The notes beneath the pieces are model-generated. The model was not told the DNA's origin and searched no databases. It was given only the letters and a program-made list of their open reading frames with translations. The translations under genes were made by a program, and so were the position numbers. From Propionibacteriaceae bacterium (GTDB lineage Bacteria > Actinomycetota > Actinomycetes > Propionibacteriales > Propionibacteriaceae), in assembly GCA_025965155.1 (NCBI GenBank), contig JAOPXN010000080.1, positions 1 to 64,000 of the forward strand: a DNA stretch of 64,000 nt, in the 5' to 3' direction. Positions 1 through 64,000 of the stretch are shown in pieces. The first letter of the stretch is position 1. Each line of letters starts with the position of its first letter.

Positions 1-141
1 GTGCACCTCCGCCAGATCCGCCAGCACCTCATAGGAATCGCTCAGGCAGGCCCTGGCGTACGCGGTCTGGTCGATGCCCGGGGGCGCGACGGCGACGTGC
101 CGGGCCAGCACCAGTGCCACCCGGCGAGTCTCAGTCGACAT
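1..141 (-). CDS. hypothetical protein, N-terminal 47 residues only
   Basis: The reading frame begins with an ATG at 141 and runs off the left edge, so only the first 47 residues are visible (MSTETRRVALVLARHV at the start). The start overlaps the last 11 bases of the upstream metallopeptidase gene, which suggests translational coupling in one operon. The visible part has no recognisable motif and no signal peptide. I do not recognise the family. The frame and the overlap are seen directly; nothing about function can be inferred. Confidence 0.6.
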   Translation of the reverse strand, partial: MSTETRRVALVLARHVAVAPPGIDQTAYARACLSDSYEVLADLAEVH

Positions 142-754
142 CATCGGTCTCCGGCGGCGGCTGGCCCTGACCGAGCTGGAAACCCTCCAGGAAGCCCTTG
201 GCTTTCTCCGCGTGTGGATAGCACTCAACCAGCCGCCAGAAGGTCGCCGAGTGTGCGGGCTCCACGAGATGCGCCAACTCGTGCAGCAGGACGTAGTCCA
301 CCACCCACGCCGGCATCCTCCTCAGCCGGTCGGAGAGCCGGATCACCCGCGTACTCGGCGTACACGATCCCCAGCGCCGGTTCTGGTTGCTCACCCACAG
401 CACGTCGTGGGGCTCGGGCAGCTGGCCGACCTGTGGAGCGAGGTACTGCCGGGCCAGCTCCACAGCCCGACGGGCCAGCTCGCCGTCACCGCGAGGAGCC
501 CCGATCCGAGCCTCTCGCGCCAGTACCTTCTTCACCATGTCGTCGACGAAGGTGGCCTCGTCTCGCTTCGACATCTGCTGCGGGATCAGCACCACGATCG
601 TGTCCCGGTCGCGATAGGCGGTCACCGTACGCTTGCGCCGGGCACTACGACGCACCTCGACCCGCAGCTCCCCTGATGGCAGCTGCGGAACCCACTGGCT
701 GTTCGTCCCAGCACCGGTGTGCGACAGGGCCATCCCCGGGGCCGACTGATCCAT
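131..754 (-). CDS. YgjP-like (DUF45/SprT-type) zinc metallopeptidase
   Basis: A 207-residue protein of the YgjP/M48-like family. The family hallmark RRWGSC lies near residue 127. The zinc-binding HELAH lies at about 158-162, with a further His near 168 that would be the third ligand. Family members are small cytoplasmic metallopeptidases, some related to the Wss1/SprT DNA-protein crosslink proteases; the natural substrate is unknown. I chose the ATG at 754 because AGGAG lies 5 nt upstream; a GTG one codon earlier is possible. The downstream gene overlaps it by 11 nt. There is no signal peptide or membrane segment. Confidence 0.85.
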   Translation of the reverse strand: MDQSAPGMALSHTGAGTNSQWVPQLPSGELRVEVRRSARRKRTVTAYRDRDTIVVLIPQQMSKRDEATFVDDMVKKVLAREARIGAPRGDGELARRAVELARQYLAPQVGQLPEPHDVLWVSNQNRRWGSCTPSTRVIRLSDRLRRMPAWVVDYVLLHELAHLVEPAHSATFWRLVECYPHAEKAKGFLEGFQLGQGQPPPETDDVD

Positions 755-948
755 CACTGCTCCTGTTCCCGCATCACTGCCATTTGCCCATCACGGCTGG
801 TCGCCCGGTCCAGCGCTGAAGACCGGCCAACGCTGCACAAACTACTCCCGGCCACTGACACCGATGCCCACTCCGACGAAGACCCCGCTCAGGCTGTGCC
901 TGGACACCAGGCCGACGCCGCCCCACAATAAGACCACCTGCGCAACAG

Positions 949-1042
949 GTTTCCACATCTGAACAGCCCCGGCCGGTGGGACAGGAGGAAAGGTCCACAG
1001 AGACCCGCTCCGATACACACATTGCCCACAGAGTTATCCACA
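949..1042 (+). promoter_or_regulatory. cluster of DnaA-box-like 9-mers
   Basis: Four same-strand 9-mers resemble the DnaA box: GTTTCCACA at 949, AGGTCCACA at 991, TTGCCCACA at 1022 and TTATCCACA at 1034. The last is the classical E. coli R1 box. The one at 1022 differs by one base from the actinobacterial form TTGTCCACA. A perfect TTGTCCACA occurs on the opposite strand at 1604-1612. No dnaA, dnaN or AT-rich unwinding element is nearby, so this is not an obvious oriC; a DnaA-titrating or DnaA-regulated site is the alternative. Confidence 0.35.
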
Positions 1043-1120
1043 TCGGTGGAAAGCGTGGGGCCAAGAAGGAGTTTCGGCCTGGTTTGACGGCGGGCCCGGG
1101 TTGGGCCTAGCGTCGCCACC

Positions 1121-1186
1121 ACGAAACCTCCAGATGGTCGGCGTTCGCAGGGGAAGGCAAGCGACCGATGTTCCTGGAGGTTTCGT
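1121..1186. repeat. 13-bp perfect inverted repeat with 40-nt loop
   Basis: ACGAAACCTCCAG at 1121-1133 pairs perfectly with CTGGAGGTTTCGT at 1174-1186. A second inner pairing is GGTCG (1136-1140) with CGACC (1162-1166). The structure lies 136 nt upstream of the small zinc-ribbon gene. It could form a long RNA hairpin in that gene's leader, end the transcript of something divergent, or be a dispersed palindromic element. No T-run follows either arm. Confidence 0.5.
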
Positions 1187-1321
1187 CTGCGTCCGGCGTG
1201 CCTCACATCACCGCGGTGGCGCTTTCCGCGTAAAGTTACGGCGACCAGGCGCTGCATGCGTGCAACGCTGTTCCGTGGAAGGTGACCAGTTCACGGGCGA
1301 ACATCGAGCAAGGAGAATGTC

Positions 1322-1480
1322 ATGGCTGAGACATACAGTGGCGAGTTCTACTGCGTGAAGTGCAAGGCCAAGCGGGAGGCGTCCGGTGAGGTGCACGTGA
1401 ACGACAAGGGCACCCGGATGGCGAAGGCCAAGTGCCCCGTCTGTGGCACGAACCTCAACCGGATCCTCGGCAAGGCCTGA
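1322..1480 (+). CDS. DUF5679-type small zinc-ribbon protein
   Basis: A 52-residue protein with two cysteine pairs, YCVKC near residues 10-14 and CPVCG near 39-43. It is rich in Lys and ends NRILGKA. This is the layout of the DUF5679 family, small zinc ribbons resembling the C-terminal ribbons of topoisomerase I and thought to bind nucleic acid; no function is established. AAGGAG precedes the ATG by about 7 nt. A strong hairpin follows 57 nt after the stop, so it is probably monocistronic. Confidence 0.8.
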   Translation: MAETYSGEFYCVKCKAKREASGEVHVNDKGTRMAKAKCPVCGTNLNRILGKA

Positions 1481-1536
1481 TCAGCTGGACTTGGCGTCCG
1501 GTCGTGCGCCGGCGACGTAGCAGTCGCCACCACTCC

Positions 1537-1561
1537 AGGGGCAGTCACCGCGACTGCCCCT
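1537..1561 (+). terminator. hairpin terminator after the zinc-ribbon gene
   Basis: AGGGGCAGTC (1537-1546) pairs perfectly with GACTGCCCCT (1552-1561) around a 5-nt loop. The 10-bp GC-rich stem fits an intrinsic terminator, although the following bases (GAGTCGTCT) are only mildly T-rich, as is common in actinobacteria. Confidence 0.65.
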
Positions 1562-1603
1562 GAGTCGTCTCCACCGCCACAGGCTCGCGCCGCACCGCGA
1601 CCC

Positions 1604-1612
1604 TGTGGACAA
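1604..1612 (-). promoter_or_regulatory. perfect actinobacterial DnaA-box sequence
   Basis: TGTGGACAA on the plus strand is the reverse complement of TTGTCCACA, the preferred DnaA box of Streptomyces and Mycobacterium. It lies 39 nt upstream of the ThiF-like gene and 560 nt from the other DnaA-like 9-mers. A single 9-mer can occur by chance in this GC-rich sequence. Confidence 0.3.
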
Positions 1613-1650
1613 CCAACCCCTTACCCGGCTGCGAAGGCCAGACTTGGCCG

Positions 1651-2664
1651 ATGAGATCCGGCACGACTTTCGAGACTTCGGCCGGGCGGACCTATCCCCT
1701 GCTCCGGCCGCAGACCCCGATCTTGCGCCGCGGCCCGGATCAGGTCCAGATCGGCGTCGACCAGTCCGATGCAGTGGTGCTGGCCGGCGTTGGTGACGAG
1801 TTCGACTGGTTCTTCACCATGCTGGACGGCTGCCACCACGTCCGCGCCATCGATCGCGCCTGTGCGGCCCGCAAGCAGGACACTAAAGTCGTCTCGCGGC
1901 TGATACGTCTGCTGGAGGCCGCCGGGCTATTACTGGAGGGCGGACGCTCAGGCAGACGCCCGGCGGGGCCGCCGCTGAGCAGCCGTGTGCGTCTGGTCGG
2001 TGCGGGACGACTCGGTACGTCGATCGCCGAGCTGCTGGTGGACAGCGGAGTCGGCACCCTCTACCTGGCGGACAACGAGCCGGTCGATCGACGAGCCCAT
2101 CCCACGGCCGGAGCAGTTGCCAGCAACGGCGACGCGCTGGCATCGGAACTGACCACCCGCCACGGCTCGTCCCCTTCCCGTTCCCAGATCCGGGTGCTAA
2201 ACCATTGGTCGAAACCAGATGCTGCCCTGCCAGACTTCACCGTGGTTGCAACCGACAGCTGGGAATGCGACCGAGTAGTCGCCGACGTGTTGGTGCGCTC
2301 GGACCAGCCTCACCTGTTCGTCCGGCAGCGGGGCACCGGAGTGGTAGTCGGTCCGCTCGTGGTGCCTGGGCAGACAGCCTGCCTCCGCTGCACCGACCTG
2401 GCGAGAACTGCGGCGGACCCGGCCTGGCCGACCCTGCTCCGTCAGCTCTGCCGGGTACGGGGCGCGACGGAGCCAGCTCTGGCGGCGTGGGCTGCTGGCA
2501 CGGCCGCGACGCAGGTACTGGCCTACCTGAACGGTGAGCCGCCGGAGAGCTACGGCCAGACCCTGGAGATGGACGCCGCCGACTACCGGAGTCGGACCCG
2601 ATCCTGGGCTGCGCATCCCGGATGCGGCTGCTGTTGGCGGCTACCGGCAGAATGGGGACCATGA
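1651..2664 (+). CDS. ThiF/E1-like adenylyltransferase family protein
   Basis: A 337-residue protein. The first 100 residues look like a small winged-helix or peptide-binding domain. They are followed by a Rossmann segment with VRLVGAGRLGTSIAE near residue 110, as in ThiF/MoeB E1 enzymes. A CLRC near 245 and a terminal GCGCC could bind zinc. E1-like proteins adenylate a C-terminal carboxylate for sulfur or amine transfer; here the partner is unknown. It resembles the stand-alone ThiF-like proteins next to the ABC1 kinase in actinobacteria (position of Rv3196) and the leader-binding ThiF proteins of RiPP clusters. No precursor peptide is visible. Its stop overlaps the kinase start as ATGA. Confidence 0.65.
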   Translation: MRSGTTFETSAGRTYPLLRPQTPILRRGPDQVQIGVDQSDAVVLAGVGDEFDWFFTMLDGCHHVRAIDRACAARKQDTKVVSRLIRLLEAAGLLLEGGRSGRRPAGPPLSSRVRLVGAGRLGTSIAELLVDSGVGTLYLADNEPVDRRAHPTAGAVASNGDALASELTTRHGSSPSRSQIRVLNHWSKPDAALPDFTVVATDSWECDRVVADVLVRSDQPHLFVRQRGTGVVVGPLVVPGQTACLRCTDLARTAADPAWPTLLRQLCRVRGATEPALAAWAAGTAATQVLAYLNGEPPESYGQTLEMDAADYRSRTRSWAAHPGCGCCWRLPAEWGP

Positions 2665-4049
2665 TCCGCGACCAGGCAGACACCCCTGGCTCCGCTCGAC
2701 CTCCAACAGGGGTTTCCGGGCCCCGCAGAGGGACCGGGAACGGTGACCCATCCCTTGCCCGGACTGCTCTGCGGCGCGGGGCCAAGCTGGCGTCGCTGCC
2801 TCTCGGTTTCGCCGGACGGGCCACGCTGGGGCTGGGGAAGCGGATTGGCGGAGCCCCGGCCGAGGCGGTCACCGCCCAGATGCAGCAACGCGCCGCCGAG
2901 CAGCTGTTCCAGGTCCTCGGCGAACTCAAGGGCGGCGCGATGAAGTTCGGGCAGGCCCTGAGCATCTTCGAGTCGGTCTTGCCTGAGGACGTCGCGGCGC
3001 CGTACCGAACTCAGCTGGCGCGGCTGCAGGACTCCGCACCGCCGATGCCGACCTCCCGGGTCAACGCCGTGCTGACCCGGGAGCTCGGTCCCGGCTGGCG
3101 GGCGATGTTCACCGACTTCGAGCCGCTGCCCGCCGCGGCTGCCTCCATCGGGCAGGTACACCGGGCGACCTGGGCCGACGGCCGACCGGTAGCCGTCAAG
3201 GTGCAGTACCCCGGCGCAGATGAGGCCCTGCGTTCCGACCTCCGGCAGATCGCCCGGATGAGCCGGGTGTTCGCCCCGCTGGCCGGTGGGATGGATGTGC
3301 GGTCGCTGGTCGACGAGCTCACCGAACGGATCAACGAGGAGCTCGACTACACGCTTGAGGCAGCGTCGCAGCAGCAGGCCGCCCTCGGTTTCGCCGGCAG
3401 CGACGAGTTTTGGGTGCCGCAGGTGCTGGCCCACACGTCCAAGGTGATGGTCAGCGAATGGATGGACGGCCAGCCGCTCTCCACCGCCACCGGCCTGGAC
3501 GAGGACGCCCGTAACGCGATCGCCCTCCGCTACGTCCGGTTCCTCTTCGCCGGGCCGTCCACGGTGGGCCTGCTGCATGCGGACCCGCATCCGGGCAACT
3601 TCAAGATCCTGCCGGACGGCCGCCTGGGAGTGATCGACTTCGGCCTGGTGTCACGGCTGCCCGACGGCCTGCCAGCCGCGATGGGCCGGATTCTGCGCGT
3701 CGCTCAGGCGGGTAACGCCCACGAGGTACGCGACGGGCTCCGCCGCGAGGGCTTCGTCGCGTCGGAGGTGGATGCGCAGGACCTGCTGGAGTACCTGGCC
3801 CCCTTCGTGGAGCCGGCGTCGGTTCCTGAGTTCCAGTTCAACCGGGAGTGGATGCGCGAGCAGTTCGTCCGGGTCCGGGACCCCCAGGCTTCCGGCGGGG
3901 TGGCGATGCAGCTCAGTCTGCCGCCGAGCTACCTGCTGATCCACCGCGTGTGGCTGGGCGGAATCGCTGTGTTGTCTCAGCTGGAGGCAAAGGCCGCATT
4001 CGGCGGGGTGCTGCAGGAGTACCTCCCCGGGTACGCGGACCAGCGTTGA
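2661..4049 (+). CDS. ABC1/UbiB-family atypical kinase
   Basis: A 462-residue ABC1 (ADCK/UbiB) protein. Family signatures are present in order: KFGQ near residue 95, the Ala-rich AAASIGQVHRA near 165, the VAVKVQYPG lysine near 178, HADPHPGN near 308 and IDFGLVSRLP near 324. Members are unusual ATPases or kinases that in proteobacteria and mitochondria support ubiquinone synthesis. The actinobacterial branch (Rv3197-like) sits beside whiB7 and has been linked to lipid or drug phenotypes. No membrane segment is evident. The ATG at 2661 is chosen because it forms an ATGA overlap with the ThiF-like gene; an upstream start at 2622 would bury the coupling. Confidence 0.9.
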   Translation: MIRDQADTPGSARPPTGVSGPRRGTGNGDPSLARTALRRGAKLASLPLGFAGRATLGLGKRIGGAPAEAVTAQMQQRAAEQLFQVLGELKGGAMKFGQALSIFESVLPEDVAAPYRTQLARLQDSAPPMPTSRVNAVLTRELGPGWRAMFTDFEPLPAAAASIGQVHRATWADGRPVAVKVQYPGADEALRSDLRQIARMSRVFAPLAGGMDVRSLVDELTERINEELDYTLEAASQQQAALGFAGSDEFWVPQVLAHTSKVMVSEWMDGQPLSTATGLDEDARNAIALRYVRFLFAGPSTVGLLHADPHPGNFKILPDGRLGVIDFGLVSRLPDGLPAAMGRILRVAQAGNAHEVRDGLRREGFVASEVDAQDLLEYLAPFVEPASVPEFQFNREWMREQFVRVRDPQASGGVAMQLSLPPSYLLIHRVWLGGIAVLSQLEAKAAFGGVLQEYLPGYADQR

Positions 4050-4057
4050 TTCCTTCG

Positions 4058-4258
4058 ATGGACGACGGGACGCCTCGCGAGCTTGCCTGCAGCGAATGCG
4101 GGACGCCAGCTGATCCGCTGGAGCCGTGCGGGGCGTCCGGTGTGCCGTGGACCTGGAGTGCCGGCGAGGACGCAGCGGGCTCCGGTCCGCTGTGCGCCGA
4201 CTGCACCCGAGCGCACGCCCGAAGCATCGAGGCGAAGCTTGACCACAAGTGGTGGTGA
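4058..4258 (+). CDS. small CxxC zinc-binding-like protein
   Basis: A 66-residue protein starting 8 nt after the kinase stop. It has CSECGTPADPLEPCG near the N-terminus and CADC further on, ending in LDHKWW. Four or five cysteines in pairs suggest a small zinc knuckle. It is probably the last gene of the ThiF-like/ABC1 operon. I do not recognise a named family, but a small Cys-rich ORF in this position is common in actinobacteria. Coding is supported by position and by the non-random cysteine pairs. Confidence 0.6.
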   Translation: MDDGTPRELACSECGTPADPLEPCGASGVPWTWSAGEDAAGSGPLCADCTRAHARSIEAKLDHKWW

Positions 4259-4520
4259 CTGCTGGCTGTGAAGGTGCGCTGCCCTGCGCCGCCGCCACGG
4301 TGCACAGGGCCCGGTCCTCGGGGGTCGAGAAGAGGACCTGAGCGTATGCGCCAAGGCGGCGGCACAGGGCAGAACTGAACACACCCGATGAGGGGTCGGA
4401 CAAGGCGCGGCGAGTACGACCGGCGCCCGGTGACCAGCCGTCACGAAAGCGCCCGGCTGAGCCACAGGCGGATGGCGTGGAAAACGCGCCCGCTCAGTCC
4501 AGGTCCTACGCCGGGATCGA

Positions 4521-4838
4521 TCATGCTGCTGCCTCCCCTCGCACTCCCTCTTTTGCCGCCGGAGCGACCGGGTACTTACGCGGGCGCCCGCGAGGCCGCT
4601 TTCGGGCCACGACGACTCCCTGAACGAAGAGCTCGCCACCCCAGACGCCCCACGGTTCGCGACGCTCGAGCGCACCAGCCAGGCAAACCGCCTGGACGGG
4701 GCAGTCGCGGCAGAGCGCCTTCGCGTCCTCGATATCCGCCGGGGTCTCGGCGAAGAACACCTCCGGGTCCACCCTGCGACACGGTAGCTGTGCGAGCCCC
4801 TTAGCTCTCCCCAGTGACTCGAGTACTGATGCAGTCAC
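4521..4838 (-). CDS. whiB7: WhiB7 redox-sensing transcription factor
   Basis: A 105-residue Wbl protein with the four iron-sulfur cysteines (C20, C43, C46, C52), the GVWGG turn near 63 and the AT-hook RGRPRKY that distinguishes WhiB7. WhiB7 binds sigma-A region 4 and an AT-rich element upstream of the -35, activating intrinsic antibiotic-resistance genes after ribosome-targeting drugs. The start is the GTG at 4838: AGGAGGTGA sits 4-6 nt upstream and the encoded VTASVLESLG matches usual N-termini. An ATG at 4862 would place that Shine-Dalgarno inside the gene. It is preceded by a long structured leader, described separately. Confidence 0.95.
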   Translation of the reverse strand: MTASVLESLGRAKGLAQLPCRRVDPEVFFAETPADIEDAKALCRDCPVQAVCLAGALERREPWGVWGGELFVQGVVVARKRPRGRPRKYPVAPAAKEGVRGEAAA

Positions 4839-4884
4839 GAGGTCACCTCCTGCGTTGATCATTTCGGCCAACTTGTCTGCTCGT

Positions 4885-4912
4885 GAGCCGATCCAGCTGA
4901 TCTGGTCGGCTC
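4885..4912 (-). promoter_or_regulatory. leader hairpin close to the whiB7 start
   Basis: On the plus strand GAGCCGA (4885-4891) pairs with TCGGCTC (4906-4912), with further CCAG/CTGG pairing inside. On the whiB7 transcript it lies about 50 nt before the start codon. It may be an anti-terminator arm or control access to the ribosome-binding site. Confidence 0.45.
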
Positions 4913-4934
4913 GTTGCGTGGCCGGGAAACACGA

Positions 4935-4970
4935 AGGCCGTGATTCCCGGGTTGTCTGGGATCACGGCCT
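4935..4970 (-). terminator. hairpin in the whiB7 leader, candidate attenuator
   Basis: On the plus strand, 4935-4948 and 4958-4970 form a 13-bp stem with one bulged T and a 9-nt loop (core AGGCCGTGAT with ATCACGGCCT). On the whiB7 transcript it comes 19 nt after the uORF stop and is followed by CTTCGTGTTTCCC, a weak T tract. A ribosome that finishes the uORF would leave this stem free to form. Confidence 0.55.
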
Positions 4971-4989
4971 GGAGGCTGTCGGTGTCTAG

Positions 4990-5376
4990 TTACACCGGCG
5001 GACTACAAGACCTCGGTCCCACACGGGTCGAAAACTTGCCATTGGTGGCGTCGTTGCCACGGTGGTCTGCCTGGTCGGCGATCATGGTCGGGTCTGCTTC
5101 CATACCTCCGCGGAAGGAGGTGCGGTCCGTGAGGAGATACCAACCCGTTGCACCGGAGGTGGAAACGGGAGCGGTGGCTCCAAACAGACCTGTCCCCATG
5201 AGCTGCGCTACGGGCTGGATGCTGGAGACTGCGGACAGACCTGTCCCCTTGAGCTGCGCGCGGTTGGCGATGGATGGCATCCGCCCACGACATGGGCGCA
5301 CGACCGCCGACGGGATCCGGGCAGCGGTCGTCGAACCGATCCATGCACCGTTCGCGATGGTGATCAATGTCTTCAT
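4990..5376 (-). CDS. upstream ORF (leader peptide) of whiB7
   Basis: An open frame of 128 codons in the whiB7 leader. GAGGAGGG lies about 8 nt before the ATG at 5376, a better ribosome-binding site than most genes here. The stop is just before the 4970-4935 hairpin. The product (MKTLITIANGAWIG at the start) resembles no family I know. It contains two similar segments, AQLKGTGLS and AQLMGTGLF, 17 residues apart, from a DNA direct repeat. A shorter version starting at the ATG at 5085 (31 residues) is possible but lacks a good Shine-Dalgarno. Translation may matter more than the peptide itself. Confidence 0.45.
   Translation of the reverse strand: MKTLITIANGAWIGSTTAARIPSAVVRPCRGRMPSIANRAQLKGTGLSAVSSIQPVAQLMGTGLFGATAPVSTSGATGWYLLTDRTSFRGGMEADPTMIADQADHRGNDATNGKFSTRVGPRSCSPPV
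5184..5259. repeat. pair of 25-bp direct repeats in the whiB7 leader
   Basis: ACAGACCTGTCCCC[A/T]TGAGCTGCGC occurs at 5184-5208 and 5235-5259, differing at one base and offset by 51 bp (17 codons). The second copy is preceded by GG, making a small palindrome, GGACAG-AC-CTGTCC. The spacing keeps both copies in the same uORF frame. Confidence 0.7.
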
Positions 5377-5466
5377 CTCACTGCCCTCCTCTCGTCCTGT
5401 GTTTTGCTGCGGTGTGTGAACACCGGAATGGTTGTGAGAACTCAGAAACGGCCTGGGTCCTCGATC

Positions 5467-5503
5467 AGACTAGGGAGATTCCCGAGTCAGCGCAATCTAT
5501 TTA
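5467..5503 (-). promoter_or_regulatory. whiB7 promoter with WhiB7-type AT-rich element
   Basis: On the minus strand a -35 TTGCGC (5495-5490) and a -10 TAGTCT (5472-5467) are separated by exactly 17 bp. Directly upstream of the -35 is TAAATAGA (5503-5496), the AT-rich patch that WhiB7 contacts through its AT-hook at its own and regulon promoters. The element overlaps the stop codon of uvrD2. This supports positive autoregulation, as in mycobacteria. Confidence 0.65.
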
Positions 5504-7651
5504 GGAGTTGCCGTCCAAAATTGATGATGAAACGGAATCCTCACCACGCTGACCGGTCAGTACCGAAAGCACTTCATCGCCGTACCGGGATACCTTTCCT
5601 TGGCCGAGGCCGTGAATTCTCAGCATGTCGGCCTGGCTCGTCGGCCGCGCCTCGGCGATTGCTATCAACGTCGCGTCGGTGAAGATGCAGTACGCCGGCA
5701 GACTCTGGGCGGCCGCGGCTGAGGACCTCCAGTCCCTGAGCCGGCGCATGGTGGCTTCGTCATAGGTGGACGGACAGCTGGCGTGACGGCCGAGCTTACG
5801 TTCGGCCGCGTCACCGAGCTGGTGGCCACAGCTTCGACAGTGCGCCGACAGCACCGAGCCCTTCACCCGGGCCCGTCGGCCCGCACCACCGGGCGCTGCG
5901 GCCGCGGTGCGACCCGGCAGCGCCGGAGCGAGGAAGCGGGACACATTCCGGCTGGCGCCGCCGCCGTTACGGGTCCGCGACCACGAAACCCGGAGATGGC
6001 GACGAGCCCGCGTTACCCCCACGTACAGCAGCCGGCGTTCTTCGGCGACCTGCTCCGGGGTAGTGGCCAACACGAACGGAAGCGAGCCCTCATGCACACC
6101 GAGAAGCGCCACCGCCTCCCACTCCAACCCCTTGGCCGAATGCAGTGTGGAGACGGTCACCCCCTGAGCCGTGGGCACGTGCTGCGCCTCGGCACGCCGC
6201 TCCAGCTCCGCCGACACTGCCGGCAGGTCGACGGCCGACTGCCCCGGCTGGTCCAACCGGGTGGTGACCATGTCTTCGGCGACGCTGAGCAGGGCAGCCA
6301 GCGACTCCCAGCGTTCGCGGACGGCTCCGGCGCCCTCGGGCGGCTGCGCGGTCCAGCCAAGCGTGCCTAGCACCGCCTTCACCTGTGCCACGACCCCCTG
6401 TCCATCGGGGTCGAACGAGGTCCGCGCCTCCGTCCGCAAGGCCAGCAGCGCCTGCCGGACCTCGGGACGTTCGTAGAAACGCTCACCACCGCGAACCAGA
6501 TACGGGATCCGGCGGTCTGCGAGGGCCTGCTCGACCGGAGGTGACTGGGCGTTGATCCGGAACAGGACGGCCATCTCCCGGTACGGCACCCCCGCCTCGG
6601 CCTGGCGGGCTAGCCAGTCAGCGACCGCCGCGGCGTCCGCCGCCTCGTCGGCCGCCTCGGAGAACTCCACCGCCGGCCCTGCAGGGAGCTGGGCCTGCAG
6701 GCTCACCGTGCTCAGACCCTGCGCGTCACGTGCCGCGTCCATGATGGTGTTGGCGACCGAGACCACCTGCGGCGTGGATCGGTAGTCACGGACCAGCCGG
6801 ATCACCGTGGCGGCGGGATGCCGCCGGGCGAAGCTGGTCAGGAAGCCGGCCTGGGCGCCGGCGAAGGAGTGGATCGTCTGCGCCGGGTCCCCCACCACGC
6901 AGATCTCGGTGCGGTCACCGCGCCACAGCGTCAGCAGAGCCTCCTGAAGCGGGCTGACGTCCTGGTACTCGTCCACCACCAGATGCCGGTAGGTACGGCG
7001 AACGGCGTCGGCTACCTGTGGATTGTCCGCGATCAGCGCAGCCGCACAGAGCAGGATGTCCTCGAAGTCGATCCGGCCGCGGTCGCGCTTGACGTCCTCG
7101 TACCCGGCAAAGACGCGCGCGATCGTCTCCGGGTCGAAGGCGGCCACCTGCCGGTGGTGCTGGGCTGCCAGCCGCGGATAGTCCTCGGCGGTGACGTTGC
7201 TGACCTTGGCCCAGGCGATCTCACCGACCAGGTCGCGGAGCCGCGCGGTGTCGGTGCTGACCCTCAGCCGGCTGGCCGCCTCGGCGACCAGCGACATCCG
7301 GTTGTCCAGCACCGGCGGCAGATCACCCCCGTACACCCGCGGCCAGAAGTACTGGGCCTGCCGCAGCGCGGCTGAGTGGAAGGTTCGCGCCTGCACGCCG
7401 CCGACTCCGAGCTGGGACAGCCGGCCGCGCAGCTCACCGGCCGCGCGTTGGGTGAAGGTCACGGCCAGCACGGCGGTGGGGTTGTAGACGCCGGTGGCCA
7501 CGCCGTACGCGATCCGGTGGGTGATGGCGCGGGTCTTGCCGGTGCCGGCTCCGGCGATCACCGCAACCGGACCACTCAGCGTGGTCGCGACCGCCCGCTG
7601 CTCCGGATCTAGTGAGGAGAGCAGTTCTTCGGGGTCCTGACGCACAAGCAC
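5501..7651 (-). CDS. uvrD2: ATP-dependent DNA helicase UvrD2
   Basis: A 716-residue superfamily 1A 3'-5' helicase. The Walker A AGAGTGKT is at residues 33-40, the DEYQD Walker B near 226, TLHSAKGLEW near 500 and YVGVTRARR after it. A C-terminal cysteine-type motif follows (CRSC then His-x2-Cys 14 residues on, where M. tuberculosis UvrD2 is described as tetracysteine). An HRDC domain covers about 630-705. In mycobacteria the ATPase core plus the Cys module suffices for unwinding, and the gene is adjacent to whiB7 as here. The GTG start at 7651 follows AAGGTGAG. Confidence 0.92.
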   Translation of the reverse strand: MLVRQDPEELLSSLDPEQRAVATTLSGPVAVIAGAGTGKTRAITHRIAYGVATGVYNPTAVLAVTFTQRAAGELRGRLSQLGVGGVQARTFHSAALRQAQYFWPRVYGGDLPPVLDNRMSLVAEAASRLRVSTDTARLRDLVGEIAWAKVSNVTAEDYPRLAAQHHRQVAAFDPETIARVFAGYEDVKRDRGRIDFEDILLCAAALIADNPQVADAVRRTYRHLVVDEYQDVSPLQEALLTLWRGDRTEICVVGDPAQTIHSFAGAQAGFLTSFARRHPAATVIRLVRDYRSTPQVVSVANTIMDAARDAQGLSTVSLQAQLPAGPAVEFSEAADEAADAAAVADWLARQAEAGVPYREMAVLFRINAQSPPVEQALADRRIPYLVRGGERFYERPEVRQALLALRTEARTSFDPDGQGVVAQVKAVLGTLGWTAQPPEGAGAVRERWESLAALLSVAEDMVTTRLDQPGQSAVDLPAVSAELERRAEAQHVPTAQGVTVSTLHSAKGLEWEAVALLGVHEGSLPFVLATTPEQVAEERRLLYVGVTRARRHLRVSWSRTRNGGGASRNVSRFLAPALPGRTAAAAPGGAGRRARVKGSVLSAHCRSCGHQLGDAAERKLGRHASCPSTYDEATMRRLRDWRSSAAAAQSLPAYCIFTDATLIAIAEARPTSQADMLRIHGLGQGKVSRYGDEVLSVLTGQRGEDSVSSSILDGNS

Positions 7652-7748
7652 CCGCTCACCTTAACTTTCGCCCCTGACATCCCCTGATTTGAACAGACAT
7701 CCATCACCTGAGCCGACATCCGACGACCCGTCCGGCAGCCGCTCACGG

Positions 7749-9074
7749 TCAGCGCATCTGCACCGGCTGAGCGGTGGACTCGAGCACACTCAGCCACAGG
7801 TCACCGTCCGGGGCGACCTGGTTGCACTCCGACACGACCAGCGAGATCGGGACGTGGATAAAGCGGTTATGGCGGCGCCCCACGACCATGTCGGTGCGAC
7901 CCGCCATCCCGGCATGCACGGCCGCCTGTGCCAGCCGGACGCAGTAGACGGCGTCGTGCGGATCAGCCGGCACCGAGCGGATGGCGTACCCCGGATCGAC
8001 ATAGCGCAGTGTCAGCGGACTGCCCTGCTCCCGGAAGTGGTCGGTGATGACAGTCCGAAGGTGGGCCCCGATGTCACCGAGCGTGGCGTTGCCGGACGCG
8101 TCGGTGGATCCGCTGTCCTCCAGCACGTCCTGTCCGGCACCCTCAGCCACCACGACAACCGCACTCCCCTGCTCCTTGACTCGCTGATGAAGGCTCGGCA
8201 ACAGTCCTTGCGGCCCGTGCAGCGAGAACGGCACCTCCGGGATCAAGACGAAGTCGGCCTGGTGGTTCGCCAGCGCCGCGTAGCAGGCGATAAAGCCCGA
8301 GTGCCTGCCCATCAGCTTGACCAACCCGACTCCGCCCACCGCGGAGCGTGCCTCGATCATGGCCGAGCTGATGGACCGGGCTGCGACGCTGAAGGCGGTG
8401 ACAAAGCCGAAGCTCTGTCCGATGAACGGGATGTCGTTGTCGATGGTCTTCGGGATGCCGATGACGCCGATCGGAACATCGCGTTCCCGGAGCACACGGG
8501 CGATCCCGGCCGCACCACGCATCGACCCGTCTCCGCCCACCACGAACAAGATGTCGATACCGAGCTCGAGCAGCCGGTCGACCATCAGCTGAGGATCCTG
8601 CGCACCCCGCGACGAGCCGAGCATGGTGCCGCCGTGCTCGTTGATGCGGTGCACCGTCTCCGGGGTCAGCCGGATCGGCTCGTGGCCCGAACTCGGGACC
8701 AGGCCCGCGTACCCGTGCCGGAAACCAACCACCTCCGTCACGCCGTAGTGCTTGGAGAGCTCCATCACCAGACCACGGATGACGTTGTTCAGCCCAGGGC
8801 AGAGGCCGCCGCAGGTGACCACACCGACGCGGGTGGAGCCCGGTGCGAAGAACAGCCGCCGCCGCGGGCCACCCGGCTCGAAGCTCGGCAGCTCGTGCGG
8901 CGGGCGCGCCAGGTCGCGGAGCTGGGAGACGGTGTCGTGGTAGACGACCCGGTCATCCTCGTCCACATAGTGCTCATTGGTACGGCGGTCCGCGACGAAG
9001 TCGGCCAGCGGCGACTCGAACCGTGGTGCGCCCAGACTCGCCACCATCAGGTCCGCGAGCGTCGACTCGGTCAT
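7749..9074 (-). CDS. 6-phosphofructokinase, long non-canonical type
   Basis: A 441-residue member of the PfkA superfamily that phosphorylates fructose 6-phosphate. A ~90-residue N-terminal extension precedes TCGGLCPGLNNVI, GGDGSMRGA, PKTIDNDIP and MGRHSGFIA. The GGDGS glycine is typical of ATP-dependent enzymes, while the lysine of PKTIDND is typical of PPi-dependent or long-chain forms (ATP enzymes usually have PGTIDND). Plant-like and actinobacterial/spirochaete long PFKs combine these. The phosphoryl donor is therefore uncertain, with ATP more likely. It is divergent from mrx1, with about 140 bp between. Confidence 0.88.
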   Translation of the reverse strand: MTESTLADLMVASLGAPRFESPLADFVADRRTNEHYVDEDDRVVYHDTVSQLRDLARPPHELPSFEPGGPRRRLFFAPGSTRVGVVTCGGLCPGLNNVIRGLVMELSKHYGVTEVVGFRHGYAGLVPSSGHEPIRLTPETVHRINEHGGTMLGSSRGAQDPQLMVDRLLELGIDILFVVGGDGSMRGAAGIARVLRERDVPIGVIGIPKTIDNDIPFIGQSFGFVTAFSVAARSISSAMIEARSAVGGVGLVKLMGRHSGFIACYAALANHQADFVLIPEVPFSLHGPQGLLPSLHQRVKEQGSAVVVVAEGAGQDVLEDSGSTDASGNATLGDIGAHLRTVITDHFREQGSPLTLRYVDPGYAIRSVPADPHDAVYCVRLAQAAVHAGMAGRTDMVVGRRHNRFIHVPISLVVSECNQVAPDGDLWLSVLESTAQPVQMR

Positions 9075-9216
9075 AGATCCGAGCCTGGCAGTGGGAGATA
9101 TCAGCGGTGTGACGATCAGGAAACACTGGCAGAGTGATCGGTGCCCACGGCGGTCCTGACCGGCCGGCGGGCCTATGGCGGTGCCTTAAGGTTGACCCCA
9201 GCGAAGGGAGCCGAGC

Positions 9217-9462
9217 TTGAGCACATTCACCATCTACACGACTCAGTGGTGCGGATACTGCTACCGGTTGAAGTCGGGTCTGTCCCGCGAGGGGATCGCC
9301 TTCGAGGAGATCGACATCGAGGTCGAGCCGGATGCGGCCGACATCGTGACCTCGATCAACAACGGCAACCGGACCGTCCCCACCGTGGTCTTCTCCGACG
9401 GCACCGCCATGACCAACCCCTCCGTCCAGCAGGTCAGCTCCAAGCTGGCAGCACTCAGCTGA
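9217..9462 (+). CDS. mrx1: mycoredoxin Mrx1
   Basis: An 81-residue glutaredoxin-fold protein with the dithiol site C12-G-Y-C15 and the cis-Pro segment TVPTVVF. Mycoredoxin reduces mycothiol mixed disulfides in actinobacteria, which lack glutathione. The gene lies between uvrD2 and nudC in mycobacteria, and the same neighbourhood is seen here with recCBD and other genes in between. Translation appears to start at TTG 9217 with GAAGGGAG upstream. There is no signal peptide; the protein is cytoplasmic. Confidence 0.9.
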   Translation: MSTFTIYTTQWCGYCYRLKSGLSREGIAFEEIDIEVEPDAADIVTSINNGNRTVPTVVFSDGTAMTNPSVQQVSSKLAALS

Positions 9463-9524
9463 CCGGCGTACAGACGGCCGATGGGTCGACCGTCGTCCTG
9501 GACGCCGCCCAGGCCTCGACAGTC

Positions 9525-10178
9525 GTGGCTTCCCCCGGCCGCACGTCGGCCGTCATTTTTGATATCGACGGCACGCTGCTCGACTCGGCGACCGGGATCG
9601 TCGCCGGATTCGCGGCGGCCATCCGAGCCGTCGGCCTGCAGCCGCCGCCGGACTCGGTGCTGCGCAGTGACCTGGGCCCGCCAGTCGGTCTGTTCCTGGC
9701 AAGTCTGGGGGTACCCGAGCAGCTGCTGCCCGAGGCCGTCGCCGCGTACCGCTCGTTCTACCTGCAGTACGGCATGCAGCAGGCCAGCCTCTATCCGGGG
9801 GTCGACGACCTACTGCACCGGCTCCGGCAGCTCCGCTTTCCGCTGGGCACCGCCACTGCGAAACGGACCGACACCGCCCTCGCCATCCTGGTCGAGCACC
9901 GGCTGGACCAGCACTTCACGGTGGTGAACGGCACCCAGGGAGACCAGCTCAGCAAGCGCGAAACCATCACCCGGACCCTGGAGCTGCTCGGGTGCACCGA
10001 TCCCGCTACCGTCATCATGGTCGGTGACCGGCACTCCGACATCAGCGGCGCCCGGGCCTGTGGTGTTCGGGCAGTCGCCGTCAGCTGGGGATACGGCAGC
10101 AGCGCGGAGCTCGAGCTGGCGCAGCCTGACCATCTGATCCACCACCCAGCCGGGCTGCTGGACCTCCTGCACGGCTGA
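9525..10178 (+). CDS. HAD-superfamily phosphatase, phosphoglycolate phosphatase-like
   Basis: A HAD phosphatase of about 217 residues. Motif I is FDIDGTLLDS (nucleophile Asp near residue 13), motif II the TATAKRTDT segment, motif III the SKRETI lysine and motif IV VGDRHSDISGA. A helical cap follows motif I, as in Gph/PGP subfamily members that hydrolyse phosphoglycolate or similar small phosphates. The substrate cannot be read from sequence. I chose GTG 9525 because it leaves the usual short N-terminus before motif I. No strong Shine-Dalgarno is visible and upstream starts in the same frame are possible. Confidence 0.82.
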   Translation: MASPGRTSAVIFDIDGTLLDSATGIVAGFAAAIRAVGLQPPPDSVLRSDLGPPVGLFLASLGVPEQLLPEAVAAYRSFYLQYGMQQASLYPGVDDLLHRLRQLRFPLGTATAKRTDTALAILVEHRLDQHFTVVNGTQGDQLSKRETITRTLELLGCTDPATVIMVGDRHSDISGARACGVRAVAVSWGYGSSAELELAQPDHLIHHPAGLLDLLHG

Positions 10179-10276
10179 CCGGCGCGCCGGCCGTCGCGGG
10201 CCGGACCGACCAGCACGTCCGCAACCGGCGTCCGTGCCCGTTTGTGTCAGTGGCCCAACCTAAGGTTGACCACACC

Positions 10277-13200
10277 ATGAGCATGCAGATCCATCGATCC
10301 GAACGAGCCGATCGGCTGGCCGGTGCGCTTGGGGATCTGCTGAGCAGTCCCCTGGCCGACCCGTTCGCCACCGAGATCGTCAGTGTGCCGACCCCTGGGG
10401 TGGAGCGCTGGTTGTCCCAGACTCTCTCCCATCGACTCGGGACCTCGCCGGGCAGTGGCGACGGCGTCTGCGCGGGAGTTGACTTCCCCTCCCCGCGGCG
10501 CCTGATCGGCGCAGCGGTCGGCGCGGCGACCCAGATCGACCCGGCCACTGACCCATGGCAACCACGCCAGCTCGTCTGGCCGCTGCTGGCCGTCATCGAC
10601 CGTGCCCGCGGCCAGGACTGGGCGGCGCTGCTCTGGGCCTATCTGGGCAGCCACCAAGACCAGACGGCCCAGCGCTCCGCCCCGGAACGCCGCTGGTCCA
10701 CCGCGCGCCATCTGGCCGACCTGTTCACCAGCTACGCCGTCAGCCGGCCCGCCCTGATTCAGCACTGGCTGCATGGCCGCGACCTGGACGCCCGCGGCCG
10801 TCCGCTCAGCTCCGACCGCGTCTGGCAGGCGGAGCTATGGCGACGCCTCCGTGCCGAGCTAGCGACACCCAGCCCAACCGAACGGCTGCCCGACGCCTGC
10901 CGCCGGCTCATTGACGACCCGGCCGTCACCGACCTTCCCGAGCGGCTCTCGGTGTTCGGCGCCACCCGGTTGTCGGCGGAGCATCAGGCAGTTCTCGCAG
11001 CCCTGTCCGCCCACCGCGACGTCCACCTCTGGCTCACCTCCGCCTCACCGCGGCTCTGGCAGTCGGTCGCGGAGCGGCTCAGCGGGTCCACCCTGGCTCC
11101 GGGGCCGCGAGCGGACGATCCGACCACGGACGCCGCGAACCACCGGCTGCTGGGCTACCTGGGCCGCGACTCCCGTGAGCTCCAGGTCGGTCTCAGCTCC
11201 GCCCAGACCATCGCCGAGGACCGGCACTACCCTGCACTCGACAGCGGCGAACCAGACAGCCTGCTGCAGATTCTGCAGGCCGATCTGGCGGCGGACCGCC
11301 CGTTGCGGCTACCGGCGGAACGCCAGCGGCTGCACGCCTCCGACCGCAGTGTCCAGTTCCACGCCTGTCACGGCCCGGATCGCCAGGTCGAGGTGCTGCG
11401 AGAGCTGCTGGTCGGCATGCTGGCGGCCGATCCCACCCTCGAACCACGCGACATCGTCGTGATGTGTCCCGACATCGAAACGTTCGCCCCGCTGATCTCC
11501 GCCTCGTTCGGGCTGCAGGAGGGCGACGGTCCGGTCGGGCACCCCGGGCACCGGCTGCGGGTACGGCTGGCCGACCGGGCGCTGCGGCAGCTGAACCCGC
11601 TGCTCTCCGTACTCAGCCGGGTGCTGGCGCTCGTCGACTCCAGGATGGAGGCGTCGACGTTGCTCGACCTGTTCGCGACCGCCCCGGTCGCCCGCAAGTT
11701 CGGCTTCACCGAGGACGACCTGATCACGGTGCACGACCTGGTCACCCGCTCCGGGGTCCGTTGGGGTCTTGATGCCGCGCACCGGACGGCGTTCGGCATG
11801 GCGGAGTTCGGTCAGAACACCTGGTCGGCCGGCCTGGACCGGCTGCTGCTCGGCGTCGCCATGGACGAGGACGGACAGCAGTTCATCGGTACCGCGCTCC
11901 CGCTGGATGACGTCGACTCCTCCGATGTGGACCTGGTGGGACGGATCGCCGAGTGCATCGACCGGATCGCGACCTTGACCGATGGGTTGCGGGAGCCGCG
12001 CCCGCTAGACCAGTGGATCGAGGCCTGCAAAACCGTGATCGAGTCATTGACGGCGGTATCGGCTACCGACGGCTGGCAGACCTCGCACGCGTATGCGGAG
12101 CTCGGCCGGTTGACCGAAGTCGCCGACAGCACGATAGACCTGTCGTTGGGTGAGCTGGAGGCACTGCTGGCGGACACCTTCCGAGGGCGTCCGAGCCGCG
12201 CCAACTTCCGCACCGGCACTCTGACGATGTGCACCATGATGCCGATGCGGTCGATCCCCCACCGGGTCGTCTGCCTGCTCGGGGTCGACGACGGTGTGTT
12301 CCCGCGGATCGGCGCCACCGACGGTGACGACATCCTGGCCGCGGACCCGTGGGTTGGCGACCGGGACCCGCGGAGCGAGGACCGCCAGCTGCTGCTCGAC
12401 GCCATCACGGCCGCCGAAGACCGGCTCGTGGTCGTCTACTCCGGCGCCGACCCGCGGACCGGCGCAGCCAGACCACCGGCCGTACCCATTGGAGAGCTGC
12501 TGGACGTGCTTGAGCAGACGGCGGTGGCCGCCGACGGCGGCAGCATCCGACCGCAGATCCTGACCAGGCACCCACTCCAGCCCTTCGACCAGGCCAACTT
12601 CAAGGAGTTCGACCAGTCCGAGCTCAAGGAAGGAGCATTGCCGGCCACTTTTGGCCGCACGTTCAGCTTCGACCAGGCCGCACTTCGCGGAGCCCGCGCT
12701 GCGGCGAAGCCACGAAGCGATCCACCCGACAGGTTCGACCTCACCGGACTGCCGACCTGGCCAGCCGAGGAGACCGTGGGTCTGGACGACCTGGTTCGCT
12801 TCTTCAACCATCCGGTCAAGGCGCTGCTGCGCTCCCGAGCCGGACTGTACGTCCTCGGTGGTGACGAACAGGTTGCTGACGACATCCCGATCACCCTCGA
12901 TCACCTGGATATCTGGGGGATCGGTGACCGGCTGCTGCGACAGCACCTGGACGGGGTCGATCTGGACCAGCTGGCCCAGGCGGAGTGGCGGCGCGGGCAG
13001 CTTCCACCTCGTACCTTCGGTGCGCGCACCCTCGACCCGATCCTGGATACGGTCAGCAAGCTGGCAGAGTCGGCCCAACCGTGGCTGACGGCAGCAGCCG
13101 GCAGCCAGGACATCAACGCGGTGCTGAACGCCTCCACCGTGGTCGGCACCTGCGCAGCCATCCGCGGCGACACCATCTTGTCGGTGAACTACTCCACGCT

Positions 13201-13666
13201 GTCCGCCAAACACCGGCTTCAGGCGTGGCTGCGGCTGCTGGCGGTCACCGTGACCGATCCGGGTCGGCCCTGGTCCGCGGTCACCATCGGCCGGGGTGGC
13301 CGCTCCGTCCTGGGGCCGGTCCCGGCCGGTTTTGCCCGCACCGTGCTCGACGACCTCGTCCAGCTGTACTGGACCGGGCTGAACGACCCCCTCCCGTTCA
13401 GCGCCAGAACATCCGCCGAGTACGCCCGCATCTGTGCCGCAGGCAAGTCAGTCAAGACTTTCGCCGACAAGCTGGCGAAGGAGTGGGACCGTGACCGCGA
13501 TGCGGCGTACGAAAGCTTCTTCGGTGCCGGGGTGACCTTCGCCGAGCTCAGCACCATCCCGTCCCTGCCGTCGGAGGAGCGCGGACCGCTGGCCGAGCCG
13601 AGCCGCTTCGGAACCCTGGCCCGACGGGTCTGGCACCCACTACAGATGTCGGAGGAGCTGAGATGA
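10277..13666 (+). CDS. recC: RecBCD subunit RecC
   Basis: A 1129-residue RecC (exonuclease V gamma chain). It opens with MQIHRSERADRLAGAL and VPTPGVERWLSQ, matching the start of known RecC proteins. RecC has an inactivated SF1 helicase fold that splits the duplex and reads Chi; it therefore lacks a clean Walker A, as here. The ATG at 10277 is preferred to upstream in-frame starts because it gives the family N-terminus. The stop overlaps the recB start as ATGA. The recC-recB-recD order is that of mycobacteria. Confidence 0.93.
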   Translation: MSMQIHRSERADRLAGALGDLLSSPLADPFATEIVSVPTPGVERWLSQTLSHRLGTSPGSGDGVCAGVDFPSPRRLIGAAVGAATQIDPATDPWQPRQLVWPLLAVIDRARGQDWAALLWAYLGSHQDQTAQRSAPERRWSTARHLADLFTSYAVSRPALIQHWLHGRDLDARGRPLSSDRVWQAELWRRLRAELATPSPTERLPDACRRLIDDPAVTDLPERLSVFGATRLSAEHQAVLAALSAHRDVHLWLTSASPRLWQSVAERLSGSTLAPGPRADDPTTDAANHRLLGYLGRDSRELQVGLSSAQTIAEDRHYPALDSGEPDSLLQILQADLAADRPLRLPAERQRLHASDRSVQFHACHGPDRQVEVLRELLVGMLAADPTLEPRDIVVMCPDIETFAPLISASFGLQEGDGPVGHPGHRLRVRLADRALRQLNPLLSVLSRVLALVDSRMEASTLLDLFATAPVARKFGFTEDDLITVHDLVTRSGVRWGLDAAHRTAFGMAEFGQNTWSAGLDRLLLGVAMDEDGQQFIGTALPLDDVDSSDVDLVGRIAECIDRIATLTDGLREPRPLDQWIEACKTVIESLTAVSATDGWQTSHAYAELGRLTEVADSTIDLSLGELEALLADTFRGRPSRANFRTGTLTMCTMMPMRSIPHRVVCLLGVDDGVFPRIGATDGDDILAADPWVGDRDPRSEDRQLLLDAITAAEDRLVVVYSGADPRTGAARPPAVPIGELLDVLEQTAVAADGGSIRPQILTRHPLQPFDQANFKEFDQSELKEGALPATFGRTFSFDQAALRGARAAAKPRSDPPDRFDLTGLPTWPAEETVGLDDLVRFFNHPVKALLRSRAGLYVLGGDEQVADDIPITLDHLDIWGIGDRLLRQHLDGVDLDQLAQAEWRRGQLPPRTFGARTLDPILDTVSKLAESAQPWLTAAAGSQDINAVLNASTVVGTCAAIRGDTILSVNYSTLSAKHRLQAWLRLLAVTVTDPGRPWSAVTIGRGGRSVLGPVPAGFARTVLDDLVQLYWTGLNDPLPFSARTSAEYARICAAGKSVKTFADKLAKEWDRDRDAAYESFFGAGVTFAELSTIPSLPSEERGPLAEPSRFGTLARRVWHPLQMSEELR

Positions 13667-16600
13667 CCGACACCCACCTGCGGAACAGGGCCGAGATCTC
13701 TTCGGTGGACGGTGGGAACGTGGTGAAGCCTTTCGACGTCTGTGCTGAGCTGCCGACCAGGACGACCGTGCTGGAAGCAAGTGCAGGCACCGGGAAGACG
13801 TTCACCATCGCGGCCCTGGCTGCCCGCTTCGTCGCCGAGGGTCAAGCCGAGCTGGACCAGCTGATGCTGGTGACCTTCGGACGGATGGCCACCAACGAGC
13901 TCCGGATGCGGGTCCGGGAACGGCTGGTCGGTGTGGAACGAGCGCTGGCCGGCGCCATCGCCGGTCAGCCTGACGGCAGCGGCCGTGACCAGGTCGAGCA
14001 GTTGCTGTGTGACGGGGATACGGCCACCCTGATGGCCCGTCACACCCGGATCGTCCGTGCCCTCAGCGACTTCGACGCGGCCACCATCGCCACCACGCAC
14101 GAGTTCTGTCTGCACATGCTGGACGGCCTCGGAGTGCTGGGCGACCGTGAGCCGAACGCCGTGTTCGTGGAGCACCTGTCCGAGCTCACCCGCGAAGTTG
14201 CCGGCGACGTGTACCTGCGCCGGTACGCCTCCGGCGACCGGACGCCACCGATGCTGTACGAGGAAGCCCTGCGGGTGGCCAACGATGCGGTGGAAGCGGG
14301 CTACACCCGCTTGGTGCCCGAGCCGCAGCAGGGCGGCGGGGCCGACGGCGCCGGCGAGCGGGTGGCGTTCGCGGCCGAGGTACGGGAGGAGGTCCATCGG
14401 CGCAAGGAGGCCGGTCGGCTGTTTACCTACGACGACATGCTGACCCGGCTGCGAGACTCACTGGCGGACCCGGTCTACGGCGAGGCGGCGGCCGAGCGGC
14501 TCCGTCGGCGCTACTCCGTTGTCCTGGTCGATGAGTTCCAAGACACCGATCCGGTCCAGTGGGAGATCCTCCGCAGAGCCTTCCACGGCCACGCCACCCT
14601 GATCTTGATCGGGGACCCGAAGCAGGCCATCTACGCCTTCCGCGGGGCCGACGTTTTCAGCTACCTCGAGGCGGTTGGTGCGGCCGACCGGCATGCGACC
14701 CTGTCCAGCAACTGGCGCTCCGACCAGGCCCTGGTCGAGGCGGTGCAGACGTTGGTTGGCGGTGCGGCACTGGGTGACCCGCGGATCGTGGTCCGGCCGG
14801 TCGCCGCCGATCACCGCGAGCGTCGGCTCCGTGCCGGCCCTGCGACGGCTGCCCGGCCGGATCTGGACCGTCTCACGGCACCGATCCGGCTGCGGGTCGA
14901 GCGGCACGATCCCGAGCTTGAGCGGCTGCCCTCGGTGTCGACGCTGCGACCCAAGATCGTCGCCGACCTGGTGGCCGATATCACTGCCCTGCTCAGCTCT
15001 AGCCTTCAGCTGGAGATGGACGGGAAGAGCCGAGAGGTCGGCCCCGCCGACATCGCTGTGCTGGTCCGGCGGAACGAACGCGGCGAGGCCATCCGCGACG
15101 CCCTCGCTGCCGCCGGTGTTCCGGCCGTGCTGATGGGTGCCTCCAGTGTCTTCGCCTCCGACATGGCAACGCAGTGGCTGACGTTGCTGGCGGCACTGGA
15201 GCAGCCACGGCAGGCGTTGGTCCGGGATGCCTCGCTGACCTGCTTCCTCGGCTGGTCGTTCGGCCGGCTCGCGGCAGCCGGCGAAGACGAGCTGTCGGCA
15301 TTGGCGCAGCGGGTCCGCTGGTGGAGCCGGATCTTGAGCAACCAGGGTGTGGCTGCGCTACTCGAGGCGATCACCGCCGACACGGGTCTGGCCGAGCGGC
15401 TGCTCGGCCAGACCGGCGGCGAACGCCGGCTGACCGATCTTCGCCACATCGGTCAGGCGCTGCACGCAGCGATGGTGTCCGGCCGGCTCGGAGCCAGCGC
15501 GCTGATTGAGTGGCTCCGGGAGCGGAGGGACGAGGCGCGCAGCAACGTGATGACCGACGGTACCCGCCGGTTGGAGACCGACGCCAAGTCGGTGCAGATC
15601 CTCACCGTGCACCGCAGCAAGGGACTCGAGTTCCCGATCGTGTACCTCCCCGAGGCCTGGGACCGATTCGTCAGTTCCGAGGACAAGGGCGCCACCCTGC
15701 GGCTGCACAGTCGAGCCGACGGGGGCGCCGAGGGCACCACCGAGCGCGTCCTCGACGTCGGCGGTACGAGCGGCCGTGGCCGGCCGGGCCGGCTGGCTGA
15801 CTGCCGTCGCGAGGAGGGTGGTGAGGAGCTCCGGCTGCTCTACGTCGCGCTGACCCGGGCCAAGTGCCAGCTGGTCACCTGGTGGGCACCCTCACGCAAC
15901 ACCGAGTCCTCGGCTCTGCAGCGCTTCCTGCACGGTCCCCGCCGCGAAGGGTCCGAACCCGACGCGCGCTATCCGGCCACCGATGATCCGTTCTCCTGTC
16001 CACATCTGGGTCCGGGGTTCTCGCTGGAGCCGATGGACCAGCGGCTGCCTGAGGTCTGGCAGCCCCAAGCCCACGCCGCTCCTGCGCTGACGGCCCAGAC
16101 GTTCGACCGCGAGCTCGACCTGGCGTGGCGGCGCACGTCCTACTCGGCATTGACCGCCGCCGTCCATGGACTCGAGCTGGCCGGAGCCGGCGTCAGCAGC
16201 GAGTCGGAGCCGGTCAAGGAGGATGACGAGTCGCACGTTGCCGCCGTGGTCCCGGCCGCCGCGGCCGGCGATTCAGCGGCGGACAAGACGGGACGAGGCC
16301 CGGCGGGACGTGACCTGCCGGGGATGGACACCCTGTCCCCTATGGCCGAGCTGCCCAGCGGCACCACTTTCGGTACGGCGGTGCATGCCATCTTCGAGGC
16401 TGTGGACCCGCTCAGCGACAACCTGCTGGCGGCGCTGCGGACAGCGGCCGCAGCCGAGCTCAGCCGAGCGCCGGCGGGTCCGATGACCCCAGATTCCCTG
16501 GCCCGCGGACTGCACCCCGCGTTTCTCACGCCACTGGGGCCGCTGGCCGGCCAGCGGCGACTCTGCGACATCGCGGCCTCTGACCGGCTGCCCGAGCTGA

Positions 16601-17166
16601 ACTTCGAGTTCCCGCTCGCCGGTGGCGACCGGATCCGAGCTGAGGTCACCTTGGCTCAGCTGGTGCCGCTGCTCCGCCGCCACCTGCCGCCCGACGACCC
16701 GCTCGCCGGTTACGCTGACCTGGTCGAGCACCCGGCCCTCGCGGAGCAGACCCTGCGCGGCTACCTCAACGGCAGCATCGACGCCGTACTCCGGGTCCGC
16801 AGCCCCGAAGGGGTGCCGCGTTACCTCGTGGTCGACTACAAGACCAACTGGTTGGGCGACTTCAACGGCGAACCTCTCACCCTCGGCCACTACGCTCCAC
16901 CCAAGCTCGGCCAGGCGATGATGCAGGCCCACTACCCGTTGCAGGCGCTGCTCTATGCCGTGGCGGTGCACCGGATGCTCCGCTGGCGCCAACCCGGCTA
17001 CGACCCGGAGCTGCACCTGGGTGGCGTGCTGTACCTCTTCGTCCGCGGCATGGGCGGCCCTGACACGCCGACAGTGGACGGCGTACCGTGCGGCGTCTTC
17101 AGCTGGCGGCCGCCGTCCCAGCTGATCCGCGAGCTGTCGGACCTGCTCGACGGAAGGAAACGATGA
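13663..17166 (+). CDS. recB: RecBCD subunit RecB, helicase-nuclease
   Basis: A 1167-residue 3'-5' helicase with a C-terminal nuclease. It has EASAGTGKTF near residue 40 (Walker A), VDEFQDTDPVQW (Walker B), TVHRSKGLEFPIVYLP and LYVALTRAK. The nuclease follows, with FGTAVHAIFE, SIDAVLRV and VVDYKTN near 1058 (Asp-x-Lys catalytic pair), then PLQALLYAVA. In mycobacteria RecBCD serves single-strand annealing, while AdnAB serves RecA-dependent repair; the same split is possible here. It overlaps recC and recD by 4 nt each. Confidence 0.95.
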   Translation: MTDTHLRNRAEISSVDGGNVVKPFDVCAELPTRTTVLEASAGTGKTFTIAALAARFVAEGQAELDQLMLVTFGRMATNELRMRVRERLVGVERALAGAIAGQPDGSGRDQVEQLLCDGDTATLMARHTRIVRALSDFDAATIATTHEFCLHMLDGLGVLGDREPNAVFVEHLSELTREVAGDVYLRRYASGDRTPPMLYEEALRVANDAVEAGYTRLVPEPQQGGGADGAGERVAFAAEVREEVHRRKEAGRLFTYDDMLTRLRDSLADPVYGEAAAERLRRRYSVVLVDEFQDTDPVQWEILRRAFHGHATLILIGDPKQAIYAFRGADVFSYLEAVGAADRHATLSSNWRSDQALVEAVQTLVGGAALGDPRIVVRPVAADHRERRLRAGPATAARPDLDRLTAPIRLRVERHDPELERLPSVSTLRPKIVADLVADITALLSSSLQLEMDGKSREVGPADIAVLVRRNERGEAIRDALAAAGVPAVLMGASSVFASDMATQWLTLLAALEQPRQALVRDASLTCFLGWSFGRLAAAGEDELSALAQRVRWWSRILSNQGVAALLEAITADTGLAERLLGQTGGERRLTDLRHIGQALHAAMVSGRLGASALIEWLRERRDEARSNVMTDGTRRLETDAKSVQILTVHRSKGLEFPIVYLPEAWDRFVSSEDKGATLRLHSRADGGAEGTTERVLDVGGTSGRGRPGRLADCRREEGGEELRLLYVALTRAKCQLVTWWAPSRNTESSALQRFLHGPRREGSEPDARYPATDDPFSCPHLGPGFSLEPMDQRLPEVWQPQAHAAPALTAQTFDRELDLAWRRTSYSALTAAVHGLELAGAGVSSESEPVKEDDESHVAAVVPAAAAGDSAADKTGRGPAGRDLPGMDTLSPMAELPSGTTFGTAVHAIFEAVDPLSDNLLAALRTAAAAELSRAPAGPMTPDSLARGLHPAFLTPLGPLAGQRRLCDIAASDRLPELNFEFPLAGGDRIRAEVTLAQLVPLLRRHLPPDDPLAGYADLVEHPALAEQTLRGYLNGSIDAVLRVRSPEGVPRYLVVDYKTNWLGDFNGEPLTLGHYAPPKLGQAMMQAHYPLQALLYAVAVHRMLRWRQPGYDPELHLGGVLYLFVRGMGGPDTPTVDGVPCGVFSWRPPSQLIRELSDLLDGRKR

Positions 17167-19055
17167 CTACCACCACGACCTACCCGCGGGTGCCCGAGGA
17201 GACGGTGGCGGCGGTGGCCCGCACCGCGACCGGACTGCTGCAGGTGTTCAACGCGGCGGGCGTTCTGGGACTCGCCGACGTACATACCGCCGTCGCCGTG
17301 TCTCGAATCGGCCGCGAGGCCAGCGAGCTGGTGCAGCTAGCGCTCGCGCTGACCGTGCGGGCGCTGCGGACGGGCTCGGTCTGCATCGACCTCGAGACCG
17401 TCCACAGCACGGTGTTCGAAGAGTCCGAAGAGGCCATCGATGTGTCCACGCTTCCCTGGCCGTCGCCGGGCGCGTGGCGCGCGGCCTGCGAAGCGAGTCC
17501 GATCGTGTCGATCGGTGTCGGCGGGCCGGGCGGACGTCCACTCCGGTTCGCCCACGGGCTGCTCTACCTCGAGCGCTACTGGCAGCAAGAGGAGCTGGTC
17601 CGCACCCAGCTCACCGATCGCCGATCCTCCCCACCGCCTGAGGTGGATCGGCCCCGCCTTGCCTCGGCCCTTCGCCGACTCTTCAGCCGCGAGGGGCTGG
17701 AGAAGGACGAGACCGATCGTCAGCAGCTGGCGGCCGCGGCCAGTGCCGTGGGTCGGATCACCGTGCTGGCCGGCGGACCCGGTACCGGCAAGACGACCAC
17801 CGTGGCCCGTCTGCTGGCGTTGCTGCGTGACCAGCCGGGCGCACCGGTCCGGATCGCGCTCGCGGCTCCGACCGGAAAAGCCGCCGCGCGGCTGGAGGAA
17901 GCGGTCCGCTGGGCCACCGGCCAGCTCGAGGAAGAGGACCGCGAACGGCTGGGTTCGCTCAGTGCCTCCACCCTGCACCGGCTGTTGGGCTGGCAGCCTG
18001 GTCAGCGCGGCCGGTTCAAGCACAACGCGCGTAACCATCTGCCCTACGACGTGGTGGTGGTGGACGAGATGTCGATGGTGTCGTTGACGATGATGGCGCG
18101 GCTGTTGGAGGCCGTCCGCCCGACCGCGCGGCTGGTGCTCGTCGGTGACCCGGACCAGCTGTCGTCGGTGGAGGCCGGGGCGGTGCTGGCCGATATCGCC
18201 GGAGCGAGCGGCCCGGTGCCGCCGGCCTTCACGGCAGCCGTACAGGAACTGGCGCTGCCGGGTCTGGACCCTTCCGACGTCACCTCCAACGGTGTGGTCC
18301 AGCTGACTCACACCTGGCGGTTCGGCGGGGCGATCGGCGACCTGGCCCGCGCGATTCGGGCCAGCGACGCCGACAGCGCCATCGAGATCCTGCGGTCGGG
18401 CGCCGACGGACTCACCTTCGCCGAGATCGACCTAGAGCCGGCGGCGCCGGCAGGTCTGCAGGACCTCGTCCGGCACATCACCACTGCCGGCGAGGCGCTG
18501 CGGGACGCGGCTCAGGCCGGTGATGTCCAGGGTGCGCTGGACGCTCTCGACCAGCACCGGCTGCTCTGCGCCCACCGTCGCGGACCGTACGGGGTCACCC
18601 GGTGGAGCCTGGAGATCGAACGGTGGCTGTCGACCGCGCTTCCGGGCTGGGGCGAGGACGGCGAGTGGTACGTCGGCCGGCCGCTGCTGGTGACCGCCAA
18701 CGACTACGAGCTCGGGCTGTACAACGGTGACACCGGCGTCGTGGTCGACACCGACCAAGGAATCCGAGCCGCCTTTGCCCGCGGCGGTGCGCCGACGCTG
18801 CTTGCCCCGGCGCGGCTCGACGCCGTCCAGACGGTGCATGCGATGACTGTGCACCGCGGTCAAGGTAGCCAGTTCCGTTCGGTGTCATTCATCGTGCCGC
18901 CGCCGGAATCTGCACTGTTGACCCGGGAGCTGCTCTACACAGCGGTGACCAGGGCCACCGACCAGGTCCGGGTTTTCGGCTCCGAAGAGGCGATCCGTCG
19001 CGCCGTTCAGCGTCCGGCCAACCGGGCGAGTGGGCTCCGGGAACGGCTCGGCTGA
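17163..19055 (+). CDS. recD: RecBCD subunit RecD, 5'-3' helicase
   Basis: A 630-residue SF1B helicase. The Walker A AGGPGTGKTTT is near 205, VVDEMSMVS near 300, TVHRGQGSQF near 560 and ELLYTAVTRA near the C-terminus. An N-terminal all-alpha segment contacts RecC in the E. coli enzyme. RecD is the faster 5'-3' motor of RecBCD. The start at ATG 17163 forms an ATGA overlap with the recB stop and follows GGAAGGAAAC, supporting it over the longer frame from 17088. Confidence 0.95.
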   Translation: MTTTTTYPRVPEETVAAVARTATGLLQVFNAAGVLGLADVHTAVAVSRIGREASELVQLALALTVRALRTGSVCIDLETVHSTVFEESEEAIDVSTLPWPSPGAWRAACEASPIVSIGVGGPGGRPLRFAHGLLYLERYWQQEELVRTQLTDRRSSPPPEVDRPRLASALRRLFSREGLEKDETDRQQLAAAASAVGRITVLAGGPGTGKTTTVARLLALLRDQPGAPVRIALAAPTGKAAARLEEAVRWATGQLEEEDRERLGSLSASTLHRLLGWQPGQRGRFKHNARNHLPYDVVVVDEMSMVSLTMMARLLEAVRPTARLVLVGDPDQLSSVEAGAVLADIAGASGPVPPAFTAAVQELALPGLDPSDVTSNGVVQLTHTWRFGGAIGDLARAIRASDADSAIEILRSGADGLTFAEIDLEPAAPAGLQDLVRHITTAGEALRDAAQAGDVQGALDALDQHRLLCAHRRGPYGVTRWSLEIERWLSTALPGWGEDGEWYVGRPLLVTANDYELGLYNGDTGVVVDTDQGIRAAFARGGAPTLLAPARLDAVQTVHAMTVHRGQGSQFRSVSFIVPPPESALLTRELLYTAVTRATDQVRVFGSEEAIRRAVQRPANRASGLRERLG

Positions 19056-19143
19056 GATCGTGGGTTGGCATGCCGGCCGGACCGGGCTGCGGATCTCCGC
19101 CCGGGGTACCGCCGGAAGAACCGCGACCGGATCCAGGTCGAGG

Positions 19144-19842
19144 TCAGTGAACCTGGGCCCGGAGCAGGGTCCGGCCGTTGGGCACGAACCGGATCTCCAC
19201 CGCTGCGATGTCGGACAGCTGCAGCTCCGACGTTCCGCTCGGGCGCATCACCCGGTTAGGCCGGACCGTCCAGGTCTTGACCTCGGTCGACCGACCCATC
19301 CGATCGACGACATAGACTCCGTAGTCCCCCTTGATCTGGGCCGCCCCGCCGTACTGGCACTCCACCTGCACCATCGTCGACGCGCCGTCCGGAACGATGT
19401 CGACTACGGCGGTGATGGACGTGGGGATCACCTGTGCGAAAGCGACGCGAACCGGGCCAGACACCGGTGTGACTGCCGGCGGGTTCGGGTCTAGAAAGCC
19501 ACGAGCCAGGAAACCGCCCAAAGCGCCGAGGATGAACGCTGCGGCCACTCCGGCCGCCACCACAGCCCAGCGGCGGGCGGATCCAGGCGTGCCCAGCTGG
19601 GCGACCGTGGCTGGAGGTGGTGCGTTGGCCGGCGCCGGAGGGATCGCCGGAGGCTGCGGAAGCACATCGGAGGCAGGAACCTGGGCGAGTAACCCCGGCA
19701 TCCCGGCCAGCTCCGACACTGCGGTCTGGCATTCGGCACAGCCGGACAGGTGTTCCTCGAACTCGAGGCGCTCGGCCGGCGACAGCGCACCGAGGACGTA
19801 GGCCGCATCCCACTCCAGGTAGTGATCGGCACGAGAGTTCAT
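19144..19842 (-). CDS. rslA: zinc anti-sigma factor, RslA-like
   Basis: A 232-residue anti-sigma factor. The N-terminal zinc anti-sigma domain carries H31-x3-C35-x2-C38 within EEHLSGCAECQ and the segment WDAAYVLGAL seen in RslA of M. tuberculosis. A Pro/Ala linker and one membrane span (about 88-112, AVVAAGVAAAFILGALGGF) follow, then an extracytoplasmic RskA-type domain. Oxidation of the CxxC is known to release SigL from RslA. Its start overlaps the sigma gene stop by 4 nt, so the pair is translationally coupled. Confidence 0.9.
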   Translation of the reverse strand: MNSRADHYLEWDAAYVLGALSPAERLEFEEHLSGCAECQTAVSELAGMPGLLAQVPASDVLPQPPAIPPAPANAPPPATVAQLGTPGSARRWAVVAAGVAAAFILGALGGFLARGFLDPNPPAVTPVSGPVRVAFAQVIPTSITAVVDIVPDGASTMVQVECQYGGAAQIKGDYGVYVVDRMGRSTEVKTWTVRPNRVMRPSGTSELQLSDIAAVEIRFVPNGRTLLRAQVH

Positions 19843-20351
19843 GACCGCGTCACCCCTTTCTCCTGGAGCAGGAGCCGTAGGCTGCGCAGACCGTAGTGCA
19901 GACGCGACTTGACCGTGCCCTCCGGGACCCTCAGCCGCGCCGCGATCTCGGCCACCGGCCGACCTTCATAGTAGGCGGCGACGATTACCGCATGATGCTC
20001 CCTCGACAGCCGGCTCAGCGCCTCGCCGATCAGCCAGCGGTCCAACACGACGGTGGACTCGTCCGCTATCTGCTGGTCGATGTCGGTACCTGTGGTGAAC
20101 TCGTGCCTCGAGCTCGCGCTCCGCCACTTGTCCACGACCAGGTGTCGCGCCACGGTGAACAGCCACGCCCGGATCAACCCGTCGGCGCGGTCCACCAGAT
20201 GCGGGTCTTTCCAGGCCCGCAAGAGCACTTCCTGCACGATGTCCTCGGTCCAGTCCCGGTCGTGGGTCAGATGAAGGGTGAACCGGCGCAGCTCGGCGGC
20301 GTGCCGGTCGTGTAGACCCTGCCACGCCACTTCCTTCTGCTCGCCCGCCAC
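19839..20351 (-). CDS. sigL: ECF sigma factor, SigL-like
   Basis: A 170-residue ECF sigma factor. Region 2 contains DWTEDIVQEVLLRAWK and AWLFTVARHLVVDKWRS. Region 4 contains VPEGTVKSRLHYGLRSLRLLLQ, close to M. tuberculosis SigL. The start is taken as GTG 20351, with AGAGAGG 8-9 nt upstream; a longer frame to 20456 would run across the -35 of its own promoter. A TGAACC-N16-CGTC element 79-105 bp upstream fits the published SigL consensus, so the operon is probably autoregulated and held by the downstream anti-sigma factor. Confidence 0.9.
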   Translation of the reverse strand: MAGEQKEVAWQGLHDRHAAELRRFTLHLTHDRDWTEDIVQEVLLRAWKDPHLVDRADGLIRAWLFTVARHLVVDKWRSASSRHEFTTGTDIDQQIADESTVVLDRWLIGEALSRLSREHHAVIVAAYYEGRPVAEIAARLRVPEGTVKSRLHYGLRSLRLLLQEKGVTRS

Positions 20352-20429
20352 TCCGCCAGTTACCTCTCTCTGTTGCACTTCAGCCGCCCCACACCTGTAC
20401 CGGTGTCGCAACCACTGTGCCCTGTGCAA

Positions 20430-20455
20430 GACGAGACGGCAGCCGTTTTGGTTCA
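20430..20455 (-). promoter_or_regulatory. SigL-type promoter of the sigma/anti-sigma operon
   Basis: On the minus strand TGAACC (20455-20450), 16 bp, then CGTC (20433-20430) followed by TTG. The mycobacterial SigL consensus is TGAACC-N16-18-CGT. It lies 79 bp upstream of the chosen sigma start. Confidence 0.72.
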
Positions 20456-20478
20456 TCTCAGATAGATGCGCCTCAGGT

Positions 20479-20504
20479 TGAACCGCAGGCCTGCCTGTCT
20501 CGTC
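20479..20504 (+). promoter_or_regulatory. SigL-type promoter of the lipoprotein gene
   Basis: On the plus strand TGAACC (20479-20484), 16 bp, then CGTC (20501-20504) followed by CTA. It is divergent from the sigma promoter, with the two -35 boxes 23 bp apart and identical spacer length. The downstream lipoprotein ATG is at 20573. Confidence 0.72.
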
Positions 20505-20572
20505 CTAACTCTCGCGAAGACTTCGCTGGTTGTGCCCAGCTCGGCACAACCGACCAGCATGGGAGAGTCGCT

Positions 20573-21073
20573 ATGAAGACCAAGTTCCTCGTTCTCACGG
20601 CCTTGTCGTTGTCACTTCTGGCGACCCCGGCCTGCTCCAGCACACCGGACGCGCAGCCGGCGCCCGCCCCCGCAACGTCGGCCGAGGCCAGCGCACCGGC
20701 CAGCACGCCGGCAGGGCCCGCAGATCTGACGGTGGCCGACACCAGTCTTGGATCGGTCGTTGTGACCGCGGACAAGATGACGGCCTACATCTTCACCAAG
20801 GACACCGCCAACTCGGGCAAGAGCGTCTGCGCGGGCGAGTGCCTGGTCAAGTGGCCGCCGATCAAGGTCACCGCCGACAAGCCGACGGTGGAAGGAATCA
20901 CCGGCACCGTGGGCAGCATCACCCTCGACGACGGCACCAAGCAGGCCACCATCAACGGCCTGCCTCTCTACACCTGGATCAACGACAAGAAGCCCGGTGA
21001 CGTTACCGGGCAGGGTGTCGGCGAAGTGTGGTACGTGGTTGGGCCGGACGGGAAGAAGATCGACAAGTCCTGA
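20573..21073 (+). CDS. secreted lipoprotein with YxxxD-type repeats (COG4315-like)
   Basis: A 166-residue lipoprotein. The signal peptide MKTKFLVLTALSLSLLATPAC ends in a lipobox Cys at 21 and is followed by a Pro/Ala/Ser-rich linker. The mature part has two related segments: LGSVVVTADKMTAYIFTKDT with a CAGECLVKWPP cysteine pair, and LTLDDGTKQATINGLPLYTWINDKKPGD. This is the secreted-repeat lipoprotein family COG4315, whose function is unproven though links to redox or haem have been proposed. The upstream SigL-type promoter suggests an envelope-stress role. GGGAGAG precedes the ATG. Confidence 0.85.
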   Translation: MKTKFLVLTALSLSLLATPACSSTPDAQPAPAPATSAEASAPASTPAGPADLTVADTSLGSVVVTADKMTAYIFTKDTANSGKSVCAGECLVKWPPIKVTADKPTVEGITGTVGSITLDDGTKQATINGLPLYTWINDKKPGDVTGQGVGEVWYVVGPDGKKIDKS

Positions 21074-21083
21074 CCAGAGCACG

Positions 21084-21130
21084 CGGTACGGTCGGGTCGA
21101 TGTTTCGGGGACGTCAGCCCGGCCGTACCG
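21084..21130. terminator. bidirectional hairpin terminator
   Basis: CGGTACGGTCGGG (21084-21096) pairs with CCCGGCCGTACCG (21118-21130), with one T-G wobble and a 21-nt loop. It lies between the convergent lipoprotein and nudC genes and could end both transcripts. Confidence 0.6.
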
Positions 21131-21149
21131 TGTTAATCAACGTTCCTGC

Positions 21150-22001
21150 TCAGGTCTCCAGCGTGCCGTCGAGCCAGGCAGCGACCAGGCGCGAGGCAAT
21201 GGAGCTGGCGCCGGGCAGACCTAACTGTCCGGAGGCCACCTGCGAGTTGACCTGGTCGCGGGTGAACCAGTCGGCGGTCTCGATCTCCTCGCCGTCCACG
21301 CAGATGTCAGTCGTGGCGGCCCTGGCTGAGAAGCCGAGCATCAGCGACCGTGGGAACGGCCAGGGTTGGCTGCCGAAGTAGCGCACCGAGGACAGTGCCA
21401 CGTCCACCTCCTCCGCGATCTCTCGGTGGATGCCCTGTTCGAGCGACTCCCCCGCCTCGACGAACCCGGCCAGCACTGACACCCGGTTCCCGGGCCAGCG
21501 TTTCTGTCGGCCGAGCAGCAGCCGGTCGTCGGAGTCAACCACGGCCACGATGACAGCCGGATCGGTCCGCGGAAACAGCTCCCGGTCGCAGCTCGGGCAG
21601 TGCCGGGCGAAGCCACCGTTGATGACGGTAGTGGCGGCCCCGCAGCGGGGACAGAACCGCTCGTCTCGGTGCCAGTTCCGCATTGCCGTCGCCGCGGCGG
21701 CGATGTCGCGTTCGTTGTCGGACAGCTGGTGGCCGATCTCCCGCAGGTCGTGCACCTCGCCCTCGGTGAGGGCCTCGACGGCGAAGATCGGCGCCCCGTT
21801 CAGCAGACCCAGCAGCAGGTGGCGCTGACTGTCGTACTCGACAAACGGCTTGGTCATCCGGAGCTTGCTGCCGCCCGTGTTCGTGGTGAAGCGCGAGTTC
21901 GAGTCCAGCTTGAGCAGGCGGGCGTCCTCGGCCCGCCACAGTCCGGCGACCCAGTCGCTCGACTTGCGGTGCTGGTCGACCCGGTCGAGATCGCTGGCCA
22001 T
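21150..22001 (-). CDS. nudC: NADH pyrophosphatase NudC (NAD-capped RNA hydrolase)
   Basis: A Nudix hydrolase of about 283 residues with all NudC marks: an intact zinc ribbon CPRC...CPSC, the Nudix box GFVEAGES...REIAEEVDV, and SQPWPFPRS just after it, the signature for NAD(H) specificity. It hydrolyses NAD(H) to NMN(H) plus AMP and can remove NAD caps from RNA. From memory, M. tuberculosis NudC lacks the zinc cysteines, so this copy is more canonical. The ATG at 22001 is the simplest start; a GTG at 22016 is also possible. It lies downstream of adnB, as in Mycobacterium. Confidence 0.9.
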   Translation of the reverse strand: MASDLDRVDQHRKSSDWVAGLWRAEDARLLKLDSNSRFTTNTGGSKLRMTKPFVEYDSQRHLLLGLLNGAPIFAVEALTEGEVHDLREIGHQLSDNERDIAAAATAMRNWHRDERFCPRCGAATTVINGGFARHCPSCDRELFPRTDPAVIVAVVDSDDRLLLGRQKRWPGNRVSVLAGFVEAGESLEQGIHREIAEEVDVALSSVRYFGSQPWPFPRSLMLGFSARAATTDICVDGEEIETADWFTRDQVNSQVASGQLGLPGASSIASRLVAAWLDGTLET

Positions 22002-22074
22002 GGCCCAATTGATCACCCGAACAGCGTAGTGCGCCCGACGGCAGTCTCCATACTGCCCGGCAAGCGGTGTCCGC

Positions 22075-25000
22075 CTATCGCGTAGTTCGGCCCTCCAGTA
22101 CCGCCTCGATCCCGGCACGGTCCAGCAACGATATCGGTCGGCTCAGCCGGTCGGAGCGGACGTAGTAGAACGCGGCATCGACCTGGTCGAGTTCGACTCC
22201 GCACACCTCCGCCCAGGCCAGCCGGTAGATCGACAGCTGCAACGGATCGGCCGTCCCGTGCGTCGTCTTCCAGTCCAGCACCCGGTAGAGGTAGCCGTCG
22301 GCGTCGGCTGCGCCGCCGGACCGCAGGTCGTAGACGGCGTCGATGCGGCCGCGTACCAGGCGACCGGCGACCAGCAGGCTGACCGGCGCCTCCAACGCGT
22401 ACGGGATGGTTCGACCGAACTGGCCGGCCGCGAACCGCTCACACAGCTCCCGCAGCTCCGCCTCGTCGGTGCTGCCGGCGTCGGCCCGGTCCGGTAGGTC
22501 GTCGGGATCGATCAGCTGCTGCTGCCCGATTCCTCCGGTGGAGAGACCGCCGGCGAAGTGCCGCTCCACCCACTCGTGGAACCGGGTGCCGAACCTGGCC
22601 GCTGGCGATGGTGGCCGCGGCATCGGGCGGGCCAGCTCGGCGGCAAAGCTCACCGGGTCCTGGTTCAGCCGCAGCAGCGCCGAGGCGGACAGGCTCTCCG
22701 GCAACGCCACCGTCCGGTTCACCCGCCGCGACTGGACGATCTCGGCCAGCAGCCGGTTGATGTCGGCGTCCCACGCGGCAACGGTCTCCTCACCGTCCAG
22801 CAGCAGCTGCTCGCCCTGGTCGAACGGGAGGTCGTGGCTGCCGGTATCGGCATACCGCCGCCGCGCCTCGACGACCAGCCGTGCCGACGCCTGCCGGCGG
22901 GCCAGCGCGTCCGGATCGAGCGGTCGGGGCCAGGCCTGCGGTGCGGTGTCTGTCAGCAGCGGGTTGGACCTGCCGGGCGGCGGCGCCTCGACCAGCACCT
23001 GCCCCTGCCGCTCCGCCTCCGCTCGGATCGCCGTCAGGTAGCTGGCTGGTACCCGTGGGTTGACCAGGTCCGACCGCCACCAGTGCCCGGTCCCGACCAG
23101 CAGCTGCTTGGCGCGGGTGGCTGCGACGTACGCGAGGCGGTCCTCGGCCAGCAGCTGCTGGGCGGTCAGCTGCTTCTTGTAGTCGGCCATGGCCGCGCTG
23201 GTGGCGTCAGCCAGCTGAGGTACCGAGCCCGCGTCGCCACGGAGCTCAGCGGGCAGCACCGCCGCGTTGCTGACCCAGTTGTCGGTCACCCGGTCACTGG
23301 GAAAGACACCTTTCATCAGAGCAGGCAGAAAGACGACGCCCCACTCCAGCCCTTTCGCCTTGTGTACGGTGAGCAGCTTGACCGCCTCGCGATCCGACGG
23401 CACCGCCTGGTCCAGACCGTTGCCCTGGTCTATCTCCGCCTGCAGGTACGACAGCAGACCGGACAGCGAGGCGTCCCCGTCCACGTCGACATAGTCGGCG
23501 ACGGCGTCGACAAACGTGCCGAGCTGGTCCCGGCGGGCGGTCCGGTTGAACTCCGGGGTGGCCATCAGCTCGACGTCCAGGCCGAGGGTCACGATCACCC
23601 GTCGGGTCAGGTCGAGCAGTGGCTCGTCACCATGCCGACGGAGATAGGCCAGCTCGGCCGACAGCCGGCCGAATCGCTCCAACGCCGCCTCGGAGTAGCC
23701 GGCGTCCCCGGGACTCTCCAAAGCATCCAGCAGGCACACCACCTCGGTGGGGTCCACGTCGGCAACCGCCCCCTCAAGCGCGGCCAGCAACGCCTCACCC
23801 GCGCCCTGACCAGCGTCCAGATCGTGGTGGTGCGCGAGCTCCCGGGCGCGTCGACCCAGCAGGGCCAGATCCCGCGGACCTATCCGCCAGCGCGGGCCGG
23901 TCAGCAGCCGTACCAGGTCAGGGTTCGCCGTGACGTCGTCGATCAGCCGCAGCGTCGAGGTCACGTCCATCACCTCCGGCAAGGTCAACAACCCACCGAG
24001 CCCCACGATCTCGACCGGGATGTCGCGGGAGGTCAGCTCGGCGTACAGCGACCCGATGTCTGCGTTGCGCCGGCACAGCACGGCAATGTCGGCCCAGTGC
24101 GCCGCCACGCCCTCGCTGCGTACCGCCAGCACCCGGTCGCAGATCCAACGCACCTCCTCCTCCCAGGTCTCGAAGGTGGCCGCCTGAACCCGACCGGGCC
24201 CGGCGCTGGCCGGGGCCTGCAGCATCCCCAGCCCATCGGCGCCCTCCTCGTCACCGCCCGGCAGCAGCTGAGCCTGGCCGGTGCGCAGCGGCCGACTGAG
24301 GACATTCGCCACGTCGAGAATCGTCTGGCCGCTGCGCCGGTTCACGGTCAGCGGGAACCGACGACTGCGCCGACCGTCGGCGGTGCGGAACTGCTCGGCA
24401 AACTGCAGGATGTTGCTGGCCGCGGCGCCACGCCAGCCGTAGATGGCCTGGAACGGGTCACCGACAGCGGTCACCGGGTGGCCCAGGCCCTGGCTGGGGG
24501 TGTGGCCTGAGAACAGGCCGTGCAGCATGATCGCCTGGGCGGCCGACGTGTCCTGGTACTCGTCCAGCAGCACCACCTTGAAGGCGGCGCGGAGCGCGGT
24601 GGACACCTCCGGTACCTCGCCGGCCAGCCGGGCCGCGATCGCCATCTGGTCGGCGAACTCGACCAGACCGAGTCGCTGCTTGAGCCGCTGGTAGTCCTGC
24701 ACCAGGCTTGCAATCTCCAGCCGCTCCTGCGCGACCACCACGGCCCTCTTGACGTCGGCGTAGACGTTGCCCCGGTTGTTCAGCGGGGCCGACCGAAGAC
24801 CGATCAGGAAGTCCCGGGCGTGCCGGTCGAGCTGACGCGGGTCCACCAGATGCTGCTGCAGGTCGGAGTCAAGCTTCAGCACCCGCTCGGTGACCGTGCC
24901 CGGACGAAGCCGGGAGATGTACTCGAACGGTCCGGCCGCGGCCTTGACCACCCGTGACGCCAGCCGGTAGCGAGTGGCACCGCTGATCATGGTCGGGTCC

Positions 25001-25413
25001 GCCTCGTAGCCGAGTCGGAGACCGTGCTCGGACACCAGCCGGGCGGCGAACGCGTCGTAGGTCATGATCAGCTGCTCGCCGGACTCGTCCACGCCCCGAT
25101 CGCTGATCACGCCCGCCTTGAGCAGCGCCGCCCGTACCCGCTGGGACAGCTCGGCGGCCGCCTTCCGGGTGAACGTCAGCCCCAGCACCTCCTCTGGTCG
25201 GACCGCTCCGGTCCCCACCAGCCAAACCACCCGGGCGGCCATGACTGTCGTCTTGCCCGACCCGGCACCGGCGATGATCACCCCGGGCTCCAGCGGGGCC
25301 GTGATGGCGGCCAGCTGCTGGTCCGAGAACGGCACACCCAACGCGTCGATCAGGTCGTCGGCGTCGCGCAGCCGGCGAGTGGGGGAAGGCGGGTTCAGCG
25401 TATGGACACTCAT
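22075..25413 (-). CDS. adnB: AdnAB subunit AdnB, helicase-nuclease
   Basis: A 1112-residue UvrD-like helicase fused to a RecB-type nuclease. It has AGAGSGKTT near residue 48, LLDEYQDTSAAQ, TVHKAKGLEWGVVFLP and AYVAATRAK. The nuclease follows, with RFGTRFHEWVERH, GRIDAVYDL, the catalytic VLDWKTTHG near 1046 and QLSIYRLAW. AdnB is the main translocating motor of the mycobacterial AdnAB end-resection machine. The ATG at 25413 overlaps the adnA stop as ATGA, so a longer frame extending to 25476 is rejected. Confidence 0.93.
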   Translation of the reverse strand: MSVHTLNPPSPTRRLRDADDLIDALGVPFSDQQLAAITAPLEPGVIIAGAGSGKTTVMAARVVWLVGTGAVRPEEVLGLTFTRKAAAELSQRVRAALLKAGVISDRGVDESGEQLIMTYDAFAARLVSEHGLRLGYEADPTMISGATRYRLASRVVKAAAGPFEYISRLRPGTVTERVLKLDSDLQQHLVDPRQLDRHARDFLIGLRSAPLNNRGNVYADVKRAVVVAQERLEIASLVQDYQRLKQRLGLVEFADQMAIAARLAGEVPEVSTALRAAFKVVLLDEYQDTSAAQAIMLHGLFSGHTPSQGLGHPVTAVGDPFQAIYGWRGAAASNILQFAEQFRTADGRRSRRFPLTVNRRSGQTILDVANVLSRPLRTGQAQLLPGGDEEGADGLGMLQAPASAGPGRVQAATFETWEEEVRWICDRVLAVRSEGVAAHWADIAVLCRRNADIGSLYAELTSRDIPVEIVGLGGLLTLPEVMDVTSTLRLIDDVTANPDLVRLLTGPRWRIGPRDLALLGRRARELAHHHDLDAGQGAGEALLAALEGAVADVDPTEVVCLLDALESPGDAGYSEAALERFGRLSAELAYLRRHGDEPLLDLTRRVIVTLGLDVELMATPEFNRTARRDQLGTFVDAVADYVDVDGDASLSGLLSYLQAEIDQGNGLDQAVPSDREAVKLLTVHKAKGLEWGVVFLPALMKGVFPSDRVTDNWVSNAAVLPAELRGDAGSVPQLADATSAAMADYKKQLTAQQLLAEDRLAYVAATRAKQLLVGTGHWWRSDLVNPRVPASYLTAIRAEAERQGQVLVEAPPPGRSNPLLTDTAPQAWPRPLDPDALARRQASARLVVEARRRYADTGSHDLPFDQGEQLLLDGEETVAAWDADINRLLAEIVQSRRVNRTVALPESLSASALLRLNQDPVSFAAELARPMPRPPSPAARFGTRFHEWVERHFAGGLSTGGIGQQQLIDPDDLPDRADAGSTDEAELRELCERFAAGQFGRTIPYALEAPVSLLVAGRLVRGRIDAVYDLRSGGAADADGYLYRVLDWKTTHGTADPLQLSIYRLAWAEVCGVELDQVDAAFYYVRSDRLSRPISLLDRAGIEAVLEGRTTR

Positions 25414-28400
25414 TCGACGACCTGCCGACCGGTGCTCTGGGCCGGGCAGCTGCTGCGGAAGGCGCAGTAGCGGCACTGGCCGCCGATCCGGGCAGAGAAG
25501 TCCTCGCCCCGGATCACCTCGGCCGCCTGTGCCAGCCGACGGTGCACCCAGGTTGCCGCGGCCGGAGCGGCGTCGACCGCATCCGAGGTCGCCGGCTCCT
25601 GGCCCGGGACCGCGTCGGAGACGGGAAAGGGCACGTCGTCCAGGGACGGCTGATGAAACACCTTGGGATAGCTGCCCTGTCCATCGCCGAGCCGCAGATA
25701 GACCAGCTCGGCACCGCCCGGCCGCGCGTTCGGCCCGGCCACGGCGGCGAACGCTCCGGCCTGCACAGCGAGCTGGTAGACGCCGAGCTGGTCCTGAACA
25801 GCCACATCGCCGGTTGCCGGCGCGGTGCGTGAGGTCTTGAAGTCGACGATCTTGACCCGGCCGTCAGCATCACGCTCGACCCGGTCCGCCGTACCGGTCA
25901 GGTGCACGCGTTCGGTCCCCAGGTCGATCTCGGTGGTGAAGGGCACCTCGGTCCCCAGCAGCTCCCGGTCGGCTCGGGCCTCCTGCCAGGTAGCGAACCG
26001 TTCCAGCGCCGACTCGGCCTCGATCCGCTCGACGGCCGACAGCCACTTCGCGTCGAAGTCCAGCTGGTCCCAGACCGCCTCGAGGGAGTCGGACAGCGAG
26101 TCGACGTCGACGTCGGCACGCGCACCGTGTTCAGCCAGGACGTGCACCACCGAACCGAAGCTGGCCGCCGCCCCCCGCGCCGACTCGGCCTGGGCCTTGC
26201 GGGCCAGGAACCACTGCCGCGGGCAGGCCAGCACGGTGGCGAGCTGGCTCCCGGACAGGTGCACCGGGCTGCCGGCCGGCACCACCGGTTGGCCCCCGTC
26301 GGTGAGGTCGCGCATTCCCCACCAACGGTCCGGGTCAGCCGCCGCCACCACCGGACGGCCATCGTCGTCGGTGGCATCGGCGAGCCGGGCCAGCCGCACC
26401 GCCGCCTGCTCGCGCAGGCTCGGCGGCGCCTCCGGGTCGACGCTGACACTGCGCAGCTCCCCGACCAGTGCCGCCAGGGACAGCGGTCGGCGCGGTCGAC
26501 CGGCCAACGGCCGCACCGGGACGCCCAGCTCGGCCACGAACCGGGACGGCTGGTCCCCCTCCCCCTCCGTCCCGGACACCGCGGTGACCACCAGCCGGGA
26601 CCGGGCCCGGGTGCAGGCGACATAGAAGAGGCGCCGTTCCTCAGCGATCCTGGTGGCCGTTGGCACCATCTCCGCCAGACCGCGACGGCTCAACCGGTCC
26701 GGCTCCAGCAACGAGCCGCGTCGACGGACGTCGGGCCAGCTGCCCTCCTGTACGCCGGCGACCACCACCAGCTCCCATTCGAGTCCCTTGGAGCGGTGTG
26801 CGGTCAGCACCCGGACCGCCGAGCCACGCAGGTCCGACTCGCGCAGGGTGTCGGCAGGGATCTGCTGTGCCTCCACCTCGGCCAGGAAACCCGTCACCCC
26901 GCGCAGTCCGGAAACCTCCTCCGACCGGGCGGCGATGTCGAACAGGGCGCACACGGCATCCAGGTCACGGTTGGCCCGGCGACCGATGTCGCCACTCGCC
27001 GCTGCTTCGGCCTGCAGCCGCTCCGGCCAACCGGTCTCCGACCAGAGCAGCCACAGCACCTCCTCCGCGGTCGCACCGTCCTTGATCGAGCGCTCGGCCC
27101 TGACCAGCAAGCCGGCGAGTCGTCGGGCCGCGTCGACCTCCCGTGCGGCCGGGCAGTCCTCCAACAGCTCCGGATGCCGGATGGCCTGCGCGATCAGCTC
27201 GGCCGACAGCCGCGGCAGCCCGGTGCCGGCCAGCTCCTCGCGCTCTGCCTGCCGCAACATCCGGCCAAGGCGCCGGATCGCCATGCTGTCCAAGCCGCCC
27301 AGCGGCGACCTGAGCAGCGCCTGCGACTCATCGGCGCTCAGAGTCCGCCCGCGGGCGGCCACCTGCAGAGCCAGCAGCAGGGGTCGAACCGCGAGCTCGC
27401 CGGAGAGCGGGATCTCGTCGCCGGCCACCTCGACCGGCACCCCGGCCGCGGTCAATGCCCGGCTCAGCCCAGGGATGGTGCGGCGGCCGGATCGGACCAG
27501 GACCGCCATCTGCGACCAGGCGAGGCCGTCCCGCAGGTGCGCGCTGCGGAGGATCTCGGCGATGTGCTCGGCCTCGGCGCCCTCGCTGGCGCAGGTGAAC
27601 ACCTCGACCCGGCCCTTGCCGATCCCCGGCGCCACCTCGGGCATGCGGAACCGCGCGAACACCTCCGGCGGCAGGCTCCGGGGCACTCCGAGCCGGCTGG
27701 CAATGCTGCGGCTGGCCGTCAGCAAATTCAGCCCGAAACGGCGGGTCCGGCCGAGCGCGATCACTGGCGCCCTATCGCCGGCCCGGGTCTTGAAGATGTC
27801 GGGAAAGTCGAGGATGCCGCGTGCCTCGGCGCCGCGGAAGCCGTAGATGGACTGGTCCGGGTCGCCGACAGCAATCACGTCGCGGCCGTCGCCGGCGATC
27901 GCCGACAGCAGCCGGACCTGGGACGGGTCGGTGTCTTGGTACTCGTCCACGAAGACGCAGCCGATCTCCCGCCGCAGCGTCGCGGTGATGTCGGGGTCGG
28001 TGAGCAGGATCCGGCAGCGGTGCACGAGCTCGGCGTAGTCCATTACCTGCTCCGCATCCAGCACGTCGAGGTACTCGTCGAAGAACTGCCCCACACTGAC
28101 CCACTCCGGCCGCCCGGCCGCCTCGCCCGCATCCACCAGGTCCTCGGGGTCCATCCCCAGCTGGCGGGCCTTGGCCAGCACAGCGCGGACCTCGGACGCG
28201 AAGGCGCGAGTCGGAAAAGCACGCTCCAGTGAGTCGGGCCAGTCGGCCCGTCGGGTCTCCCTGCTGCCTTCCAGCGTTTCGCGTACGCGGAACTCCTGCT
28301 CCGGGGCGGTGAGCAGCCTGATCGGGGCCGCGTACGCCTCAAGGTCGGCGAACCGGCGGACCAGCGCGTAGCAGAACGCATGGAAGGTCATCGCCATCGG

Positions 28401-28673
28401 GGTGACCACGGACCGTCCCAGCCGGGCTGTGATCCGGGTCCGCAGCTCGGCAGCCGCCTTACGGGAGAAGGTGAGCACCAAGATGGAGTCCGGGCTCATC
28501 CCCCGCTGCTCAATCCGGTGCACCACCGACTCCACCAAGGTGGTGGTCTTGCCCGTCCCGGGGCCCGCCAGCACCAGCAGCGGGCCGGACTGGTGATCCA
28601 CCACCGCCTGCTGGAACTCGTCCAGCAGCGGTGCCTCGAGCAGTGTCTGCGGAGTTCGGATCAACTGGTACAT
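25410..28673 (-). CDS. adnA: AdnAB subunit AdnA, helicase-nuclease
   Basis: A 1087-residue UvrD-like/RecB-nuclease subunit. It has LAGPGTGKTTT near residue 35, VDEYQDTDPSQV, TAHRSKGLEWELV and FYVACTRARS. The nuclease has GTADRVERD and VDFKTS near 943. A cysteine near 813 (VLACPRQWF) and a terminal CRYCAFRSSC form the Cys...CxxCx5C pattern of iron-sulfur nuclease domains such as AddB; AdnB lacks it. AdnAB resects double-strand breaks before RecA loading. It is first in the adnA-adnB operon. Confidence 0.93.
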   Translation of the reverse strand: MYQLIRTPQTLLEAPLLDEFQQAVVDHQSGPLLVLAGPGTGKTTTLVESVVHRIEQRGMSPDSILVLTFSRKAAAELRTRITARLGRSVVTPMAMTFHAFCYALVRRFADLEAYAAPIRLLTAPEQEFRVRETLEGSRETRRADWPDSLERAFPTRAFASEVRAVLAKARQLGMDPEDLVDAGEAAGRPEWVSVGQFFDEYLDVLDAEQVMDYAELVHRCRILLTDPDITATLRREIGCVFVDEYQDTDPSQVRLLSAIAGDGRDVIAVGDPDQSIYGFRGAEARGILDFPDIFKTRAGDRAPVIALGRTRRFGLNLLTASRSIASRLGVPRSLPPEVFARFRMPEVAPGIGKGRVEVFTCASEGAEAEHIAEILRSAHLRDGLAWSQMAVLVRSGRRTIPGLSRALTAAGVPVEVAGDEIPLSGELAVRPLLLALQVAARGRTLSADESQALLRSPLGGLDSMAIRRLGRMLRQAEREELAGTGLPRLSAELIAQAIRHPELLEDCPAAREVDAARRLAGLLVRAERSIKDGATAEEVLWLLWSETGWPERLQAEAAASGDIGRRANRDLDAVCALFDIAARSEEVSGLRGVTGFLAEVEAQQIPADTLRESDLRGSAVRVLTAHRSKGLEWELVVVAGVQEGSWPDVRRRGSLLEPDRLSRRGLAEMVPTATRIAEERRLFYVACTRARSRLVVTAVSGTEGEGDQPSRFVAELGVPVRPLAGRPRRPLSLAALVGELRSVSVDPEAPPSLREQAAVRLARLADATDDDGRPVVAAADPDRWWGMRDLTDGGQPVVPAGSPVHLSGSQLATVLACPRQWFLARKAQAESARGAAASFGSVVHVLAEHGARADVDVDSLSDSLEAVWDQLDFDAKWLSAVERIEAESALERFATWQEARADRELLGTEVPFTTEIDLGTERVHLTGTADRVERDADGRVKIVDFKTSRTAPATGDVAVQDQLGVYQLAVQAGAFAAVAGPNARPGGAELVYLRLGDGQGSYPKVFHQPSLDDVPFPVSDAVPGQEPATSDAVDAAPAAATWVHRRLAQAAEVIRGEDFSARIGGQCRYCAFRSSCPAQSTGRQVVE

Positions 28674-28914
28674 GCGAGGCTTTCTCGAGGTGCTGTCGGC
28701 CGAGGCCGGGGACGTGAACCCATTGGATCAGAGCCGACTGACAGTCTGCTGGACGCCGCTCCGCAGCGGCTGGCCTGCTCAGCTGGTGGCCACCGGGCGA
28801 CTTTGGTCATGGACAAACCCCGACAGGCGATGGCCCGAACCGCTCGGGGGCATCTCGGAACCATGCTCGTCAGTGTCGCGCATCGGGGCCACGCGGCTGA
28901 GTACCTTGGTCCGC

Positions 28915-29589
28915 TCAGCGCACCAGCCTGCGCAGCACCGAGCCGTCCCAGTGGTCGAGCAGGTCCTGGGGACCCTCGAACACCTCAACCGCGCCCGCCG
29001 TGGTGAGGTCCGCCCGACAGATGCCGCCAGATGTGAAAGCTATGCACGGCACGCCCGCACGGCGAGCGGACTGGATGTCCCAGACGGTGTCTCCGATCGC
29101 GGCCGTCCGTTCCACGTCGAGGTCATGGTTGCGGACTGCCGTCGCCAGCAGGTCGGGGGCCGGTTTCGACCGCTGGACGTCCTCGGAGGTGGTGGCGCCG
29201 GCGATCGCATCCTTGACCCCGATTGCGGGCAGCATCCAGTCCAGATCCGATCTCACGCCGCTGGTGGCAAGCACTACTCGGAGTCCTGCGCCCGAGCAAC
29301 GCCGGACGAGCTCGGCGGCTCCCGGAAAGGCGACCACCTGGTCCGTCATCGCGTTGTAGCGGCGGGAATGCGCCTCGACCGCAGCCTCGCTCTCACTGCC
29401 CACCAGCCGCTGGACCAGCTCACGGCTGGCAATGCCAATCGCCCGGTGCACCGCCGCCATCGTGACATCGCGGAACCCCGCCTCGCGCAGCGCCTGCCAC
29501 CAGGCCAGAACGTGCATATAGCTCGTGTCGAGCAGCGTTCCGTCGACGTCCAGCAGCACACCTCCCGGCCTGCCGCCTGACACGTTCAT
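28915..29589 (-). CDS. HAD-superfamily phosphatase, beta-PGM/Gph-like
   Basis: A 224-residue HAD hydrolase. LLDVDGTLLDTS near residue 11 carries the nucleophile Asp. VVLATSGVRSDL is motif II, RSKPAPD supplies the motif III lysine and IGDTVWDIQSA is motif IV. A four-helix cap lies between motifs I and II. Family members hydrolyse phosphoglycolate, sugar phosphates or related small metabolites; the substrate is not evident. It is separated from adnA by about 240 bp in which I see no gene. Confidence 0.83.
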   Translation of the reverse strand: MNVSGGRPGGVLLDVDGTLLDTSYMHVLAWWQALREAGFRDVTMAAVHRAIGIASRELVQRLVGSESEAAVEAHSRRYNAMTDQVVAFPGAAELVRRCSGAGLRVVLATSGVRSDLDWMLPAIGVKDAIAGATTSEDVQRSKPAPDLLATAVRNHDLDVERTAAIGDTVWDIQSARRAGVPCIAFTSGGICRADLTTAGAVEVFEGPQDLLDHWDGSVLRRLVR

Positions 29590-29704
29590 CGCCGGGCACC
29601 TTCTCCGGTGCAGCTGGTCATCTCTGGCTCCTTCGTCGGTTCATCTGTGAGGAGTACCCGCCCGGGCCAGCAACAGGCGCCCATACAGCCCCGTTCTGCG
29701 CCGG

Positions 29705-30496
29705 TCAGAAGCGCCGGTTCGCCAACACGGGGATCAGCCTGCGCACCGTCTCCAGCTCGGCGATGTCCACGTCGGTCAGCAGCAGATCCGATTCACCTTG
29801 CAGCTCGACGAGCACTTCACCCCGGGGCGAGATCACCGCACTGTGCCCGACTCCGGTGGGAGCCGGACCGACCGGCTCGATCCCGATGCTGGCGGGGTCG
29901 GCCTGGCCGCAGGCCGCGATATAGGTGGTGGAGTCCAACGCACGGGCCCGGGTCAGCAGCTGCCACTGCTCGATCTTGCCCGGCCCCGCTCCCCACGAGG
30001 CGCAGACGCAGATCAGCTGCGCGCCCGCATCGGCTAGTGCGGTGAACAGTCCGGGAAAGCGGACGTCGTAGCAGGTGGCGAAGCCCACACCCACTCCGCC
30101 GACCTTGATCACCAGAGGTTCGCTGCCTGGCGCCACCGTGTCGGACTCGGTGAAGCCGAACGCGTCAAAGAGGTGGATCTTGTCGTAGTGCGCGTCGACG
30201 CCAGGACCGACCACAAGCACCGTGTTGTGAACTCGACCGTCCCCGGCCGGGGTGAACATCCCGGCGGCCACGACCACCTGGTGATGCTCGGCGATAGCGC
30301 GGACGCGATCCGCCCATGGACCGTCGACTGGCTCCGCGACCTCGCTCAGAGATCGGCCGAAGCAGCGCATGGTGGCCTCGGGAAAGATCACCAGCTCCGC
30401 ACCGTACGCGCGAGAGCGAGCCACCAGGTCGGCGATCTGAGCAAGGTTGGTCGGAGGGTCCTCCGTGCTGATGATCTGAGCAAGCGCGATGCGCAT
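29705..30496 (-). CDS. carbon-nitrogen hydrolase (nitrilase superfamily)
   Basis: A 263-residue nitrilase-superfamily amidohydrolase with the catalytic triad E40 (VIFPEAT), K106 (YDKIHLFD) and C142 (ATCYDVRFP). It resembles Nit1/Nit2-type enzymes; some of these repair deaminated glutathione or act as omega-amidases. In a mycothiol-using organism glutathione repair is unlikely, so a general short amide or omega-amidase role is a better guess. It is cytoplasmic. About 90 bp separate it from serB upstream. Confidence 0.88.
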   Translation of the reverse strand: MRIALAQIISTEDPPTNLAQIADLVARSRAYGAELVIFPEATMRCFGRSLSEVAEPVDGPWADRVRAIAEHHQVVVAAGMFTPAGDGRVHNTVLVVGPGVDAHYDKIHLFDAFGFTESDTVAPGSEPLVIKVGGVGVGFATCYDVRFPGLFTALADAGAQLICVCASWGAGPGKIEQWQLLTRARALDSTTYIAACGQADPASIGIEPVGPAPTGVGHSAVISPRGEVLVELQGESDLLLTDVDIAELETVRRLIPVLANRRF

Positions 30497-30587
30497 CAGG
30501 CACCTCCACGGTTCGGTGGCTCAGCCGCAAGGTTGATCAAGTGTTGCCGTAGGCCCTTTTCGGCAAGGGTTCTCGGGTCTGCAGACT

Positions 30588-31784
30588 TCATTCGGTGGCT
30601 CGGTCTACGTCGGCGCCACGGATACCCAGCATGAACAAGATCGCGTCCAGGTACGGCACCGAGATTGTGGTGTCGGCCTGCTGGCGAACCACCGGCTTGG
30701 CGTTGAAGGCGATGCCCAGCCCGGCGGCGGCAAGCATGTCCAAGTCGTTGGCCCCGTCGCCGATCGCGACCGTCTGGGACAGCGGAACCCCTTCTGCCGC
30801 AGCGATCTCAGCCAGCAGCTCCGCCTTCCGGGCTCGGTCGATCACCGACCCCACCACCTCACCGGTGAGCGCGCCATCGATGATCTCCAGCGTGTTGGCG
30901 TACGCATGATCAAGTTCCAGCTCGGCCTTGAGGGCGTCGGTGAACTGGCTGAAGCCGCCGCTGACGATCGCCACCGCGAACCCGAGCCGGCGCAGCGTAC
31001 GCACGAACGTACGAGCGCCCGGTGTTAACCGGATCCGGGCCCGGGCACGGTCAAGGGCGCCCTCATCCAGTCCCTTCAGTAGCCGTACCCGCTCCCGCAG
31101 CGATGCTTCGAAGTCCAGCTCACCGGCCATCGCTCGCGCGGTGATCTGCTCCACTGCCGCCCCGCAGGATGCCTCGTCGGCCAGGAGTTCGATCACCTCG
31201 TCCTGGATCAGCGTCGAGTCGACGTCCATCACCACCAGCCGCTTGGCCCGGCGCTCGAGGCCGTTGACCTGGACGGCGATATCAATGCCGTGGGCCTGGG
31301 AGACCTCGACCAGGGCCAGTCGCATGGCTGCCACGTCGTCGGCGATCACCACCAGGTCGTAGGCCGTCACCGGCTCGGTTGCCAGCCGGACGATCCGGTC
31401 GATGTTGCCGCCGGTCTCCGCGATCGCCTTCGCGACAGCCGCCAGCGTGGAGGGCGACAGCCGCTGCCCCATCACGGTCACGGCGTGTCGACGCAGCAGC
31501 GCCCGCTTCGAGTGCGACTCCACCCGCTCGAAGTCGATCTTCAGCTGATGGGTGAAACCCCAGTACAAGATGTCGCGGATAACGCCGTCGGCGGCCCCAT
31601 CGAGGCGGACCAGGACATCCAGCGTCAGCCGTTCGCGGACGACCAGCTGCTCCATGTCCTCCAGCACTGCCCCGGCATCGCCGAGCAGGGTCAACAGGTC
31701 GTGGGTCAGGCGTGGCCGGTCGGCGCCGGAGACGCGGATCAGCAGCGGGCTGTCCGCGTTGCCGCCGGCGAGCTCAGCACTCAT
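30588..31784 (-). CDS. serB: phosphoserine phosphatase SerB with ACT domains
   Basis: A 398-residue SerB2-type enzyme. Two ACT-like regulatory domains (about 10-85 and 95-170) are followed by the HAD catalytic domain, with VVMDVDSTLI (nucleophile Asp), IVSGGFSQF, the lysine of SVIDRARKAELL and IGDGANDLDML. It performs the last step of serine synthesis; ACT domains of SerB2 bind serine. The ATG at 31784 overlaps the pirin stop as ATGA, so a longer N-terminus is not needed. Confidence 0.93.
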   Translation of the reverse strand: MSAELAGGNADSPLLIRVSGADRPRLTHDLLTLLGDAGAVLEDMEQLVVRERLTLDVLVRLDGAADGVIRDILYWGFTHQLKIDFERVESHSKRALLRRHAVTVMGQRLSPSTLAAVAKAIAETGGNIDRIVRLATEPVTAYDLVVIADDVAAMRLALVEVSQAHGIDIAVQVNGLERRAKRLVVMDVDSTLIQDEVIELLADEASCGAAVEQITARAMAGELDFEASLRERVRLLKGLDEGALDRARARIRLTPGARTFVRTLRRLGFAVAIVSGGFSQFTDALKAELELDHAYANTLEIIDGALTGEVVGSVIDRARKAELLAEIAAAEGVPLSQTVAIGDGANDLDMLAAAGLGIAFNAKPVVRQQADTTISVPYLDAILFMLGIRGADVDRATE

Positions 31785-32518
31785 GCCGCCAGCTCCCACA
31801 CCAGCACCTGCGACGGGGTGTCGCCGGCGGTCAGCCGCAACGCCGCCTCGCCGGTGATCCGGACCGAGTCCCCTGCATCCAGCGGGCCCACCGACTCGCA
31901 GTGCAGCGCACCGTCGGCCACGTACAGGTGGACCAGCGGTGCCGCCGGCAGCAGCCTGGTCGCCCCCGGTAGCAGGGTTGTCACCCACAGAGTGGATCCC
32001 GTGGAGGCCACCGAGATGGCTGCCGCGGAGCGGCTCCCGGACGCGACCGGCACCCAGCCGCCCGGTAGATCGGCCAGATCCAGCTCACGCTGCAGGTAGG
32101 ACGGGGGCAGCCCGGAGACGTCGGGGCGTACCCACATCTGAATGAAGTGCACCGGAACCTCCGGCCGGCTCGGGTCGATCCGGTACGCGTCGTTGCGCTC
32201 GGCGTGCACGATCCCGCTGCCGGCGCTCATCCGCTGCGCCAGTCCCGGGTAGACGATCCCGGAGTGGCCTGATGAGTCGGTGTGGACCAGGGAGCCGGAG
32301 AGCACCCAGGTGACGATCTCGGCGTCCGCATGCGGGTGGTCGTCGAACCCCGCCCCCGACCTCACCAGCTCGTCGTTGTTGACCATCAGCGCGCCGTGGC
32401 CGATGTTCTCCGGGTCGTAGTGCGCCCCGAACGAGAACCCGTGCCGCGACTCGCCCCAGCCGGTCTGGGTGGCGAAGCGCTCGGCTGCGCGTCGGACCTG
32501 GATGATCGGTGCAGTCAC
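31781..32518 (-). CDS. pirin family protein (YhhW/quercetinase-like)
   Basis: A 245-residue bicupin of the pirin family. The N-terminal cupin has HGFSFGAHYDPENIG, FDDHPHADAEIVTWVLSG and GIVHAERN, giving the three His and one Glu expected for metal binding. The C-terminal cupin is degenerate. YhhW and human pirin have quercetin 2,3-dioxygenase activity in vitro; the physiological role in bacteria is unclear. The GTG start at 32518 faces the DUF427 gene 30 bp away, so the two share a tight divergent promoter region. Confidence 0.88.
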   Translation of the reverse strand: MTAPIIQVRRAAERFATQTGWGESRHGFSFGAHYDPENIGHGALMVNNDELVRSGAGFDDHPHADAEIVTWVLSGSLVHTDSSGHSGIVYPGLAQRMSAGSGIVHAERNDAYRIDPSRPEVPVHFIQMWVRPDVSGLPPSYLQRELDLADLPGGWVPVASGSRSAAAISVASTGSTLWVTTLLPGATRLLPAAPLVHLYVADGALHCESVGPLDAGDSVRITGEAALRLTAGDTPSQVLVWELAA

Positions 32519-32548
32519 GACTTCAGTATCTCGGTCTACTCTGACGCC

Positions 32549-33049
32549 ATGGCAACGCGTCCACGTCCCGACCTTCCGGGGCCGGGTCAGGAGTCTGTCT
32601 GGGACTACCCGCGGCCGCCCGCGCTCCGGAGGTCAGCCGACCATGTGGTCGTTCGGCTGGGCGGGATGGTGATCTGTGAGACGGATCACAGTCTGCGAGT
32701 GCTGGAGACCTTCCACCCGCCGACCTACTACCTGCCGCGTGACGCCTTCGTCGACGGTGCGCTGCAGCCCGCTGACGGGTCCTCGTTCTGCGAGTGGAAG
32801 GGGATGGCCCGCTATCTCGACCTCCGTGCGGGCGACCGGGTGGCAGCGCGCGCGGGCTGGTTCTACCCCATGCCGACGTCCGGCTTCGCCGATCTGGTCG
32901 GTCACGTCGCGCTCTACCCGGGTCTGATGGACGACTGCCAGGTCAACGGGGAGAGAGTGCAGCCACAGCCGGGCGGCTTCTACGGTGGCTGGATCACCTC
33001 CACCGTGAGCGGGCCGTTCAAAGGCATTCCCGGAAGTGGTGGCTGGTGA
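32549..33049 (+). CDS. DUF427 family protein
   Basis: A 166-residue DUF427 protein with the family marks ETFHPPTYYLPRDA, CEWKGMARYLDL, AGWFYPMPTSGF and the C-terminal FYGGWITS. DUF427 proteins adopt a small beta barrel and some are nucleotidyltransferase-associated or stress related; no reaction is established. The stop overlaps a possible GTG start of the next gene (GTGA), which suggests a two-gene operon with the alkyltransferase-like protein. Confidence 0.87.
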   Translation: MATRPRPDLPGPGQESVWDYPRPPALRRSADHVVVRLGGMVICETDHSLRVLETFHPPTYYLPRDAFVDGALQPADGSSFCEWKGMARYLDLRAGDRVAARAGWFYPMPTSGFADLVGHVALYPGLMDDCQVNGERVQPQPGGFYGGWITSTVSGPFKGIPGSGGW

Positions 33050-33093
33050 GAGACGTGTCAGGCAGGCAGCCGGACCGGCTCGCTGGCCGTTCG

Positions 33094-33429
33094 ATGAATG
33101 AGGAGTACGTCGAGCTGGTGCTGTCCGCGGTGGAGCTGGTTCCGCCCGGACGGGTGGCCAGCTACGGCGACATCGCGGAGTTCGTCGGACGAGGTGGTGC
33201 ACGGCAGGTCGGGCAGGTGATGTCCCGCCACGGAGCGGCCGTGCCCTGGTGGCGGGTGGTGCGCAGCGACGGCCAACCGGCGCGCGGGCACGAGCAGGAG
33301 GCGTTGGCGAGACTCGAGGCCGAGGCGGCGCCGACCCGGGCCGGCCGGGTGGACATGGATCGGGGCCGGTTCGACTTCGGGGAGACAAGTCCCCGAATGA
33401 ATTTTCACCGGGGTTCACAAGGCCCATGA
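33094..33429 (+). CDS. alkyltransferase-like (ATL) DNA repair protein
   Basis: About 111 residues with the fold of O6-alkylguanine alkyltransferases, including VPPGRVASYGDIA and GGARQVGQVMSRH. The active-site PCHR is replaced by VPWWRVVRSDG, so the acceptor Cys is Trp, as in Atl1/YbaZ proteins. These bind O6-alkylguanine and flag it for nucleotide excision repair instead of repairing it directly. From memory Rv3204 sits at this position in M. tuberculosis. In-frame GTGs at 33046 (GTGA overlap with DUF427) and 33055 are alternative starts adding up to 16 residues. Confidence 0.87.
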   Translation: MNEEYVELVLSAVELVPPGRVASYGDIAEFVGRGGARQVGQVMSRHGAAVPWWRVVRSDGQPARGHEQEALARLEAEAAPTRAGRVDMDRGRFDFGETSPRMNFHRGSQGP

Positions 33430-33453
33430 TTCTGTGCAAGGCTTAGATCGCTG

Positions 33454-33586
33454 TTGCAAGTGATCTGTGTCGTGGTAAGTGCTACGCCCCCAGAACTTTT
33501 GCGTGGGCGTCGTTCTACATCTGGCGCCCAACAGCTTTCGACTCCGTGAGGTGCGGTTTCGAATGCCAGATGCTAGGAGATGTTTC
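33454..33586 (+). promoter_or_regulatory. cold-shock gene promoter and structured 5' UTR
   Basis: TTGCAA (33454-33459), 16 bp, then TAAGTG (33476-33481) is a possible promoter, leaving a 5' UTR of about 100 nt. The UTR can fold: ACGCCC (33484-33489) with GGGCGT (33505-33510), and CATCTGGC (33518-33525) with GCCAGATG (33565-33572). The second stem ends next to the TAGGAG ribosome-binding site. A long folded leader is typical of cspA-type mRNAs. Confidence 0.4.
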
Positions 33587-33790
33587 ATGGCGCAGGGAAC
33601 CGTTAAGTGGTTCAATGCCGAAAAGGGCTACGGCTTCATTGCCGTGGACGGCGGCGGCCCGGACGTTTTCGTCCACTACAGCGCGATTGAGTCGCAGGGT
33701 TTCCGGACCCTCGACGAGGGCCAGCGTGTCGAGTTCGAGACCACGCAGGGTCCGAAGGGTCCCCAGGCCGACCAGGTCCACGCGATCTGA
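33587..33790 (+). CDS. cold-shock protein, CspA family
   Basis: A 67-residue OB-fold protein with both RNA-binding motifs: KGYGFIAV (RNP1) and DVFVHYSAI (RNP2), after the standard [11 protein letters not shown]. It binds single-stranded RNA and DNA as a chaperone. TAGGAG lies about 7 nt before the ATG and a strong terminator follows 19 nt after the stop, so it is monocistronic. Confidence 0.96.
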
Positions 33791-33809
33791 GTTTTGCCAC
33801 GACGCAAAC

Positions 33810-33842
33810 AACCCCCGTACGGAGACGTGCGGGGGTTCTTTG
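33810..33842 (+). terminator. intrinsic terminator of the cold-shock gene
   Basis: AACCCCCGTAC (33810-33820) pairs with GTGCGGGGGTT (33827-33837), with one A-G mismatch and a 6-nt loop, followed by CTTTGT. Confidence 0.8.
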
Positions 33843-33876
33843 TCTACTCGGGGATCTTCTAGCTTGGGGTGGTTGG

Positions 33877-33935
33877 TCTCCCACGTGAACGTGGGAAACC
33901 AGCACTCCACCCACGACATAACGTGGGTGGAGTGC
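33877..33935 (-). repeat. REP-like double-hairpin element, copy 1
   Basis: A small hairpin TCCCACG-TGAA-CGTGGGA (33879-33896) is followed 5 nt later by a 14-bp perfect stem (33902-33915 with 33922-33935) around a 6-nt loop, core CCACCCACG. The reverse complement matches the element at 50308-50374 in order of hairpins, loop sequence TTAT.T and spacer. It lies between the convergent cold-shock and moeZ genes. The arm CGTGGGTGGAGT is repeated once more at about 33942-33953. Confidence 0.75.
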
Positions 33936-33976
33936 AAGGTTCGTGGGTGGAGTTCGCCGCACCTGGCGGTCGCGCG

Positions 33977-34065
33977 CCCGCACCCGGCGTCCAGCCTGCC
34001 CGCACCCGAGGTCCAGCCTGCCCGCTTCCGCGCTTCAGCCCTGCCCGCACCCCCTGTCGAGCCGG
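33977..34065. repeat. four tandem ~22-bp imperfect repeats
   Basis: Units at 33977-33998, 33999-34020, 34021-34043 and 34044-34065 share CCCGCaCCCg....CCAGCCtG. The first two are nearly identical, the third is 23 bp and the fourth is diverged. The period is not a multiple of three and no protein is encoded, so this is a non-coding minisatellite beside the REP-like element. Confidence 0.65.
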
Positions 34066-34096
34066 CCCAACCTAGGTCGGGCGGCGGCTCCGCGGA

Positions 34097-35269
34097 TCAG
34101 TACGCCGGCTGGCTCGGGTCGATCTGGTTGACCCAGGAGCTGACACCGCCACCAACGTGGACCGCGTCCGCCAGCCCAGCGCCGTGAACGATGGCCAGGC
34201 ACTCCGCCGACCGGGTACCGGCCTTGCAGTAGAGCACGACCTGCTTGTCCTGCGGCAGCTTGCTGAGCGCCTCACCGGTCTGGAAGTCGCCCTTGGGCAT
34301 CAGGATCGAGCCCGGGATCGCGTTGATGTCCCGTTCGACCTGCTCGCGGACGTCGATCAGCACGAAGTCCTTCTTGCCCTGCTCGCGGTCGTTCAGCCAC
34401 TCCTCCAGCTGCTGCACGGAGATGGTGTGGCCGGCAGCCGCGTCGGCGGCCTCGTCGGTGATCGCACCGCAGAAGGAGTCGTAGTCGATCAGCTTGGTGA
34501 TCGGCTCGCCTTCGGGGTCCTTGCGCAGCTTGAGCGTCTTGTAGCTCATCTCGAGCGCGTCGTAGACCATCAGCCGACCGATCAGCGGATCACCGATGCC
34601 GGTGATCAGCTTGATCGCCTCGGTCACCATGACGGACCCGATCGAGGCGCAGAGCACCCCGAGCACGCCGCCCTCGGCGCACGAAGGCACCATTCCGGGC
34701 GGCGGCGGCACTGGGTACAGGTCGCGGTACTGCGGACCCTGGTCGGCCCAGAACACGCTGACCTGGCCTTCGAACCGGAAGATCGACCCCCACACGTACG
34801 GCTTGTGCGACAGTACGGCGGCGTCGTTCACCAGATAGCGGGTGGCGAAGTTGTCGGTGCCGTCGAGGATCAGGTCGTACTGGGCGAAGATCTCCATCAC
34901 GTTGTCGTTGTCCAGCCGGGTGTCGTGCACGACGACGTTCACCAGCGGGTTGACCTCCGCGATGCTCTCCTTGGCCGACAGCGCCTTCGACTTACCGATG
35001 TCGGACTGACCGTGGATGATCTGACGTTGCAGGTTCGACTCGTCGACGGTGTCGAACTCGACGATGCCGAGCGTCCCGACGCCCGCCGCGGCGAGGTAGA
35101 GCAGCGCAGGGCTGCCCAGACCACCGGCGCCGATCACCAGCACGCGTGCGTTCTTCAGCCGTTTCTGACCGTCCATGCCGACATCGGGGATGATCAGGTG
35201 ACGGCTGTAGCGCCGTACCTCTTCCAGCGTCAGCTCTTCAGCTGGTTCAACAAGCGGCGGTAAAGCCAC
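34097..35269 (-). CDS. moeZ: MoeZ sulfurtransferase (E1-like plus rhodanese)
   Basis: A 390-residue fusion. The ThiF/MoeB adenylation domain has VLVIGAGGLGSPALLYLAA near 45, ESNLQRQIIHG and DGTDNFATRYLVND. The C-terminal rhodanese domain carries VVLYCKAGTRSAE near 347. MoeZ adenylates and thiocarboxylates small sulfur-carrier proteins (MoaD, CysO, ThiS type) for molybdopterin and cysteine synthesis. The GTG at 35269 has AGGAGG 4 nt upstream. The adjacent order with tetR matches M. tuberculosis (Rv3206c-Rv3208). Confidence 0.94.
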   Translation of the reverse strand: MALPPLVEPAEELTLEEVRRYSRHLIIPDVGMDGQKRLKNARVLVIGAGGLGSPALLYLAAAGVGTLGIVEFDTVDESNLQRQIIHGQSDIGKSKALSAKESIAEVNPLVNVVVHDTRLDNDNVMEIFAQYDLILDGTDNFATRYLVNDAAVLSHKPYVWGSIFRFEGQVSVFWADQGPQYRDLYPVPPPPGMVPSCAEGGVLGVLCASIGSVMVTEAIKLITGIGDPLIGRLMVYDALEMSYKTLKLRKDPEGEPITKLIDYDSFCGAITDEAADAAAGHTISVQQLEEWLNDREQGKKDFVLIDVREQVERDINAIPGSILMPKGDFQTGEALSKLPQDKQVVLYCKAGTRSAECLAIVHGAGLADAVHVGGGVSSWVNQIDPSQPAY

Positions 35270-35437
35270 GGTTCCTCCTGCTCGTGGTGACGTGCAATTC
35301 GTCATGCACGCCTAACCGGGCAAACCCGGTACCTAAAATCTAGTCGGGCCGAAGCCCAGGTACATCAGTCGATCTTGTGGTGCAACACGCCCAGGTCGGG
35401 CTCTATTCCGCGATCCGGACGTGGGTCGCCCTGGCCC

Positions 35438-36352
35438 TCAACGCTGCACCGCCTTGGTGATCGTGGTGGCGATCGTGACCCAGTGCGCGTCCAGCGGCCG
35501 CCCGGCGCCGGCGGACTCCATCGCCCATTTGACGTTGACCATCTCCCGTACGACGACCCACGCCCGGGCTCGGTCCTCGTCCAGGTCCGCGGTGTCCACG
35601 ACCGCGTACAGCCGGTCCAGGATCGCGTTTCGCAGGTTGCCGGTTGCCACCGCTTCGTCCCAGCGGTTCCACAGTACGGGCGCCACCTCGTACGCCGGAT
35701 CACCGGACAACGGCTTCGGGTCGATCACCAGCCACGGTTCCCGGTCAGCTGCCAGCACGTTGAAGTAGTGCAGGTCGGTATGCAGCAGCGCCCCGTCGGT
35801 GGCTGGATCGGCCGCGAAGTCCCGGGCCAGCGAGGCGGCCTGCTCCACGTATCGGCGCGGCACCAGGTTGTCGACGCGCAACGCGGTGAGCTCGTTCGCC
35901 CATCGTTTCGCATGATCGGACAACCGGTCCAGCTGAGGGATGGCCGGCCGGTGCAGCCGACGGTAGAAGCCGGCAATTGTCTGGCACGCCTCCAGCACCG
36001 GCACCGTGGTCAGGTCCCGGTCGGCGTGGGCCCGCTCCAGCAGCAGCACCGACCGATGCGGATCGGCCCCGAGCAGCTGCACCGCCCCCGACCCGCCCCA
36101 GGCCCGCAGAGCCAGGTGCTCGTGCTCGGCCTCGGGATGGGGCCAGCCGAACTTGACTGCCGCCGGACGGCGCTCCGCGGTGAGCACCGGAACGACCACT
36201 GCGCCCTGCCCGGTGGCGACCGGGCCGTCCACCTGCAGCTGCCACTCAGCCAGCACCGAGGACATCAGCCGAGGCAGCCGGTCGATCCAGCGCGACCAGG
36301 AAGGGCTGATCTCGGCGAAGCGGAGGAAGTGCTCGGGGATGACGACAGGCAC
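35438..36352 (-). CDS. APH(6)-like small-molecule kinase
   Basis: A 304-residue kinase of the aminoglycoside/hydroxyurea phosphotransferase group (PF04655). AAVKFGWPHPEAEHEHLAL holds the ATP lysine. LLHTDLHYFNVLAA carries the catalytic Asp and Asn, and LVIDPKPLSGDPAYEVAPVLWNRW is the metal-binding DPK segment typical of APH(6) streptomycin kinases. Many actinobacterial chromosomes carry such genes with no known resistance phenotype, so the natural substrate may be a metabolite. It is divergent from tetR, with 110 bp between. Confidence 0.82.
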   Translation of the reverse strand: MPVVIPEHFLRFAEISPSWSRWIDRLPRLMSSVLAEWQLQVDGPVATGQGAVVVPVLTAERRPAAVKFGWPHPEAEHEHLALRAWGGSGAVQLLGADPHRSVLLLERAHADRDLTTVPVLEACQTIAGFYRRLHRPAIPQLDRLSDHAKRWANELTALRVDNLVPRRYVEQAASLARDFAADPATDGALLHTDLHYFNVLAADREPWLVIDPKPLSGDPAYEVAPVLWNRWDEAVATGNLRNAILDRLYAVVDTADLDEDRARAWVVVREMVNVKWAMESAGAGRPLDAHWVTIATTITKAVQR

Positions 36353-36462
36353 CCGGCCACCCTAGTGACCTCAACCTCCAGCGGGGGTTCGACGGACGGT
36401 TCGGCGGGGCCGCAGCGTCCAGATTCACTAACCTGCCGGATACCTCCCGGTACGATGCCCGC

Positions 36463-37077
36463 GTGGCCACCACACGTGTCTCCCGGATGCCCCGTGACCA
36501 ACGCCGGGCGCAGCTGCTCGACGCAGCCGGGGACGTGTTCACTACCAAGGGCTACCACTCAGCCGCCATGGACGACATCGCCGACGCCGCGGGCGTATCC
36601 AAGCCCGTGCTGTACCAGCACTTCCCGTCCAAGCTCGACCTCTATCTGGCCCTGCTGGACAACAGCTGCGACCGGCTGGTGGAGATCGTCGAGCAGGCTC
36701 TGGACTCCACCGAGGACAACGCCGACCGCGTGGTCGCCACGATGGGTGCCTTCTACGAGTTCGTCTCCTCCTCCAGCGGGCAGTTCAGGTTCGTCTTCGA
36801 ATCCGACCTGACCGGCGACGGCCAGGTTCAGCAACGACTCTGGCGGGTCAACAACGAGATCGCCGACGCCATCGCCGAGGTGATCTCCGACGACACATCG
36901 GTGCCCCCTGACCAGGCCAAGCTACTGGCCATCTCGATGGTCGGCATCGCGCAGGTCAGTGCCCGGTACTGGGTGTCCAGCGGGGCTCAGCGGATTCCGC
37001 TCGACGAGGCCAAACAGCTGGTCAGCAGCCTGGCCTGGCGTGGCATCCGCGGCTTCCCCCGTACCGAGCACGACTAG
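36463..37077 (+). CDS. TetR family regulator (Rv3208-like)
   Basis: A 204-residue TetR protein. The N-terminal helix-turn-helix includes RRAQLLDAAGDVFTTKGY, MDDIADAAGVSKPVLYQHF and a C-terminal all-helical ligand domain. It resembles the single actinobacterial Rv3208 family. The GTG start at 36463 is in frame with an ATG eight codons on. It could regulate the divergent kinase or itself, and it immediately precedes the ten-gene telA-FHA operon, 134 bp away. No operator palindrome is clear. Confidence 0.88.
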   Translation: MATTRVSRMPRDQRRAQLLDAAGDVFTTKGYHSAAMDDIADAAGVSKPVLYQHFPSKLDLYLALLDNSCDRLVEIVEQALDSTEDNADRVVATMGAFYEFVSSSSGQFRFVFESDLTGDGQVQQRLWRVNNEIADAIAEVISDDTSVPPDQAKLLAISMVGIAQVSARYWVSSGAQRIPLDEAKQLVSSLAWRGIRGFPRTEHD

Positions 37078-37211
37078 GGGACATCTCAGGTCCTGCCCTG
37101 ACGCGTTACGGCCTCCCAGCAAGGGTCGAACGAGTAGATTGCTCCGCGACACCAATCACGTCTGAGCCGGCTCCGGCTTGCCTGCTCAGCGTCGCGAAAG
37201 GGAACACAGCG

Positions 37212-38474
37212 ATGACCGACCCCATGCACCCGACCGCGCCGGGCGCAGCTGCGGCACCCGCACCGCTGGCACCTCCGGACAACACCTTGACCCTGACCGC
37301 TCCGCCAGCCCCACCACCGATCACAGCCACCGCCGCGCCGGCGATGGCGCCGCAGGTCGACCCGGCCGCCGTACCGGCGCTGGACCAGCGAGTGGACGGC
37401 TTCGTTGCGGCGTTGATGGCGGCTCAGCCGCGCTCGCCCGAGTTCGCCGCCCAGGCCGCGAACGTGCAGAGCATGGGAGACGCCGACATCCGCAAGGCCG
37501 CCGAGTCGTCCAACCGGCTGCTGCAGACACCCGTCAGGGCGCTGCAGGAGGGCGGCATCGCCGAAGGGTCCAAGGTCGGCAGCACCTTGCTGGAGCTGCG
37601 CCGCACCGTTGAGGCGCTCGACCCCAGCCAGGCCACCGGCTCACGCAAGTTTCTCGGCATCATCCCCTTCGGCGACAAGGTGGTGGATTACTTCCGCAAG
37701 TACCAGAGCGCGCAGAACCACCTGAACGGGATCCTGCACAGCCTCCGCAACGGCCAGGACGAGCTGACCAAGGACAACGTCGCGCTCAACATGGAGAAGC
37801 AGAACCTGTGGGCGAACATGGGCCGGCTGAACCAGTACGTGTACGTCGCCGAGCGGCTGGACGCGAAGCTGTCCGCGGCGATCGCACAGCTGGAGCTCAC
37901 CGACCCGGAGCGGGCCAAGGCGTTCAGCCAGGACGTTCTGTTCTACGTACGGCAGAAGCACCAGGACCTGCTGACGCAGCTCGCGGTCTCGATCCAGAGC
38001 TATCTGGCGATTGACATCATCATCAAGAACAACATCGAGCTGATCAAGGGGGTTGACCGGGCCTCGACCACGACCGTGTCGGCGCTGCGGACCGCGGTGA
38101 TCGTGGCCCAGGCGCTGGGCAACCAGAAGCTGGTGCTGGACCAGATCACCGCACTCAACACGACGACGTCGGACCTGATCCAGCGGACCTCGGAGATGAT
38201 GCGCGACAACTCCGCGCAGATTCAGCAGCAGGCCGCGTCGGCCACCATCGGGCTGCCCCAGCTGCAGGCCGCCTTCGCCAACATCTACGCCACCATGGAC
38301 TCCATCGATACCTTCAAGGCGCAGGCCCTGGACACGATGGCTGCCACCATCGGCACCCTGGAGACCGAGGTGGCCAAGTCGCAGGAGTACCTGGACAGGG
38401 TGTCGAACCAGGACCAGCGGATCGCCTCCGGCAGCCTTGATCTGCAGGGCGGCACGCCCGGCACTCTACGCTGA
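37212..38474 (+). CDS. telA: TelA family protein (toxic anion resistance)
   Basis: A 420-residue TelA/KlaA protein (PF05816). An N-terminal Pro/Ala-rich tail of about 60 residues precedes a long helical domain with FLGIIPFGDKVVDYFRKYQ, VALNMEKQNLWANM and DIIIKNNIELIKGVD, typical of the family. TelA proteins occur with Ter-type tellurite and stress genes; they are cytoplasmic, largely coiled-coil, and their biochemical role is unknown. It is the first gene of the ten-gene operon, with AAGGGAA about 10 nt before the ATG and 41 nt to the next gene. Confidence 0.92.
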   Translation: MTDPMHPTAPGAAAAPAPLAPPDNTLTLTAPPAPPPITATAAPAMAPQVDPAAVPALDQRVDGFVAALMAAQPRSPEFAAQAANVQSMGDADIRKAAESSNRLLQTPVRALQEGGIAEGSKVGSTLLELRRTVEALDPSQATGSRKFLGIIPFGDKVVDYFRKYQSAQNHLNGILHSLRNGQDELTKDNVALNMEKQNLWANMGRLNQYVYVAERLDAKLSAAIAQLELTDPERAKAFSQDVLFYVRQKHQDLLTQLAVSIQSYLAIDIIIKNNIELIKGVDRASTTTVSALRTAVIVAQALGNQKLVLDQITALNTTTSDLIQRTSEMMRDNSAQIQQQAASATIGLPQLQAAFANIYATMDSIDTFKAQALDTMAATIGTLETEVAKSQEYLDRVSNQDQRIASGSLDLQGGTPGTLR

Positions 38475-38515
38475 TCAGCAGTGTTCGTTTTTCTGCCGAG
38501 ACGGTGAGGTCACCG

Positions 38516-39061
38516 ATGGGCTTCATGGATTGGGTCGCCAAGATCAACAAGCGGCCCGAACCCGAGGAGGTGGCTGTTCCGGCTGCCCCGACCGAGGACG
38601 ACATCGTCGCCGCGTTGGCGCGCGCCGAAGCCATGGTCGCCGCCGGCGCAGTGCCGGCGCCGGTCAGCTCGCGGGTCAAGAAAGTCACCGGTACGGTGCG
38701 GCAGACCCTGCCGCGGCTGGTGAACCTCGGTCTCGGCAGTCCACAGGCATACTCGGTGATGGCTACCGCCACGGACTATCTGCCCGAGGCCATCGGCGGG
38801 TACCTCCGGCTGCCCCGGCAGTGGGCCGACTCCCGACCGATCGAGAACGGCAAGACCTCGCTGCTGCTGCTGATCGACCAGCTGGACCTGCTGAGCTCCA
38901 CCATGGACAAGATCTTCGACGCCGTGGTCCGGGTTGACGCCGACGCGCTGATCGCGCACGGCCGGTTCCTGCAGCAGAAGTTCGGCCACGGCTCCGACGG
39001 CGGCGCGCTGCAGGTCCCGCCCGAGCAGACGCCTTTGCGCGGCACCCTGGACCTGCCATGA
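38516..39061 (+). CDS. uncharacterised protein of the telA-pknG operon
   Basis: A 181-residue protein, MGFMDWVAKINKRPEPEE at the start, then mostly helical with YLPEAIGGYLRLPRQWAD and LLLLIDQLDLLSSTMDKIFDAVVRVDAD. There is no signal peptide or membrane span. In other TelA loci the partner is XpaC (also a helical protein); this could be a distant relative, but I do not recognise the family with confidence. The last codon overlaps the AAA+ gene as ATGA, so the two are coupled and may act together. Confidence 0.8.
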   Translation: MGFMDWVAKINKRPEPEEVAVPAAPTEDDIVAALARAEAMVAAGAVPAPVSSRVKKVTGTVRQTLPRLVNLGLGSPQAYSVMATATDYLPEAIGGYLRLPRQWADSRPIENGKTSLLLLIDQLDLLSSTMDKIFDAVVRVDADALIAHGRFLQQKFGHGSDGGALQVPPEQTPLRGTLDLP

Positions 39062-40671
39062 GCTCCACGGACGCACCAGACAGCTCCGCGACCGACCCGA
39101 CCCCATCCCTGGCTCGGGCGCTGGCCGACTTGGAGCGGGTGGGATTGGCGGCCGGCCTGGATCCCACTGCCGTACGTGCGGAGGGCGAGTCGTTCGCCGC
39201 TGCGCTGGCCGAGTCGGCCAAGGGTGCACCGGCGGACTGGACCGAGCAGACCGGTCGGGTCGGGATGCAGGCGTTCTTCGACGCAGCCTCGCGCGGCCGT
39301 CGGTGGCGCGCTGCGCCGACCACGTTGCTGAGCCAGCTGACGGCGGCCGGGTCGGCGCACGCGGCACCGTACGCCGAGGCGCTGACCGGCGTCAGTGCAG
39401 CCGCCTGCCGGCTGGGTGAGCCGAGCATGCGGGTCGTCGGCAACGCTTCCGTCGCCTCCTCCGCCCAGCTAGCTGCGGTCCGGCCGGCCGTCGCGTCGCG
39501 TCCGGATGAGACGGCTGTTCCCGCGGAGGCAGCGGCCGAGGACGATCGCACCAACCCGCTGCTCGGGGTGCTGAGACTGACCCAGGACCACCTGGCCGAC
39601 CTGGCCCGGCTCGGTCTGGGGCGGTCAGCGGACGAGCCGATCCGCAGGTCGAGTCTGGATCTGACAGCCGACGACGCGGGCCTGCCCGGCGCCTTCCCGG
39701 GCCTCGGGTCGGCCGGACCGCCGGCAGCTCCGCCGGCCCCCAACTCGGCCAGCGTGTCCGCACCAGCCGACTCCTCGGTCGCGCCGGCACCGAGTCCGGC
39801 GGAAGAACCCGAGCCCGAGCCGCCCTCGCTGGAGGAGCTGCTCGCCGAGCTGAACGGCCTGACCGGGCTGAGCGAGGTGAAGGCGGAGATCCACCGTCAG
39901 GTTGCGGTGCTGCGGATGGAAGGGCTGCGCAGCAAGGCAGGTCTCAAGTCGGCCACTATCACCCGCCACCTCGTCTTCGTCGGGAACCCCGGCACCGGCA
40001 AGACCACCGTCGCCCGGCTGGTCGGCGGCATCTACCGCGCCCTTGGGCTGCTCTCCAGGGGGCAGCTGGTCGAGGTCGACCGGTCCGAGCTCGTCGCCGG
40101 ATACCTGGGACAGACGGCGATTAAGACCGCCGAGGTGGTCGCGTCGGCCGTCGGCGGAGTCCTGTTCATCGACGAGGCGTACAGCCTGGCCGGCGACCAG
40201 TACGGCACCGAGGCGGTCGACACTCTGGTCAAGGAGATGGAGGACAAGCGCGACGACCTGGTGCTGATCGTCGCCGGCTACCCGGACCCGATGGCGATCT
40301 TCGTGGCACAGAACCCCGGGCTGGCGAGCCGCTTCCGGACCACGATCGAGTTTGCCGACTACACCGACGCAGAGCTGGTGGAGATCTTCACCGGTCTCGC
40401 GGCCCGCACCGACTACGACGTCGTCGAGGACTGCCTGGCCCGGTTTCGGACAATCTTGGCCAGCACTCCGCGGGGTATGTCGTTCGGCAACGGAAGGTTC
40501 GCCCGGAACCAGCTGGAGGCGGCCATCGGCCGGCATGCCTGGCGGTTGCGTGACATCGCCGAGCCGACAGTCCAGCAGCTGCGGGAGCTTCGCGCGGAAG
40601 ACCTGGACGACGTGGCGGTCGAGCAGCCACCGGTCGACCGGCAACCACAGACGCAGGAGGACCCATCATGA
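39058..40671 (+). CDS. CbxX/CfqX-type AAA+ ATPase
   Basis: A 537-residue protein. The first ~255 residues are helical and Ala/Pro-rich with no known domain. The AAA+ module follows: LTGLSEVKAEIHRQV, FVGNPGTGKTTVARL near 307 (Walker A), GGVLFIDEAYSLAGD near 366 (Walker B), LVLIVAGYP (sensor 1) and a FGNGRFARNQLEAAI arginine-finger/sensor 2 segment. CbxX relatives include rubisco activase CbbX and the EccA ATPases of ESX secretion, which remodel partner proteins. It overlaps both neighbours by 4 nt. Confidence 0.9.
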   Translation: MSSTDAPDSSATDPTPSLARALADLERVGLAAGLDPTAVRAEGESFAAALAESAKGAPADWTEQTGRVGMQAFFDAASRGRRWRAAPTTLLSQLTAAGSAHAAPYAEALTGVSAAACRLGEPSMRVVGNASVASSAQLAAVRPAVASRPDETAVPAEAAAEDDRTNPLLGVLRLTQDHLADLARLGLGRSADEPIRRSSLDLTADDAGLPGAFPGLGSAGPPAAPPAPNSASVSAPADSSVAPAPSPAEEPEPEPPSLEELLAELNGLTGLSEVKAEIHRQVAVLRMEGLRSKAGLKSATITRHLVFVGNPGTGKTTVARLVGGIYRALGLLSRGQLVEVDRSELVAGYLGQTAIKTAEVVASAVGGVLFIDEAYSLAGDQYGTEAVDTLVKEMEDKRDDLVLIVAGYPDPMAIFVAQNPGLASRFRTTIEFADYTDAELVEIFTGLAARTDYDVVEDCLARFRTILASTPRGMSFGNGRFARNQLEAAIGRHAWRLRDIAEPTVQQLRELRAEDLDDVAVEQPPVDRQPQTQEDPS

Positions 40672-41996
40672 GTCAGCCGAGCCCCGCCGGGGGCCTCCCG
40701 GGCGCCACGGCCACAGCTCCGCCGCCGGTCCCCGGTGTCGCGACAGGCGCGCCGGCGACCGCGCCGGCCAGCACCCCCGAAACGGCTGCCACAGCGCCAC
40801 GAACGACCGACACACCACGCCGGCTCCGCCGGTTCACCACCGCGATGATCATCACCGGGGTGCTGTTCGGGCTCGTCGGCGCCCTGGTCTTCGCCCGGCT
40901 GGCGTACGGGATGCAGCGGGCGGAGGACAACACGGCACAGCTGATCCGGGTGCAGCAGATCCAGTCGAACCTGCTCACGGCGGACGCCACGGCGACCAAC
41001 GCCTTTCTGGTGGGCGGGCTGGAGCCGGAGGCGCAGCGGGTCAGGTACGACCAGGCCATCAACGCCACAGCGACCTTGATCGCCCAGGCAGCCGAGGCGC
41101 AGCCGGCCGACGCCGCGGCACTGGCGACGCTGAACCAGTCGGTGCTGGACTACGCGGCAGGCATCGAGCAGGCCCGCGCCAACAACCGGCAGGGCTTCCC
41201 GGTCGGCGCGCAGTACCTACGGGACGCGAGCGCCGACCTCCGCAGCCAGGCGCTGCCGGTTCTGGACAACCTGAACACCGCGAACACCGGCCGCGCGGCG
41301 GACGAGATGGAGCTCGGCCCCGCCTGGGTGTTCATCGTCGTCGGACTGCTGGCCTTGGCGGCGCTGACTGCCACCATGGTCGTGGTGGCGCGGCAGTTCC
41401 GGCGGACGATCAACGTGGGACTGCTGGCGGCCGGCATCGTCGTCGCCGTCGCCCTGGTCGGCGCGACCTTCGGTCTGGTGCAGCTGAGCAGCCACCTCTC
41501 CGATGTCCGGCAGAGCTCGTTCAGCACCGTCACCGCGGCCGCCAACGCCCGGATCCAGGCCAACAACGCGAAGTCGAACGAGAGCCTGACGTTGATCGCC
41601 CGCGGCTCGGGCGCCGGCTTCGAGAAGGCCTGGGCGACGGCGGCCGATCAGGTGCAGGGCAGCCTCGACTCCATCCCGGACGCCGACCTGCCGTCGGGCT
41701 GGAAGGCCTACGTCGACGTGCACCGTCAGATCCGCACCCTCGACGACGGTGGCGGCTGGGACAAGGCGGTCGATGTCGCCACCGGCACCGGCGCGCAGTC
41801 CTCCAACGCAACGTTCAACGCCTTCGACACAGCGGTCAGCACCGAGCTGGACTCGGCCAGCGCCTCGGTCGCCGCGGAGCTCAGCGCTCCACGGATCGGC
41901 TTGGTGATCGCCGCCCTGCTGTTGCTGGCCGCCGGGCTCGCCGCCGCGGTGCTGGCCCGCTGGGGACTGGCCCAACGGCTCAGGGAGTACCGATGA
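40668..41996 (+). CDS. glnX: GlnX-like membrane sensor
   Basis: A 442-residue membrane protein. A Pro/Thr/Ala-rich cytoplasmic tail precedes TM1 (about 57-80). A first extracytoplasmic helical domain with repeated Ala/Asn-rich helices ends at TM2 (about 222-245). TM3 (about 250-273), a second external helical domain and a last TM near 405-425 follow, with a short LAQRLREYR tail. The four-span layout with two external helical domains and the position before glnH match GlnX (Rv0412c), which relays GlnH binding to PknG. It overlaps both neighbours by 4 nt. Confidence 0.85.
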   Translation: MSQPSPAGGLPGATATAPPPVPGVATGAPATAPASTPETAATAPRTTDTPRRLRRFTTAMIITGVLFGLVGALVFARLAYGMQRAEDNTAQLIRVQQIQSNLLTADATATNAFLVGGLEPEAQRVRYDQAINATATLIAQAAEAQPADAAALATLNQSVLDYAAGIEQARANNRQGFPVGAQYLRDASADLRSQALPVLDNLNTANTGRAADEMELGPAWVFIVVGLLALAALTATMVVVARQFRRTINVGLLAAGIVVAVALVGATFGLVQLSSHLSDVRQSSFSTVTAAANARIQANNAKSNESLTLIARGSGAGFEKAWATAADQVQGSLDSIPDADLPSGWKAYVDVHRQIRTLDDGGGWDKAVDVATGTGAQSSNATFNAFDTAVSTELDSASASVAAELSAPRIGLVIAALLLLAAGLAAAVLARWGLAQRLREYR

Positions 41997-42979
41997 GTAC
42001 GAGTCACGTCCGCCGAGCCCGGCTGTTGGCGGGCGCCGTCCTGGTCGCCCTGGTGTCCGCCGGGTGCTCAGTTTTCGGCTACGAGCCGACGCCGCTACCG
42101 CCGGCCGCCCCGAGCTCCTCCCCCGGCTCGACCGCGTCCAGCGCACCACCGGCACAGTGCTCCAATGCCCTGGCCTCCTACCAGCCCAGCGGTTCGCTGC
42201 CTGCCCCCGGCCGGATGCCCGCGGGCTCGTACATGCGCACCATCCAAGATCGCGGGCGGCTGATCGCCGGAGTCTCAGCGGACACCTACCTACTCGGGTC
42301 ACGCAACCCCCTCAGCGGCCAGATCGAAGGCTTCGACATCGACATGGTCAAAGCCGTGGCCAAGGCGATCTTCGGTGACGAGAACCGCTACGAGCTGAAG
42401 GTGATCACCGCAGCGCAGCGGATCCCTGCGCTGCAGGAACGCACAGTCGACCTGGTCGCGCGGAACATGACGATCAACTGCGACCGCTGGACCCAGATCG
42501 CCTTCACGTCGGAGTACTACCGCTCGGGCCAGAAAATCCTGGTACGCAAGGGATCCAAGGCAACCACGCTGGCCGACCTGACAGGTCAGAAGGTGTGCGC
42601 ACCCAACGGCACCTCTAGCATGGCGAACCTGGTCAAGCTGGCCCCTAAGGCGGTCGCGGTCGGCTCGGACAGCCACACCGGATGCCTGGTGCTGTTCCAG
42701 CAGGGCGACGTGGCGGCGATCACCGGCGACGACACGGTGCTGGCGGGCCTGGCAGCGCAGGACCCGTACGCGGAGGTCCCGACGCAGAAGTCGTTCACCG
42801 CCGAGCCGTACGGGCTCGGGATCAACGCCGAGAACGTCGACTTCGTCCGCTTCCTCAACGCTCGGCTGGAGCAGATGCGTTCCAACGGCGAGTGGACCGA
42901 CATCTACAACAGCTGGCTGCGGGCGCCGCTCGGAGCGGCCCCGGCACCGCCCAAGGCCCTCTACGGCAGAAAGCCGTGA
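41993..42979 (+). CDS. glnH: GlnH amino-acid-binding lipoprotein
   Basis: A 328-residue periplasmic-binding-protein-3 lipoprotein with lipobox Cys at 25 (ALVSAGC). The solute-binding fold has GRLIAGVSADTYLLGSRNP, GFDIDMVKAVAKAIFGD, VDLVARNMTINCDRW and a C-terminal EPYGLGINAENVDFVRFLN. No ABC permease or ATPase is nearby, consistent with a sensory role. In mycobacteria GlnH binds Asp or Glu and signals through GlnX to PknG. Two cysteines (near 162 and 218) could form a disulfide. It ends TGATG into the next gene. Confidence 0.92.
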   Translation: MSTSHVRRARLLAGAVLVALVSAGCSVFGYEPTPLPPAAPSSSPGSTASSAPPAQCSNALASYQPSGSLPAPGRMPAGSYMRTIQDRGRLIAGVSADTYLLGSRNPLSGQIEGFDIDMVKAVAKAIFGDENRYELKVITAAQRIPALQERTVDLVARNMTINCDRWTQIAFTSEYYRSGQKILVRKGSKATTLADLTGQKVCAPNGTSSMANLVKLAPKAVAVGSDSHTGCLVLFQQGDVAAITGDDTVLAGLAAQDPYAEVPTQKSFTAEPYGLGINAENVDFVRFLNARLEQMRSNGEWTDIYNSWLRAPLGAAPAPPKALYGRKP

Positions 42980-44211
42980 TGACAGTGCCGGGCTCGCAGC
43001 TGCGCGGCACTGTCGCACCGACTGCTCCGGGTCGACTGGGCGAGGCGATCGACGTGGCCGCCGCCGGTGCCTACGTGGATGCGCTGGGTCGCTGGTGCGC
43101 CGAGCGCCAGGCCGAGCTGGCCCAGCTGGACCGGGCCGCGCTGCAGTCCCCGGACTCCGCGGCGCTGACTCACGACATCACCCTCTCGATGGCCCTGTGG
43201 AAGTCGGTGTCCGACCGGTACCAGCTGCTGCTGGCCACCTGGGACTCGGGTCGGGTCGGACCCACCGAGCGGGAACGGATGTCGTCGTTGATCTGGGGGC
43301 GGATGGACTCCACGCTGGACGCGTCCGCGCTGGGTGCCGGCGGCGGCGCTGCCACCGGCTCAAGTCTGAGCGTGTCGCTGCCGGAAGCCTGCCGGTTGTC
43401 CGACGCGCTCGCCGGACAGCTCCGGGTCCGGCTGGCCCTGGACCCGTCCGGGCTGGAGATCGCCGACCGGGTCCGGCGGCTTCGCGCTCAGCTGGAACGG
43501 ATCCGGGACCAGGTCGGACTGGAGGTGGCGGGTCCGCGGCAGCAGCAGGCGGCCAAGGAGCAGGCGCTGCTCGGCCGGCGTCTCAAGGAGGTCGCCGAGA
43601 AGGCCGCCCGCGGCGGGGATGTCGGCGGGTTGCTCGACCCGTTGGAGAACGACGCCAGCCGGTTCGAGCGCGACCTGATAGTCGGGGCCGCGACCCGCCG
43701 GGAGGCCGGCGCCAAGGTCCGCCGGGCCCGCGCGCTCCGGGCGGATCTTCAAACCCGGGAGGCCGCGCTGCGCACGCTGGCGGACTCCTGCGTGACGACT
43801 GTCTTTCCCGCCCCTAACTACGCGGTCCCGGACGTGGACGCGCTCGGGCCGGTCCCCAACACTCCCGTGACGCTGGATGCCTACCTGGCCCGGCTGGAGC
43901 AGGTGTCCCGGGCGATGAACCACGCCCAGCAGGCGTACTCCAAGGCGTTGCAGGACCGGGCGGAGCTGGTGAGCCGGTTGGAGGCTTACCGCGCGAAGGC
44001 GGTGGCGACCGGTCTGGCCGAGCACCCGGACCTGCTGCGCGCCCATGAAATAGCAACCGAGGAACTGCACCGGCGCCCCACCTCGATGCCGATCGCGGTC
44101 CAGCTGGTCACGCTCTACCAGAGCTATCTTCAGATCACTCCCAGCCGGCCCGGCCCGCCCGCCGATCCAGACAGCTCGACCCGTCCCGACAGCTCGACCT
44201 CGGAGTCTTGA
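42979..44211 (+). CDS. uncharacterised helical protein between glnH and pknG
   Basis: A 410-residue protein rich in Ala, Arg, Leu and Glu, almost entirely helical, with likely coiled coils around RRLRAQLERIRDQVGLEV, LLGRRLKEVAEKAAR and AKVRRARALRADLQTREAALR. There is no signal, membrane span or catalytic motif; the C-terminus is a Pro/Asp/Ser tail. It overlaps glnH by one base and pknG by one base. M. tuberculosis lacks a gene at this point of glnX-glnH-pknG, from memory. It may be a scaffold or a PknG substrate; I do not recognise the family. Confidence 0.85.
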   Translation: MTVPGSQLRGTVAPTAPGRLGEAIDVAAAGAYVDALGRWCAERQAELAQLDRAALQSPDSAALTHDITLSMALWKSVSDRYQLLLATWDSGRVGPTERERMSSLIWGRMDSTLDASALGAGGGAATGSSLSVSLPEACRLSDALAGQLRVRLALDPSGLEIADRVRRLRAQLERIRDQVGLEVAGPRQQQAAKEQALLGRRLKEVAEKAARGGDVGGLLDPLENDASRFERDLIVGAATRREAGAKVRRARALRADLQTREAALRTLADSCVTTVFPAPNYAVPDVDALGPVPNTPVTLDAYLARLEQVSRAMNHAQQAYSKALQDRAELVSRLEAYRAKAVATGLAEHPDLLRAHEIATEELHRRPTSMPIAVQLVTLYQSYLQITPSRPGPPADPDSSTRPDSSTSES

Positions 44212-46580
44212 TGACCACCTGTACCCAGCCCGGTTGCACCGGCTCCATCGTCGACGGCTACTGCGACGTCTGCGGCAGCCCGGGCGCCGCCGTCCAGCCG
44301 CCGGCCACGTCCGGCGCAGGATCAGCCCCCATCGCTGCCGCAGTGGCGGGTGGCTGCTCACAGCCCGGCTGCCCCGGCCAGATCCTCGACGGATACTGCG
44401 ACGTCTGCGGCTCGCCCGCTCCGGCAGTCGCCGGACCGGCACCTGAGACGGCGGCGGAATCGTCGACACCGACTGGCGGGCTCGGCCCGGCCGGCTCGAC
44501 GATCACCCGTGCCTCGGCCCGGCTCGACTCCGCCGCGCTCGGTTCGCAGCGGGCCGGCGCGGCCGGCTCCAAGATCACCAAGCGGGTGCAGAGCGGGTCG
44601 GCCAGGCTCCGTTCCGCCCGGCTGGGCGCCGGCTTGACCCGGGTGCCGCCGGCCCCGGTGGTCGACGCGTCCCAGGCGGTGATGAAGAACCCGCAGATCC
44701 CGGAGGAGAAGCGGAACTGCCCGGTCTGCGGCAACCCCGTCGGCCGGTCCCGCGACGGCCAGCCGGGCCGTACCGAAGGGTTCTGCCCGAAGTGCCGGAA
44801 CCCTTTCTCGTTCACCCCGAAGCTGAAGGCCGGTGACCTGGTCGCCAACCAGTACGAGGTGGCTGGCTGCCTGGCGCACGGTGGTCTGGGCTGGATCTAC
44901 CTGGCCCGGGACAAGAACGTCTCCGACCGGTGGGTGGTGCTGAAGGGTCTGCTCAACTCCGGCGATGCCGACGCGTTGGCGGTCGCCATCATCGAGCAGC
45001 AGTTCCTGGCGCAGGTGGAGCATCCGCTGATCGTCGAGATCTACAACTTCGTCACCCACGACGACGCCGGCTACATCGTGATGGAGTACGTCGGCGGCAC
45101 CTCGCTCAAGCAGCTCCTGAAGGCGCGGATGAAGGCCAACGGCGGCAGCTACGACCCGCTGCCGGTGGACCAGGCGCTCGCGTACATCCTGGAGATCCTG
45201 CCTGCGTTTCAGTACCTCCACGACCTCGGGCTGGTCTACTGCGACTTCAAGCCGGACAACCTGATCCAAGTCGGTGACGCTGTGAAGCTGATCGACCTCG
45301 GCGGCGTCCGCCGGCTCGACGACCAGGACTCCGCCATCTACGGCACGGTCGGCTACCAGGCGCCCGAGGTGGCGCAGGTCGGCACCACGATCGCCTCGGA
45401 CATCTACACCATTGGCCGCACCTTGGTGGTGTTGATGATGGAGTTCCGCGGCTATCAGACCAGGTACGTGGCGTCGCTGCCGACGGTCGAGGAGACTCCG
45501 CTGTTCCAGCGGTACGACTCGCTGTACCGGCTGTTGGCCAAGGCGTGTGCACCGGATCCGGCGGACCGGTTCGCCTCGATCGACGAGCTCCGGGTCCAGC
45601 TGCTCGGCGTGCTTCGCGAGGTCGTCGCCCAGCACCGCAGCGGTACGTCGCTGACGTCGGCCGCCTCGGTGCTGTTCGAGGCACCCGCCATCACCTCCGA
45701 CGCACTGGAGTGGGACCAGCTGCCGGCGCTGCGGTCCGACACCAGCGACCCCCAGTACGCCTGGCTCAGCAACATCGCCGTGGACGACCCGGCCGAACGG
45801 CTGCGGGCGCTGGACTCCGCGCCCGCGGCCACCGCCGAGGTGCTGCTGGCGCGGGCTCGGGCCGCGCTTCAGCTCGGACAGCCGGACTTGGTGGACCGGA
45901 TCTGCGCGGAGATGTTGACGGCGGACCCGTGGGAGTGGCGGGCCGTCTGGGTGGCTGGGCTGGCCGCCCTGCAGCGAAACGACTTCCGGTCGGCGCAGTC
46001 CTCGTTCAATGCCGTCTACGGCCAGGTTCCGGGCGAGCTGGCACCCAAGCTGGCGCTGGCGCTGGCCTGCGAACGCGGCGGTGAAGGGGCCATCGCCGAG
46101 AACCTGTACCGCACCTGCGCAGGCACCGACGCCAACTACGTTGCCCCGGCCGCGTTCGGCATGGCCAGGATCAGGGCCGCCCAGGGTGACGTCAACGCGG
46201 CGGTCGCCGCGCTTGATCTGGTGCCATCCACCAGCCGCGGCTACGTCGAGTCCCGCCGGCAACGTGCCTTGCACCTGTACCAGTCCGGGGACGGGCTCGG
46301 CTCGCTGGCCGCGGCGCTGGGCAGCCTGCAGGGTGTCCGGATCGACCCGGCCGAACGGGCGGAGGTGACCGCCAAGATCTTGGACCGGGCGCTGACCGTG
46401 GTCGCCGCGCAGGGGCCGCAGCCGCAGGTCATGATCGGCGACTACCCCGCCGAGGACGGTTCGCTCCGCGACGGGCTGGAGGCCGCGTACCGTCAGCTGG
46501 CCGCCGGCGCCTCAGACGAACGGAGCCGGTACGCCCTGGTCGACAAAGCCAACGCCGTGCGAAGGTGGACCCTGCGATGA
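44211..46580 (+). CDS. pknG: PknG serine/threonine kinase with duplicated N-terminal Cys ribbons
   Basis: A 789-residue soluble kinase. It starts with two ribbons of pattern C-x4-C-x8-CxxC (C4, C9, C18, C21 and C49, C54, C63, C66), each ending YCDVCGSP. The PknG rubredoxin-like module follows (C170, C173, C192, C195). The kinase has K245, YCDFKPDN with catalytic D345, and D362-LG in place of DFG. From about 500 the TPR-like tail follows. PknG phosphorylates FHA proteins such as GarA to adjust glutamate metabolism. ATG 44211 is preferred to TTG 44208. It overlaps the PP2C gene by 4 nt. Confidence 0.95.
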   Translation: MTTCTQPGCTGSIVDGYCDVCGSPGAAVQPPATSGAGSAPIAAAVAGGCSQPGCPGQILDGYCDVCGSPAPAVAGPAPETAAESSTPTGGLGPAGSTITRASARLDSAALGSQRAGAAGSKITKRVQSGSARLRSARLGAGLTRVPPAPVVDASQAVMKNPQIPEEKRNCPVCGNPVGRSRDGQPGRTEGFCPKCRNPFSFTPKLKAGDLVANQYEVAGCLAHGGLGWIYLARDKNVSDRWVVLKGLLNSGDADALAVAIIEQQFLAQVEHPLIVEIYNFVTHDDAGYIVMEYVGGTSLKQLLKARMKANGGSYDPLPVDQALAYILEILPAFQYLHDLGLVYCDFKPDNLIQVGDAVKLIDLGGVRRLDDQDSAIYGTVGYQAPEVAQVGTTIASDIYTIGRTLVVLMMEFRGYQTRYVASLPTVEETPLFQRYDSLYRLLAKACAPDPADRFASIDELRVQLLGVLREVVAQHRSGTSLTSAASVLFEAPAITSDALEWDQLPALRSDTSDPQYAWLSNIAVDDPAERLRALDSAPAATAEVLLARARAALQLGQPDLVDRICAEMLTADPWEWRAVWVAGLAALQRNDFRSAQSSFNAVYGQVPGELAPKLALALACERGGEGAIAENLYRTCAGTDANYVAPAAFGMARIRAAQGDVNAAVAALDLVPSTSRGYVESRRQRALHLYQSGDGLGSLAAALGSLQGVRIDPAERAEVTAKILDRALTVVAAQGPQPQVMIGDYPAEDGSLRDGLEAAYRQLAAGASDERSRYALVDKANAVRRWTLR

Positions 46581-47785
46581 CCATCCCCGCCTCTGGCCCT
46601 GCTGCGCCCCAGCCGCCCACAACCGCACCTGGCGCGTCGGACGGCGCTGGGCCGAGCTGCCCGAACTGTGGGGCGGAGGTCGGTCCCGGCGACAGCTTCT
46701 GTGAAGCCTGCGGGACCGAGCTCAGCCCGACCGCCACGCCGCCTGCCGCCCCCAGCGACGGCTCAGCCGGCGGGCTCGAGTCCCCGATCACCGTGTCCCG
46801 ATCCCTGCGGGCCATGGCAGTCGAGGCTCAGCAGACGGCGCCGGTCGGCCGGCCGTGCCTGAACTGCGGCGGGCTGGTCGGCGCCGACGGCTACTGCGAG
46901 ACCTGCGGAACGAAGGCGCCGAGCGAACGCGACCACTACACCGAGACCCCGGCCCAGTGGGTGGCAGCGGTGTGTGACCGAGGCATTCGTCATCATCGCA
47001 ACGAGGACGCGACAGCGGTGGCAGCCCACTCCGATCCCGGGTCGCGTGCCGTTCTGGTGGTCTGTGATGGTGTCTCCACCTCTCTGGACTCAGACGTGGC
47101 CAGCCTGGCCGCGGCGCGTGCCGCCCGGGACTCACTGTTCCTCGCCCAGCCGGCCGGACTCGGTACGCCCACCAGCCGGGCCGGCGCCATTGCTCGTTCC
47201 GTCGAAGCAGCAGCGGCTGCGGCGAACGCCGCGGTCGTCGCCAACACCGCGGCGGACAGTGACAACGCCGCCTCGTGCACGTTCGCGGCCGCGGTGATCG
47301 AAGGTGACCTGGTCGTCTTCGGCAACGTCGGCGACTCCCGGGTGTACTGGGTTCCCGACCTCGACCAGCCGGAGGCGGCGGCCGAGCTCAGCCTGGACGA
47401 CTCGGTCGCCCAGGCGCGGATCGCTGCCGGTGTGCCTCGCGAGGAAGCCGAGAACGGTCCGCAGGCGCACGCGATCATGAAGTGGCTTGGCCGGGACAGT
47501 CCCGACTTCGTGCCCCGGACCGGCGCTGTCACCCTGGCCAGCTCCGGCTGGCTGCTGGTCTGCTCCGACGGGCTATGGAACTACGTCTCTGAAGCCACAG
47601 CGCTGCAGCGGCTGATCGGCCAGCTCGACGCCGACCGCTCCGCCCCGCTGCACCTGGCCCAGGCGCTGGTCCAGTGGGCCAACCAGCAGGGCGGCAAGGA
47701 CAACATCTCGGTGGCGCTGGCCCGGCACGAGGTGGGCGTTCATGGTGCACGACCAGTTGATCATCACGATACGAGGAGAAGTTGA
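46577..47785 (+). CDS. PP2C-type Ser/Thr phosphatase with N-terminal Cys ribbons
   Basis: A 402-residue protein. Two N-terminal ribbons (C28, C31, C42, C45 and C94, C97, C107, C110) resemble those of PknG and the FHA protein. The PP2C domain from about 130 has all metal-site motifs: DRGIRHHRNEDA, VVCDGVSTSLD, FGNVGDSRVYW, LVCSDGLWN and GKDNISVA. It would remove phosphates placed by PknG. There is no membrane span, unlike PstP. The ATG at 46577 overlaps the pknG stop. Confidence 0.93.
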   Translation: MTIPASGPAAPQPPTTAPGASDGAGPSCPNCGAEVGPGDSFCEACGTELSPTATPPAAPSDGSAGGLESPITVSRSLRAMAVEAQQTAPVGRPCLNCGGLVGADGYCETCGTKAPSERDHYTETPAQWVAAVCDRGIRHHRNEDATAVAAHSDPGSRAVLVVCDGVSTSLDSDVASLAAARAARDSLFLAQPAGLGTPTSRAGAIARSVEAAAAAANAAVVANTAADSDNAASCTFAAAVIEGDLVVFGNVGDSRVYWVPDLDQPEAAAELSLDDSVAQARIAAGVPREEAENGPQAHAIMKWLGRDSPDFVPRTGAVTLASSGWLLVCSDGLWNYVSEATALQRLIGQLDADRSAPLHLAQALVQWANQQGGKDNISVALARHEVGVHGARPVDHHDTRRS

Positions 47786-47787
47786 TC

Positions 47788-49068
47788 ATGGCTGAGTTCA
47801 GCGCCGAGGTCTACCAGAACGAGTTCCTGCCTGACGGCGGGACCGACGTCAACGCCATCGTGACGATGAGCTGCACCGGCGCCGGCGAGGCGGGCCGCAG
47901 CGGCGGCGGCGAGGCCGGGGAGATCATCATTGTCGACACCTCCGGCTCGATGGGACGTACCAAGCTGGAAGCGGCGAAAATCGCCGCAGCCGCAGCCGTG
48001 GACCAGATCCTCGACGGCACCTGGTTCGCCGTGGTCGCCGGCAGCCACCAGGCGTACCTGGCCTTCCCGGCGGCACGAGCCGGGGCCGGGATGGTCAAGA
48101 TGGACCCGAGCACCCGCTTTGCCGCGCAGCAGGCGATTGCCAGATTCCAAGCTGACGGCGGCACGGCGATGGGGACCTGGCTCGTGTTAGCCGCCCGGCT
48201 GTTCGACTCGATGCCGATGCTCACCCAGCGGCACGCCATCTTGCTGACCGACGGCGAGAACCACAACGAGACCCCCGAGGGACTGGACCGGGCCATTGCT
48301 CATGTCACCGGCAAGTTCCAGTGCGACTGCCGCGGGGTGGGAGTGGACTGGCAGGTGGCCGAGGTGCGGCGGATCGCGCAGGCACTGCTCGGCACCGTTG
48401 ACATCATCCCGCAGCCGGAGCAGATGGCACAGGTGTTCGCCGAGCTGATGCAGCAGGCGATGGGGCGTGGGGTGGCCGACGCCCAGCTGCGGGTCTGGTC
48501 GCCGCAGGGCGCGCAGGTGATGTTCGTGCGGCAGGTCTCGCCCACCGTGGAGGACCTGACGAACCGGCGCAGCGAGGTGAACCCGTTGACCGGCGGGTAC
48601 CCGACCGGCTCCTGGGGTGATGAGTCCCGCGACTACCACGTCGGGGTTCGGTTGGGGGCCAAGGCGATCGGTCAGGAGCAGCTCGCGGCCCGGGTGCAGC
48701 TGGTGGTCGGGGACGCGGTCGTCGCGCAGGGTCTGGTCAAGGCAAAGTGGTCCAACGACGACACGCTGACCACCCGGATCAACCCGGAGGTCGCGCACTA
48801 CACCGGCCAGACCGAGCTCGCCGAGGCGATCCAGGAAGGGCTGGCCGCCAAGGCCGTTGGCGACGACGCGACCGCCACCACGAAGCTGGGCCGCGCGGTC
48901 CAGTTGGCCGCAGCCACTGGCAATGAGGAAGCCACGACGCGGCTCCGCAAGGTGGTCGACATCCAGGATGTGGAGAACGGTACGGTTCGACTGAAGCGGG
49001 CGGTTGACCGGGCCGACGAGATGGCCCTGGACACCGCCTCGACCAAGACCACCCGGATCAAGGGCTGA
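47788..49068 (+). CDS. vWA domain protein
   Basis: A 426-residue protein. A von Willebrand A domain (about 30-240) has the intact MIDAS: DTSGSMGRTK near residue 50, GGTAMGTWL and LLTDGENHNE. An all-beta domain follows and a helical C-terminus with repeated Ala/Thr. vWA proteins bind partners through a divalent metal and often pair with AAA+ ATPases, as in MoxR and Ter systems, so the CbxX-type ATPase of this operon is a likely partner. GAGGAG is 9 nt before the ATG. It starts 2 nt after the PP2C stop. Confidence 0.9.
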   Translation: MAEFSAEVYQNEFLPDGGTDVNAIVTMSCTGAGEAGRSGGGEAGEIIIVDTSGSMGRTKLEAAKIAAAAAVDQILDGTWFAVVAGSHQAYLAFPAARAGAGMVKMDPSTRFAAQQAIARFQADGGTAMGTWLVLAARLFDSMPMLTQRHAILLTDGENHNETPEGLDRAIAHVTGKFQCDCRGVGVDWQVAEVRRIAQALLGTVDIIPQPEQMAQVFAELMQQAMGRGVADAQLRVWSPQGAQVMFVRQVSPTVEDLTNRRSEVNPLTGGYPTGSWGDESRDYHVGVRLGAKAIGQEQLAARVQLVVGDAVVAQGLVKAKWSNDDTLTTRINPEVAHYTGQTELAEAIQEGLAAKAVGDDATATTKLGRAVQLAAATGNEEATTRLRKVVDIQDVENGTVRLKRAVDRADEMALDTASTKTTRIKG

Positions 49069-49135
49069 CCGACCTGATCCGGTCCGACCCCACCATGCAG
49101 CCCCGACTATTGAGCACTGAGCATTGGGAGCCACG

Positions 49136-49924
49136 ATGACCGCGACCTGCCCGGCCGGGCACTCCTCGACCGCCGACGACTACTGCGACGTCTGTGGGAT
49201 GCCGATCGAGGCGGTCCCGCCGGCCCCGGTAGCGGCGGCGGCGCCGACCACGTCCGCGGCGCCGTTGGGGCAGGCGTGTCCTAACTGCTCCACTCAGAAC
49301 ACCCCGGAGGCCTTGTTCTGCGAGGCGTGCGGGTACGACTTCACTACCGGCACGATGCCGCGGTCGGCAACGCCGGTGGCGGCTCCGGTCGCTGAAGCCG
49401 CGGACGGCTCGCTCGGGTCTTCGACGGCGTCGGCTGCAGTGGCCGCGCCGGGATCCTCGGCCGGGTCGCAGACGCAGCAGCCCGGGGTCGAGGCGCCCGC
49501 CGCAACGGAACGGGTCGGCTGGGTGGCGGAGGTCTGGATCGACCCCGACTGGTACCGGGCGCAGGAGAGTCCGGACCCGATGCCGTCCCCGGGCCTTCCC
49601 GTGGTCGTACCGCTCCGAGGCTCATCGGTGCTGGTCGGCCGCAAGTCCCGGAGCCGCAACATCGACCCCGGGATCGACTGCGAGCCGGACTCCGGCGCTA
49701 GCCGGCGGCATGCCCAGCTGACCACCGACGGCACCCGCTGGTGGGTCGAGGATCTGGAGTCGTCCAACGGCACGTTCGTGGCCCCGGCCAGTGGGCCGCT
49801 GCCCAAGGACCCCATCGCGGTGGGCGTCAAGCGCGAGCTCGGCTCTGACGACCGCATCTACGTCGGTGCCTGGACCCGGCTCGTGGTTCGCCCGGCCACC
49901 GACGAGGAGTCAGTTCCGGCCTGA
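49136..49924 (+). CDS. FHA domain protein with N-terminal Cys ribbons
   Basis: A 262-residue protein. Two N-terminal ribbons (C5, H9, C17, C20 and C48, C51, C62, C65) are followed by an Ala/Pro linker. The FHA domain (about 160-255) has the phosphothreonine-binding signature VLVGRKSR...SRRHAQL...SSNGTF. FHA domains bind phospho-Thr, and PknG acts through FHA proteins (GarA, OdhI). The ETTS-type phosphosite near the GarA N-terminus is not visible, so this is not plain GarA. It is the last gene of the operon, 67 nt after the vWA gene. Confidence 0.92.
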   Translation: MTATCPAGHSSTADDYCDVCGMPIEAVPPAPVAAAAPTTSAAPLGQACPNCSTQNTPEALFCEACGYDFTTGTMPRSATPVAAPVAEAADGSLGSSTASAAVAAPGSSAGSQTQQPGVEAPAATERVGWVAEVWIDPDWYRAQESPDPMPSPGLPVVVPLRGSSVLVGRKSRSRNIDPGIDCEPDSGASRRHAQLTTDGTRWWVEDLESSNGTFVAPASGPLPKDPIAVGVKRELGSDDRIYVGAWTRLVVRPATDEESVPA

Positions 49925-50057
49925 GCCGTACCCGGTGGTCCGCCGTGCGCGAACACTGTGACCGACCTCCCCCGGCGTGTGACACGGTGGCTACACACAA
50001 TCAAAACCGTGCCGCTGAGTCGGGGTAGGACGCAGCGCACATTGAGCAGGAGGAACA

Positions 50058-50282
50058 GTGGAGATCAAGATCGGCATCCAGCAGGTGAGTCGCGAGGTCG
50101 TGATCGAGAGCACCGAGTCGGCCGCCAGTGTGGAGACGGCCTTCACGGAGGCCTTGGAGAACGCCGGGGTGCTGACGCTGACCGACGAGCACGGTCGGAA
50201 GGTGCTGATCCAGGCCAGCTCGATCGGCTACATCGACATCGGCGAGGAGAACGCCCGCCGCGTCGGCTTCGGCTCGGTCTGA
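50058..50282 (+). CDS. DUF3107 family protein
   Basis: A 74-residue protein, MEIKIGIQQVSREVVIES at the start, ending YIDIGEENARRVGFGSV. This is the actinobacterial DUF3107 family (TB9.4/Rv3208A of M. tuberculosis), a small ATP-binding-annotated protein without proven function. AGGAGG precedes the GTG start. In M. tuberculosis it directly follows the tetR gene Rv3208; here the ten-gene telA-FHA operon lies between. Confidence 0.9.
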   Translation: MEIKIGIQQVSREVVIESTESAASVETAFTEALENAGVLTLTDEHGRKVLIQASSIGYIDIGEENARRVGFGSV

Positions 50283-50307
50283 CCGAATCGCCGTCACTAG
50301 ACACACG

Positions 50308-50374
50308 AAACTGGCACTTTACCCACGTTATCTCGTGGGTGAAGTGCCAGTTTCCCACGTTGACGTGGGAAACC
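50308..50374 (+). repeat. REP-like double-hairpin element, copy 2
   Basis: A 20-bp stem with one T-G wobble (50308-50327 with 50334-50353, loop TTATCT) is followed directly by the small hairpin TCCCACG-TTGA-CGTGGGA (50353-50370) and AACC. It matches the reverse complement of 33877-33935. The arms differ between copies in ways that keep pairing (CTCCAC/GTGGAG versus CTTTAC/GTGAAG). It lies between the convergent DUF3107 and ferritin-like genes and may also end transcription. Confidence 0.75.
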
Positions 50375-50396
50375 GGCGAACACCCAGCGGCAAAGG

Positions 50397-51134
50397 TCAG
50401 GCCTGGAGCCCCAGGGTGGCCATCCGCTTGGTGTGGTTTTCGATCAGCCGCGAGAACATCCGGCTAATGGCGGCAAGGTCCATCCCGGGGCGGTCCACGG
50501 TCCCGGTCAGCAGGCTGGTCAGGGCGTCCCGGTCGGCGGCTACCCGCTGGGCCTGGCTGAGCGCCTCACCGACCAGTCGCCGGCCCCAGAGGGCGAGCCG
50601 CCCGGCCACCTTCGGGTCGGCGGCGATGGCGGCGAGCACCCTCTCCACCACGAAGTCGGCGTGCTCGTCGTCGTAGAGCACCTCATACACCAGCGTCCGG
50701 GTGTCGGCGTCGACGAACGCGGCGACCTCACGGTAGAAGTCGGCGGCGAACCCGTCGCCGACGTACGCCTTGAGCAGCCCCTCGAGCCACGTCTTCGGTG
50801 CGGTGTACTCGTGGAACGCGTCGAAGGGTGCGTGGAACGGCTGCATTGCCACCATCACGTCGGCGTTCAGCTGGGCCAGCCGGGAACGGATCCGGCGAAA
50901 ATGCTCGATCTGCTGAGCCGACATCTGCGCAATGTGCACCTTGTCGGCCAGGGTGGGGGCCAGCCGGGCATCCTCGGCTAGCCGCTCGAACGCGGACAGC
51001 TCGCCGTACGCCAGCACCCCCAGCAGGTCGATCGCACCGTCCCGGTAGTGCTCGTCATCGGCCAGCGCGTCGGTGGCGCCCGTCTCCGGGATTTCGATGT
51101 CGGAGGTTTCGATCGGGGCCGGTACGTCGCTCAT
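50397..51134 (-). CDS. ferritin-like domain protein (Rv3210c-like)
   Basis: A 245-residue protein with an acidic N-terminal tail, then a four-helix ferritin-like domain: AIDLLGVLAYGELSAFERLAED, AQMSAQQIEHFRRI, LVYEVLYDDEHADFVVERVL. The spacing of E-x-x-H and E/H residues is like di-iron proteins such as MiaE, but the metal site is not certain. It is conserved next to the DEAD-box helicase in actinobacteria; the function is unknown. It is divergent from that helicase gene. Confidence 0.82.
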   Translation of the reverse strand: MSDVPAPIETSDIEIPETGATDALADDEHYRDGAIDLLGVLAYGELSAFERLAEDARLAPTLADKVHIAQMSAQQIEHFRRIRSRLAQLNADVMVAMQPFHAPFDAFHEYTAPKTWLEGLLKAYVGDGFAADFYREVAAFVDADTRTLVYEVLYDDEHADFVVERVLAAIAADPKVAGRLALWGRRLVGEALSQAQRVAADRDALTSLLTGTVDRPGMDLAAISRMFSRLIENHTKRMATLGLQA

Positions 51135-51256
51135 GGGAGCAACCCTACGGCGATTCTGACCGGTTCAGGCTAGACTGGGTGCGTACGCAACGTTGAGTGC
51201 GTCCCTGAGTCCTGGCACCGCTGCTTAAGCGATGTGCTGGACGGTCAGGTGAACTC

Positions 51257-52966
51257 TTGACTTACATCAACCGCAAAGGCGAAACCCTGAGTAACGAAAG
51301 CACGGACGCGGCAGTGCCCACGTCCGACTCCCCCGAGAACCTCCGGTCCGATCCGGCTACGGCGACCGAGGCGGGGCCGACAACGGCATCCGATGCCGAC
51401 GAAGCGACCACGTCCGCTCCTGACGAGGTCAGCAACTCCGGTGCTGACGCTGACCTGGCCACCCCAGAGCCGGTTCTCCAGCAGACGTTCGCCGACCTCG
51501 GCGTGATGCCCGACATCTCCGAGGCGCTGGCCGAGGTCGGGATCGTACATCCGTTCCCGATCCAGTCGATGGCCATCCCGATTGCCCTGGTGGGTACGGA
51601 CATGATCGGCCAGGCCCGTACCGGCACCGGCAAGACCCTCGCCTTCGGTGTGACCCTGCTGCAGCGCATCGTCGCTCCCGGTGATCCCGACTACGCCCAG
51701 ATGGCCAAGCCCGGCGCACCTCAGGCGCTGGTGGTGGCTCCGACCCGTGAGCTGGCCAGCCAGGTGAGCAAGGACATCGCCATCGCGGCGAGCCGGCGTG
51801 GCGCCCGCGTCCTCACCGTGTACGGCGGCGTCGGCTACGACACCCAGCTCGATGCCCTGAAGGAGGGTGTCGACGTCGTCGTCGGTACCCCGGGCCGGCT
51901 GCTGGACATCGCCGACCGGGGCGCGCTTGACCTGAGCCACATCAAGGTCCTGGTGCTCGACGAGGCTGACGAGATGCTGGACCTGGGCTTCCTGCCCGAC
52001 GTCGAGCGCATCCTCGCCAAGACCCCCGAGCTGCGCCAGACGATGCTCTTCTCGGCCACCATGCCGAGCGCAATTGTCACCATGGCCAGGCGTCACCTCC
52101 GGCACCCGGTGAACATCCGGGCCGAGTCCGCACAGGAGACGACCACGGTGCCGGCCACGGCCCAGTTCGTCTACCAGGCGCACGACCTGGACAAGCCTGA
52201 GGTGGTTGCCCGGATCCTGCAGGCCGAGAACCGCAACCGCGCGATGATCTTCTGCCGGACCAAGCGGAGCGCCCAGCGGGTCTCCGACGACCTGGCGGAG
52301 CGCGGCTTCGCGGCAGCGTCGATCCACGGTGACCTGTCCCAGATCCTCCGCGAGAAGGCACTGAAGAAGTTCCGCTCCGGCAGCGTGGACGTCCTGGTCG
52401 CCACCGACGTCGCCGCCCGCGGCATCGATGTCGAGGGCGTCACGCACGTCATCAACTACGAATGCCCCGAGGACGACAAGACCTACGTGCACCGGATCGG
52501 CCGCACCGGGCGCGCCGGAGCCTCCGGAATCGCCATCACCTTCGTCGACTGGGCCGACCAGACCCGGTGGAAGGTGATCAACAACACCCTGGGTCTGCCC
52601 TTCCCCGAGCCGCAGGAGACCTACTCCACCTCGGCGCACCTGTATCACGACCTCGGCATCGAGCCGGGCACCACCGGTCGGATCGCGCCACCGAAGGAGC
52701 AGCCGAGCGAGGCTCCTCGGGAACGGAAGGCGAGCGCCCCGCGGCCCAAGCGCGAGCGCAGCCGCCGGCGTACCCACAACGGCGTCCCCGTCGATGCACC
52801 CGCGGAGGCCTCGGCCGGGTCCGAGCCGGCTGCTGAGGCAGCCGCCGGAGAGCAGCCGTCCGGCGAGGGAGCTCCGGTACGCAAGCGTCGCCGCCGTCGC
52901 CGTACGTCGGGATCGGCCGACCTGGCAGCCAACTCCTCCAGCGGCCAGACCGCCTCGGGCGAGTAG
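51257..52966 (+). CDS. rhlE: DEAD-box RNA helicase, RhlE/CsdA-like
   Basis: A 569-residue protein with an acidic N-terminus and the full DEAD-box core. FADLGVMP with PFPIQSMAIP is the Q motif, followed by ARTGTGKT, PTRELASQV, VLDEADEM, FSATMPS, and later TDVAARGIDVEGV and HRIGRTGRAG. The last ~100 residues are Arg/Pro/Ala rich and basic, as in cold-shock helicases, and likely bind RNA. The TTG at 51257, with AGGTGA a few bases before, is the best start visible. TAGACT at 51171 may be the -10, giving a leader of about 80 nt. Confidence 0.92.
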   Translation: MTYINRKGETLSNESTDAAVPTSDSPENLRSDPATATEAGPTTASDADEATTSAPDEVSNSGADADLATPEPVLQQTFADLGVMPDISEALAEVGIVHPFPIQSMAIPIALVGTDMIGQARTGTGKTLAFGVTLLQRIVAPGDPDYAQMAKPGAPQALVVAPTRELASQVSKDIAIAASRRGARVLTVYGGVGYDTQLDALKEGVDVVVGTPGRLLDIADRGALDLSHIKVLVLDEADEMLDLGFLPDVERILAKTPELRQTMLFSATMPSAIVTMARRHLRHPVNIRAESAQETTTVPATAQFVYQAHDLDKPEVVARILQAENRNRAMIFCRTKRSAQRVSDDLAERGFAAASIHGDLSQILREKALKKFRSGSVDVLVATDVAARGIDVEGVTHVINYECPEDDKTYVHRIGRTGRAGASGIAITFVDWADQTRWKVINNTLGLPFPEPQETYSTSAHLYHDLGIEPGTTGRIAPPKEQPSEAPRERKASAPRPKRERSRRRTHNGVPVDAPAEASAGSEPAAEAAAGEQPSGEGAPVRKRRRRRRTSGSADLAANSSSGQTASGE

Positions 52967-53023
52967 CCGGTCCCGGGTCGGCTGGTACCGCGCCGGCCCG
53001 GTCCTTGCAGCTAGGTTTAGGCC

Positions 53024-54676
53024 ATGAGCCCCGATCGGTCCGAACCCGTCGCTGCCGACCTGTCCGAAGCGGTGGGCTCCACGTCGGTGCCTCTGCTGGA
53101 GGAGACCATCGGCGCGAACCTGGCGCGGACGGTCGCCACCTTCTCCGATCGCGAGGCGCTGGTCGAGTGTGCCACCGGGCGACGGTGGACCTATGCAGAG
53201 CTGGACGCCGACATCGATCTGGTGGCTCGCGGTCTGATCGCCGCAGGGGTCCGCACCGGTGACCGGGTGGGGATCTGGTCGCCCAACTGTGCCGAGTGGA
53301 CGCTGGTGCAGTACGCGACCGCGAAGCTGGGCATCATCTTGGTCAACATCAACCCTGCGTACCGCACTCATGAGCTGGCCTATGCGTTGAACCAGTCCGA
53401 GGTGTCGCTGCTGATCAGTGCCACCTCGTTCAAGGGCAGCGACTACAAGGAGATGGTGGAGGCGGTCCGGGACCAGTGCCCTGCTTTGAAGCAGCTGGTG
53501 TTCATCGGCGACCGCAGCTGGCAGCAGCTGCTGCAGGATGCGGCGTCGGTGCCGGCCGATTCGGTCGCGGCCGTTGCCGCCGAGCTGTCCCCGTCCGATC
53601 CGATCAACATCCAGTACACGTCGGGTACCACCGGATATCCCAAAGGCGCGACGCTGAGCCATACCAACATCTTAAACAACGGGTTCTTCGTCACCGAGAC
53701 CATCGGTTTCACCGAACGCGACCGGCTGGTGGTGCCGGTGCCGTTCTATCACTGCTTCGGGATGGTCATGGCCAACCTCGGCTGCACCACGCACGGTGCG
53801 ACCATGATCATTCCGGGTCCCGCGTTCGACCCGGCCGCCACGTTGCAAGCCGTCCAGGACGAGCGCGCCACCGCGCTCTATGGCGTACCCACCATGTTCA
53901 TTGCCGAGCAGAACCTGGAGAACTTCGCCGACTACGACCTCTCCAGTCTGCGGACCGGGATCATGGCCGGATCTCCGTGTCCGGTGGAGGTGATGCGCCG
54001 GTGCATGGACGAGATGGGGATGAGCGAGGTGTCCATCGCGTACGGCATGACCGAGACGTCGCCCGTGTCGACCCAGACCCTCGCCGGGGACACGGTGGAA
54101 CGTCGGACCGCAACGGTGGGTCAGGTGCATCCGCACGTGCAGGTCAAGATCATCGACCCGGAGACCGGCGCCACGCTGCCCCGCAACCAGACCGGAGAGT
54201 TCTGTACCCGTGGCTATTCGGTCATGATCGGATACTGGCAGGATCCGGAGAAGACCGTCGAGGCGATCGACGGGGATGGCTGGATGCACACCGGCGATCT
54301 GGCGGTGATGCGGCCCGACGGCTACTGCAACATCGTCGGGCGGATCAAGGACATGGTGATCCGCGGCGGCGAGAATATCTATCCGCGGGAGGTCGAGGAG
54401 TTCCTCTACACCCATCCCGACATCGCCGACGTCCAGGTCGTCGGAGTACCAGACGAACGCTACGGCGAGGAGCTGTGTGCCTGGATCAAGATCAAGAAGG
54501 GCGGCTCGCCGTTGGAGGCCGACGCTGTCCGCGAGTTCTGCCGGGGCAGGCTGGCGCACTACAAGATCCCGCGCTACGTGATCATGGTGGACGACTTCCC
54601 GATGACTGTGACCGGCAAGGTCCGCAAGGTGGAGATGAGGGCTACGTCGGTCGACGTTCTCGGTCTGACCGGCTGA
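53024..54676 (+). CDS. AMP-forming acyl-CoA synthetase (FadD-type)
   Basis: A 550-residue ANL-superfamily ligase. Motifs are [12 protein letters not shown] (ATP-binding loop), [36 protein letters not shown] and the C-terminal lysine of [13 protein letters not shown]. It activates a carboxylate, probably a medium to long-chain fatty acid, as acyl-AMP then acyl-CoA (FadD35-like). It is the only lipid gene in the neighbourhood. Its stop codon is one end of a palindrome shared with the convergent parA gene. Confidence 0.9.
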
Positions 54677-54688
54677 GGCGCCGCCTCA
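54674..54688. terminator. palindrome formed by two convergent stop codons
   Basis: TGAGGC-GCC-GCCTCA. The first three bases are the stop of the acyl-CoA synthetase; the last three, read on the other strand, are the stop of parA. The 6-bp stem is short, so it may end transcription only weakly. Confidence 0.45.
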
Positions 54689-55507
54689 GACTTCGCGCAG
54701 ACCAGCGATGTCAAGCAGGTTCTCGGCCACTTCACGGTACGCGGCGGCACCCTTGGACGATCGCGAGGTAGCCAGGATCGAACGTCCGGCCGCCGGTGCC
54801 TCCGCGAACCGAACCGACTTCGGGATCACTGGTTCGATCACCGCGACACCATAATCGGCGCCGATCCTGTCCAGCACCAACCGGGAGTGGGTGGTGCGCG
54901 CATCGAACAGCGTCGGCAGAACTCCCAGCACGCTCAGTCGACGGTTCGTCATCTTCTTCACGTCGTGGATGGTGTCCAGCAGCTGCCCCACGCCGCGATG
55001 GCTCAACGTCTCACACTGCAACGGAATCAGCACGCCGTTGGCGGCGGTCAGGGCCACAGTGGTCAAGATGCCCAACGACGGTGGGCAGTCCAGCAAGATC
55101 ACGTCGTAGCGCTTCAACAACGGGGCCAGCGCCTTCTTCAGCAGCTGTTCCCGTCCGGTCCGCGTCAACAGCAGCTGCTCCGCCGTGGCGAGCTCGATCG
55201 TCGCCGGCACCAGGTCGGGCCCGTCTTCGGTGGAGATCACCACGTCGGCAGGGTCGGCATCCTGCAGCAGGAGCTGATGGATCGAGGACTCGATCGTCTC
55301 CGGGTCGTAGCCGAGCGAGAAGGTCAGACAAGCCTGCGGATCCAGGTCGACCAGCAGCACCCGCTGCCCGGCCTCCGCCAGGGCGGCCCCGACCGAGGCG
55401 ACGGTAGTGGTCTTGGCCACCCCACCCTTCTGGTTGGCAACGGCGATCACGTACGCCTTCGCGGCGCGTGGCCGGGTGCTTTTGCCGGGCTCGAGGGTGG
55501 TGGACAT
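54686..55507 (-). CDS. orphan ParA/Soj-family ATPase
   Basis: A 273-residue ParA ATPase with the deviant Walker A NQKGGVAKTTT near 27, LLVDLDPQACLTFSLGYD, LLDCPPSLGILT, and a C-terminal ParA fold. It resembles Rv3213c, the second ParA-like protein of mycobacteria, encoded without a parB. The cargo is unknown; partition of chromosome regions, carboxysome-like bodies or polar proteins are all possible for orphan ParAs. The ATG at 55507 gives the usual short N-terminus. Confidence 0.9.
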   Translation of the reverse strand: MSTTLEPGKSTRPRAAKAYVIAVANQKGGVAKTTTVASVGAALAEAGQRVLLVDLDPQACLTFSLGYDPETIESSIHQLLLQDADPADVVISTEDGPDLVPATIELATAEQLLLTRTGREQLLKKALAPLLKRYDVILLDCPPSLGILTTVALTAANGVLIPLQCETLSHRGVGQLLDTIHDVKKMTNRRLSVLGVLPTLFDARTTHSRLVLDRIGADYGVAVIEPVIPKSVRFAEAPAAGRSILATSRSSKGAAAYREVAENLLDIAGLREV

Positions 55508-55597
55508 CGATACCCATTCTGCCGGACGGCTCGGTCGTCGGGGCCATCGGCCGATGCGGTAGCTTCGGTGCCACATGCGGGTCGTAGATTGACCCGC

Positions 55598-56452
55598 ATG
55601 GTTCAGTCCCGCAGTGCCACCCGTCCGAGCGAGATCGTCTCGGAGCAGTTCTCCCTTCCCGGCCGTGGGGTGCAGATCGCGCTGGATCGGGTCGTCGCGG
55701 ACAACCCTGTCGGAAGCGTGCTGCTGGTTCACGGATACACCGGCAGCAAGGAGGACTTCTCCCCGGTGCTCCCGCTGTTTGCCCAGGCCGGTTACTCCGC
55801 GTATGCGTTCGACCAGCGAGGTCAGTACGAGAGCAAGGCGGAGGGTCCGTTCTCGCTGGACTCCTGGGCCGACGACGTGGCGGCCCTGGCACAGAACCTG
55901 CCCGGCCACCAGCCGGACAGCCCGCTCCATCTGGTCGGCCACAGCCTGGGTGGTCTGGTGGTGACCCGGGCCGGTATTCGGTCAGCCGACCTGTGGAGCT
56001 CCATCACGCTGCTCTGCTCGGGGCCGGGGGGCCACGGTGAGGCTGCAGGGCTGCGGCTGATGATCGAGGCGCTGGCCCAGTACGACCTCGCCGAGGTGCA
56101 TCGACGCAAGCGGCTGGTAGAGCTGGCCGACGGATCGGTCATCGGCGAGCCTGACGCGGAAGCGTTCCTGCAGCATCGGTTCGTCTCGGGCAACGCTGAG
56201 GCCCTGTCCCAGATGTCAACGGTCCTGATCGAGACCCCGGACCAGATCGACGCCTTGCGCGCAACCGAGGTTCCGGTGCACGTCGTCTACGGTGAGCGTG
56301 ATGCGGCCTGGCCTCAGGAGCTCCAGGACGAGATGGCGCGGAGGCTGGGCACTGCCTCGGTGGTCATTCCGGACGCAGATCACTCACCGGCGATCGAGCA
56401 GCCGTGGTCGACTGTGGAGGCGCTGGTTTCCCTGTTCGCCGCCGGCCGCTGA
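55598..56452 (+). CDS. alpha/beta hydrolase, monoacylglycerol lipase-like
   Basis: A 284-residue hydrolase. The oxyanion region is LLVHGYTGSKEDF, the nucleophile elbow is VGHSLGGL (Ser near 105), the acid Asp is in YGERDAAW and the His in DADHSPAI. The cap is small. It resembles monoacylglycerol lipases and peroxidase-like alpha/beta proteins of actinobacteria; the substrate is not clear. No signal peptide. It is divergent from parA (about 90 bp) and convergent with the CHAD gene, 26 nt away. Confidence 0.86.
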   Translation: MVQSRSATRPSEIVSEQFSLPGRGVQIALDRVVADNPVGSVLLVHGYTGSKEDFSPVLPLFAQAGYSAYAFDQRGQYESKAEGPFSLDSWADDVAALAQNLPGHQPDSPLHLVGHSLGGLVVTRAGIRSADLWSSITLLCSGPGGHGEAAGLRLMIEALAQYDLAEVHRRKRLVELADGSVIGEPDAEAFLQHRFVSGNAEALSQMSTVLIETPDQIDALRATEVPVHVVYGERDAAWPQELQDEMARRLGTASVVIPDADHSPAIEQPWSTVEALVSLFAAGR

Positions 56453-56478
56453 CCTACCGGGTCGCTCAGGTACTCCGC

Positions 56479-57915
56479 CTAAGCGCCCAGCCGCTGCGCC
56501 AACTTCTTGCGCACCCTCGCAATCCGGGTCGCCTCGTGTGCGGCGAGCAGCCCGTAGGTGTAGCCGTTATGCCCCGGGGTGCTGCCGGCCTCGGCGCCGA
56601 GCCGTCGCAGCAACTCAGCGCTCACGGTGGCGTCTTGATGCTCCCCCAGCAAGGTCTGCATCTTCTTGGCCCGCTTGCCCGCCTTAGCCGCCTTGTTGCC
56701 GAGTGCCGGCTCGGTCAGCTCGGAGGAGTAGCGAAGCCGCTTGGCCGCCTTTCGGGCGCGGTGTAACGAGGACGGATGACCTTCCAGGGCGCTGCCCAAC
56801 CGGCGGTGGAAGGTGCGGCGGGCACGCTTGAGGTGCTGCGCGGCCGCGGGAACTGACTCCACGTACGCCGCGGAGCGCGGAGCTGCCGATCGCCACCAGT
56901 GCAAGGTGTCCAGCAACCGCAGGTAGCGCTCATCGTTCAGCGCCTCCGCGACCTTCTCCATGCCGGCGGCACGCTGCTGGGCCAGCGTGCCCCGGATGTG
57001 GGTGGCCACCGGCCCCAGTACGTCCTCGGCCGGCAGTGCAGCCAACTGCGACTCCAGTCGGGCGCTCATCACCTCGGCGTCTCGCACCTCACCGAGGACT
57101 AGGGCGATCCAGCGAAGCTCGCCATCCAGCGCCTCCGCCTGTGCGGCATCGAAGAGGTCCCGGAAGACCCGTAGCGTGCTGCGCAGCCTCCGGAGCGCGA
57201 CCCGCGTTGGGTGAATCACGAGTTGTCCGGTCCGCAAGCCCACGTCCCCGCGGATAATCGCCTCGACCTGCTCGGCCACATAGGCCTGGACCAGACCGCC
57301 GATCTGATGCAGATCGGGCTCGTTCTCGGCGATCGCGCCGAGGGAAAGCAGCGTGTCGAGGTGGGAGGAGGAGGAGTCGGTGGCTCCCGCCTCCCGGAGC
57401 CTGTCACCAAGGGCGGCCAGCGCATCGCTGCTGTCGGGGCCGCCGACCAGTTCGATCGTCCGCCAGCCGACTATGGTCGACTCGATCCCCATGGTGGCGG
57501 CATCAAGAGTGCAGTCGACCAACTCCAGATCCGTTGCCCCGGTTGTGGACGGAATGCGGTACGAGGTGGCGGTGCGGGTGACCGTCAAAACCGGCTGCAG
57601 CGGCTGACCCCGCCGGACGCCGGTAAGCGCGTCGTTAATGGCGTCCGGAACGGTCGGCCCCGCAGCAGCGGCCATGGCCGGCGTCGCAGTGCCGGCGTCA
57701 AGGAGCCATCCGGCCGTGGAGTCGCCGTCTCGACCTGACAACGTCATGCCCAGCCGATGAAGATCTTTTTCCGCCGTGTCGTAGTAGGTGGTCTCAGACT
57801 TGGTCGTGACCGTGTCGGGCCGCGGGTGCCCGCCGGCTGAAGCATCCAGGTCGGGTAGCGCAAAGCCCGGTTCGACATTGAAGGAGGCGGTCACTGGGTC
57901 CGGCGTGGTGTTCAT
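56479..57915 (-). CDS. CHAD domain protein with degenerate CYTH domain
   Basis: A 478-residue protein. The N-terminal ~190 residues align with CYTH triphosphate-tunnel domains (NVEPGFALPDLDAS, YYDTAEKDLHRLGMTL), but the catalytic ExExK is replaced (TASFN) and the later Arg/Lys pair is lost (WLLDAG), so it is probably inactive. The CHAD domain (about 210-475) has VHPTRVALRRLRSTLRVF-type helices and HRARKAAKRLRYSSEL, the basic patch that binds polyphosphate. CHAD proteins target polyphosphate granules. Confidence 0.88.
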   Translation of the reverse strand: MNTTPDPVTASFNVEPGFALPDLDASAGGHPRPDTVTTKSETTYYDTAEKDLHRLGMTLSGRDGDSTAGWLLDAGTATPAMAAAAGPTVPDAINDALTGVRRGQPLQPVLTVTRTATSYRIPSTTGATDLELVDCTLDAATMGIESTIVGWRTIELVGGPDSSDALAALGDRLREAGATDSSSSHLDTLLSLGAIAENEPDLHQIGGLVQAYVAEQVEAIIRGDVGLRTGQLVIHPTRVALRRLRSTLRVFRDLFDAAQAEALDGELRWIALVLGEVRDAEVMSARLESQLAALPAEDVLGPVATHIRGTLAQQRAAGMEKVAEALNDERYLRLLDTLHWWRSAAPRSAAYVESVPAAAQHLKRARRTFHRRLGSALEGHPSSLHRARKAAKRLRYSSELTEPALGNKAAKAGKRAKKMQTLLGEHQDATVSAELLRRLGAEAGSTPGHNGYTYGLLAAHEATRIARVRKKLAQRLGA

Positions 57916-57990
57916 CGGACCATTCTCCCAGGCGACCGGTAACGGGGGCTAGCAGCGTGCGGTCGCCGCACAGCGGTCTGCTGCCGTGGC

Positions 57991-58842
57991 TCAGCCGAGA
58001 CTGTGAGAGGTCCTCAGACGTCGCTCCAACTCGGCGAAGACGGCAGGATCGGTGGTGTTGCAGCCAAGATCATGGTCTTTCTTGCCAGTGCCGTGGTAGT
58101 CGCTCGACCCGGTCATCAGCACCCCGAGCCTGCCCCCCAGCTGACGCAGCTCGGCGCGGGTGTCGGCATCGTGATCTTGGTGGTCGACCTCGAACCCATC
58201 GAGATGGTTGGCCTGGACCAGCTCCTCCAGCACCTCGGGCGGCAGCACTCGGCGCCGGCCACGGCCCCAAGGATGCGCCACCACAGCGATCCCACCGGCA
58301 CCATGCACCAGCTCGATCCCGCGGGCGACGTCGATGGCGTAGCGGTGCACGTGCGCGGGCCCGCCGTCGGCAAGGAACAGGTCGAACGCCTCGGTCCGGT
58401 CCCGTACATGCCCGGCAGCGACCAGCGCGTCGGCGATGTGTGGGCGGCCCACGGACGGGCTGTCGCCGACGAACCTCATCACCTCCGCCTCGGAGACCGG
58501 GACGCCTAGCTCGAGGAGCTTCTGCAGCACCGGCGTCAGCCGGTCGGTGCGGCCGGTCCGGACCCTGGTCATCTCGGCGGCCAGTGCAACGTCGCCGGGG
58601 TCCGCGCCGTACGCCAGCAGGTGGACGCTTTGACCGCCGCGTGAGCAGGACACCTCGATACCGCTGACCACCCGGACACCGGCCCGCTCCCCCGCTGCCT
58701 CGGCTTCGGCCACGCCGTCGAAGGTGTCATGGTCGGTCAACGCCACGACATCCAACCCCGCGCGGGCCGCCTCGCTCACCAGCTCGGTCGGTGTGTCCGT
58801 CCCGTCGGACACACGTGAGTGGGTGTGGAGATCGATGCGCAT
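57991..58842 (-). CDS. PHP domain phosphoesterase (YciV/TrpH-like)
   Basis: A 283-residue PHP protein beginning MRIDLHTHSRVSDGT. Metal-ligand motifs are all present: DLHTHSRVSDGT, ALTDHDT, SGIEVSC, VVAHPWG and GSSDYHG. YciV/RnaAM relatives are 5'-3' exonucleases acting on short RNAs and pAp-like nucleotides; others act on histidinol phosphate. The ATG at 58842 gives the canonical start. About 56 bp separate it from the glutamate dehydrogenase, same strand, so they may be co-transcribed. Confidence 0.88.
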   Translation of the reverse strand: MRIDLHTHSRVSDGTDTPTELVSEAARAGLDVVALTDHDTFDGVAEAEAAGERAGVRVVSGIEVSCSRGGQSVHLLAYGADPGDVALAAEMTRVRTGRTDRLTPVLQKLLELGVPVSEAEVMRFVGDSPSVGRPHIADALVAAGHVRDRTEAFDLFLADGGPAHVHRYAIDVARGIELVHGAGGIAVVAHPWGRGRRRVLPPEVLEELVQANHLDGFEVDHQDHDADTRAELRQLGGRLGVLMTGSSDYHGTGKKDHDLGCNTTDPAVFAELERRLRTSHSLG

Positions 58843-58898
58843 GGTCAAGAACTTACTATCCCGCCGCACCGGACTCGATCTCTGGGACTCGCCCCGGC

Positions 58899-61800
58899 TC
58901 ACTCCTCAGTCGGCAGCAGCGCCCGGACGGTCCTGAGCCCGACCGAGACGCGGGCGAGGTCGGGCTTGCCGGCGCAGATCGACTCAAGAGTGGAGACCTC
59001 GGCGGCCACCGCCGGAGTGGAGTCGAACCACCGGCTGACCAGATCCTCCGCCTGCTCGCTGCCCTCGCCGGGCTCCAGCACCTCGGCTGTCAGCCGCGCA
59101 TGCACCGCATGCAGGTCGTCCCGCAACGCGGCCCGTGCCATCGTCTGCCAGCGGTCATCCCGCGGCAGCTCGACGATGCGGCCCAGCAGCCGGTCCAGGC
59201 CCAGCCGCTCTGCCAGCGCGAAATGGACCCGGGCGACCCGGAGGATGTCGATGTCGTCGCGGCGGGCGGTCTGCACGATGCTGAGCGCGGCGTACGCCGT
59301 CGGCAGCGCGGCAATCGTCGACGCCGTCCGTTCGTCCACTCCCGCGTCCCGGTACCGGCGGAGACGGGCCTGGTACGCGTCCGCCTCTCGTCCCTTGACG
59401 AGCTCGGGGATCCGCTGGAGTACCTGCTGGGCGCCGTCGGCCAGCTGGTCGACCGCGGCACCGATGTCGACCGGCCGCCTGCGGTTGTTGATCAGCCAGC
59501 GGGTCGCCCGCTCCACCAGGGTGCGGACCTCCATCCGCAGCTTGGTCTGCACTCTCGCGTCGACGACGTGGTCGAGCTCGCGGATCCGGGCTTCGTGCTC
59601 GTCCGCGTTGAAGATCGCACGGGCCGCCATCTGCGACCTGATCACCTCCGCAGCAGTAGCACCGGTCTCGGCTGACAACCGGTGGAAGGCGGTGATGCCT
59701 GAGGTGTTCACGAAGCGGTTGATGGCTACGGTGGTGATGATCTCGCGGTGCAGCCGGTGCTCCGGCATCTGGTCGGCATAGCGTTCCCGCAGCGGCTGCG
59801 GGAAGTAGCTGATCAACAGCTCCGCCAGATAGGGATCATCGGGCAGGTCGGAGGAGAGCACCTCCCGCTCGAGCGCGATCTTGGTGTAGGCAAGCAGCGT
59901 GGACAGCTCCGGCGAGGTCAGCCCGCTCTTGTTGGTTCGGCGCGCACTGAGCTGCTCCTGTGACGGCAGGAACTCGATCGACCGGTCCAGGATTCCCTTG
60001 TCCTCAAGGCGCTCCATCCAGTCCTCGTGCACACCCGCCATGGAGTAGGCCTGGAACTCGCTGTTCGCCAGAGCCAGGTTCTGGTTGTAGTTGTTCTGCA
60101 GTACCTGGGCCCCGACCTCCTCGGTCATGGACGCCAGCAGGCTGTCTCGCTCGGACAGGTCGAGCCGACCGGCGGCTATTTCCGAGGCCAGCAAGATCTT
60201 GATGTTCACCTCGTGGTCGGAGGTGTCCACGCCCGCAGAGTTGTCGATGAAGTCGGTATTGATCCTGCCGCCCTCGGTCGCGTACTCGATCCGGCCGAGC
60301 TGGGTCAGCCCGAGGTTGCCGCCCTCGCCGACGGCTCTGGCTCGCAGATCCTTACCGTCGACCCGCAGCACGTCGTTGGCCTTGTCACCCACCTGTGCGT
60401 TGGTTTCAGTGCTGGCCTTGACGTAGGTGCCGATGCCACCGTTCCAGAGCAGGTCGACCGGCGCCACCAAAGCGGCGGAGATGAGCTCTGTCGGAGTCAT
60501 CGACTCGACTCCGTCCTCAATCCCCAGGGCTGTCCGCATCTGTGGGGTGATCTTGATCGCCTTGAGGTCCCGCGCGAACACTCCACCACCGGCGGAGATC
60601 AGGGACCGGTCGTAGTCGGCCCAGCTCGACCTGGGTAGTGCGAACAGACGGGCCCGCTCGTTCCAGCTGGCCTCCGGGTCCGGATCGGGGTCGATGAAGA
60701 TGTGCCGGTGGTCGAACGCGGCGACCAGCTGGATGTGTCGGCTCAGCAGCATCCCATTGCCAAACACGTCACCGCTCATGTCGCCGATCCCGACGCAGGT
60801 GAAGTCGGTGGTCTGGGTGTCGACGCCCATCTCCCGGAAGTGCCGCCGGACCGACTCCCAGGCACCCCGCGCGGTGATGCCCATCCCCTTGTGGTCATAA
60901 CCTGCCGACCCGCCGGACGCGAACGCGTCCCCCAGCCAGAACCCTGCCTCGGTGGAGATCGCGTTGGCGATGTCGGAGAAGGTGGCGGTGCCCTTGTCGG
61001 CGGCCACCACCAGGTACGGGTCGTCGTCGTCGTACCGGACCACGTCACTCGGCGGGACGACCTCTTGCTTGACGATGTTGTCCGTCACGTCGAGCAGGCT
61101 GGTGATGAACAAGCGGTAGCAGGCGACGCCTTCGGCCAGCCACGCATCGCGGTCCCGGCTTGGGTCGGGTAGCCGTTTGCAGTAGAACCCGCCCTTGGCG
61201 CCGACCGGGACGATCACCGTGTTCTTCACCATCTGCGCCTTGACCAGGCCGAGCACCTCGGTCCGGAAGTCCTCGGCACGGTCGGACCAGCGCAGGCCTC
61301 CCCTGGCCACGGATCCGAACCGCAGATGCACCCCTTCGACGCGTGGCGAGTAGACGAACATCTCGTACGCTGGCCGAGGTTCAGGTAGGTCCGGGATGGC
61401 GCGGGGCAGCAGCTTCATCGTGATGGCCTGCCTTGCCGGCTGGAACGCGTTCGTCCGAACGATCGCCGCGACGACCGCGAGGTAGGACCGGACGATCCGG
61501 TCATGATCAAGGCTGGCCACGTCGTTCAGGGCGGTCATGATCTGCTCGACGACAGCGTCGGCGCGAGCGGTCCGCTCATCGAGGTCGATCGAGAGCGCCG
61601 GATCGAAGCGGGTCTCGAACAGGGTGATCAGCTTCCGGGCGATGTCGACGTTGCCGGACAGCGCTTGGGCGATGTAGGTCTGGCTGTAGGTCGAGCCCGC
61701 CTGCCGCAGGTAGCGTCCGATCGCCCGCAGGACTGCTACCTGGCGCCAGGTCAGATCGGCGCCCATGACCAAGGCGTTGAATGCGTCGGGCTCGCTGAGG

Positions 61801-63821
61801 CCGGAGTAGGAGGCGGAGAACGCGTCCATGAACTGGTGTCGTGCCGGCTGGTTCCAGCGGTTCGCCACCGCCTCGGCGCCGCCCGGTACAGCGATCCCGA
61901 ACTCGTAGATGAAGCCACGATCGTCGCCGCCGAAGTCGAGCTCGTACGGACGTTCGTCGATCACGTCGACACCCAGCAGCGACAGGTGCGGGAGCACCTT
62001 GGACAGGGACAGCGAACCGTCACGGCGGAAGATCTTGAGCCGAAGATCAGCCTCGTCGTCGGTCTTGTCCGGCGCGTAGAGGGCCATCGACATCTCGCCC
62101 TCAGTCTCCAGGGAGGTCAGTGCCTGGAGGTCCTTGATCGCCTGCGCGGGCGTGTAGGCCTCCTTGTATCCCTCCGGCAGGGCGCCGACCATGCTGGCAA
62201 GCTGGTCGGACCTGCCGTTGGACGCCAGCTGGTCGGCGAACTCGTCGCTCCAGGAGCGGGTCGCCATGGTGAGCTCTTTCTCCAGCCCCCGGACGTCGAC
62301 CTCCTTCATCGCCTCGCCGACAGGCATCCGCACGACAAAGTGCAGCCGCGCCAGAACAGACTCGCTCACCCGCGCGCTGTAGTCGATCGAGGCGCCGCCC
62401 AGCCGCGACATCAAGATCGACTCCATGCGGTTCCGTACCGCGGTCGTGTAGCGGTCCCGAGGCAGGTAGACCAGGCAGGAGAGGTACCGGCCGTACGGGT
62501 CGCGGCGGACGAACATGCGTACCTGACGACGTTCCTTGAGGTGCGCGACCTTCTCCACGATCGGGGCCAGCTCACGAATCGAGGTCTGGAACAGCTCGTC
62601 ACGCGGGTACGTGTTGAGCACGTCCATGATCGCCTTGCCACCATGGCTCTGCTCGTCGTACCCGGACAGCCGCAGAACCTCCGTCGCCTTCTGCCGGAGT
62701 ACCGGGATCCGCGTGACCGACTCCGAGTAGGCCGACGATGCGAACAGGCCAAGGAACCTGCGCTCGCCGATGACCTCCCCATCGGGGCCGAACTTCCGGA
62801 TCCCGATGTAGTCCAGGTAGGCCGGACGATGCACCCGCGACTTGTAGTTGTCCTTGGTGATGATCATCAACGCGGGCTCGGTACCGGGCTGCGGCAACGC
62901 ATGGAAGGCGCCCGGCGCGTCCCGGTCCGCTCGCAGGATCCCAAGCCCGGTGCCCCGGACAGGTACCAGCTCGGAGCCGCGTCCTGCGTCGGTCAGCTCG
63001 TACTCGCGGTACCCCAGGAACGAGAAGTGGTTGTCATTGAGCCAGGCAACAATCTCCCGAGCTGACGCGACCTCATCGGTCCCGTGCCTGCCCTCAATCG
63101 CCGGGCTGGTGGCGAGATGGTCCAGATAGCTGACCGTCTCCTCCGCCCTGACCTTCATCCTGGCCCAGTCCTCGACGGCTTCCTCGACCAGCCGCAACAC
63201 CTCGACCAGGCCGTCCTCGAGATCGGACGCCATGGACTCGGGTTTCTCCGGTCGGTCCGGCGGAAGGATCTCCAGATGCATCCACGACTCGGCCAGCACC
63301 GTCGCGTCGTGACGGGCCTCGCTGGTGTGCACGATGTCCTTGAGCTGGCCCGATACGTCACGCCGGACGGTGAACTGTGGGTGGAAGACCTCGCGGATGC
63401 TCCAACCCTGTCTGAGGACCTCCATCGTGATGGAGTCCACCAGGAAGGGCCGGTCGTCGGTGACTATCTGTACGACCGTGGCGCCGCCGGCGGACCATCC
63501 GTCCTCGGACTGGTTGGGCTTGCGGATGGCCATCGTGGCTCGGGCCGCCGGTCGCTGGGCAGCCAGCCGGTAGTGGCTCTCCACCAGGCCGAGCAGGTCA
63601 TCGGTGCTGCGCTCGTCGATGTCGATCGCATCGACGTGCCTGAAGTAGTGGCTGAGGAAGTGCCTGGCAGCCTCGGGATCCCGCCCCAGCTCCGCCGCCA
63701 GGTCCGCGCCCCGCGCCGCGACCTCGGCAATCTTCTCCAGCTTCTCCCGTTCGAGTTCGACCTCGAAAGTAGTCACGTCACCCTGTCCGATCGTCCATGG
63801 CGCACCCCTTTGTGCAGCCAT
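58899..63821 (-). CDS. gdh: NAD-specific glutamate dehydrogenase, 180-kDa type
   Basis: A protein of about 1640 residues of the L180 GDH class (Rv2476c-like). A long N-terminal regulatory part (ACT-like region near 110-190, GGATVVQIVTDDRPFLVD) precedes the catalytic core. The core has GGLRWSDRAEDFRTEVLGL, AQMVKNTVIVPVGAKGGF and the NAD-binding IGDMSGDVFGNGMLLS. The helical C-terminus is typical. It oxidises glutamate to 2-oxoglutarate and ammonium. In mycobacteria this enzyme is inhibited by unphosphorylated GarA, the PknG substrate, which links it to the module at 37-50 kb. GTG 63830 is an alternative start three codons upstream. Confidence 0.93.
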   Translation of the reverse strand: MAAQRGAPWTIGQGDVTTFEVELEREKLEKIAEVAARGADLAAELGRDPEAARHFLSHYFRHVDAIDIDERSTDDLLGLVESHYRLAAQRPAARATMAIRKPNQSEDGWSAGGATVVQIVTDDRPFLVDSITMEVLRQGWSIREVFHPQFTVRRDVSGQLKDIVHTSEARHDATVLAESWMHLEILPPDRPEKPESMASDLEDGLVEVLRLVEEAVEDWARMKVRAEETVSYLDHLATSPAIEGRHGTDEVASAREIVAWLNDNHFSFLGYREYELTDAGRGSELVPVRGTGLGILRADRDAPGAFHALPQPGTEPALMIITKDNYKSRVHRPAYLDYIGIRKFGPDGEVIGERRFLGLFASSAYSESVTRIPVLRQKATEVLRLSGYDEQSHGGKAIMDVLNTYPRDELFQTSIRELAPIVEKVAHLKERRQVRMFVRRDPYGRYLSCLVYLPRDRYTTAVRNRMESILMSRLGGASIDYSARVSESVLARLHFVVRMPVGEAMKEVDVRGLEKELTMATRSWSDEFADQLASNGRSDQLASMVGALPEGYKEAYTPAQAIKDLQALTSLETEGEMSMALYAPDKTDDEADLRLKIFRRDGSLSLSKVLPHLSLLGVDVIDERPYELDFGGDDRGFIYEFGIAVPGGAEAVANRWNQPARHQFMDAFSASYSGLSEPDAFNALVMGADLTWRQVAVLRAIGRYLRQAGSTYSQTYIAQALSGNVDIARKLITLFETRFDPALSIDLDERTARADAVVEQIMTALNDVASLDHDRIVRSYLAVVAAIVRTNAFQPARQAITMKLLPRAIPDLPEPRPAYEMFVYSPRVEGVHLRFGSVARGGLRWSDRAEDFRTEVLGLVKAQMVKNTVIVPVGAKGGFYCKRLPDPSRDRDAWLAEGVACYRLFITSLLDVTDNIVKQEVVPPSDVVRYDDDDPYLVVAADKGTATFSDIANAISTEAGFWLGDAFASGGSAGYDHKGMGITARGAWESVRRHFREMGVDTQTTDFTCVGIGDMSGDVFGNGMLLSRHIQLVAAFDHRHIFIDPDPDPEASWNERARLFALPRSSWADYDRSLISAGGGVFARDLKAIKITPQMRTALGIEDGVESMTPTELISAALVAPVDLLWNGGIGTYVKASTETNAQVGDKANDVLRVDGKDLRARAVGEGGNLGLTQLGRIEYATEGGRINTDFIDNSAGVDTSDHEVNIKILLASEIAAGRLDLSERDSLLASMTEEVGAQVLQNNYNQNLALANSEFQAYSMAGVHEDWMERLEDKGILDRSIEFLPSQEQLSARRTNKSGLTSPELSTLLAYTKIALEREVLSSDLPDDPYLAELLISYFPQPLRERYADQMPEHRLHREIITTVAINRFVNTSGITAFHRLSAETGATAAEVIRSQMAARAIFNADEHEARIRELDHVVDARVQTKLRMEVRTLVERATRWLINNRRRPVDIGAAVDQLADGAQQVLQRIPELVKGREADAYQARLRRYRDAGVDERTASTIAALPTAYAALSIVQTARRDDIDILRVARVHFALAERLGLDRLLGRIVELPRDDRWQTMARAALRDDLHAVHARLTAEVLEPGEGSEQAEDLVSRWFDSTPAVAAEVSTLESICAGKPDLARVSVGLRTVRALLPTEE

Positions 63822-63924
63822 CTCCGACACTAGTCCCCGTCCCCAGCTCACGCAGCCAGACCCACCGTCGCCCCAAAGCGAGCGAGCAAACAACCCCGCT
63901 GATCGCGCCGACGTCTGGAGGAGT

Positions 63925-63957
63925 GTTCTGGTCAACACGTTCTTCGTTGACCAGAAC
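63925..63957. repeat. 12-bp perfect inverted repeat upstream of gdh
   Basis: GTTCTGGTCAAC (63925-63936) and GTTGACCAGAAC (63946-63957) are perfect complements with a 9-nt spacer. It lies about 100-135 bp upstream of the gdh start. The spacing suits a dimeric operator, and a hairpin terminator of an upstream gene is also possible. The remaining 43 bases to the window edge show nothing else recognisable. Confidence 0.5.
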
Positions 63958-64000
63958 GCGACGAAGATGTCGGGTTCGAGCGATCAGCCGCGAGCGGAGC

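Follow-up and report, generated by a model that had tools for sequence, protein, structure and literature searches.

A predicted ten-gene actinobacterial operon joining PknG and its GlnX-GlnH receptor pair to phosphatase, FHA, vWA, AAA+ and TelA genes

Ten plus-strand genes at positions 37212-49924 of the window, i.e. the whole 64,000-nucleotide stretch of Propionibacteriaceae DNA analysed here, place the kinase PknG and its GlnX-GlnH receptor pair alongside a PP2C phosphatase, FHA and vWA proteins, an AAA+ ATPase and TelA. From their content, order, spacing and conserved overlaps we infer that the ten genes constitute one operon; whether its products make up a phospho-signalling module that runs from membrane to cytoplasm and is coupled to an effector appears to us evenly balanced. 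As judged from sequence comparison, the cluster is not due to chance, and the gene linkage makes it likely that PknG has outputs beyond GarA; the operon context suggests that the kinase may do more than its known metabolic job. The PknG papers considered here approach the kinase via a three-gene operon and via GarA/OdhI. Should a dedicated phosphatase, FHA protein, vWA and scaffold accompany PknG in many actinobacteria beyond the Mycobacterium/Corynebacterium family, other roles for the kinase become testable in hosts that are harmless and can be cultured.

Operon structure and conservation

Pfam and NCBIfam scans of the window assign a clear family to eight of the ten genes and none to the other two. 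The first-pass annotation was right as to the ten plus-strand genes, the single 2-nt gap (PP2C-vWA) and the gaps of 41 nt (TelA-g2) and 67 nt (vWA-FHA); its count of seven overlapping junctions out of nine must be lowered to six of nine, the original tally having summed to ten where only nine junctions exist. Five overlaps are of 4 nt (g2-AAA, AAA-GlnX, GlnX-GlnH, GlnH-g6 and PknG-PP2C), and g6 and PknG overlap by 1 nt in a TGATG at 44209-44213. Consensus scans for promoters (0 found, 0.4 expected from shuffles) and terminators (3 found, 3.2 expected) do not rise above shuffled sequence, so co-transcription is argued from gene spacing and conservation; neither Rfam nor tRNA scanning of the window gave a match.

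Among 51 loci whose flanks are complete, the window included, 45 have all ten genes in identical order; the 80 named loci are the best PknG matches, i.e. a biased sample, and the counts are not independent of descent. The first-pass annotation had staked its reading on the extra genes being kept beside pknG in relatives, and they are, strongly so. Junction conservation was scored on stop codons alone, three duplicate loci having been dropped from 71. The AAA stop, at the seam of the TelA/AAA half with the GlnX-PknG half, lies within ATGA, GTGA or TGATG in 67 of 69 loci, and the g6 and PknG stops each do so in 66/69; the last gene of the cluster has a stop of this type in only 7/62. Two internal junctions are looser. 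Overlap-type stops are found in 6/69 loci at PP2C-vWA, where loci L012, L032, L038 and L082 have gaps of 1-4 kb and where, in a genome of the same genus (G371), VWA_3_C lies ~12 kb away from the PknG_TPR match; the TelA-g2 junction is also uncoupled (8/69). GlnH is missing between GlnX and g6 in eight loci, and in L056 g2 and AAA share one open frame, the g2 profile match lying in the AAA frame.

Across the class, VWA_3_C is present in 105 of 393 genomes, 101 of which also have PknG. Within the window's own order the 12 genomes with PknG are the same 12 that have TelA and VWA_3_C, and the 20 listed genomes without PknG have neither. In a PknG tree built from all 85 chosen rows, the kinases of ten-gene clusters form one branch (26 rows, SH-aLRT 100). 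The suggestion in the first-pass annotation that the genes form a single module, with a phosphatase and an FHA protein of its own, is thus backed by conserved order, a single PknG branch and overlapping stops. PknG, PP2C, vWA and FHA occur together in 34 of 49 stretches from three other families, and the Mycobacterium/Corynebacterium-like family has mostly the textbook three genes. TelA and AAA are absent from all 67 PknG stretches of families f5, f16, f17, f18 and f41, and PknG therefore works without them there. Tentatively, and with rather less than even confidence, we suggest that Mycobacterium and Corynebacterium retain, as their three-gene PknG operon, a stripped-down remnant of an older seven-gene switch (receptor, kinase, phosphatase, FHA, vWA and scaffold) assembling a phospho-regulated complex; in the Propionibacteriales/Intrasporangiaceae/Kineosporiaceae branch, the switch would drive a TelA/AAA+ envelope-remodelling machine, GarA control being only one of its outputs.

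Receptor and kinase core

The GlnX-family membrane signal transducer (40668..41996, plus strand, as are all the genes below) scores 290.9 bits against NF058618 (cut-off 250) and falls below the NF041460 equivalog for PknG-activating GlnX (103 versus a cut-off of 780). Its C-terminal tail, QRLREYR, follows a pattern found in 139 of 142 loci, which fits the TPR-docking idea of PMC6069109. The adjoining solute-binding lipoprotein (41993..42979; SBP_bac_3, 89 bits; lipobox by eye) has GlnH (6h2t) as its best solved relative, E 1e-60. At the alpha-group contacts of M. tuberculosis GlnH (S164, R169 and D250) the window protein has T, R and D; R169 and D250 are kept in all 77 rows of the ten-gene group, and S164 is T in 71 of these 77 as well as in 6 of 11 non-gap f5 rows. 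At the side-chain contacts, R147, T162 and W232, the window has R, N and H. With two of the three lost (T162 to N and W232 to H), the sensing of Asp/Glu that the first-pass annotation took for granted cannot be assumed. W232 is kept in 13 of 132 non-gap GlnH rows, all from families f5 and f41. A link of its change to operon type was considered and rejected: the seven-gene f5 locus L106 keeps the tryptophan, showing that the change follows lineage.

PknG itself (44211..46580) has rubredoxin, kinase and TPR domains (PknG_rubred 86, Pkinase 102 and PknG_TPR 185 bits, all over cut-off), two N-terminal zinc ribbons (by eye) and a solved relative, 2pzi, at E 1e-140; in an alignment of 161 rows the catalytic Lys (140/140 non-gap), the HRD-type Asp (140/140) and the DLG Asp (140/141) are conserved. 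It is preceded by g6 (42976..44211), a helical protein of 411 aa and the proposed scaffold, the window copy of which matches no Pfam or NCBIfam family. A Pfam scan of 40 g6 rows gave scattered weak matches, none of the 25 families listed being common to more than 4 rows. The AlphaFold model of g6 has long helices and a mean pLDDT of 90.5, with no match at E 0.001 in a PDB fold search; profile relatives lie upstream of pknG in three other families (probability 94-96%, versus <1% for five controls). Downstream of PknG are a PP2C phosphatase (46577..47785; PP2C_2 and DZR over cut-off) with N-terminal zinc ribbons and, as judged from the alignment, conserved metal-binding Asp, and a vWA protein (47788..49068; VWA_2 and VWA_3_C over cut-off) with an intact, conserved MIDAS and 4fx5 as a solved relative, E 1e-117.

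The last gene (49136..49924) encodes an FHA protein with N-terminal zinc ribbons (FHA 38.1 and Zn_Ribbon_1 28.4 bits, both over cut-off). The strict FHA pattern is present in only 56 of 116 FHA frames, and half of the FHA alignment consists of gaps; we therefore argue for FHA competence in the window copy alone. The protein is not GarA/OdhI (NF041660, 18.6 bits versus a cut-off of 200). GarA- and OdhA-like genes are present outside the operon in this genome, including a better NF041660 match at G000:C83 (163 bits, also under the cut-off); the operon FHA protein would thus be an extra reader, and PknG probably keeps its metabolic arm. The zinc-ribbon motif GYCDxCG, present in 76/80 PknG, 49/78 PP2C and 0/64 FHA proteins of the named loci by a pattern that misses the window's DYCDVCG form, is not claimed as a common handle.

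TelA, its small partner and the AAA+ protein

TelA (37212..38474; 420 aa; PF05816, 307.8 bits, cut-off 30) has no solved relative at E 0.1 and, if our proposal is correct, would have a partner ATPase and an identified switch acting upstream of it. Next to it, g2 (38516..39061), a small all-helical protein of 181 aa and putative TelA partner, has no Pfam match in the window copy; its AlphaFold model is nearly all helix (mean pLDDT 85), with no match at E 0.001 in a PDB fold search. The g2 profile matches seven TelA-adjacent proteins of other families (99.8%, E 7e-30). XpaC (PF10112) has no match in 36 g2 rows, in these seven relatives or in this genome, and hhalign of g2 with one XpaC sequence gave a weak match (E 0.001, probability 22%; four controls, E 0.2-0.64); the XpaC frame used, from locus L185, adjoins a TelA-like frame (by eye).

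The AAA+ ATPase (39058..40671) belongs to the CbbX/SpoVK/EccA group, with AAA and AAA_lid_6 over cut-off, and CbbX (3syk) and EccA1 (9lur) are the nearest solved proteins. It differs from this group in its own N-terminal extension of ~250 aa and in falling below all three NCBIfam equivalog cut-offs (CbbX 205/459, SpoVK 259/423 and EccA 225/467 bits). Walker A and B patterns are present in 79/79 loci.

Proposed mechanism and relation to known systems

We propose that the GlnH lipoprotein binds a small amino acid, an acidic side chain being plausible but not secure, and would signal via GlnX, the C-terminal tail of which would dock on the PknG TPR domain and switch the kinase on. PknG would then phosphorylate its operon partners; the zinc-ribbon FHA protein would read this mark and the zinc-ribbon PP2C would reset the system, and helical g6 and the MIDAS-bearing vWA protein may assemble the complex. 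In the ten-gene clade, the PknG switch would control the AAA+ ring, which may act on TelA and g2 at the envelope's inner face, remodelling them; we infer PknG control of TelA/AAA.

The GlnX-GlnH-PknG-GarA/OdhI pathway is known in Mycobacterium and Corynebacterium (PMC6069109, PMC9769921, PMC8546545), with which the present system shares the receptor, the lipoprotein, a kinase with rubredoxin and TPR domains, and GarA-/OdhA-like genes in the genome; it differs in seven more operon genes, extra PknG zinc ribbons, its own phosphatase and FHA protein, and an altered GlnH pocket. The two halves might be co-expressed only, i.e. the cell may need a metabolic switch (PknG-GarA) and an envelope-stress machine (TelA/AAA) at the same time, with no phosphorylation link between the two. 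The GarA- and OdhA-like genes fit this alternative, as do the PknG loci of five other families that have neither TelA nor AAA, and locus L169, where TelA and AAA lie side by side without PknG and the pair can thus stand alone. The overlap-type stops at the seam and the confinement of TelA, within the own order, to the genomes with PknG speak against it, and we consider it unlikely.

Actinobacterial GAP1-N2 GTPase systems are described as having zinc-ribbon kinase-PP2C-vWA triads (PMC7159879), and the same triad, with a stand-alone vWA, is encoded here in adjacent genes, raising the alternative of a conflict or anti-phage module. The kinase here is PknG with its rubredoxin and TPR domains, and receptor, FHA, TelA and AAA genes accompany the triad. 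The alternative is improbable: Pfam finds no GAP1/GTPase genes among the ten; PADLOC matches the kinase and AAA protein only (2/10 proteins), with no defence-system set; and the ten-gene form is one PknG branch rather than scattered. The first-pass annotation's view of an undescribed system narrows to the extended PknG operon, no description of which turned up in a search of open-access papers; the GlnX-GlnH-PknG pathway and, in another setting, such triads are known.

Ter systems include the TerY-P vWA-PP2C-kinase triad. The link to them in the first-pass annotation is not supported as it was put, and a Ter-type system against metal or tellurite stress is very improbable, since, despite the shared triad and TelA, and vWA genes adjoining TelA elsewhere in the class, the genome has 0 TerD matches and the ten genes have no Ter family match besides TelA (Pfam, NCBIfam). 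Twenty TelA stretches drawn from elsewhere in the class have mostly g2-like neighbours by profile search (15 with a g2-like frame, one with AAA, four with neither).

TelA/XpaC genes are part of Firmicutes envelope-stress responses (PMC3498285, PMC12791056), including the xpaC-yaaN pair of the B. subtilis sigma W regulon (PMC3498285) and the Listeria XpaC-TelA pair, lmo1966-lmo1967 (PMC12791056). The ten-gene cluster resembles these pairs in having a small partner adjoining TelA, and differs in that g2 fails the XpaC model, matching weakly by profile, and in the presence of AAA and PknG alongside.

Architecture and conservation of the operon

The ten-gene operon is real and conserved, and its architecture is secure. 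All ten plus-strand genes claimed for positions 37212-49924 in the first-pass annotation were found by gene and family calls, encoding, in order, TelA, a 181-residue protein of no family (g2), an AAA+ ATPase, GlnX, GlnH, a 411-residue protein of no family (g6), PknG, and PP2C, vWA and FHA proteins. Six of the nine junctions are overlaps of 1 or 4 nt, one fewer than the seven originally counted; one is a 2-nt gap and two are gaps of 41 and 67 nt. Consensus scans of the window for promoters and terminators gave none above shuffled sequence. The operon is flanked by a TetR gene on one side and a DUF3107-like gene on the other (34097-37077 and 50058-52966), and the gene order there, with MoeZ, ferritin-like and DEAD-box genes, presumably recalls a conserved actinobacterial block. 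The genome comprises 4.49 Mb on 134 contigs, and the closest named relatives of its PknG, among the matches listed, are Propionibacteriaceae, e.g. Microlunatus and Friedmanniella.

Gene order was read, using one profile per gene built from the window proteins, in the window and 160 loci, i.e. named loci that are the best 80 of at least 575 PknG relatives and a further 80 stretches around PknG picked from class genomes. Conservation of the extra genes beside pknG in relatives had been set beforehand as the point on which the proposal could fall; all ten genes are present in the same order in 45 of 51 loci with complete flanks (the window and 50 named loci, in which the PknG frame is preceded by at least 8.7 kb and followed by at least 4.2 kb). 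GlnH is missing in three of the exceptions (L059, L073 and L076), vWA and FHA are exchanged in L051, L056 is without GlnH and has g2 and AAA in a single frame, and L081 (Nostocoides jenkinsii) retains AAA to PknG only. When flank length is disregarded, all ten genes are present in 52 of the 80 named loci, the remaining 28 being 23 stretches of less than 20 kb and five full-length exceptions (L056, L059, L073, L076 and L081). The flanking genes vary, with tblastn (1e-8) over 68 ten-gene-type loci finding DUF3107 in 8, DEAD-box in 6, ferritin-like in 4, TetR in 2 and MoeZ in 0, counts that are lower bounds given the short stretches and short query.

GlnH is absent between GlnX and g6 in eight loci from Micropruina and others (L016, L033, L038, L056, L059, L067, L073 and L076). 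In all eight, a divergent GlnX and the adjacent genes of the module persist up to the contig ends; the input lipoprotein has been lost naturally at this site. The open frame of L056 (5356-7614) matches g2 over residues 28-166 and AAA over residues 191-727; it is either a natural fusion or an assembly frame error.

Coupling was assessed in 68 loci and the window by counting stops within ATGA, GTGA or TGATG, no start codon being chosen. Such stops end most copies of g2 (58/68), GlnX (67/69), GlnH (56/63), g6 (66/69), PknG (66/69) and vWA (52/65), and are rare for TelA (8/69), PP2C (6/69) and the last gene, FHA (7/62). The seam between the TelA/AAA and GlnX/PknG halves is among the tightest, since AAA has overlap-type stops in 67 of 69 loci. 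Within the operon, coupling breaks at two junctions, TelA|g2 and PP2C|vWA. PP2C and vWA frames are separated by 1-4 kb in four loci (L012, L032, L038 and L082), and in a genome of the same genus (G371) the PknG_TPR match and VWA_3_C are about 12 kb apart.

Distribution and three operon forms

Among 393 class genomes, PknG_TPR was found in 151, VWA_3_C in 105 and TelA in 71, the co-occurrence counts that follow not being independent of descent. PknG is present in 101 of the 105 genomes with VWA_3_C; of the other four, three score 23 to 26 bits (cut-off 25.8) and one (G015) 53 bits. TelA genomes divide into 53 with and 18 without PknG. Within the order of the window (families f1 and f2), the 12 genomes with PknG are the identical 12 with TelA and VWA_3_C, and the 20 listed without PknG (of at least 20) have neither. 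Family f5 accounts for 36 of the 50 genomes with PknG but without VWA_3_C. Among its PknG proteins, that of L102 aligns along its length with the solved M. tuberculosis protein (1389 bits) and that of L100 fits best to 7mxb, which we take to be the C. glutamicum kinase; f5 is therefore taken for the Mycobacterium/Corynebacterium family.

In the fetched stretches, the full set occurs in 9 of 11 f1/f2 loci and the single f12 locus, the f1/f2 exceptions being G371 and L182, where a contig split leaves TelA, g2 and AAA on another contig. PknG with PP2C, vWA and FHA, without TelA and AAA, is the form in f16 (15/19), f17 (10/20), f18 (9/10) and one of 16 f5 loci, and GlnX-GlnH-PknG alone that in f5 (11/16) and f41 (2/2). 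In a midpoint-rooted PknG tree of 85 rows picked from the available loci, the ten-gene rows (26) form a single branch (SH-aLRT 100) adjoining f17, the seven-gene form is scattered over several branches, and the seven-gene f5 locus (L106) diverges basally in f5. Read most simply, TelA-g2-AAA would have been added a single time and the three-gene form would be a reduction; the midpoint root also allows a gain elsewhere. Extra PknG copies in f5 genomes (L104, L105, L107 and L160) have no GlnX or GlnH match within the 17 kb stretch.

Component proteins

Protein g2 is predicted to be almost entirely helical, and its profile match (99.8%) to small TelA-adjacent proteins from other families identifies it as a TelA partner; a relation to XpaC is only suggested. 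Pfam and NCBIfam give no family for g6, which is predicted as long helices (mean pLDDT 90.5) with no PDB match to the fold. Among 41 seven-gene-type loci examined, 23 have a frame that the g6 profile matches at 24-44 bits, and 18 of these 23, aligned by family (six each from f16, f17 and f18), match g6 with a probability of 94-96% over 70-85 columns near the C terminus, versus <1% for five control families.

Among non-gap rows, conservation reaches or approaches 100% for the kinase Lys and Asp, the metal-binding Asp of PP2C, the MIDAS residues and the AAA motifs; in the FHA alignment, half of which is gaps, Ser is kept in 43/43 and the second Arg in 34/42. Of 142 loci, 139 have a GlnX ending in R..[ED][YF]x, and this C terminus is also kept in copies without GlnH, which fits the proposal in PMC6069109 that the TPR domain binds the short cytoplasmic termini of GlnX. 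The window GlnH (41993-42979) aligns to M. tuberculosis GlnH and, with contacts following PMC6069109 and numbering carried over from the DIGSN loop, keeps R147, R169 and D250, with S164 replaced by T, T162 by N and W232 by H. GlnH of the ten-gene group has N at position 162 in 66/77 and W at 232 in none; of the 132 non-gap rows, the 13 with W232 all belong to f5 or f41. With the side-chain contacts T162 and W232 changed, Asp/Glu is a possible rather than an assured ligand.

Possible outputs of PknG and relation to known systems

The PknG pathway here is a new variant, joined to a TelA/AAA module. Of the proposal that the two act as one system, the conserved ten-gene architecture stands, whereas control of TelA/AAA by PknG is an inference. 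A vWA-PP2C-kinase triad is a feature of Ter systems. In open-access literature (titles and starts of abstracts, among the matches listed), no description of the ten-gene operon was found, and one 2005 survey of kinase domains combines PknG and vWA. The available portions of PMC6069109, PMC8546545 and PMC9769921 present glnX-glnH-pknG only, although the STRING-based figure 2B of PMC6069109 may show more neighbours; that of PMC7159879 places zinc-ribbon kinase, PP2C and lone vWA genes within GAP1-N2 systems.

The metabolic arm appears to lie elsewhere in the genome. Another contig carries a GarA-like FHA gene (L162:1345-1869) that scores 163 bits to NF041660, below the equivalog cut-off of 200, and has an N-terminal zinc ribbon and a TTKT stretch ahead of the FHA domain; the preceding gene resembles gcvH by eye. 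A 1301-residue frame carries the C-terminal domain of 2-oxoglutarate dehydrogenase. Given these two genes, the operon FHA gene is considered a second reader.

Beyond the operon, a g2-like frame accompanies TelA in 15 of 20 stretches from elsewhere, counting the split own-type locus L182, and the gene adjoining TelA carries vWA in 3/3 stretches tested and a solute-binding domain in 2/3. The xpaC-yaaN genes of B. subtilis are listed as core sigma-W in the available part of PMC3498285, and disruption of Listeria lmo1967 increases nisin susceptibility (cited in the part of PMC12791056 at hand). A locus of family f29 (L169:7534-10580) has an AAA+ ATPase of the operon type immediately after TelA, and lacks PknG genes.
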